Assembly (NCBI GenBank): GCA_030425485.1
Contig: JAUIAM010000032.1
Coordinates: 1 to 32,887, forward strand
Source of the DNA: Verrucomicrobiia bacterium
Lineage (GTDB): Bacteria; Verrucomicrobiota; Verrucomicrobiia; Opitutales; Cerasicoccaceae
Direction: 5' to 3'
Length of the DNA stretch: 32,887 nt
Part shown: piece after piece, positions 1 through 32,887 of the stretch
How the letters are laid out: each line of letters begins with the position of its first letter
Position numbering within the stretch: position 1 is the stretch's first letter
Program-made: the position numbers and the translations under genes
Notes under the pieces: model-generated
What the model saw: the letters and a program-made list of their open reading frames with translations, nothing else
Databases searched by the model: none
What the model was told of the DNA's origin: nothing

Positions 1-106
1 TTTTCGGCTTTCGAAGTGGTGTGAATCCAGATTCATGAACTGAGAAAACGGAAAAAGACGCGAAAAGACCCTTTTCTACCGACCTTGATGAATTTGAAAA
101 CACGGC

Positions 107-1699
107 CTAGAACCCGGACTCAGGCATCTCCTGATTGTCCATCAGCGGCAGCCCGCCGCCATGATAGCTCTGGACCTTGCCCTGCCCGCCGGGGGCACGT
201 CCTGCAGCATGGTCCTGCTGGCGCTTAATCACCGCTTTGCGCTGGTCGATCAGGATCGCGTTATACGGATAACGGGCAACGGCCATGTCTGCCGCCACGA
301 TGGCCGGAGAAAATCGATTGAGCCCGCCGAAGGTGTTCACCACTTCCCAGTACAGCTCGGGGGTGAACTCATACTGCTTCAACAGCGTAACGACCGCGTC
401 CTCCGTGGCCACAGCCGGGGTTCTGACCTCCTCGAATAACAGCAGCAAGAGCTCGACTTGCGGGTCTTCGATCTCGCCCACCACCCGGGCTCGCCACGTG
501 TCTGCCGTTTGCACAGCCTGCGCCCACTTCCCTTCCGTCAGGTAGGCCTGAGCGAGCAGAAACTCAATCGTGTAGGTATTGGGGTTTCTGCTCTTGAGGG
601 AAAAATCATAAATGCGCTTCACGTACTCGCTCTTGGGCAAGTCGGTCAACTGCTTCGCAAGGCTAATCAATGCCCCTGGCTTGGCACTGTGCATGCTCAG
701 GTAGAGGTCGAGATAGGCCCGGGCCTTGGCCTCATCTCCCATGGAAAGCAGCAGAAAAATGGCGTTCTGCTGAGCTTCAAGGTGATTGGGATAATCCGCG
801 AAGATTTGCTCCAGCAGGGGCATGGCCTCATCCGTACGCCCGGCCAAATTAAGGGCGTTTGCCTCCAGCAGCATAAACTGCGGGCTGTTGCGGATGCGCT
901 GATCCATGCCTGAAAGATGGGCAAGCGCCTTGTCGCCCTGGCCCAGCTTGGTCAGGGCCAGCACGATCGCATCGTCCGTCTGAAAGGACACCTCCGGCTC
1001 CTGCCCGATGGCCACTGCCAGATTGTAGGCTGCCAGATAGTTTTCGTTCAGCAGCATGGTGCGAAGCAAATTCTTCTGGATGCCCTGCTTGCGCCCAGCA
1101 TCATTTGCCACTTCCGGCATCTCCAGCAGCAGCTCCGCTGCACGCTCCAGCGCGGCAAGGTTACGCTCGTACCGGAGGATTTGAAAAAGAAACTCCAGGT
1201 AGTCCCGCTCTTCAGGATACCCATACTCCAACCCGGAGACGAGCAGATCGGTCGCCCTCTGGGAATGCCCCATCGCAAAAGTGATCGCCGCATACCGGAG
1301 GGTGGCCTTCTGATCTGCCGGGTAGCGACGCAGCCCGTTTTGCAAGGACATGAGAGCCACGCGCCAATCCTGCTTTTCATAAGCCTCCATGCCGTAAGCA
1401 ATCTGGCTCTGCCCCAACTTTATCTGCAAATTCCCATTGTCCACCGGCCCGAGCAAAATGTCCATATAGCCCACCGTATTGTGCTCACCGAGTTTATTCT
1501 CGCGCCAGGCATACAAGGCAAGTGCCGCTGAAAGGTACCCCACTACGGCCAGCACCGCAAAGAGCACAAAAAGTCGGCCCGGAAACAACTCCAAGACGAC
1601 ATAGGGCTTATTCAGCTTGTCACGCTTCTGCCCGAGGCGAAAGCCCAGAAGGCCGGGAGAGACTTGCTTGCGTCCGCGTCTGATGTGCAATTTGGCCAT
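107..1699 (-). CDS. Membrane-anchored TPR-repeat protein, function unknown
   Basis: The 530-residue product starts with a basic cytoplasmic stretch (about residues 1-40), then one hydrophobic segment (about 42-64) that would anchor it in the inner membrane. The rest is helical with repeated TPR-like patterns: A-x-x-x-L-x-x-G-L-x-x-x-P near 115-128, and P-L-L-E-Q-I-F-A-D-Y-P-N-H near 295-308. The C-terminal 30 residues are Gly/Pro/Gln-rich and probably disordered. TPR repeats bind proteins, so a periplasmic scaffold or assembly role is likely, but I recognise no specific family. The ATG at 1699 is the first in frame and the basic-then-hydrophobic order supports it. The gene stands alone, with over 230 nt of non-coding DNA upstream. 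The TPR call is fairly sure; the function is open. Confidence 0.75.
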   Translation of the reverse strand: MAKLHIRRGRKQVSPGLLGFRLGQKRDKLNKPYVVLELFPGRLFVLFAVLAVVGYLSAALALYAWRENKLGEHNTVGYMDILLGPVDNGNLQIKLGQSQIAYGMEAYEKQDWRVALMSLQNGLRRYPADQKATLRYAAITFAMGHSQRATDLLVSGLEYGYPEERDYLEFLFQILRYERNLAALERAAELLLEMPEVANDAGRKQGIQKNLLRTMLLNENYLAAYNLAVAIGQEPEVSFQTDDAIVLALTKLGQGDKALAHLSGMDQRIRNSPQFMLLEANALNLAGRTDEAMPLLEQIFADYPNHLEAQQNAIFLLLSMGDEAKARAYLDLYLSMHSAKPGALISLAKQLTDLPKSEYVKRIYDFSLKSRNPNTYTIEFLLAQAYLTEGKWAQAVQTADTWRARVVGEIEDPQVELLLLLFEEVRTPAVATEDAVVTLLKQYEFTPELYWEVVNTFGGLNRFSPAIVAADMAVARYPYNAILIDQRKAVIKRQQDHAAGRAPGGQGKVQSYHGGGLPLMDNQEMPESGF

Positions 1700-1810
1700 A
1701 AGATACGCACCACCCTTAGCCTCAGACGACCGCCCTTGGCAACCCTAAGCATGAGCCAGGCGCAAGCACCACACCGCCTAGTGTACCGTTAGCCAAGCTC
1801 TTTGAATAAG

Positions 1811-1835
1811 TGAATAGCCGCAAAAGGCACAAAAG
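1811..1835. repeat. Possible dispersed intergenic motif (CCGCAAAAGGCACAAAAG)
   Basis: This purine-rich intergenic stretch contains the words CGCAAAAG and CACAAAAG back to back. I recall similar text (in reverse, TTTTGTGCCTTTTGCGGC) scattered between genes in planctomycete and verrucomicrobial genomes. This is recollection, not a search. It lies in the 237-nt gap 1700-1936, where I find no gene. Confidence 0.35.
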
Positions 1836-1874
1836 CGTATCAGGCATTGCCTAAGATAATGCTCAAATCGGAAG

Positions 1875-1906
1875 CTCTCTGCGACTTTGCGTCTCTGCGG
1901 TGAAAT
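1875..1906. repeat. Possible dispersed intergenic motif (CACCGCAGAGACGCAAAG)
   Basis: Read on the minus strand this is TTTCACCGCAGAGACGCAAAG followed by TCGCAGAG, i.e. a repeated (C)GCAGAG/ACGCA word. It resembles a degenerate sequence I remember seeing between genes in many unrelated environmental bacteria. It stands 40 nt from the CGCAAAAGGCACAAAAG motif in the same gap and next to no obvious promoter. Function unknown. Confidence 0.4.
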
Positions 1907-1936
1907 AGTTCAGGCAAGAACTAAGCTAACACGACA

Positions 1937-2626
1937 CTAGTTCAGCAAGTGCCGCGGAAGGGGACCGTCTGCCCCCATAAAGGCGAGTTGGTCGCCTATG
2001 CGATTGAGGGCCGCACGCACATCCACGTAGGCACTGCTGAGCACCTTAAAGATATCCTCCAGACAATACTCCCGCGCCAGCACATGTCCGCTGGCTGCGC
2101 GGTAGTGGGCACCACCGATCTGGTCGTAGTAGTCGATCGAGGGCGCGCCACGCCGCTGCCGCCGCCGCTCCAAGTGCGCCGGGTACAGCCCCGTAATGAA
2201 CAGCAGGTGGTCGGCCAGACGCACAATCAGGTAAAAGCGCTCTGCACCGGAGGACTCGCCAATCTCGAGCGCTGCGTCGACAACGTAGGGTACGTGTTGC
2301 GGACTCGACGCGTGCTCCTGCAGACGAGCCACCATCAGCGAGGCCAGGTAGTCGGCCAAGTCGCAGTTATCCACTCCCGCCTCCATCAACGCGCGCCGCG
2401 TGAGCACGTAGAAGTACAGCGATGCGGATACCCTCAAGGCATCTGGCTGCTCCAGAATTTGCTGCCGTACGGCTGCCTCGTCCAACAGGCGGTCGCGGAT
2501 ATGCGGGTCACTCATCAGCGAAAACATATCTGTCGCCGAACCGGTCACAGGTCGAAGGGTCTGCATGAGAAACGTAATATCCTCAGGCGTGAGCCCCTGC
2601 CTGCATCTGGGAAGTACCAGCCGCAT
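1937..2626 (-). CDS. Conserved-looking hypothetical protein
   Basis: The product is about 229 residues from the ATG at 2626. A longer reading from a TTG at 2671 would run into the terminator of the neighbouring gene, so I reject it. The protein is soluble-looking and mostly helical, with no signal peptide or membrane segment. Recognisable stretches are a Tyr/Phe-rich segment near the middle (SASLYFYVLTRRAL), a run of basic residues (ERRRQRRG) followed by SIDYYDQIGGAHYRAA, and a C-terminal helical region. I recognise no catalytic motif or family. AAAAGG lies only one base before the ATG, so the ribosome site is poor. Codon use looks like that of its neighbours. Confidence 0.6.
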   Translation of the reverse strand: MRLVLPRCRQGLTPEDITFLMQTLRPVTGSATDMFSLMSDPHIRDRLLDEAAVRQQILEQPDALRVSASLYFYVLTRRALMEAGVDNCDLADYLASLMVARLQEHASSPQHVPYVVDAALEIGESSGAERFYLIVRLADHLLFITGLYPAHLERRRQRRGAPSIDYYDQIGGAHYRAASGHVLAREYCLEDIFKVLSSAYVDVRAALNRIGDQLAFMGADGPLPRHLLN

Positions 2627-2658
2627 ACCTTTTAATGAGCATAGTGTATGCCAGACAT

Positions 2659-2687
2659 AAAAAATCCGCAAGCCAGGCCTGCGGATT
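2659..2687 (-). terminator. Rho-independent terminator behind the coiled-coil gene
   Basis: On the minus strand AATCCGCA pairs with TGCGGATT (2680-2687 with 2663-2670) around a 9-nt loop, followed by a run of six T. It lies 28 nt behind the stop of the gene at 2715-3095, so it ends that transcript and insulates the gene at 1937-2626. Confidence 0.8.
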
Positions 2688-2714
2688 GTAAAAAGGGAGC
2701 ACGTGCTGCTCGGC

Positions 2715-3095
2715 TTAGAGATGGTCGTAGGTGCCGTTGGCTATTTTGGCAATGACCGCGTAGCTGATCTCCATCTCCTTGGAAACCTTGTTCATGGAAG
2801 TGTTCTTCAACTTCCCCTTCACCTGATCGCGCAATTCTGCGGTGATCTTTGTCCGCTTGCGGCGACCCGTGGAGGACTTCTCCGTCGCACGCTTACGGTA
2901 CAGGCGCACCTTATACTTATCAATAAGGGCTTCGACTAAATCCTTCGGCGTATCGTATCCGCTTTGCTTAAAGAGCGTCTCGAGCTTGGCTTCGGCTACC
3001 TTCAGCTTCTTTTGCTTCTCGACGAGCTGCTTTTTTTCTTTGGCCAACTGCTTTTCCTTTTCGGCCAATGCTTTTAATTTCTGATCAATACTCAT
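2715..3095 (-). CDS. Small coiled-coil protein with possible C-terminal helix-turn-helix
   Basis: The 126-residue product has three parts. Residues 1-45 are a Lys/Glu/Leu-rich heptad pattern typical of a coiled coil. Residues 60-85 are a strongly basic linker (KVRLYRKRATEK, then GRRKRTK). The last 40 residues (ITAELRDQVKG...MNKVSKEMEISYAVIAKIANG) read like a helix-turn-helix, with SKEMEIS-YAVIAKI in the recognition position. Together this suggests a small dimeric nucleic-acid-binding protein, perhaps nucleoid-associated or a regulator. The gene is monocistronic, with a perfect inverted repeat just in front of it and a strong terminator behind. I do not recognise a named family. Confidence 0.65.
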   Translation of the reverse strand: MSIDQKLKALAEKEKQLAKEKKQLVEKQKKLKVAEAKLETLFKQSGYDTPKDLVEALIDKYKVRLYRKRATEKSSTGRRKRTKITAELRDQVKGKLKNTSMNKVSKEMEISYAVIAKIANGTYDHL

Positions 3096-3102
3096 AATTA
3101 TT

Positions 3103-3129
3103 TATGTATAAGATAAAGCGTTATACATA
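3103..3129. promoter_or_regulatory. Perfect 9-bp inverted repeat in front of the coiled-coil gene
   Basis: TATGTATAA (3103-3111) and TTATACATA (3121-3129) are perfect inverted copies separated by 9 nt, starting 8 nt upstream of the ATG at 3095. A second, shorter pair (AGATAA 3151-3156, TTATCT 3165-3170) follows. The AT-rich palindrome overlaps where a promoter or 5' leader must be, so an operator, possibly autoregulatory, is plausible. A leader hairpin is the alternative. Confidence 0.4.
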
Positions 3130-3233
3130 GGCTGCGCATTACCTGGCAAGAGATAAATCCGTGCTTATCTAAAGCGCGCTTCCACCAAGCTATCAAGAGC
3201 GAGACGAGTACCATTTATCCGCGCAAAATGTCG

Positions 3234-5063
3234 TCATTGCGCATCCAGCTCAAAAACCACCTGCACGGCATCAGCCTCTCCTCCGGGGCTGACCACGCCA
3301 CCATTGCGCTCAAAGCAACGCAGCATGGCTTCGTTGCTACGCATAACATGCGCCCATAATTGCTTAAGCCCTCGGCGCTTCGCTATATGGATCATTCTAT
3401 TGAGCAAAAAAGTTCCCATTCCCGTCCTGCGCTTGGACTCCCTCACCACAAATGCGATTTCCGCCGAGGCTCCACTCTCATCCAGATAGTAACGCCCCAC
3501 CGCATGGATGCGTTGAAGCGGTCCCTTCATCTCAAAGATGCCAAGTGCGAGATCGCGCTCTTGGTTAACACTTACTAATTCATATGAACGCTCACGCGTC
3601 ATCGTGGTAATGTGATAGCCATAGCGCTTGTGCACGGTCTCAGGTGTATGTGAATAGAAAAATTCCTGCAAGCGGCGCTCATCCGAAAGGTGAAGCGGGC
3701 GCAGCATATACTCTTCATCGCTCAGCGTGATGCGCTCCCAGTCCACCCCGCCAGCGCCGCTTACGGGGCGAGGCACCAACTGCTCATAGGCCGGGACGTA
3801 CTTGCGCTCTCGGGCAAAGCGCAGCAGGTCGTCCCGAAACTTCGGGTGCGCGACCTGGATCAGCTCCAGCGCACGCTCACGTATGCTGCGTCCGCGCAGC
3901 GTGGCGATCCCGTACTCGGTGATGACAAAGTGCACGTCGGCCCGGCTGCCCACAACGCCCGCATCCGGGCTCAGGCGCGGAACGATGCGCGACACGGTGC
4001 CGCCCTTTGCCGTAGAGGGAAGCGCAATGATCGGCAGACCGCCGGGGCTCATGGCAGCGCCACGCATAAAATCAATCAGCCCACCAATGCCACTGTAGAA
4101 CTGACCCGCAATCGAGTCGGCCGCCACCTGTCCGGTCAAGTCCACCTCCACCGCGCTGTTGATCGCCACCATGCGGGGATTACGCGCGATGTTGGTGATG
4201 TTATTCGTCAGCTCGGTACGCAGCAGTTGCACATGCGGGTTGTCATGGAGAAACTGATACAGCTCACGCGAGCCAAGACAAAACGACGATACCGAACGCC
4301 CCCGTCCAAACCCCTTAAGCGAGTTATCGACCACCCCCTGCTTCATCAGTCGCATGACGCCGTCGCTAAACATTTCGCTATGGATGCCGAGGTGCTTATG
4401 CCCGCTAAGCGCGCTGCAAATCTGGTCCGGGATACGCCCCACGCCTAACTGGAGCGTACTGCCGTCCTCAATGAGCTGCGCGGTGTAGTGGGCGATGCGC
4501 TCGGCCTCGCCCTCATCGGGTTTAGGCTTCCACTCTGGCAGTTCCTCCTCGGCCTCCATAAAATAGTGGATGCAGTCCTTGTGCAGAAAGCTGTCGCCGT
4601 GAGTACGGGGCATCTTCGGGTTTATCTGCGCCACAACCGTACGCGCTGTGCGCACCGCCGAGGGGATAATGTCCACGCTCACACCGAGCGAGCAGTAACC
4701 GAGCTCGTCGGGCGGCGTAACCTGAATCAGAGCCACATCCAGCGGCAAAATCGAGTCCTCAAAGAGCGAGGGCACGTCGCTTAGGAAGGCCGGGGTGTAG
4801 TCATTCCACCCTTCATTGACAGATTCGCGGACGCCCTCGCTGAGAAAGAAGCTGTTGGCGCGAAAGGTCTGCCGCATCTCCTCCTCTGCCCAGGGCGCTT
4901 TGCCCTGAATCAAAATATGCACCAGCTCGACATCTTTCAGGTGCTTCCGGTTGGCCAGCATCGATGCAACCAGCGCTTGCGGGCAAGCCGCCGTTGAGCC
5001 GATAAAGACCCGGCTGCCCGGTGTTACGATGTTCGGCCACTGGCGCGAGTCGAGACGCTGCAT
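3234..5063 (-). CDS. Acetyl-CoA hydrolase/transferase fused to a GNAT acetyltransferase domain
   Basis: This 609-residue protein has two enzymes in one chain. Residues about 10-435 are a class I CoA-transferase of the acetyl-CoA hydrolase/4-hydroxybutyrate CoA-transferase type. The likely catalytic glutamate is E230 in GIHSEMFSDG, with the family segments GYCSLGVS (122-129) and EYGIATLRGRS (383-393). Residues about 450-606 are a GNAT domain with the acetyl-CoA loop RRTGMGTFLL (545-554). Single-domain CoA-transferases are about 430 residues, so the GNAT part is an addition. The first half would move or hydrolyse acyl-CoA; the second would acetylate an unknown, perhaps protein, substrate. Its start faces queG, which runs the other way about 100 nt off. 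The architecture is clear, the substrate is not. Confidence 0.85.
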   Translation of the reverse strand: MQRLDSRQWPNIVTPGSRVFIGSTAACPQALVASMLANRKHLKDVELVHILIQGKAPWAEEEMRQTFRANSFFLSEGVRESVNEGWNDYTPAFLSDVPSLFEDSILPLDVALIQVTPPDELGYCSLGVSVDIIPSAVRTARTVVAQINPKMPRTHGDSFLHKDCIHYFMEAEEELPEWKPKPDEGEAERIAHYTAQLIEDGSTLQLGVGRIPDQICSALSGHKHLGIHSEMFSDGVMRLMKQGVVDNSLKGFGRGRSVSSFCLGSRELYQFLHDNPHVQLLRTELTNNITNIARNPRMVAINSAVEVDLTGQVAADSIAGQFYSGIGGLIDFMRGAAMSPGGLPIIALPSTAKGGTVSRIVPRLSPDAGVVGSRADVHFVITEYGIATLRGRSIRERALELIQVAHPKFRDDLLRFARERKYVPAYEQLVPRPVSGAGGVDWERITLSDEEYMLRPLHLSDERRLQEFFYSHTPETVHKRYGYHITTMTRERSYELVSVNQERDLALGIFEMKGPLQRIHAVGRYYLDESGASAEIAFVVRESKRRTGMGTFLLNRMIHIAKRRGLKQLWAHVMRSNEAMLRCFERNGGVVSPGGEADAVQVVFELDAQ

Positions 5064-5164
5064 TCTGCAAAGCTACGCCCGGGGAGCGGCGATTTCAACT
5101 CCAATGCGAATCATCAGCGCGGCAAAAGCTGGCATTAGCAGCGCGAATACCGCAGCATGCACCC

Positions 5165-6178
5165 ATGTCGATCGACGCAAAAGCCGACCTTGCTACTCAA
5201 GCCCGTGACCTCGGCTTTGAGGCCTTTGGCGTGGCTCCGGTCGATCCCCCGCTGCGACGCGAGTACTACCTGCAATGGATTGCCGAGGGGAAGCACGGCA
5301 ACATGAGCTGGATGGAGCGAAACAACGGACGACGCCTCCAGCCGGAAAATATTTTACCCGAGGCGCGCAGCATTCTCTGCCTGGGCATGAACTACTGGCA
5401 GCCCCATCCGGAGCGGCGCGGACGCATCGCCCGCTACGCGCTGGGTGGCGACTACCACAAGATCATCCTGAAAAAACTCAAGCAGCTCTGTACGCACCTG
5501 CGCGAGCACTACGGCGCAGACCAGAAACCCTACGTCGACACCGGGCCCGTGCTGGAGAAACCCGTCGCCATGAGCGCGGGCCTCGGCTGGCAGGGAAAAA
5601 GCACCATCCTCATCAACCCTAAGGAGTGCGGTACCTGGCTCTTTTTGGGCATGATTTTTACCACGCTCGAGCTCGAGCCCGACTCCCCGCCACCCGATCG
5701 TTGCGGCACCTGCACACGCTGCATCGACGCCTGCCCCACAGACGCGATCACCGCGCCCTACCAGCTCGACGCCAGACGCTGCATTTCCTACCTCACTATC
5801 GAGCACGAAGGCACCATCCCCCTGGAATACCGACGAGCCATCGGCGACCGCATCTTCGGTTGCGACGAGTGCCTTGACGTCTGCCCTTGGAATAAATGGG
5901 CCCAGCTCACCCGCGAGGCGAAATTCACCCCGCGCACCTACCCGGACCTCCGCATCATGCTGAGCTGGGACGAAGCCACCTTCCGCGAAGTCCTCGCTGG
6001 CACGCCCATGCGCCGGAGCGGACTGACCCGCTGGAAACGCAACATCTGCATCGTTCTGGGTAACATCGGCACCGCAGACGACCTGCCCGCGCTGGAGCAG
6101 GCCGCCCGGGAGACAGACGCAGTTATCGCCGAGCACGCCCGCTGGGCTGCGGCAGAGGTTCGTTCGCGTTTGCCCTGA
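5165..6178 (+). CDS. queG: Epoxyqueuosine reductase
   Basis: QueG carries out the last step of queuosine synthesis, reducing epoxyqueuosine in tRNA with a cobalamin and two [4Fe-4S] clusters. The 337-residue protein from the ATG at 5165 begins AQARDLGFEAFGVAPVDPP, typical of the family. It has the ferredoxin-like cysteine sets CGTCTRCIDACPTDAI and CDECLDVCPWNKWA, and ends in a HEAT-like helical tail. The open frame extends upstream to 5021, but that part lacks family sequence and overlaps the divergent neighbour, so the start at 5165 is chosen. Its last 56 nt overlap the 3' end of the convergent EamA gene. Confidence 0.93.
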   Translation: MSIDAKADLATQARDLGFEAFGVAPVDPPLRREYYLQWIAEGKHGNMSWMERNNGRRLQPENILPEARSILCLGMNYWQPHPERRGRIARYALGGDYHKIILKKLKQLCTHLREHYGADQKPYVDTGPVLEKPVAMSAGLGWQGKSTILINPKECGTWLFLGMIFTTLELEPDSPPPDRCGTCTRCIDACPTDAITAPYQLDARRCISYLTIEHEGTIPLEYRRAIGDRIFGCDECLDVCPWNKWAQLTREAKFTPRTYPDLRIMLSWDEATFREVLAGTPMRRSGLTRWKRNICIVLGNIGTADDLPALEQAARETDAVIAEHARWAAAEVRSRLP

Positions 6179-7091
6179 GTTCGTCCGCCACTGGGTCCGG
6201 ACGCGCGTACTTCAGCCGAACCATTTGCAGACAGCCAAACAGAATCATGGCCGCACCGAGCACATCCGCGTAGCTAAAGACTTCTCCGAAAAACAAAGCT
6301 GAGCCAACCGCGGTCACCACCGGCATCGTTAGCTGCATGCTTGATCCCTGAGCCACGGGCATGTCGCGGTAGGCCCGCGTCATGGTCAGCTGCCCCAGCG
6401 AAACCAGAACAGACGCAGCTACCAGAATGGCAAAAGCCAGACCGCTAAAGGCCGGAGCATCAAGGGCCACGGGCGGCGCGACAAAGAGCAGACCGTAAAA
6501 GCACTGGGCCGAATAGATCGTGCCCGTGCTCTCGGTGCGGTGCAAACGACGTATCGTGACCACCACAGCACCGGCAGCCAACGCACCGACCACCGCCAGC
6601 ACATCGTAAAACGACAGCCTGCCTCCGCCCTGCCAGACTCCCGTGATGATAGTTAAGCCCAGCATACTGAGCCCCATCCAAGCCAGTTGAGCCGGACGTA
6701 GCTTTTCCTTGAGGAACACCGCTGCAAAAAGCGTACCAAAGACCGTGTAGGTACACGCGATGAGTACTGCCCTGCCCGCCCCAAGGTGAAACAGACTGAT
6801 GTAGAAAATCACCGTGCCGATCGTACCCAGGATGCCACGCAGAAAAAGCAGCGGATTAGTCACCAAATGCGCGGGCTGAAACTGCCGCCGCGGCCAGTAG
6901 AAGGCCATTACAATGAGTATCCCCACCGCACCGCGCAACGCCGTAGCCGTCCAACCGTTGACACCCGGCATCGAGCCTGCCGCCTTCACCACGAGCGAGT
7001 TCGCGGAAAAGCACAGGATAGACAGGGCCATCAAGGCGACACCTTTATGGTGCCGATTGAATCGAACGAGGGATTGATAGGTGCGGGTCAT
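6123..7091 (-). CDS. EamA-family (drug/metabolite superfamily) transporter
   Basis: The 322-residue protein has about ten hydrophobic segments arranged as two EamA repeats (roughly 16-147 and 160-290), the standard fold of inner-membrane exporters and importers of metabolites. The N-terminal repeat contains ALSILCFSANSLVVKAAG. The second ends with SALFFGEVFSYADVLGAAMILFG, matching the usual last two helices. The cytoplasmic tail is hydrophilic. The substrate cannot be told from sequence. It is transcribed away from the MidA gene with a 305-nt gap upstream, and runs 56 nt into the end of queG. Confidence 0.88.
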   Translation of the reverse strand: MTRTYQSLVRFNRHHKGVALMALSILCFSANSLVVKAAGSMPGVNGWTATALRGAVGILIVMAFYWPRRQFQPAHLVTNPLLFLRGILGTIGTVIFYISLFHLGAGRAVLIACTYTVFGTLFAAVFLKEKLRPAQLAWMGLSMLGLTIITGVWQGGGRLSFYDVLAVVGALAAGAVVVTIRRLHRTESTGTIYSAQCFYGLLFVAPPVALDAPAFSGLAFAILVAASVLVSLGQLTMTRAYRDMPVAQGSSMQLTMPVVTAVGSALFFGEVFSYADVLGAAMILFGCLQMVRLKYARPDPVADELRANANEPLPQPSGRARR

Positions 7092-7396
7092 CGAGCTTCA
7101 CGTTGTGGAAGCGACCCTTTAAACCAACATTTCCGCTAAACCGGAGACCTCAGCCAATTGGCCGCCTCCGGGGGATTTGCACACAGCATCACCGGAGACC
7201 CATCCGCGCCACGAGGCGAATGTGCATCCATTTGATAAATACGTTGGTGAAGTTTTGGTGCATGAGAGCATGAGCAACCAACACCTACTGGCATTGTCCG
7301 TCAAGCAAACAAATTTCGCCGCACTCCCGGGACGACAACCACGATGATGAGAGGGCGACAACCTTTCGTCATCCGTCACGGTCAATACGAGATAAG
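7092..7396. other. Intergenic stretch with a direct repeat and a hairpin, no gene seen
   Basis: This 305-nt gap lies between the EamA gene and the end of the MidA gene, both on the minus strand. It holds a 10-bp direct repeat ACCGGAGACC at 7140-7149 and 7191-7200. An inverted pair CCGGAG (7141-7146) / CTCCGG (7166-7171) encloses the palindrome GCCAATTGGC (7153-7162). Any 5' leader of the EamA mRNA would include these. I cannot match it to a riboswitch class, and the open frames reaching into it are tails of shadow frames of MidA. Confidence 0.4.
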
Positions 7397-8452
7397 CTAT
7401 TTTGCCTCGACGAAATCCCTGCCAGCGGGTGCCACCCGCTGCTCCAGGCACATGAAGGCACCACCCGCGCCAAGGGGATTCGTTAGAAACGCCACGGCCT
7501 CGTCGTCCTTCGCGCGCTCCGCCAATCCGGTGATGTGCTCTTCGAAAAATTCGGCCTGCGTTTGCAGTGAAGTCGTCGCCAGCCCGAGCTGCTCGCCCCA
7601 ACGCTTCAGGTCGGTAAAGTTCACATCGCAGGTGATGTCACGCTCACCCATATACTGGTAAACATCCAAGCCCTCGTAGCGCTGATGCTCGCCATAGGCG
7701 CGGCACTCCCCCGAGGGATAAGCTCGCCCATAGTCGATCGTCAACATGGCCCCTTGCTGAAAGCCCGCCAGATTTTCTCTCAGATACTGGTGATAACTGG
7801 GGTGAATAAAAAGGCGCTGACCTGGGCGCACGCGATTGGGCGCATCCGCATCGATGCCGCGGGTAAGCGGCTGGGAAATCTCCGAAAGCGCGTCGCTTTT
7901 CACATCGACAAATATCTCCTGCCAATCTCCGCCCACATAGCGAAGCTGTACAGCCGGAAAGGCATCAGGAAATTCATTCGAGTAAATGAGAGCATTGCCA
8001 CCACAAGCGGCAAGCGCGTCACTTAGTGTATCGAAAATTTGGATACGATCCCCGAACTTATCATGAAGGACACTGCGCAAGCGCGGTGAACTTTCTACCG
8101 CAATAAATGAGAGCACTCCAGCACCCTCTTTTGTATCCATTTTTCCATGACAAAGACGACGCATAACCTCGCCAAGCAGCGCACCATTTCCAGGCCCGAG
8201 CTCAACAACAGCACATGGGCCACCTCCAATCAGCTCCTCGTAGCGGCTCCGTATCCACGCAGCAACCGCCTCGCCCAGAATCGGGCTAAGGGTCGAAGTG
8301 GTGGAAAAGTCGCCGAACTTACCAATCTCCACGCGCTGCGCATAGTAGCCGCGCACAGGATGGTAGAGCGCCTCACGCATGAACTGCTCGAAGCTAAGCG
8401 GCCCGCCATTGTCAGCAATGGCCCGTGAAAGAGCCGCGAAGGAACCGCTCAC
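7397..8452 (-). CDS. MidA/NDUFAF7-family SAM-dependent methyltransferase
   Basis: This 351-residue protein belongs to the COG1565 (MidA, mitochondrial NDUFAF7) family. It opens with the family hallmark FEQFMREALYHPVRGYYAQRV, continues with GKFGDFSTTSTLSPILGEAV, and has the SAM-binding loop VVELGPGNGALLGEVM (about 82-97). Later segments ISNEFPDAFP-like (IYSNEFPDAFPAVQL) and LTIDYGRAYPSGECRAYGEH are also diagnostic. In mitochondria the homologue methylates an arginine of a complex I subunit; the bacterial substrate is not established. The gene starts 7 nt behind atpC, so it is very likely the last gene of the ATP synthase transcript. Confidence 0.88.
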   Translation of the reverse strand: MSGSFAALSRAIADNGGPLSFEQFMREALYHPVRGYYAQRVEIGKFGDFSTTSTLSPILGEAVAAWIRSRYEELIGGGPCAVVELGPGNGALLGEVMRRLCHGKMDTKEGAGVLSFIAVESSPRLRSVLHDKFGDRIQIFDTLSDALAACGGNALIYSNEFPDAFPAVQLRYVGGDWQEIFVDVKSDALSEISQPLTRGIDADAPNRVRPGQRLFIHPSYHQYLRENLAGFQQGAMLTIDYGRAYPSGECRAYGEHQRYEGLDVYQYMGERDITCDVNFTDLKRWGEQLGLATTSLQTQAEFFEEHITGLAERAKDDEAVAFLTNPLGAGGAFMCLEQRVAPAGRDFVEAK

Positions 8453-8459
8453 GCCTGCG

Positions 8460-8876
8460 CTAGTTACGCTTCTTGGCCTTGACCAGTTCCTGCGTGACAG
8501 CGAAGCGGGCGATGGCCTCGAGCTTTTCGATTTCGGCGGCGTCGGTGCCTTCTTCGCGGGCCTTCTTCAGCGCGGCTTCGGCCTTTTCGCGGGCGTTCTC
8601 GACAAAGTTCAAGTCGATCTCCTGGACGTTGATCGCACCCTCAGTGAGGACGGAAACGACATCGTTTTGCACGCGGGCAAAGCCCTTGTCCACTGCGAGG
8701 TACTCACGGCCGCTCTCCATCGTGGCCTGAATCTCGCCGGGCTCAACCAAGGTGAGCAGCGGCTGGTGACCGGGCAGCACGTTGATCTCGCCCTTTTCGG
8801 TCGGCAGGACGACATCCTGCACGACGCCATTGAAGGCCTTGCCTTCGGGAGTGACGATTTCGAGGGTCAGCGGCAT
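8460..8876 (-). CDS. atpC: ATP synthase epsilon subunit
   Basis: AtpC is part of the F1 central stalk and limits wasteful ATP hydrolysis. The 138-residue product shows the N-terminal beta-sandwich (LEIVTPEGKAFNGVVQDVVLPTEKG, then INVLPGHQPLLTLVEPGEI) and a C-terminal two-helix part rich in Ala/Glu/Lys (ENAREKAEAALKKAREEG), the usual layout and length. It follows atpD by 9 nt. Confidence 0.97.
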   Translation of the reverse strand: MPLTLEIVTPEGKAFNGVVQDVVLPTEKGEINVLPGHQPLLTLVEPGEIQATMESGREYLAVDKGFARVQNDVVSVLTEGAINVQEIDLNFVENAREKAEAALKKAREEGTDAAEIEKLEAIARFAVTQELVKAKKRN

Positions 8877-8885
8877 GGGAAATCC

Positions 8886-11206
<2,321 letters not shown>

Positions 11207-11214
11207 GGAAAGAT

Positions 11215-11241
11215 GATGAATGATGAGTGATGAATGATGAG
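11215..11241. repeat. 13-bp direct repeat in the atpA-atpG gap
   Basis: GATGAATGATGAG occurs at 11215-11227 and 11229-11241. On the coding strand this is CTCATCATTCATC twice with a 14-nt period, 8 nt in front of the atpG start. It occupies the position where a ribosome site would be expected and only a weak one is visible. It resembles low-complexity TCATCATTCATC text that I remember between genes in related genomes. Confidence 0.55.
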
Positions 11242-11348
11242 CGAACAACCTGTGGAGGTGCACCTGATCGTACGAAGAGGTGGGCTCGCAAGGTGGTTAT
11301 TTCAGCTTTCATCAATGGGGAATTCCAACGTTTGGCTTCTGACTTCCT

Positions 11349-12896
11349 TTAGGCGGCGAAGCTCTTCTTCCACTCTTCGACCGAAGCCTTGAGCTCGGCA
11401 ATTTGCTCGTCGGAGAGTTTCTTGCCGGAACTGCGGATGCCGTCGAGCAGTGCGCCCTTCGCTGTAGTGAGGAAGTCCTGCAGCGAGGCGATGCCTGCGG
11501 TGATCTTCTTCACGTCGATGTCCTTGAAGTGGCCATTCTGCACGGCCCAAATCAGAGCGATCTGGACTTCGGTCGGCTTGGGAGAAAGCGGGGGCTGCTT
11601 GAACAGCTCGACCATGCGGTTACCCATGTCGAGGATGTTCTTGGTCTGCTCGTCGAGGTCGGAACCGAACTGAGCAAAGGCGGCCAGCTCGCGGAACTGG
11701 GCCAACTGACCCTTAATCTTACCGGCGACCTGCTTCATGGCCTTGATCTGCGCAGCCGAACCCACACGGGAAACGGACAGGCCGACGTTAATGGCCGGGC
11801 GAACGCCCTGATTGAAAAGGTCGGTTTCGAGGAAGATCTGACCGTCGGTGATCGAAATAACGTTGGTTGGAATGTAGGCCGACACGTCACCGGCCTGGGT
11901 CTCAATGATCGGCAGCGCGGTGAGCGAGCCATTGCCGTTGTTCTCGTCGAGACGGGCGGCACGCTCGAGCAGGCGGCTGTGCAGGTAAAAGACGTCACCA
12001 GGGTAAGCTTCGCGGCCAGCCGGGCGCTTCAGGACGAGTGAAATCTGGCGGTAGGCTACAGCGTGCTTGGAGAGGTCATCGTAAACGATGAGCGCATCCA
12101 TGCCGTTTTGCATGAAGTACTCACCCATCGCTGCCCCGGAGAAAGGAGCGATGTATTGGTTGGCCGGGTTGTCAGCCGCAGGGGCGATGACGATCGTGCA
12201 GTACTCCATGGCGCCAGCGTTCTCGAGGAACTTGATCGTACGGGCGACGTTGGACTGCTTTTGACCGACAGCGACGTAGATGGAGTAGATCGGGCGGAAG
12301 CCTTCTTCGAAGCTGCCGTCTTCCTTCTTGTGCTGGTTATTGATCTGGGCCTGGTTGATGATGGTGTCGATGGCCACGGTGGTCTTACCGGTGGCGCGGT
12401 CACCAATGATGAGCTCGCGCTGGCCACGGCCAACGGGGATCATCGCGTCGATGGCCATGATACCTGTCTGCACCGGCTGGTCGACGGACTTACGGGGGAT
12501 GATGCCCGGAGCGATCTTTTCAACCGGGTAAAAAGTGTCTGTTTCGATCGGGCCCTTGCCGTCAACGGGGGCGCCGAGGGCGTCCACTACGCGACCGAGC
12601 AGCGGCATGCCGACGGGGACGGAGAGCAGGCGACCCGTGGTCTTGGCTTCGTCGCCTTCCTTGAGCTGGGAGGTGTCGCCGAGGATAACCACGCCGACTT
12701 CGTCCTCTTCGAGGTTCAGGGCGATGCCGTAGACGCCACCGGGAAACTCGATCATTTCGTTGTACATGACCTCGGAGAGGCCGTCGAGTTTGGCTACGCC
12801 GTCAGCGAGCTGGACGATCTTGCCGACGTTGGTTTTGACGGAGCTGGTTTCGAGCTTGGCGATTTCAGCCTGGATTTGTTCAAGGACGGTGCTCAT
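11349..12896 (-). CDS. atpA: ATP synthase alpha subunit
   Basis: AtpA alternates with beta in the F1 hexamer and carries the non-catalytic nucleotide sites. The 515-residue protein has GDRATGKT (165-172), the VYDDLSKHA segment (271-279), and the arginine finger R377 in [13 protein letters not shown]. The N-terminal helix that contacts the delta subunit is present ([16 protein letters not shown]). Length and motifs are normal. It follows atpH by 37 nt. Confidence 0.99.
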
Positions 12897-12933
12897 GGGA
12901 TGCTAGTTCAGAGTTGAAAGGTGAGAGGTATAA

Positions 12934-13335
12934 TTAAGAGGTGGCAAGTTCGAGGCTGTGCAGGCGGCCTGCGATGGAGGAGTCGTACACATCGTCGCCG
13001 ATGCTGACGCGGAAGCCGGCGATGAGGTCCGGGTTTTCCCAGGTGACGACGTCGACCTTGCGGTCGTAGTGCTTGGAAAGGTTTTCCTCGATCTCCTTAA
13101 GGGCGGTCTCGGTGATGTCGCCAGCGTACTCGACGCGGGCCTGGCTCTTGGCCAGCTCGCGACGCAGGTACACGAGGAACTGCTTGAGAACTGCCCGGTG
13201 CTGACGCGGGGGGTCCTGGCGCAGGGCTTCGAGGATGTCCCCTACCCGCTCGGCGGATACGCGACCGGACTCGTCCAGTGCGATAGCGACGAGCTTCTTG
13301 GCGAATTCTTTAGACTGTGCAGCCTCTTTCTTCAT
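12934..13335 (-). CDS. atpH: ATP synthase delta subunit, short form
   Basis: AtpH links the top of F1 to the b-subunit stator. The gene sits in the right place, 8 nt behind atpF, and has the family's C-terminal region (LSKHYDRKVDVVTWENPDLIAGFRVSIGDDVYDSSIAGRLHSL), where I-A-G-x-x-x-x-x-G-D-x-x-x-D-x-S is typical. At 133 residues it is shorter than the usual 170-185: the six-helix N-terminal domain is abbreviated. No frameshift is visible and the start ATG at 13335 is well placed, so this looks like a genuine short version. Confidence 0.9.
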   Translation of the reverse strand: MKKEAAQSKEFAKKLVAIALDESGRVSAERVGDILEALRQDPPRQHRAVLKQFLVYLRRELAKSQARVEYAGDITETALKEIEENLSKHYDRKVDVVTWENPDLIAGFRVSIGDDVYDSSIAGRLHSLELATS

Positions 13336-13343
13336 GCCTGGGC

Positions 13344-13928
13344 TTAGTTCTTGGAGTAAAGTTCCTTGGCGGCGGTTTCGCTAAAGCGGGTTTTTTCGTC
13401 GCCGGAGAGGTCACGACCGAGCACCTTGCCGGAGGTCTGCACCACGAGTTGGGCGACTTCCTTGCGCAGGTCGGCCAGCATCTGCTGACGCTCAAGGCGG
13501 ATGGACTCTTCGCCCTTGGCCACGATCTGCTCGGCTTTATGAACGGCTTCCTGCGTCTGCTTCTCGAGGTAGGTCTTGGCGTTGTCGCGCGCTTCCTCGA
13601 CGATTTTGGAGGCCTCGATGGAGGCTTCCTTCATCTTTTCGGCGTACTGCTTTTCCGCATCGGCCAGACGAGTCTTCATCTCCTCGGCATACTGCAGGCC
13701 GTCTTCGATCTTCTTCTTGCGCTCGTCGAGAGTCGAGGTGACGGGCTTGAAGGCCAGCTTCCACAGCAACACGGCTACAACGATGAAGTTGATTGCCTGC
13801 GCGAGCAGGAGTGGTCCTTCGATGTGGAAGGTGGAAGCGAGCTTATCGATCGCGGGGACACCGGTCATTTCATTAACGGCGTGTCCGGCATCCGTGGCGG
13901 CGAAGATGATAGGCAGGAGTTCGTTCAT
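13344..13928 (-). CDS. atpF: ATP synthase b subunit
   Basis: AtpF is the peripheral stalk. From the ATG at 13928 it has 194 residues: one membrane helix (about 43-60, INFIVVAVLLWKLAFKP) and then a long Lys/Glu/Ala-rich helix that dimerises outside the membrane. A GTG at 13949 would add seven residues, but ATG is preferred. About 40 residues precede the membrane helix, more than in E. coli b, and they include a hydrophobic stretch at the extreme N-terminus. Confidence 0.95.
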   Translation of the reverse strand: MNELLPIIFAATDAGHAVNEMTGVPAIDKLASTFHIEGPLLLAQAINFIVVAVLLWKLAFKPVTSTLDERKKKIEDGLQYAEEMKTRLADAEKQYAEKMKEASIEASKIVEEARDNAKTYLEKQTQEAVHKAEQIVAKGEESIRLERQQMLADLRKEVAQLVVQTSGKVLGRDLSGDEKTRFSETAAKELYSKN

Positions 13929-13976
13929 GGGGAAAGTGTTGGTGCGCACCCGTTGCAGATGCGCACCTTAAGAAGA

Positions 13977-14201
13977 TTAGCCTTGGTACAGGAAGAGTGC
14001 GTAGAACGCGACAGCTTCGGAAAGCGCCATACCGATGATGCTCTGAACGAGGATCTTACCGGAAGCGCCGGGGTTGCGGCCGACGGCGTCAACAGCCTTG
14101 GTGCCTACGAAGCCTACCCCGAGGGCGGCTGCGAGACAGCCCATGCCAGCGGTGAAGCCAGCGCCGATGTCGCCTGTGATTTGTGCGATGATGTCGAACA
14201 T
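13977..14201 (-). CDS. atpE: ATP synthase c subunit
   Basis: AtpE forms the rotor ring. The 74-residue protein is a hairpin of two membrane helices joined by the polar loop GRNPGAS (41-47). The ion-binding carboxylate is E62 in GMALSEAVAFYAL. Helix 1 lacks the glutamine, and helix 2 the Ser/Thr after the glutamate, that mark sodium-binding rings, so it should use protons. The frame is open up to 14414, but the family sequence begins at the ATG at 14201. Confidence 0.96.
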   Translation of the reverse strand: MFDIIAQITGDIGAGFTAGMGCLAAALGVGFVGTKAVDAVGRNPGASGKILVQSIIGMALSEAVAFYALFLYQG

Positions 14202-14278
14202 TTTCTTAGTGAGTTTGTTTTGTTGTTTTGAAACCCGGACGCCCACACGCGTTGGCAATGGCCCCGCCCGGGAAAGTC

Positions 14279-15223
14279 TTAGTGCGCGTGATCCTCCCCA
14301 CCTTCGTGGTTGCAGATCAGGCCGATGTAAACAGCCGTGAGCAGGGTGAACACGAGCGCCTGAACGAAGCCGATCAGGATTTCCAGGAAATAGAAAGGCA
14401 CGGGCAGAATCCACTCGAACATGCCGTGCATGCTGGCCAGCAGGTTTTCGCCGCCAAAGACGTTACCAAAGAGACGGAAGGGCAACGACACCAGGCGGGA
14501 AAGAATCGAGATGACTTCGATCACACCCACCATGAGAAAGACCCCAAAGAGCGGGAAGTAAATCGCGCCGGGAACCTCCTTCTTGTCCGCCTTGTTACCA
14601 AAGAGGTCAAAGAGCAGCACGCCGGGGCCTGCGTATTTTAATACATACCAGATCCAAGCAATGAATGAGATAAAGGCCAGAGCGAGCGTGGTGTTCAGGT
14701 CGGCATTGGCCGGGCGGAAGTAGTACTCGAAGTGACCGTCGTACCACTGGCCATCGATTTCACGGACAACTTTACCCGTTTCGGCGATGACTGCCGCCTG
14801 CTCCGCGGTGATGGTTTCCTCCGGGACAAAATGACCGAAAGTCCCTACGCCCGGAAGCAAGCCGCTCCAGTTCATAATAAGAATATAGACGAAAAGTGTC
14901 AGCAGGAGCGGGAAAACCTTGGAAATGAGCTTCTTGCCCACGATGGGCTCCATCGTGTCATGAACCCACTGGACGATGCTCTCGACCACGGCCTGCCCCT
15001 TGCCCGGGATGATGCGAGCGCGGCCCACCATGGTGCGCACGACGACGATCAAGACCAGTGAGATCGCCCAACACGTTACCATAGAGTTAGTAACGGGCAG
15101 TCCGAAGACCTCGAAAATTTCGTACGCGTAGGGGCTAACTCCTCCATCACCGCCTGCAAAGGCAGCGGATGAGAGAAACAAAAATGAGGTGGCTGCCAAG
15201 GCAGCTTTCCTGAGCGAGAACAT
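14279..15223 (-). CDS. atpB: ATP synthase a subunit with a signal-like N-terminus
   Basis: AtpB forms the proton half-channels. The 314-residue protein has the essential arginine R250 in VSLPFRLFGNVFGGE, the preceding helix with NWSGLLPGVG, and the C-terminal QALVFTLLTAVYIGL. The first 23 residues (MFSLRKAALAATSFLFLSSAAFA) read like a cleavable signal peptide, ahead of a normal a subunit. An acidic/His tail ends the protein. It is the first gene of the operon; no atpI or atpZ is seen in the 190 nt before the divergent gene at 15414, which must hold both promoters. Confidence 0.97.
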   Translation of the reverse strand: MFSLRKAALAATSFLFLSSAAFAGGDGGVSPYAYEIFEVFGLPVTNSMVTCWAISLVLIVVVRTMVGRARIIPGKGQAVVESIVQWVHDTMEPIVGKKLISKVFPLLLTLFVYILIMNWSGLLPGVGTFGHFVPEETITAEQAAVIAETGKVVREIDGQWYDGHFEYYFRPANADLNTTLALAFISFIAWIWYVLKYAGPGVLLFDLFGNKADKKEVPGAIYFPLFGVFLMVGVIEVISILSRLVSLPFRLFGNVFGGENLLASMHGMFEWILPVPFYFLEILIGFVQALVFTLLTAVYIGLICNHEGGEDHAH

Positions 15224-15413
15224 GATAAAGGTACTAATACTTGTAGCGAGAGTATTGAATAAGGGCCTAGGAATTGACGGATTGGCTCGGCAGCGTCAAC
15301 TCTCTAATGTCCCCGTGACCGCGTTAAAGTTTAACAAATAACTTCGATTAGGAGCAGTAATGGCAATGTTTGCCGCTTGATTCCTGAGCTCAAGCCACCT
15401 AGCGTCCTCCCCC

Positions 15414-15635
15414 ATGCCGAGTCCCCGGGACATCACAGAAGCCCTCAGTAATTGGGAGAATCGCCAGGTCGACGCCACGACCACGGCCATGTATCGCAAA
15501 AGCAGCAAGAACAAGCTGCCCGAGCGCAAGCTCAATCCCGATCTCTTCAGCATCTGGGTCTACAGCATGCTGATGATCGCCCTCTTGGCCCAACTCGGCA
15601 CGCTGGTATCCATCGATTTACTCGACCTTTTCTAA
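15414..15635 (+). CDS. Small single-pass membrane protein, unknown
   Basis: The 73-residue product has a charged N-terminal half (RDITEALSNWENRQ...YRKSSKNKLPERKLNP) and one membrane segment near the end (WVYSMLMIALLAQLGTLVSI). It is divergent from atpB and stops 4 nt before ogt, so the two are probably one transcript. The tight spacing and plausible protein composition argue that it is real. I know no function. Confidence 0.6.
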   Translation: MPSPRDITEALSNWENRQVDATTTAMYRKSSKNKLPERKLNPDLFSIWVYSMLMIALLAQLGTLVSIDLLDLF

Positions 15636-15639
15636 ACCT

Positions 15640-16140
15640 ATGAAGCCTGCCCAACCTCTGCTCGCCTACGGCGTGTGCACCTCGCCTTACGGACCTTGCC
15701 TGCTCGCCACCCGCGAAGGCATCCTCGTCTATCTCGGATTTCTGGCCAAGGGCGAATCCCCCGAAGCCATCCTCTCCGAGGCCAAGCTGACCGGCACCCC
15801 AGCCCGGGATGACGCCGCCCTGGAGCCACTGGCCAAGCAAATCTTTGGCGGACAGCCCGTAGCCTACGAAGCACACGGCACCCCTTTCCAGCAACAGGTC
15901 TGGGCCGAGCTCCAGCGCATCCCCTGCGGCGAGAAGCGAACCTACGCCCAAGTGGCCGAAGCCATTGGCCAACCGCAGGCCGTACGGGCCGTCGGCACCG
16001 CTATTGGCAAAAATCCCCTCGCCTACCTCATCCCCTGCCACCGCGTTGTCCGTACCGACGGCTCGCTGGGCGGCTTCCGCTGGGGCCTCGAGGTCAAGCG
16101 CCGCCTGCTCGCTACTGAGCAATTTGCCTGCGCCGTCTAG
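15640..16140 (+). CDS. ogt: Methylated-DNA--[protein]-cysteine S-methyltransferase
   Basis: This DNA repair protein takes the alkyl group from O6-alkylguanine onto its own cysteine and is used once. The 166-residue protein has the helix-turn-helix region GTPFQQQVWAELQRIPCGEKRTYAQVAEAIGQPQ-AVRAVGTAIGKN and the active-site PCHRVV with the acceptor cysteine, followed by GSLGGFRWGLEVKRRLL. There is no Ada regulatory domain, so Ogt is the fitting name. It lies 4 nt behind the small membrane protein and ends tail to tail with trmB. Confidence 0.95.
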   Translation: MKPAQPLLAYGVCTSPYGPCLLATREGILVYLGFLAKGESPEAILSEAKLTGTPARDDAALEPLAKQIFGGQPVAYEAHGTPFQQQVWAELQRIPCGEKRTYAQVAEAIGQPQAVRAVGTAIGKNPLAYLIPCHRVVRTDGSLGGFRWGLEVKRRLLATEQFACAV

Positions 16141-16196
16141 GCGGTGCAGCAAACCTCTCTATTATATGAGAACTTACCCGCCACTCGGCAGAAGCC

Positions 16197-16790
16197 TCAG
16201 TCCCGCACTTGAGCGATGACTGAGTGGTAGCTCTCCATGTGAGACTGGAACACCGTCTCGCGCTCAAAGGGCCACATCGCCTCGGGCAGGATATCCCAGC
16301 GCGGGTGCGCATAGAGGTGGTTAGCCGTCCACTGGTGATATCCCGTGTGATCGCTGCGAAAGTGGAAACGCGCCTGCGGCTCAGCCAGCCCGGCGATGGC
16401 CTCCAGGAAGTCCGGCTGCACCATGCGGTGCTTAAAGTGGCGCTTCTTGGGCCAGGGGTCAGGGAAGAGCATGAAAAAGGCTGCCACTCGGGTATGTCCG
16501 CTCAGGGCCTCGACAAATTCGTCCGCCTCGGCCTTGAGAAAGTGCAAGCGGTCCAGCCCACGCTTGCGGGCCTTTTCATTGGCCTTCTCGATCCGGCGGT
16601 GGATGATGTCAATCCCCACGCAAGTGCGGCTGGGGAAAGCCTCGGCATAGGCCGTCAAAAAGTGCCCATGCCCACAGCCAAACTCCAGCACAATGGGCTC
16701 ATCAGCCGGAAGTTGCTGGCGACACCACTGGAAAAGCTCAGCCTTGCGTTGGGCCACGCGGGCGAGCACAGCAGCATAGCCCTCAGACAC
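16197..16790 (-). CDS. trmB: tRNA (guanine-N7-)-methyltransferase
   Basis: TrmB puts the 7-methyl group on G46 of tRNA. The 197-residue protein has the SAM loop VLEFGCGHGHFLTAYA (34-49) and the family signature FFMLFPDPWPKKRHFKHR, followed by RSDHTGYHQW. Length is typical. It overlaps the end of the upstream histidine kinase gene by 8 nt, so it is translated from the phoBR-type transcript. Confidence 0.95.
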   Translation of the reverse strand: MSEGYAAVLARVAQRKAELFQWCRQQLPADEPIVLEFGCGHGHFLTAYAEAFPSRTCVGIDIIHRRIEKANEKARKRGLDRLHFLKAEADEFVEALSGHTRVAAFFMLFPDPWPKKRHFKHRMVQPDFLEAIAGLAEPQARFHFRSDHTGYHQWTANHLYAHPRWDILPEAMWPFERETVFQSHMESYHSVIAQVRD

Positions 16791-18108
16791 TCCGTACGCC
16801 TCCCCGACGCAAGGCCTGCGGGCTCGAACGGTCCGCCTCGGCCCGGGTATCCGGCAGACTAAAGATAATGCTGGTGCCCTCCCCTTCTACACTGCGGGCC
16901 TGAACCTCGCCCCCATGCAGGCGAATGATGTGCTTCACAATGCTCAGGCCGAGGCCCGTACCACCCAGCTCACGCGAGCGGCCCTTGTCCACGCGGTAGA
17001 AGCGCTCGAAGATGTGCGGCAGGTCCGCCTGGGGAATGCCGCAACCATTGTCTTCAATCGAGATCGTAACGACGCCATCCTCAAGCCGGGTACGGATGTG
17101 GATGACGGAAAAGCCCTTGGCGTAGCGGGTAATGTTGTCGCAAACATTCTGGAACACACGCGACAGCTTTATCGGGTCAATCATCATACGGTCAACATTG
17201 GGGGAAAGGTCGAGTGTGAGACGCTCCTTGCCCTTTTCAAGCCTCGGTTGAAGGTTTTCAGCCAGGTCGCGAATGATCTGCTGCAACGAATAGGATTCGC
17301 GGTTGAGCGACTCGGTCCCCCACTCCAGCCGCGAAAGCACCAGCAAGTCCTCCAAGAGCAAGTGCAGGCGGTCGACATTGCGCTGAATCTTCTCAAGAAA
17401 GCGACCGCGCTCAGAAGGCGCCAACTGCTCGTGGTCCTCCAGCAGCGTGTCCGAATAGCCCTTGATAATCGTCACCGGGGTGCGGAGCTCGTGCGAGACG
17501 TTGGCCACAAACTCCTTGCGCACGCCTTCGAGCACCTTGAGTCGCGTGATATCGTGTAGCACAAAAAGCGTCAGGTCCGGCACCTGCGGGTCGGCGTTGG
17601 GGATGGGCGCACCGGTCACCTCCAGCGTGTGTGAGGTCTTGCCGCGCACGAGCTCGATCTCCTGCCGGCCACTGTACTCCCCTGCCCGGATGCGCTTCGT
17701 AAGCTCCAGAAAGACAGGGCTCTGGATGTACTGCTCAAGGCGCTTGCCGTCCATGCTGCCCTGTATCCGCAGCAGGCTGCGCGCGGCGGGGTTGGCCATG
17801 ACGAGGAGGTTTTCGTCGTTCACTACCACCACGGCCTCAATCAGGTTAGCCAAGGCCGTCTCGACCTGCTGCAAGTACCCCTCCTCCTGACGCGCGTTGG
17901 CCCGGTGGATGTCGGTCAGGGTGTTGATCTCGCGAGCCAGCTTATCCAGGTAAAAGTGCTTTGGCCACTCACCCTGCTCATTCATAAGGTAGGGCTTACG
18001 CGCGCCCAATGCGTCGGTCGCATCGCGCATCACGCCACGCAGACGCCTGAGACGGAGCAACAGGTACACGACCCAAGCCCCAAGCAGCAATGCAATCACC
18101 ACCTCCAT
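16783..18108 (-). CDS. phoR: PhoR-type sensor histidine kinase
   Basis: This 441-residue inner-membrane kinase has one N-terminal membrane helix (1-20) and no periplasmic domain, as in PhoR. A PAS-like domain lies at about 85-190. The HisKA domain has the phosphorylated H206 in FVANVSHELRTPVTIIKGYS. The ATPase domain has VCDNITRYAKG, DNGCGIPQ and GGTGLGLSIVKHI. It follows the PhoB-type regulator by 26 nt. PhoR-type kinases sense phosphate through the Pst-PhoU system, which is not in the window, so the phosphate assignment is by architecture. Confidence 0.88.
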   Translation of the reverse strand: MEVVIALLLGAWVVYLLLRLRRLRGVMRDATDALGARKPYLMNEQGEWPKHFYLDKLAREINTLTDIHRANARQEEGYLQQVETALANLIEAVVVVNDENLLVMANPAARSLLRIQGSMDGKRLEQYIQSPVFLELTKRIRAGEYSGRQEIELVRGKTSHTLEVTGAPIPNADPQVPDLTLFVLHDITRLKVLEGVRKEFVANVSHELRTPVTIIKGYSDTLLEDHEQLAPSERGRFLEKIQRNVDRLHLLLEDLLVLSRLEWGTESLNRESYSLQQIIRDLAENLQPRLEKGKERLTLDLSPNVDRMMIDPIKLSRVFQNVCDNITRYAKGFSVIHIRTRLEDGVVTISIEDNGCGIPQADLPHIFERFYRVDKGRSRELGGTGLGLSIVKHIIRLHGGEVQARSVEGEGTSIIFSLPDTRAEADRSSPQALRRGGVRSV

Positions 18109-18134
18109 TTTAATAATGCTGACCGGGATGCGAC

Positions 18135-18830
18135 TTACTTGTCAACGGCGCGGTAGCCTACCCCGCGCACCGTCTCGATGATGCCAGCGTGGTCCTCCAG
18201 CTTCTCGCGCAAACGGCGGATGTGGGTGTCCACGGTGCGCGTCTCAATGTCGGCTTCGTAATTCCAGACATTTACCAGCAGGTTCTCCCGACTCTGCACA
18301 CGGCCCTTTCGCTCCATCAGCAGCCGCAGCAGCTTAAACTCGGTCGCGGTCAGGTCGATGTCGCGTCCGTCCACAGCTAGGCGATGCTTTTCAATATCGA
18401 TCACCACCTTGCCAATGGCGATCTCACGCTCCTGCACCGTCTCCGTGCTCTGTCCCAAGCGCTTGAACAGGGCCTTGATGCGTAAAAGCAGCTCACGCGT
18501 GTCAAACGGCTTGCTGATGTAGTCATCCGCTCCTGTTTCGAAGCCTTTGATACGGTCTTCGGCCTCGCCACGGGCAGTCAAAAAGATAATCGGCACAGAC
18601 TTCATCACCGGGTCTGCCCGCAGCATGCGACAAATCTGGATACCGTTGAGGTCCGGCATCATGATGTCCAAAATCACCAGATCGGGGTGAAACGAGCGCG
18701 CCGTTCCCATTATCATCAGGGGATCGTTAATAACAGCCACGCGGAAGCCGTCTTGCCTCAATTTATAGTCCAAGAGTTCGGTAACGTCCGGTTCGTCGTC
18801 TACAACGAGTATTTTGCGATCTTTGTTCAC
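18135..18830 (-). CDS. phoB: PhoB-type response regulator
   Basis: This OmpR/PhoB-family regulator has 231 residues. The receiver domain has the acidic pair DD at 11-12, the phosphorylated D55 in VILDIMMPD, T85 of FLTARG, and K107 in YISKPFD. The winged-helix domain follows from about 130 (LTATEFKLLRLLMERKGRV... TRTVDTHIRRLREKL). The start is GTG at 18830; an in-frame TGA just upstream excludes a longer protein. Three 11-bp-spaced repeats lie about 140 nt upstream and could be its own binding site. Confidence 0.9.
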   Translation of the reverse strand: MNKDRKILVVDDEPDVTELLDYKLRQDGFRVAVINDPLMIMGTARSFHPDLVILDIMMPDLNGIQICRMLRADPVMKSVPIIFLTARGEAEDRIKGFETGADDYISKPFDTRELLLRIKALFKRLGQSTETVQEREIAIGKVVIDIEKHRLAVDGRDIDLTATEFKLLRLLMERKGRVQSRENLLVNVWNYEADIETRTVDTHIRRLREKLEDHAGIIETVRGVGYRAVDK

Positions 18831-18971
18831 AACACCATCAAGCTGTCCTCATTTTAGCAAAAAGCCAACTATGAAAACTTTTTGTAAAAAATATGCTAAG
18901 CTAGCCGATCACCCACCCATCACACGCATTAACGTACTGACCTGCAATGCCTTAAGAATCGACAATGCCCC

Positions 18972-19000
18972 GCGTAACACACCCGTAACGCTACCGTAAC
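18972..19000 (-). promoter_or_regulatory. Three 11-bp-period repeats, Pho-box-like
   Basis: On the minus strand the sequence reads GTTACGG-4 nt-GTTACGG-4 nt-GTTACGC: three 7-mers at an exact 11-bp period between mnmG and phoB. Seven-base direct repeats with 4-base spacers are the layout bound by PhoB/PhoP-type regulators in many bacteria, though the base sequence differs between phyla. It lies where an autoregulatory site for phoBR would be. Confidence 0.5.
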
Positions 19001-19015
19001 GGAAGTATCACAAAG

Positions 19016-20953
19016 CTAGCTTTTATCGTCGCGGTGTGCCTTAACCGCCACCATCAGCAAGCTGATATCTGCTGGGTTCACCCCACTGATGCGACTGGCC
19101 TGCCCGAGGTCTGCCGGGCGAATTTCTGCCAGCTTGAGCGCACTTTCCTTACGCAAGCCACTTATTTCCAAGTAATTAAAGTCACGAGGCAGCTTGATCT
19201 TGGAAACCGACTTGAGCTTTTCCACGTGGCGCATCTCACGCTCCAGGTAGCCGCGATAACAAACACGGTACATGACTTCCTCCCGCACAGCCTCACTCAA
19301 GGCAAGGAACTCAGCAGGCAGACCGGCCTCCGCGCTGGTCCGATTGCGGCGCAGCAAGTCCGCGTAGGTCCCACCGCGTGTGGTCTCACGCTCCAGTCGC
19401 TCGGTCCAGCCAGAAACAGCCTCCGCTTTCTCTTTCATACGCTCGAGACGCTCCGCCGGGACGAGCCCTGCCGCATCGGCATGCTTTAGCAGGCGCAGCT
19501 CTGCACTGGGGTGATTAAAGAGCAAACGGTACTCCGCCCGGCTGGAAAACATACGGTACGGCTCCTGAGTTCCTTTGGTTACGAGATCATCAATGAGCAC
19601 CCCAAGATAGGCCTCATCGCGCCCCAGCACGACCGGAGCCTCCCCTCGCACCTTCCGGACAGCATTCACCCCCGCCAGCAAGCCCTGCCCTGCCGCCTCC
19701 TCATAGCCAGAGGTACCGTTAATCTGCCCGGCAAAGAACAATCCCTCCACCAGCTTGGACTCCAGGCTCGGATAGAGTTGGGTCGGCGGGGCAAAATCGT
19801 ACTCCACCGCATAGGCCGGGCGTAGCATAACTGCATTAGCCAGCCCCTTCACGCTGCGCAGAATGTCGAGCTGGAGTTCAAAGGGCAGACTCGTAGACAG
19901 GCCGTTGATGTACCATTCGTCCGTATTGCGGCCCTCGGGCTCCAGAAAGAGCTTATGGACGGGCTTATCGGCGAATTTAACCACCTTGTCCTCAATACTT
20001 GGGCAGTAGCGTGGCCCCACCCCCTCGATCATGCCCCCGTAAAGGGGCGAAAGGTGAAGATTGTCGCGAATAAGCTCAGCCGTCTGCTCCGTGGTCGTCG
20101 TCTCCCAGCAAGCAACCTGATTCGTACCCGGAAGCCAACCTGCCGTGCGCTGGCCGGGCTGTTCCACGTGGAACAATGCTTCACATAGCCCCGGGTGATC
20201 CTTGAATTGTTCCACGTGGAACACTCGCTCCCCAAAGCGAGTATCATAGAAGGCAAACAGCGTGGGCCATTCATCCCCTAGTTGCTCCTCGCATTGGCTA
20301 AAATCAATACTTGAGCCCAAAATCCTCGGCGGAGTCCCGGTTTTGAGCCTTTCCAGCTTAATTCCAGCCTCAAGAAAACTGCCAGACAACCCTTTGGCCG
20401 AAAAATCCCCCAGGCGACCACCCTCATTGCGATTCTTACCGATATGCATCAGCCCGCGCAAGAAGGTGCCCGTCGTCACTACCACCGTTTTGGCGTAGAA
20501 CTCGACATCCAGGTTCGTTTTCACGCCCGTGACGGCATCCCCCTCGAAGATCAACCCGTCCACCATGGCCTGAAACGCCGTCAGGTTCGGCTGGCGCTCG
20601 ACGACGTGTTTTAGGCGAAACTGATAGGCTTTCTTATCGCATTGCGCCCGCGGAGCCTGCACTGCAGGCCCCTTCGAAGCATTTAGCAGTCTGTACTGGA
20701 TGGCGGTTAGGTCTGTGTTCAGCGCCATTTCACCACCCAGAGCATCAATTTCACGCACCATATGCCCCTTGGCCTGCCCACCAATAGCGGGGTTGCAGCT
20801 CATCTGGGCAATCGTGTCCAGATTACCTGTCAGCAACAGGGTATCTGCACCCATCCGGGCGGCAGCCAGAGCGGCTTCACAGCCGGCGTGTCCCGCCCCA
20901 CAGACAATGACGTCATAGGGCTGATGTGGTCCGAATTTAAGGGGTGGCTTCAT
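19016..20953 (-). CDS. mnmG: tRNA uridine-5-carboxymethylaminomethyl modification enzyme MnmG
   Basis: MnmG, an FAD enzyme, works with MnmE to modify the wobble uridine of several tRNAs. The 645-residue protein has the dinucleotide fold DVIVCGAGHAGCEAALAAARMG (14-35), SCNPAIGGQAKGH, GTFLRGLMHIG, the MnmG segments EGVGPRYCPSIEDKV and INGTSGYEEAAGQGLLAGVNA, and the C-terminal domain ending in ISGVNPADISLL. Between LGDEWP and CWETTTTEQ (about 231-281) it carries some 30 more residues than E. coli MnmG, including FHVEQ twice (245-249, 261-265), which are two parS-like palindromes in the DNA. The ATG at 20953 overlaps the mnmE stop as ATGA; a TTG 12 nt upstream is less likely. Confidence 0.97.
   Translation of the reverse strand: MKPPLKFGPHQPYDVIVCGAGHAGCEAALAAARMGADTLLLTGNLDTIAQMSCNPAIGGQAKGHMVREIDALGGEMALNTDLTAIQYRLLNASKGPAVQAPRAQCDKKAYQFRLKHVVERQPNLTAFQAMVDGLIFEGDAVTGVKTNLDVEFYAKTVVVTTGTFLRGLMHIGKNRNEGGRLGDFSAKGLSGSFLEAGIKLERLKTGTPPRILGSSIDFSQCEEQLGDEWPTLFAFYDTRFGERVFHVEQFKDHPGLCEALFHVEQPGQRTAGWLPGTNQVACWETTTTEQTAELIRDNLHLSPLYGGMIEGVGPRYCPSIEDKVVKFADKPVHKLFLEPEGRNTDEWYINGLSTSLPFELQLDILRSVKGLANAVMLRPAYAVEYDFAPPTQLYPSLESKLVEGLFFAGQINGTSGYEEAAGQGLLAGVNAVRKVRGEAPVVLGRDEAYLGVLIDDLVTKGTQEPYRMFSSRAEYRLLFNHPSAELRLLKHADAAGLVPAERLERMKEKAEAVSGWTERLERETTRGGTYADLLRRNRTSAEAGLPAEFLALSEAVREEVMYRVCYRGYLEREMRHVEKLKSVSKIKLPRDFNYLEISGLRKESALKLAEIRPADLGQASRISGVNPADISLLMVAVKAHRDDKS
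20160..20175. promoter_or_regulatory. parS: parS-like site 1 inside mnmG
   Basis: TGTTCCACGTGGAACA is a perfect 16-bp palindrome and matches the known ParB (Spo0J) binding site, in the GTTCCACGTGGAAC variant used by many bacteria. It is in the mnmG frame and codes for FHVEQ. ParB loads the chromosome partition complex at such sites, normally near the replication origin. Confidence 0.88.
20208..20223. promoter_or_regulatory. parS: parS-like site 2 inside mnmG
   Basis: This is a second identical 16-bp TGTTCCACGTGGAACA, exactly 48 bp (16 codons) from the first, so both are read in the same frame as FHVEQ. Two perfect copies this close cannot be chance. parA and parB are not in the window. Confidence 0.88.
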
Positions 20954-22308
20954 TTTCCGATGCAAAAATTAGCAAATAGCTGGTCGAGCATGGCTTCATT
21001 ATCAATCTTGCCCACAACCTCTCCAAAGGCCTCAACTGCCAGGCGCAGCTCCGAGGCCACGAGCTCGGCCGGGCCTTCATCCCGCAGCAGGACACGAGTG
21101 GCGTCTATGGCCTCAACCGCGCGGCCCAAGGCCGTAGCGTGGCGAGCGCTCACGATGAGTTCATCGGGCTCAGGTACGACGCGGCCAGAGCTTAGCGTCT
21201 CCACAAGCGCATCTTTCAGGGTGTCAAAGCCCGTCTGATCCTTAAGCGACAAACGAACGTGCCGGAGCTCTGGCAGCACCGCAGCCATATCAGCACTAGT
21301 GACGAGGTCGCACTTATTTTCGATGACCAGAGAATTGTCCGGTGTAAAGCGGGCCATAACCTCTGGGGGCAGAGTAGGGGAGGGCTCGGCACTGTCGAGT
21401 ACGATCAGGTAGAGGTCCGCTGCCTCAAGGCGCTGGAGGGTTTTTTGCATGCCCATTTGCTCGATGCTGTCATCGCTCTCGTGCAATCCCGCCGTGTCCA
21501 TGAGCTGCAGTACCACATCGCCCACGACGACGCGCTCGGTCACGACATCGCGTGTCGTGCCGGGAATATCGCTCACGATAACGCGGTCTTGGCCGACGAG
21601 TGCATTAAGCAGGCTACTTTTGCCCGCATTGGGAGCACCCACGATGACGGCCTTGACACCCTCGTGAAGAAGGCTCGCATAATGCTGTGTATCAATAAGT
21701 TGAGAAATATTCAAGCGTAAGTCTTTAAGCAGGCGCAGCGGCCCCTGGCTATCCTCGGTAGGCAAATCCTCCTCTGGAAAATCGATATAGGCTTCGATCT
21801 CGGCCTGGATGCGCAGGAGGCGGTTAGTGTACTCCTGCATGCGCGAGCCGAGAGCTCCGCTGAGTTGGCGATGAGCTGCGTGCAGGGCGCGCTCGCTACG
21901 AGCGTGGATGAGGTCGATCACCGCTTCAGCCTGACTCAGGTCGAGCTTACCGTTGAGAAAAGCGGTACGGGTAAACTCGCCCGCTTCGGCCATACGGCAC
22001 CCCCGCTTGAGAAGGTCTTCCATCACCAGTTGTACAATGAGAGGGCTACCGTGCAGGCTAAGCTCAAGCATCGGCTCGCCAGTGTAGGTAGACTCTCCGG
22101 GGAAAAACAGCGCTACGCATTTATCCAAGAGCTTGTCTCCCAGAGATTTATACTCGCGCAAGTGAGCTACTCTGGTCTTGAGCGGCTGAGACTGGGTGAA
22201 GCATTCGAGGGCCAGGCGCTCGCAAGCGGGCCCGCTGATGCGGACGACTGCGAGGGCCGACTCTCCGGCTGGGGTGGACAGGGCCACCATGGTCTCTCCA
22301 AAAGGCAT
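20950..22308 (-). CDS. mnmE: tRNA modification GTPase MnmE
   Basis: MnmE is the partner GTPase of MnmG. The 452-residue protein has the N-terminal folate-binding domain (1-120, with HGSPLIVQLVMEDLLKRGCR and AGEFTRTAFLNGKLDLSQAEAV). The GTPase domain has GAPNAGKS (224-231), DIPGTTRD (247-254), DTAGLHE and an NKCD box. The C-terminal FCIGK carries the essential cysteine C449. All features are normal. Its stop overlaps the mnmG start as ATGA, coupling the two partners in translation. The ATG at 22308 gives the family N-terminus. Confidence 0.97.
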   Translation of the reverse strand: MPFGETMVALSTPAGESALAVVRISGPACERLALECFTQSQPLKTRVAHLREYKSLGDKLLDKCVALFFPGESTYTGEPMLELSLHGSPLIVQLVMEDLLKRGCRMAEAGEFTRTAFLNGKLDLSQAEAVIDLIHARSERALHAAHRQLSGALGSRMQEYTNRLLRIQAEIEAYIDFPEEDLPTEDSQGPLRLLKDLRLNISQLIDTQHYASLLHEGVKAVIVGAPNAGKSSLLNALVGQDRVIVSDIPGTTRDVVTERVVVGDVVLQLMDTAGLHESDDSIEQMGMQKTLQRLEAADLYLIVLDSAEPSPTLPPEVMARFTPDNSLVIENKCDLVTSADMAAVLPELRHVRLSLKDQTGFDTLKDALVETLSSGRVVPEPDELIVSARHATALGRAVEAIDATRVLLRDEGPAELVASELRLAVEAFGEVVGKIDNEAMLDQLFANFCIGK

Positions 22309-22362
22309 ATCAGTTAGAGAGTTTCACGACGCCTCTGGCTGGCGTCACGCCGAAAATGTCAT

Positions 22363-22659
22363 CTAGGCCAGCGGGAGTGCAATCAGCAAGCCCAACTGCG
22401 CCGTAACAATCAGGCACAGCGAGGCGAAGAAGATCCACTTGCGCCAGGGAATGACGGGGCTGTAGTAGATGATGCGCCCGCAATAGAGCAGGGCAAAAGC
22501 ACCGACCGACAGGCACAACAGCGGGTAATGGACGAAGCCCAGCCCGAGGATGCTTAGCAGGTAGACGAACAGTACGGCACCAAAGGGCAAGGTAAGCATG
22601 GGCCAGAAGATCACCCATTCGGGTGAGCGACAGCTCTTGAAGGGCTGAGCACTGAGCAT
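22363..22659 (-). CDS. Small three-helix membrane protein, unknown
   Basis: The 98-residue product is hydrophobic throughout, with about three membrane segments (residues 18-40, 43-61 and 73-96) and short polar loops (GRIIYYSP, PWRK). An overlapping frame on the same strand is less hydrophobic and Arg/Pro-rich, so this frame is taken as the gene. It lies between recA and mnmE in the same orientation, 54 nt ahead of mnmE. No family recognised. Confidence 0.6.
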   Translation of the reverse strand: MLSAQPFKSCRSPEWVIFWPMLTLPFGAVLFVYLLSILGLGFVHYPLLCLSVGAFALLYCGRIIYYSPVIPWRKWIFFASLCLIVTAQLGLLIALPLA

Positions 22660-22740
22660 ACCTCAGCATAGCATAGCCTGCGAGGCTTTCCCATCGTGCC
22701 TGTCATTGAGCCGGGTGGGGAAATATCCCGTATTGCGCGG

Positions 22741-23805
22741 CTAGTCTTCGCTGGAGGAAAGCTCCTTGGATTCCGCAAGCGCCATTCCTCCAACAACTTC
22801 CACCTTTTCAAGAATTTTTGACTGAATCTCCTGTAGCACCTTCGGGTTTTCCTTCAGGTAGGCCTTGGCCGCTTCACGCCCCTGGCCGATCAAATCGCCA
22901 TTGTAGCCAAACCATGCCCCCTTCTTATCAAGCAGCTTGTGCTCAACGCCGAGGTCGATGATTGAGCCCGTGCGGGAGATACCCTCGCTGTACATGATGT
23001 CGAACTCGCACTCAGTAAAGGGCGGAGCGACCTTGTTCTTTACGACCTTGATGCGGGTGCGGTTGCCCTTGACGGCACCGGAGGTGTCCTTGATCTGGCC
23101 GATGCGGCGGATATCGATACGCACGGAGGAGAAAAATTTGAGAGCGCGACCGCCGGGTGTGGTTTCCGGGCTGCCGAACATGACGCCGATCTTCTCACGT
23201 ATCTGGTTGGTAAAGATGCAAATACACTTGGTTTTGTTGATAGCGCCCGTGAGGCGACGCATGGCCTGGCTCATCATACGGGCCTGGAGGCCGACGGTGG
23301 TATCACCCATCTGGCCATCCAGCTCATTACGGGAGACGAGGGCCGCGACGGAGTCTACCACTACGACATCGACTGCGCCGGAGCGGATGAGCGTCTCGGT
23401 GATGTTGAGCGCATCCTCGCCGGATTCCGGCTGTGAGACCATGAGGTTATCGAGGTCGACCCCGACGACCTTGGCGTAGCGGGGGTCGAGGGCGTGCTCG
23501 ACATCGACAAATACAGCGTTTCCGCCTTGGCGCTGGACTTCGGCGATAATGGAAAGGCAGAGGGTGGTTTTACCCGATGACTCCGGGCCGTAAATTTCGC
23601 AGATACGACCGCGGGGCAGGCCACCGACGCCGAGCGCGAGGTCGATGGCAACGGAGCCGGTGGAGACGGTCTCCACGTTGAGCTTGGTCGAGTCGCCAAG
23701 GCGCATGATGGCGCCTTCGCCAAACTGCTTGTTGATGGTGGAGATCGCGAAATCGAGTGACTTCGCGTCGTTGGCGGGGGCGGATGCTTTTTTGCTAGAG
23801 GCCAT
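22741..23805 (-). CDS. recA: Recombinase A
   Basis: RecA drives homologous recombination and triggers LexA self-cleavage in the SOS response. The 354-residue protein has Walker A GPESSGKT (73-80), the [10 protein letters not shown] Walker B stretch, loop L1 ([26 protein letters not shown]), loop L2 ([27 protein letters not shown]), and an acidic C-terminus ending in SSED. Length is normal. It is monocistronic or first of a group with the small membrane protein 81 nt behind. A near-perfect palindrome lies 64 nt upstream. Confidence 0.99.
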
Positions 23806-23868
23806 GGTAATGCGTTTTTAGCCAGCTTGTGAGCTCGTAGGCTGAGCGCAAGCTTAATGTGTTAATTT

Positions 23869-23887
23869 GTTCACTATTTTAGTGTAC
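23869..23887. promoter_or_regulatory. Palindrome in the recA control region, possible SOS operator
   Basis: GTTCACTA-TTT-TAGTGTAC has arms that match at 7 of 8 positions around a 3-nt centre, 64 nt upstream of the recA start. LexA sites in this position are general in bacteria, but the motif differs between phyla, and I cannot say this is the one used here. No LexA gene is in the window. Confidence 0.45.
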
Positions 23888-23959
23888 GTCAGACTGAAGC
23901 TCATAATAATGATGGTGGGATTCTTTTGACAGGGTGGGGGAATCCGGCATTTTGCCCGC

Positions 23960-24391
23960 ATGCCCCCTGCGTCCCATGCTATCCCGCCCCAACGCCTGGC
24001 TGGCCTGCGCTATGCGCGTGCGGCTGGCGTGGCGGTAGGCCTGTTTCTTATCGCGTGGTCTCCGTTTAATGTCCTGCGCTGGCAGGATGGGGGGCAAGAA
24101 GCGCTGCTCAACTTTCAGTTCCTGTTCTTCATCGCCTACGGGGTGCTGCTGGCCCTGCCGTGGAGCCGGATTCACACCGAACGCACCTTTCGCCTGGCCT
24201 TCGGCATATTGATCGTCTTTTCGGCAGCCTTTGCCTTTGTCATGGTCATCGACCTGATGTTTCAGGCCGTGCTGGCTTCTAACACCGAGAGCAAGCCCGC
24301 GCCGCCCGCCTTTCAGGGCATGCTGCTCTTTGGTGCGCTCCTCCAGCTCCCCACGGTGCTGTTCTCGCGTCGTCCGCAGTTGCTGGGCTAG
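23960..24391 (+). CDS. Four-helix membrane protein, unknown
   Basis: The 143-residue product has a short polar N-terminus and about four membrane segments (residues 20-40, 52-67, 78-101 and 118-135), with a Pro-rich loop (NTESKPAPPAF) before the last. The gene is divergent from recA, sharing a 154-nt control region. The composition and positive-inside pattern fit a real inner-membrane protein. I recognise no family. Confidence 0.6.
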   Translation: MPPASHAIPPQRLAGLRYARAAGVAVGLFLIAWSPFNVLRWQDGGQEALLNFQFLFFIAYGVLLALPWSRIHTERTFRLAFGILIVFSAAFAFVMVIDLMFQAVLASNTESKPAPPAFQGMLLFGALLQLPTVLFSRRPQLLG

Positions 24392-24450
24392 GTGTTTTTT
24401 CCATCAAGCGGCTGGCCAAAGGCGGAGTTGCACCTATAGATAAAAACACT

Positions 24451-25098
24451 GTGGCCTATCGACATATCATTTGGGACTGGAATGGCACCCTGCTGGACGA
24501 TGCCTGGCTGTGCCTGGAGATTTTGAACAACATCACCGGGCGGCGGCAGATGCCCGCAGTTAGCCTGGATGCCTACCGGGCCGAGTTCGGCTTCCCTGTG
24601 GTGGACTACTATCGCAAGCTCGGCTTCGACCTCGTGCAGGACTCATTCGACGTCATCAGCCGCGAGTTTATGGACGAGTACAATACCCGCCGCATGGAGT
24701 GCCACCTCTTTAGCGAAGCACAGCCCACGGTCGCCGCCGTACACGGGCTGGAAATCGACCAGGTGATTCTTTCCGCCCACCCCCAGAAGACGCTGGGCGA
24801 AATCGTTGAGCTCTTTGGCTTGAGCCGTTTTTTTAGCCGCATGATCGGGCTGGATAATATCTACGCTGCGGGCAAGGTCGACAACGGCAAGGCGCACATG
24901 GCCTCGCTCTCACACGCCCCACACGAGGTGCTCCTCATTGGCGATACGGTGCACGACTTCGAGGTCGCGCGCGAAATCGGCTCCGACTGCGTGCTGCTGG
25001 AGGGCGGACATCAGGACCGTGCCCGACTGGAGGCCTGCGGCGTACCCGTACTGCGCTCGCACCGTGAGCTGCGGGCGTTCCTGGAAGCGGAAAAATAG
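24451..25098 (+). CDS. HAD-superfamily hydrolase, phosphoglycolate-phosphatase-like
   Basis: The 215-residue protein begins at a GTG. It has the HAD nucleophile motif as WDWNGTLLDD (8-17), where the catalytic pair is D9 and a position normally Asp that is here Asn, as in some members of the family. Motif II serine is in VILSAHPQ, the motif III lysine in AAGKVDNGKAHM, and motif IV in LLIGDTVHDFEVAREIG. The cap is the helical type between motifs I and II. Substrates cannot be read from sequence; the DxN change may affect catalysis. It ends tail to tail with mntR. Confidence 0.85.
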   Translation: MAYRHIIWDWNGTLLDDAWLCLEILNNITGRRQMPAVSLDAYRAEFGFPVVDYYRKLGFDLVQDSFDVISREFMDEYNTRRMECHLFSEAQPTVAAVHGLEIDQVILSAHPQKTLGEIVELFGLSRFFSRMIGLDNIYAAGKVDNGKAHMASLSHAPHEVLLIGDTVHDFEVAREIGSDCVLLEGGHQDRARLEACGVPVLRSHRELRAFLEAEK

Positions 25099-25175
25099 GC
25101 CCCCAGCTCCAAAGCCGGATGATGGGCAGAGAAATGCTTTTCTTCTCCTCGCTTCGCGTTTGCGGCAACAGGACA

Positions 25176-25604
25176 CTAGCCGCGCTCGCGCTGACGGATC
25201 AAGCGCCGCATGGCCCGCAGGGTCTCTTCGCTCAGGTGATGCTCGATGCCCTCGGCGTCGGCTTCGGCTCTGGTGTTGGAAACCCCCAGCACGCGCAGGA
25301 ACTTCACCACCAGCTCGTGTCGCCGAGCCGATTCCTGAGCCATCTGTTGCCCTTCAGCGCTGAGGCGGATGCCCTCCTTGCGTGAGCGCTCAAGCAGCCC
25401 GCGGGCCTCCAGACGGTCCAGCGCCCGGATGACGGAGACGTGGGACACCCCGAAAATGCCCTGCAAATCCGTCACGCGCGCCTGCTCATTTTCCTCAAGC
25501 AGCCCGTGAATGGCCTCAACATAGTCTTCGGCCAACTCGTCGTTGTGCTGACGGCGCACGCGCTCATGCCGCTGGGCCACAGGTTTCAGGGTATCATCTG
25601 CCAT
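25176..25604 (-). CDS. mntR: Manganese-dependent transcriptional repressor MntR
   Basis: This DtxR-family regulator closely matches the E. coli MntR pattern. The winged helix has DLQGIFGVSHVSVIRALDRLEARGLLER. The metal-binding dimerisation domain has RRHELVVKFLRVLGVS and DAEGIEHHLSEETL, in which H, E and EH are metal ligands. The ATG at 25604 (142 residues) has GGAG at a good distance and is preferred over one 36 nt upstream. It is divergent from mntABCD, with two palindromes between. Bound to Mn2+ it should shut off the transporter and probably itself. Confidence 0.92.
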   Translation of the reverse strand: MADDTLKPVAQRHERVRRQHNDELAEDYVEAIHGLLEENEQARVTDLQGIFGVSHVSVIRALDRLEARGLLERSRKEGIRLSAEGQQMAQESARRHELVVKFLRVLGVSNTRAEADAEGIEHHLSEETLRAMRRLIRQRERG

Positions 25605-25647
25605 AGGATTCTCCACTTTGTGTAGAAAAGTCGTTGACAAGTCAAGA

Positions 25648-25665
25648 ATGTAGCACAGGCTACAT
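25648..25665. promoter_or_regulatory. MntR operator 1
   Basis: ATGTAGC-ACAG-GCTACAT is a perfect 18-bp palindrome, 43 nt upstream of mntR. It shares the TAGC-N4-GCTA core with the E. coli MntR box. It can control mntR and is also upstream of mntA. A loose TTGACA (25634-25639) lies beside it. Confidence 0.75.
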
Positions 25666-25704
25666 TTCAGCTACACCATCACTTTTATATGCAACAATCC
25701 ATTT

Positions 25705-25720
25705 TGTAGCCTAAGCTACG
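25705..25720. promoter_or_regulatory. MntR operator 2
   Basis: TGTAGC-CTAA-GCTACG repeats the same palindrome with one mismatch in the outer base. It ends 11 nt before the mntA start codon, where a ribosome site would be, and no Shine-Dalgarno sequence is visible there. A lone half-site GCTACA lies at 25670-25675. Confidence 0.75.
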
Positions 25721-25731
25721 TCCATAATCCT

Positions 25732-26736
25732 ATGAGAATTATATCCAAGTTTACCGCGACTATCTGCACAGCCCTGTTGTGTCTGCTCGGCCCCAGTGCC
25801 TGCGGCGCACCTGACTCAAACCAAAGCCGCTCACCCGAAACGACAAAAACGCCCTACACCGTGGTTACGACGGTGGGCATGATTACGGACATTGTCCGCA
25901 ATGTGGCCGGAGACAAAGCCGAGGTCGAGGGGCTGATCGGAGAGGGGATCGACCCTCACCTCTACAAGCCTACCCGCAACGATGTCGTCGCGCTCGACCA
26001 GGCCGACGTGGTCTTTTATTGCGGTCTCATGCTCGAAGGCAAGATGACCGATGTCTTCACCCGGGTGGCCCGGCGCGGTAAGCCCGTCTATGCGGTAACT
26101 GAGGACATCGCCACGCAGGACGGATTCGTCATCATCGACGAGGAGCAGCACTACGACCCGCATGTGTGGATGGACGTCAAGGGCTGGATGGATGCAACCC
26201 AAGTCGTTGCGCGGGCCTTGAGCGAGTACGACCCCGCCAACACCGACTACTATCAAGCCAATGCCGAGGCTTACCTCAAAAAGCTGACCGCGCTCGATGC
26301 TTACACCCGCGACGTCCTCGGCTCCATCCCCCAGAACCAGCGCGTGTTGGTCACCGCGCACGACGCCTTTAACTACATGGGGCGCGCCTACGGACTAGAG
26401 GTCAAGGGCATCCAGGGCATTTCGACCGAGTCCGAAGCCGGGGTGCGCGACATCGAGGAACTGGTTACCTTTCTTGTCGAGAACAAGATCCCGGCCGTCT
26501 TTGTCGAAACCTCTGTCTCGGACAAGAACGTGCGCGCACTGCTTGAGGGGGCAAAGGCCCGGGGGCACACCGTCGCCATCGGAGGCGAGCTATTCTCCGA
26601 CGCGATGGGCCCGGCTGGCAGCTACGAAGGAACCTACATCGGCATGATCGACCACAACGCCACCACCATCTCGCGCGCCCTGGGCGGTGACGCGCCCGAA
26701 GGTGGCCTTAACCACAAGCTGCCGCACGAGCATTGA
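25732..26736 (+). CDS. mntA: Manganese ABC transporter, substrate-binding lipoprotein
   Basis: This TroA/PsaA-family binding protein has 334 residues. The N-terminal 23 residues are a lipoprotein signal with the modified cysteine C24 (GPSAC). The mature protein has the metal ligands H76 (IDPHLYKP), H144 (YDPHVWMD), probably a glutamate in GISTESEAG (233-235), and D290 (LFSDAMG). This set fits Mn2+ or Fe2+ better than Zn2+, whose proteins usually have a His-rich loop. First gene of mntABCD, under the two MntR operators; the ATPase follows 16 nt on. Confidence 0.93.
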
Positions 26737-26752
26737 TTTTGTATCGAAAAAA

Positions 26753-27556
26753 ATGGATACACCCGATAACAGCTCCTCCAAGGCCTGGGACCACTCGCCC
26801 AGCGCCCCCCTGTCCATCCATGACTTGACTGTGGCCTACCACCGCAAGCCGGTTATCTGGGACATCGATCTGGACATCCCGGAAGGCAAGCTGGTCGGCA
26901 TCATCGGGCCCAATGGCGCGGGCAAGAGCACCCTGCTCAAGGCTTGCCTGGATCTGATCCCCAAAGCCTCCGGCACAGTACAGGTCTATGGCAAGGACTA
27001 CCGCAAGCAGCGGGCCAAGGTCGGCTACGTGCCCCAGCGCGAGAGCGTAGACTGGGACTTCCCGGTCAGCGCGCTGGACGTGGTCACCATGGGTATTTAC
27101 CGGCAGGTAGGCTGGTGCAGGCCCATCCTTGGCCGCCACAAGGCCGTAGCCCGAAAAGCACTGGAGCATGTGGGTATCGGGCACCTGGCAGACAGGCAGA
27201 TCAGCCAGCTCTCCGGCGGCCAACAGCAACGGGTGTTTCTGGCCCGCGCACTGGCTCAGGACGCGCAACTGTACTTCATGGACGAACCCTTTGCCGCGGT
27301 CGATGCCGCCACCGAGCGCGCGATCATTACGCTGCTGAAGGAGCTCAAATCCCAGGGCAAGACCGTGCTCGTCGTTCACCACGATCTGGCCACCGTAGCC
27401 CAGTACTTTGACTGGGTCATCTTGCTGAACATGCGCGTCGTCGCCGCCGGGCCGACCGGGGAGGTCTTTACTCAGGAGAACCTGAAAAACACCTACGGCG
27501 GAAAGCTCACCCTGCTGGCCGAAGCCGGGCACGCGCTTTCCCAGCTCAAGTCATGA
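26753..27556 (+). CDS. mntB: Manganese ABC transporter, ATP-binding protein
   Basis: The 267-residue ATPase has Walker [10 protein letters not shown] (52-60), the Q-loop [13 protein letters not shown] (92-103), signature LSGGQQQR (153-160), Walker B LYFMDEP (173-179) and the switch His in VVHHDL. The VPQR-x-x-VDWDFP Q-loop is typical of the Mn/Fe-type transporters. The frame is open from 26687, but the 22 extra residues overlap mntA, so the ATG at 26753 is used. Its stop overlaps the next gene as ATGA. Confidence 0.95.
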
Positions 27557-28938
27557 CCCACCGTTTACTCGCATCGATGGCTTTCGAGTGGCCCGGTCTG
27601 GATGCGGTCTGGCGCGTGGCCACGTTGCAGGACTACAACACGCGGCTGGTCGTGCTGAGCACCTTCATCCTCGGGCTGGCCTCGGGGCTTATCGGGAGTT
27701 TTCTGCTCCTGCGCAAACGCTCGCTGATGGGCGACGCGCTTTCGCACGCCTGCCTTCCGGGCATCGGCATCGCCTTCATCGTGATGTCGTTGGCCGGAGG
27801 GGAGGGCAAGTCGCTACTCGGGCTGCTCATCGGCGCCAGCGTAACCGGAGTAGCCGGCGTGGGGCTCGTGCTGGCCGTACGCAACACCTCCCGCATCAAG
27901 GACGATACGGCGATGGGCATCGTGCTGAGCGTATTTTTCGGCGGAGGAGTGGTCGTGCTGAGCTTGGCTCAACCCATGCCCGGTGCGCAAGCTGCCGGGC
28001 TGGAGTCCTTTATCTACGGCAAGACGGCCTCCATGATCTGGAACGATTTTCTGCTCATCTCGGGAGTAGCGGCGGCGGTGCTGGTTGCTTCATTACTCTT
28101 CATGAAGGAATTTACGCTGCTGGCATTTGATGATAGCTATGCCCAGAGCCAAGGCTGGCCCATCCATGCTCTGGACGTCCTGATGCTTTCGTTAGTGGCA
28201 GCGGTCACGGTGGTCGGGCTGCAGGCCGTAGGGCTTATTCTGATTATTGCCTTTTTAATAACACCTGCCGCAGCGGCCCGGTTCTGGACCAATAACCTGC
28301 GCCGCATGCTCGTGCTGGCAGCGGTGATTGGCGGGGTTAGCGGCTGGCTCGGGGCAGCGGTGAGCGCGCTTCTGCCGCGGCTCCCTGCCGGGGCCGTGAT
28401 TGTGCTCGTGGCGGCCTTTATTTTCACCCTGAGCATGTTCTTTGGCAGCGCGCGCGGGGTGCTCAAGCGCAGCCTGGCGCAGCGGAACCTCAAGCGTAAA
28501 GTCGGACGCCAGCACTTGCTGCGTGCGGTCTTCGAACTACAGGAGGCGAGCTTTTGCAACACTGTGCGCGAGACACCCCCCAACGTCTCGGTGGCCTTCG
28601 ACATGCTTTTGAACAAGCGTAGCTGGTCGCCCCAGCAATTGCGAAAGCTCATTCGCCGGGCGGCCCGCGAGGACCATATCGAAGTCTTCGATGGCAAAAC
28701 GCTGCGCCTGTCCGAGTCCGGGTTTGGCGAAGCGGCCCGCACCACCCGCAATCATCGCCTCTGGGAGCTGTTTCTCATCACCCACGCCGACATCGCGGCC
28801 AGCCATGTGGACCGCGACGCGGACTCGGTCGAGCACGTGCTGAGCGCCGACATGGTGCGCGAGCTGGAGGAAAAACTCGACACGCGGCACCTCCCGGCCA
28901 GCCCGCACCCCATCGCTACGAAGGGAGCCAAGGCATGA
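27553..28938 (+). CDS. mntC: Manganese ABC transporter permease with a C-terminal DtxR/MntR-like domain
   Basis: Residues 1-300 are a standard ABC-3 permease with about eight helices, including [18 protein letters not shown] and [16 protein letters not shown]. Normal members end here at 280-300. This one continues to 461 residues with a basic linker and a winged-helix-like part (about 310-390: [26 protein letters not shown]). After that comes a stretch like the metal-sensing domain of DtxR/Mnt[18 protein letters not shown] (399-415) and DADSVEHVL (422-430), which keep the spacing of the His and the Glu-His ligands. The extension would be cytoplasmic. It overlaps its neighbours on both sides as ATGA. 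Confidence 0.9.
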
Positions 28939-29870
28939 CCTGGTACGCTATTGACACCTGGATCGTAGTCATCGGGGCACTCTGTGCCATGGCCGCTGCC
29001 CTGCCAGGCTGTTTCCTCGTGCTGCGAAAAATGAGCATGATGGGTGACGCGATCAGCCACGCCGTTTTGCCGGGGCTAGCTATCGCCTTCCTTGTCACCG
29101 GGTCGCGGGCGAGTTTTTCCATGTTCATCGGGGCGGCCATCGTCGGCGTGCTCACCGCCGTCTTTACCCAGTGGATCAGTAATTGGGGCAAGGTCGACAG
29201 CGGGGCCTCGATGGGGATCGTCTTTACCACGCTGTTTGCCGTGGGGCTCCTGCTTATCGTGCAGGCCGCTGACCACGTCGACCTCGACCCGGGCTGTGTC
29301 CTCTACGGTGCCATCGAGCTGGCCCCCTGGGACATTGCCACCACCTGGACCCTCGGGGGCGTCCAACTGGAAATTCCCCGCGCGGCCTTGGTTTTGGGCT
29401 CCGTCTTTCTTTTCAATCTGCTCATCGTGATCTTCTTTTTCAAGGAGCTGAAAATCGCGGCCTTCGACCCTGACCTGGCCACCACGCAGGGCATCAACGC
29501 GAACCTCATGCACTACCTGCTCATGACGCAGGTGGCCGTGACCACCGTGGCATCCTTTGAGGCGGTGGGCAGTATCATCGTGATCGCGATGCTCATCGTG
29601 CCTGCGGCGACGGCTCACCTCTTAACGGATCGCCTCGGCGTCATGTTGATACTGGCCGCCGGGCTGGGCGCCATGGCCGCCGGGGCAGGGCACTTGATGG
29701 CGTTGCTCCTGCCGGGCTGGCTGGGGTTTGAGAGCGCGACAACCTCCGGCATGATGGCGGTGGCCACGGGCGTGTTTTTCCTCCTGGCCTGGATGCTGGC
29801 ACCACGCTACGGTCTGCTGACCAAGACCCTGACCACCAAACGCATCCGCCACTCCCGAGAGCTATCGTAA
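28935..29870 (+). CDS. mntD: Manganese ABC transporter, second permease
   Basis: The 311-residue ABC-3 family permease has about eight membrane helices and the family segments MSMMGDAISHAVLPGLAIAF, DSGASMGIVFTTLFAVGLL and FEAVGSIIVIAMLIVPAATAHLL. It has no C-terminal extension, unlike mntC. The start overlaps the mntC stop as ATGA. The two permeases should form the heterodimeric channel of the MntABCD importer. Confidence 0.94.
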   Translation: MTWYAIDTWIVVIGALCAMAAALPGCFLVLRKMSMMGDAISHAVLPGLAIAFLVTGSRASFSMFIGAAIVGVLTAVFTQWISNWGKVDSGASMGIVFTTLFAVGLLLIVQAADHVDLDPGCVLYGAIELAPWDIATTWTLGGVQLEIPRAALVLGSVFLFNLLIVIFFFKELKIAAFDPDLATTQGINANLMHYLLMTQVAVTTVASFEAVGSIIVIAMLIVPAATAHLLTDRLGVMLILAAGLGAMAAGAGHLMALLLPGWLGFESATTSGMMAVATGVFFLLAWMLAPRYGLLTKTLTTKRIRHSRELS

Positions 29871-29872
29871 AG

Positions 29873-30019
29873 CTAACTGCCCGAGCGAGACTCGTACTGC
29901 CAGATCACGAAACACAGGAGCAACGCGCCCATAATCAGAAAGAAGGTCGCGGGCTCCGGCAGGTGAGCGTGTGGTTCCACCAGGCCCAAGAGGGGTTGCA
30001 TGACTTGCGGTACAGGCAT
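29873..30019 (-). CDS. Micro-ORF with a PEP-CTERM-like tail, possibly a remnant
   Basis: This 48-codon frame encodes an N-terminal polar part, then LPEPATFFLIMGALLLCFVI, WQYESRSGS. The PEP-AT followed by one membrane helix resembles the C-terminal sorting signal of exosortase (PEP-CTERM) proteins, but the usual Arg cluster is reduced and there is no signal peptide. It could be a small real membrane protein or the end of a decayed gene. It lies against the end of mntD and 75 nt from the tRNA fragment. An in-frame stop lies upstream and the ribosome site (AAGGG) is distant. Confidence 0.4.
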   Translation of the reverse strand: MPVPQVMQPLLGLVEPHAHLPEPATFFLIMGALLLCFVIWQYESRSGS

Positions 30020-30094
30020 GCGAGCAGCATAACGCCCTTAAGCTTAACAACAGATTAAGCCGCGCGCACTTTACACGCTTTTAGCAGAAGAAAA

Positions 30095-30142
30095 TGGTCG
30101 GGGCAGCAGGATTCGAACCTGCGACCCTCTGCTCCCAAAGCA
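30095..30142 (-). other. 3' half of tRNA-Pro(UGG): attachment site of an integrated element
   Basis: Read on the minus strand this is TGC-TTTGGGA-GCAGA-GGGTC-GCAGG-TTCGAAT-CCTGC-TGCCCCG-A-CCA: the anticodon loop with UGG, the 3' anticodon strand, variable loop, a perfect T-arm, 3' acceptor strand, discriminator A and encoded CCA. To the right, where the D-arm and 5' half should be, the sequence is unrelated and AT-rich. So this is a 3' tRNA fragment of the kind left by integrases that recombine at tRNA genes. A T-rich run (TTTTCTTCT) follows its 3' end. Confidence 0.85.
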
Positions 30143-30211
30143 TGATTTCATAATATCTTTAATATATGGTTATGCGCAATATATAGAATTCAATAAAAAC
30201 AAAACGTTGAC

Positions 30212-30234
30212 AGTTGCCCAAATAGTTGCCCAAA
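30212..30234. repeat. Direct repeat AGTTGCCCAAA in front of the integrase
   Basis: AGTTGCCCAAA occurs at 30212-30222 and 30224-30234 (12-bp period), 6 nt before the integrase ATG, in an AT-rich stretch of about 100 nt. A TTGACA overlaps it at 30207-30212. Short direct repeats next to an attachment core fit arm-type integrase sites or an integrase operator. Confidence 0.5.
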
Positions 30235-30241
30235 ACTCTTT

Positions 30242-31639
30242 ATGGCTCGGCCCACCAAAGAGGAACGTTTCAAGGTAAAATCTTTCAAGAACGACAGTGG
30301 CACTTCCTCATGGAGGGTAACAGGCTACTGGCCTGATGGGAAGCGGGAACGCAAGAACTTTAGCCATAAGGCAGAGGCCTGGGAGTATCGGGCCAAGATA
30401 GAGGTTGAAGCCGAAGGCAAGGAGGTGGACTACGACCTCCAGCGCACCTCACTCACACGGGAGCAATTAACGGATGCAGAAAGCGCGTTATCACTGGCTG
30501 AAGGGCAGTCGCTTACCCGGATCGTGTCGCATTACCATAAGCTCAAGGCCGAGATACATGACCAGACGGGACTGACGCTCGACCGGGCCGTTCACTACCT
30601 GTCTACTCACTACAAACCAGAGATCCAGGACGTCTCCATTACGGCGGCGATCGAGCAATTTCTAGTGAGCAAAAAGGACTACAGTGAAAAGACGCTCGCC
30701 CATTATGAGACTTGCCTGCAGCTCTTTCGCAAACTCAACCCCAATACACTCGTACATCGCATCGGTTTGCAGGAGATTGAGCCGATACTGTCTAAGTATA
30801 ACAACATCAATACCAAGCGCACCTATCGTCGAGGGCTGACCACCTTCTTTAATTGGTGCGTGCGTCGTCACTATGCCTTGGAAAACCCCTGTGATCGCCT
30901 CGACACGCTACCCGCTGACAGATCACAGGTGTCAATCCTGAGCTTGGGGGAGGTGAAGCGCTTGCTCCGGGCAGCTATGCTTTACCACGAGGGGGCTATG
31001 GCTGCCTACGTAGCCATCGGGCTCTTTGCGGGGCTACGGCCAAGCGAAATCCAAGATCTGGAGTCCCAGGATATTAAAGACGGCTACATCGTGGTCAAGG
31101 GGGGCAAGATGAGGCGAAAAATGAAACGCCGGGTGCCCCTCCCGGATATCCTGAGAACTTGGCTGGAGGTATATCCTTTTCAGGGGACGCCAAGTGGCTA
31201 CGCCTACAAGCTGAGGAAGTTGAAGGAAGCTACGAACGCAGCACGTTGGGTTCAGGATATCATTCGCCATACATCGATCAGCTTCCAACTCGAACGCGAT
31301 AAGGACGAGGCACGCACTGCCTTTAACAATGGCACCTCACGTCAGATGATAGAGCGCCACTACCGGGACGTAGTCGAGAATCCTCAGGACGTGGAGGACT
31401 ACTGGCAGCTGAGTCCTGAATCCCTGAAAACCATCACCGTCGAGTTGCCGACCGGACAGGGCATCGACAACTGGCCCTCCGACCAGAAACTCGCCAAGCT
31501 CGTCTATGAAAAGCCCCTGACCCACATCGCAAAAGACCTGGGCGTATCCGACAACGCCGTGCGCAAACGCTGCCTCACACGCGACATCAAGCTACCAAAA
31601 AACGGCTACTGGCAGCGGAAAGCCGTGGGTTTCAGTTGA
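30242..31639 (+). CDS. Tyrosine-type integrase with a C-terminal helix-turn-helix tail
   Basis: This recombinase has 465 residues. An N-terminal DNA-binding part (1-130) is followed by a core-binding SAM-like domain (about 131-222) and a catalytic domain (about 228-378). Catalytic residues are R266 in AGLRPSEI, a lysine in KGGKMRRKMK (287-295), R342 in DIIRHTS, and the nucleophile Y374 in MIERHYRDV. The usual His of the H-x-x-R box is D339, and the LGHSS box reads FNNGTS, as I recall in related verrucomicrobial integrases. Residues 411-457 look like a helix-turn-helix (LTHIAKDLGVSDNAVRKRCLTRDI) ending in PKNGYW. The stop lies 45 nt from the CRISPR array. The tRNA fragment next to it supports integrase function. 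Confidence 0.92.
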   Translation: MARPTKEERFKVKSFKNDSGTSSWRVTGYWPDGKRERKNFSHKAEAWEYRAKIEVEAEGKEVDYDLQRTSLTREQLTDAESALSLAEGQSLTRIVSHYHKLKAEIHDQTGLTLDRAVHYLSTHYKPEIQDVSITAAIEQFLVSKKDYSEKTLAHYETCLQLFRKLNPNTLVHRIGLQEIEPILSKYNNINTKRTYRRGLTTFFNWCVRRHYALENPCDRLDTLPADRSQVSILSLGEVKRLLRAAMLYHEGAMAAYVAIGLFAGLRPSEIQDLESQDIKDGYIVVKGGKMRRKMKRRVPLPDILRTWLEVYPFQGTPSGYAYKLRKLKEATNAARWVQDIIRHTSISFQLERDKDEARTAFNNGTSRQMIERHYRDVVENPQDVEDYWQLSPESLKTITVELPTGQGIDNWPSDQKLAKLVYEKPLTHIAKDLGVSDNAVRKRCLTRDIKLPKNGYWQRKAVGFS

Positions 31640-31684
31640 TTCCACTTCCAGCTAGGTGCTTGTTGTACGACTTCGTAGTTCCCG

Positions 31685-32887
31685 GTTTCAATCCGCGCCC
31701 CCGTGTGGGGGCGACGTCCTACCTGGTCTGCCGCCATGTGGAACAACAGGTTTCAATCCGCGCCCCCGTGTGGGGGCGACATGGCACGGATACAAACACC
31801 TGGTGGGATGATGAGGTTTCAATCCGCGCCCCCGTGTGGGGGCGACGCACTGGATGCACCTTCCCGAAACCCCCAAACTCGTTTCAATCCGCGCCCCCGT
31901 GTGGGGGCGACATGGGGCACCAGAGGATGGGTCTCCTACAGAGAGTTTCAATCCGCGCCCCCGTGTGGGGGCGACATGAGGCAGACTAAAAATAATCACT
32001 CACCACTAAGGTTTCAATCCGCGCCCCCGTGTGGGGGCGACATTATAGGGGTGAGTAGTGTCCCTGACATACATCGTTTCAATCCGCGCCCCCGTGTGGG
32101 GGCGACGATCTGGAAGCTTTCTTCCTTAGCTTTTAGGTACGTGCGGTTTCAATCCGCGCCCCCGTGTGGGGGCGACTGGTTGATCTTCGCAAAGTCCCCA
32201 AAAGCAGCATAGTTTCAATCCGCGCCCCCGTGTGGGGGCGACGCGGCGCACGTTTAACCGATAATAAGTAATGTATGGTTTCAATCCGCGCCCCCGTGTG
32301 GGGGCGACGATAAGGTGAATCACCTGTCCATTGACACCGCCAGTGTTTCAATCCGCGCCCCCGTGTGGGGGCGACAAGGCCCGCGATCAGATTGCTACCC
32401 TCGCTGCCGAGTTTCAATCCGCGCCCCCGTGTGGGGGCGACGTAAAGCTAGCTATGCAGGTGGCAGGGCACAAGCCGTTTCAATCCGCGCCCCCGTGTGG
32501 GGGCGACGACTACACCGCTGAGGCCAGCGATCATCACAAGTGGTTTCAATCCGCGCCCCCGTGTGGGGGCGACAACCGCGTTGCAAGACGCTTTATCGGC
32601 CGGCGCTGTTTCAATCCGCGCCCCCGTGTGGGGGCGACTAAGGAAATCCAGGCTGACCTGCGGGCGATCAAGGTTTCAATCCGCGCCCCCGTGTGGGGGC
32701 GACGGGATGCCGTAGCTTTCGAGCATGCGCAGCAGAAGGTTTCAATCCGCGCCCCCGTGTGGGGGCGACCAGGGCCTCCAGCCTGAGCGGGGCTTGTACG
32801 AGGTTTCAATCCGCGCCCCCGTGTGGGGGCGACGCGCAGGCCTTCAGCTTGGGGCGGACGCGACGAAGGGTTTCAATCCGCGCCCCC
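31685..32887 (-). CRISPR. CRISPR array, subtype I-C-like, 18 complete repeats plus one cut by the window edge
   Basis: The 31-bp repeat starts GTTTCAATCC and ends GGGGGCGAC; CGCCCCC-GTGT-GGGGGCG is a perfect 7-bp stem with a 4-nt loop. Starts are at 31685, 31750, 31816, 31881, 31945, 32011, 32076, 32146, 32212, 32278, 32345, 32411, 32477, 32543, 32608, 32673, 32739, 32803 and 32870 (the last cut at 18 nt). The 18 spacers are 33-36 nt except one of 39 (32107-32145), and all look different. All repeats look identical. Read on the minus strand the repeat is GTCGCCCCC...GGATTGAAAC, the known I-C form, where the crRNA handle precedes the spacer; so the array should be transcribed leftward from a leader to the right of the window. 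No cas gene is visible. Confidence 0.97.

What the first reader, a model, noticed from the sequence alone, without database searches (positions are those of the whole stretch)
30095..31639. tRNA-Pro(UGG) 3' fragment plus integrase marks the left end of an unseen element
The 48-nt tRNA fragment stops abruptly inside the anticodon stem and is followed by AT-rich DNA and an integrase. The fragment's orientation means the element runs to the right and the intact tRNA-Pro should lie at its other end. Since the CRISPR array sits inside, the element may be a mobile CRISPR-carrying island.
Basis: partly seen in the sequence, partly recalled or inferred. Interest (0 to 1): 0.75.

Follow-up and report, generated by a model that had tools for sequence, protein, structure and literature searches.

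The report
tRNA-anchored mobile island carrying CRISPR-Cas

Summary
Window 30095-30142 is an exact 48-nt 3' fragment of tRNA-Pro(UGG), followed by AT-rich DNA and a tyrosine integrase (30242-31639). The window is a whole contig that ends inside the CRISPR array. The only other contig with that repeat, C60, begins inside an array in the same orientation and continues with a complete type I-C cas operon, cargo, and the intact tRNA-Pro(UGG) at C60:25181-25258. The element is 27,973 bp plus an unassembled piece of array. Both ends carry a 51-bp core repeat and a double AGTTGCCCAAA repeat found at exactly these two places in 3.81 Mb. Joining the flanks gives one intact tRNA-Pro. A relative in another genus, on one contig, has the same anatomy without CRISPR. 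The conserved backbone includes a protein resembling Rep_trans/MOBT rolling-circle initiators in fold and catalytic residues. Most likely it is an integrative, possibly mobilizable element with CRISPR-Cas as cargo: a new member of a known kind. No empty site in a sister strain was found; movement is untested.

The parts
1..30094 (.). chromosomal flank to the left of the element (includes mnmG 19016-20965, mnmE 20950-22308, recA 22741-23805, a znuA-type metal ABC operon 25732-29870)
   Evidence: Pfam; GC 0.586 against 0.534 in the element
30092..30142 (.). core direct repeat of the attachment site: 51 bp, exactly repeated at the intact tRNA-Pro on contig C60
30095..30142 (-). displaced 3' fragment of tRNA-Pro(UGG), nucleotides 31-78
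   Evidence: 48 of 48 identical to the intact tRNA at C60:25181-25258
30143..30241 (.). AT-rich left arm of the element (72% A+T)
30212..30235 (+). double repeat AGTTGCCCAAATAGTTGCCCAAAA, probable arm-type integrase site (inference); the matching copy is at C60:25045-25068
   Evidence: exactly two places in the 3.81-Mb genome at up to 2 mismatches, reversed control 0
30242..31639 (+). tyrosine integrase, 465 aa; R266, K289, R342 and Y374 invariant in 12 aligned sequences (itself and 11 relatives), with an invariant D339 in place of the usual H of the HxxR box; extra conserved C-terminal domain
   Evidence: the roles given to the catalytic residues are recalled
31685..32887 (-). CRISPR array, leader-distal part (18 complete 31-bp repeats plus 18 bp of the next); it continues at C60:1-722 (11 repeats) up to the stretch beside cas2. 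Strand and leader side are inferred from the repeat's orientation and the position of cas2

Best explanation
This is the integrase end of an integrated element of at least 28 kb in a Verrucomicrobiota chromosome. A tyrosine integrase recombined the element's attP, which carries a copy of the tRNA-Pro 3' half, with the chromosomal tRNA-Pro(UGG), within the region of the anticodon stem-loop. The element's copy restored the tRNA (now C60:25181-25258) and the original 3' half was displaced to the far side (window 30095-30142). The order is: tRNA 3' fragment, AT-rich arm, integrase, CRISPR array, cas2-cas1-cas4-cas7-cas8c-cas5c-cas3 (complete type I-C), cargo, DUF932 protein, PD-(D/E)XK exonuclease, a 164-aa protein, a Rep_trans/MOBT-like initiator, a small protein (perhaps DNA-binding), arm repeats, intact tRNA-Pro. 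Shown here: the ends, the gene content and the existence of relatives with the same backbone and other cargo. Inferred: that the Rep_trans-like protein nicks and replicates the excised circle and could let it be mobilized by a helper's conjugation machinery, since no conjugation or capsid genes were recognised; that the small protein is an excisionase; and that the CRISPR-Cas is cargo that protects host and element against other mobile DNA.
For: Ends: exact 48-nt fragment and intact tRNA-Pro(UGG) with matching orientation; 51-bp core repeat, and joined flanks give an intact tRNA-Pro(UGG) by ARAGORN; the arm double repeat is at exactly two places in 3.81 Mb. Join: the CRISPR repeat is on two contigs only, 18 + 11 copies, same orientation, array cut by both contig ends. 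Content: complete I-C operon. GC 0.534 against 0.586 and 0.595 in the flanks. Relatives: G005, another genus, has on ONE contig an exact 48-nt tRNA-Pro(CGG) fragment, a related integrase, a 32-bp repeat at both ends and the intact tRNA about 43.7 kb away, with the same gene order beside the tRNA; G133 has the same order beside tRNA-Pro(UGG), its two ends being on two contigs; G001 has a 64.7-kb interval between the intact tRNA-Pro and a 52-nt fragment at the same tRNA. Rep_trans-like protein: the only PDB hit of Foldseek at E <= 0.001 is RepDE 4cwc, E = 1.3e-5, and RepDE/Rep structures rank 1-3 with Z 9.4-9.7, 202-227 residues aligned at 4.1-7.3 A; D7, D119, Y167, K169 and E221 are invariant in 6 of 6 members, in the order of the D / D / YxK / E set shown to be needed for nicking in a MOBT relaxase (PMC6499999, passages).
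Against: The contigs are joined through an unassembled array gap, not by reads. No empty site was found, and the left-flank genes are not beside the site in the stretches fetched from G001-G003. The Rep_trans-like protein has no Pfam match at E <= 1; of its 6 aligned members one has a chance-level match to an unrelated model (LPD34, E = 0.16) and none matches PF02486; its profile finds no Rep among PDB sequences (best DciF, E = 0.31); its TM-scores are low (0.33/0.43), and TBP structures score Z 6.2-8.1 on the same model. The small protein beside the tRNA has only a weak excisionase-family match (E = 0.039) and no fold match in PDB at E <= 0.001 (best E 2.7). Nothing here shows excision or transfer.
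Confidence: 0.93

Rival explanations
1. The integrated element is real but dead: an immobile remnant whose integrase and CRISPR-Cas are kept only for host benefit (a domesticated defence island).
For: No conjugation, capsid or terminase gene was recognised among its 20 predicted proteins of 96 aa or more (not every library for every protein); no integrase relative was found in viral contigs or plasmids.
Against: Integrase uninterrupted with invariant residues kept, both att cores identical over 51 bp, arm repeats intact at both ends, Rep-like protein intact; integrase relatives are patchy (11 of 372 genomes of the order, this one included).
Confidence: 0.3
2. The fragment and the intact tRNA do not belong to one element: C3 and C60 are two unrelated loci that both happen to hold CRISPR arrays, and the fragment is the scar of another element or a decayed tRNA copy.
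For: The join is not shown by reads; the array gap is unassembled.
Against: The repeat is on two contigs only, both cut by the array, in complementary orientation; matching 51-bp cores and matching arm repeats found nowhere else in the genome; the same anatomy on a single contig in G005.
Confidence: 0.04
3. The element is a degenerate prophage or phage satellite and not a conjugation-dependent element.
For: The integrase matches the PHROG integrase family phrog_1 (E = 2e-26) and the exonuclease matches phrog_69 (E = 1.3e-23); the model of the 377-aa protein matches five unnamed viral proteins in BFVD at E <= 0.001 (best 8.4e-10).
Against: No structural or packaging gene was recognised in the element; the integrase has no relative in viral contigs by the peptide-pattern scan, and the megablast of 30040-32000 against phages matched only the tRNA stretch.
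Confidence: 0.15

Closest known systems
tRNA-targeted genomic islands with tyrosine integrases, as mapped by Islander (PMC4383910, abstract and passages)
   Same: tRNA 3' fragment and restored tRNA at the two ends, integrase inside, fragment downstream of the tRNA in the same orientation, anticodon-loop sub-site
   Different: the two ends are on separate contigs here; carries a complete CRISPR-Cas system
pKLC102-type conjugative island with type I-C CRISPR-Cas in Pseudomonas aeruginosa (PMC7913775, abstract and passages)
   Same: complete type I-C system on an integrated island with its own site-specific recombinase
   Different: pKLC102 is reported there as conjugative and able to excise; here no conjugation genes were recognised and excision is untested, the host phylum is Verrucomicrobiota, and the backbone differs. 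Many pKLC102 spacers match known mobile DNA; here only one spacer gave a hint of its target
Integrative mobilizable elements with their own Rep_trans/MobT relaxase in Firmicutes (PMC7563843, abstract and outline; PMC6499999, passages)
   Same: integrase plus a Rep_trans-like protein with the catalytic residues, no transfer machinery of its own recognised
   Different: no Pfam PF02486 match, no N-terminal HTH fused to the protein; the elements of that paper mostly sit in oriT of host elements, this one in a tRNA; transfer not shown

Membership tests
tRNA-integrated genomic island (Islander criteria) | intact tRNA gene plus a displaced 3' fragment of it in the same orientation, fragment downstream | tested here: met
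   the placement on one replicon is inferred through the array gap
tRNA-integrated genomic island (Islander criteria) | integrase gene of the tyrosine recombinase family between the two | tested here: met
   PHROG integrase E = 2e-26; Pfam PF00589 E = 7e-5, below the curated cut-off; invariant R, K, R, Y in 12 aligned sequences
tRNA-integrated genomic island (Islander criteria) | length 2-200 kb | tested here: met
   27,973 bp plus the unread array gap
   left-flank genes not beside the site in stretches of G001-G003; the virtual empty site gives an intact tRNA
CRISPR-Cas type I-C | cas3, cas5c, cas8c, cas7, cas4, cas1, cas2 with an array | tested here: met
   (TIGR01863, TIGR02589, TIGR01876, TIGR03640, TIGR00372, TIGR01573 above cut-off; for cas3 the core and HD domain models); array
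Integrative and conjugative element (ICE) | own conjugation machinery | tested here: inconclusive
   no conjugation gene recognised among 20 predicted proteins scanned against Pfam, PADLOC, NCBIfam or PHROGs, each library for part of them; the gap in the array is unread and ORFs under 90 aa on C60 were not scanned
Integrative mobilizable element with Rep_trans/MOBT relaxase | catalytic set D, D, YxK, E of Rep_trans/MOBT | tested here: met
   invariant in 6 of 6 aligned members, matched by order and motif to the residues named in PMC6499999; no structural superposition of the residues was made
Integrative mobilizable element with Rep_trans/MOBT relaxase | match to PF02486 Rep_trans | tested here: not met
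   no such match in any of 6 members at E <= 1; the closest solved fold is RepDE
Integrative mobilizable element with Rep_trans/MOBT relaxase | oriT nicking and transfer with a helper | not testable with these tools
   needs a bench test

The most novel reading that the evidence does not exclude
The island belongs to an undescribed family of integrative elements in Verrucomicrobiota. It pairs an integrase family that cuts tRNA genes at the anticodon loop with a divergent Rep_trans/MOBT-type initiator and an exonuclease module beside the restored tRNA, and exchanges large cargo: a complete type I-C CRISPR-Cas here, apparent sulfatases and transporters in another genus. One spacer encodes the catalytic-tyrosine segment of a tyrosine recombinase, so the element may use its CRISPR system against rival integrating elements.
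Probability: 0.35. Interest if true: 0.65.

Novelty: new member of a known kind. Interest (0 to 1): 0.5.

Why it matters
It shows how a whole adaptive immune system can be packaged with an integrase, a tRNA landing site and a possible rolling-circle initiator in a phylum whose mobile elements seem little studied, and it gives a testable backbone (tRNA, small protein, Rep-like protein, 164-aa protein, exonuclease, DUF932, then cargo, then integrase and tRNA fragment) by which more such elements can be found. It also points to a way through an assembly break: two contigs of this draft genome are most likely joined through one CRISPR array.

Tried and rejected
Phage and plasmid origin: megablast of 30040-32000 against phages matched only the tRNA stretch, in 7 records; the integrase scan of viral contigs found no relative, nor did plasmids; the Rep-like protein had none in viral contigs or plasmids. 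The viral scans use short peptide patterns and reach close relatives only.

Empty site: the right flank is conserved in G001-G003 (tRNA-Pro(UGG) beside the NUDIX gene in 3 of 3 genus mates), but in the stretches fetched around the site the left-flank genes are not next to it in any of the three. G002 has an intact tRNA-Pro with no arm repeat in the 250 bases shown and no relative of the element genes in the 15 kb fetched beyond it, so it may be unoccupied, but it is not a matched empty site.

Spacers: the two array parts had no match in phages at E <= 1. My first comparison with the fetched loci hid perfect matches of 33 nt or more together with the array's own, so I repeated it with the array masked in all 129 loci: 29 spacer queries (two of them from the contig ends), best match C5 to L107 (see the full report), otherwise at most 17 nt aligned. 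Spacer C5 had no place at up to 3 mismatches in 54 genomes other than the array itself; 23 nt of spacer C10 had none in viral contigs. The other spacers were not searched one by one in viral contigs or genomes, and plasmids were not searched with the array.

Inversion: from G001 alone I first thought that the block p164-exonuclease-DUF932 had been inverted in this element; G005 and G133 have the same order and orientation as here beside the tRNA, so I dropped it. Excisionase: a fold search of the small protein gave nothing at E <= 0.001; it stays an inference.

G003's type I-C system lies on C35 with no tRNA gene and no relative of this integrase or of the backbone genes in 36 kb, so type I-C in the genus is not always on this kind of element. 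Rows dropped: L047's integrase reading contains two stops and was left out of the alignment; relatives L050, L051, L054, L059-L061, L063-L065 and L067 (some partial or identical copies) were not put into it.

Full report
What is there. The window is the whole contig C3 of the genome (32,887 bp). Its right end lies inside a CRISPR array. At 30095-30142 there is an exact copy of nucleotides 31-78 of a tRNA-Pro(UGG), minus strand. It breaks off three bases into the 5' strand of the anticodon stem. In 100 shuffles the longest match was 16 nt. The next 99 bases are 72% A+T, and a 465-aa tyrosine integrase follows at 30242-31639. Left of the fragment are ordinary chromosomal genes: mnmG, mnmE, recA and a metal ABC transporter.

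The other end. A search of the whole genome with the fragment region gave three places: the fragment itself, an intact tRNA-Pro(UGG) on contig C60, and tRNA-Pro(GGG) at 82%. C60 starts inside a CRISPR array with the same 31-bp repeat. A search allowing 2 mismatches found 29 copies in the genome, 18 on C3 and 11 on C60, all identical, all in one orientation, and none on any other contig. C60 carries the side of the array next to cas2 and C3 the other side. The two contig ends are therefore most likely one array with an unassembled gap; this join is inferred, not read. From 30143 to C60:25228 the element measures 27,973 bp plus the gap.

The attachment sites. The two ends share 51 bp exactly, and the flanks joined without the element give one intact tRNA-Pro(UGG). 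Inside each end lies AGTTGCCCAAANAGTTGCCCAAAA, in direct orientation, at exactly two places in 3.81 Mb at up to two mismatches, with none for the reversed control. These look like arm-type binding sites of the integrase (inference).

Content. On C60 minus strand: cas2, cas1, cas4, cas7, cas8c, cas5c, cas3, each matched by type I-C or general cas models above their cut-offs; for cas3 it is the core and HD domain models that pass. Then DUF5131, a PEP-CTERM protein, a 1,319-aa protein with a TSP3 repeat and four proteins without a family match at E <= 0.001, then DUF932 and a PD-(D/E)XK nuclease (phrog_69 exonuclease), a 164-aa protein, a 377-aa protein, a small protein of 155-158 aa, the arm repeats and the intact tRNA. 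The array holds 27 complete, different spacers between repeats, one more complete spacer before the cut repeat at the end of C3, and a partial one at the start of C60.

The 377-aa protein. It has no Pfam match at E <= 1 and none of its 6 aligned members matches PF02486 (one has a chance-level match to another model). A profile search of PDB sequences gave no Rep (best E = 0.31). An AlphaFold model from 6 sequences (mean pLDDT 75) has the rolling-circle initiator RepDE as its only PDB hit at E <= 0.001 (1.3e-5, TM-scores 0.33/0.43), and on realignment two RepDE structures and Rep of Geobacillus rank 1-3 with Z 9.4-9.7. TBP structures follow at Z 6.2-8.1. D7, D119, Y167, K169 and E221 are invariant in 6 of 6 members. 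In the MOBT relaxase RelSt3 the residues D72, D177, Y252, K254 and E280 were each shown to be needed for nicking (PMC6499999, passages read). The correspondence is by order and motif, not by a structural superposition. MOBT relaxases have an N-terminal HTH fused to the domain (same passages); this protein starts at the core and lacks it. It may be a replication initiator, a relaxase or both.

Relatives. 11 of 372 genomes of the order, this one included, hold the integrase at E <= 1e-30, and a scan of named genomes gave 5 loci, all titled as members of Verrucomicrobiota. I read the DNA upstream of 10 integrases (9, eight of them chosen because a tRNA match was known, and G005); the others were not read. 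All 10 have tRNA-3'-half-like sequence directly upstream. By eye these are tRNA-Pro(UGG), Pro(CGG) and, less surely, tRNA-Thr and tRNA-Val. In four genomes the fragment matches the same genome's intact tRNA: G001 52 nt, G003 47 nt, G005 48 nt, G133 48 nt; in G003 and G133 the two ends are on different contigs. G005 is the best control, since both ends are on one contig: fragment at C11:322194, tRNA at C11:365886-365963, with a 32-bp repeat inside both ends. Its gene order beside the tRNA is the same as here, as is that of G133; G002 has the first two genes beside a tRNA-Ala before its contig ends. G005's cargo looks like sulfatases and a transporter (read by eye). G001 has a 64.7-kb interval at the same tRNA-Pro; it holds a second, different integrase with another tRNA-like fragment (read by eye), so it may be composite, and there the block p164-exonuclease-DUF932 follows the integrase instead. 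No CRISPR array was found in the stretches fetched from G001, G005 and G133. Of 14 distinct loci of the Rep-like protein (the split hits of G002 C124 and G005 C37 counted once each), 6 have a tRNA gene within the fetched flank and 8 do not.

Type I-C distribution. Cas8c was found in 14 of 372 genomes of the order, this one included, and the only other one in the genus, G003, has it away from any element of this kind. This patchiness fits horizontal transfer but does not prove it.

A spacer against a recombinase. Spacer C5 (C60:328-361) encodes LAMRTYGHVRD. A degenerate pattern from nine of these residues found one viral contig; the hit lies in the catalytic-tyrosine region of a tyrosine recombinase (Pfam E = 2e-13) and matches the spacer at 28 of 34 bases and all 11 residues. 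The pattern fixed nine residues beforehand, so only the gene's identity and the two further residues are independent support. The contig is a relative of the target, not the target. No other spacer gave a lead.

Literature. Tyrosine-integrase islands in tRNA genes are well known (PMC4383910, abstract and passages), and a type I-C system on an excising conjugative island is published (PMC7913775, abstract and passages). For Verrucomicrobiota I saw one paper on CRISPR in the phylum, which in the passages read does not place it on islands (PMC6920513). The searches for such elements in this group (the last found no paper) listed nothing that by title describes this family; no wider claim is made.

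Verdict. The finding is right and its main prediction is verified, subject to the inferred join. It is a new member of a known kind: a tRNA-anchored integrative element carrying type I-C CRISPR-Cas. Whether it still moves, and by whose machinery, is open.

Noticed in passing
window 27553-28938: One ORF joins an ABC-3 metal permease to a DtxR-type Fe_dep_repr_C domain; a 76% identical counterpart over 449 aa is in G003. It recalls the chlamydial YtgC-YtgR fusion (from memory).
   Followed up: no
L070, L074 (G001:C1:1009575-1011500): Inside the G001 interval at tRNA-Pro lies a second, distant integrase with another tRNA-3'-like sequence beside it in the opposite sense (by eye): perhaps nested or tandem elements.
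   Followed up: partly
L063, L065, L068 (G003 C41, C42, C43): Three contigs carry copies of one integrase with the same score, two of them shown identical, at or near contig ends: perhaps a repeated element that broke the assembly.
   Followed up: no
L016:405-4364 (C60:13905-17864): A 1,319-aa secreted-looking cargo protein with a TSP3 repeat ends in an HEVGH-type zinc-protease-like motif (motif recalled; sequence); function unknown.
   Followed up: no
L070:2220-5922 (G001): The G001 interval also carries a kinase-like protein matching candidate defence models and a DUF5131-like protein, the latter as in the window's element.
   Followed up: no
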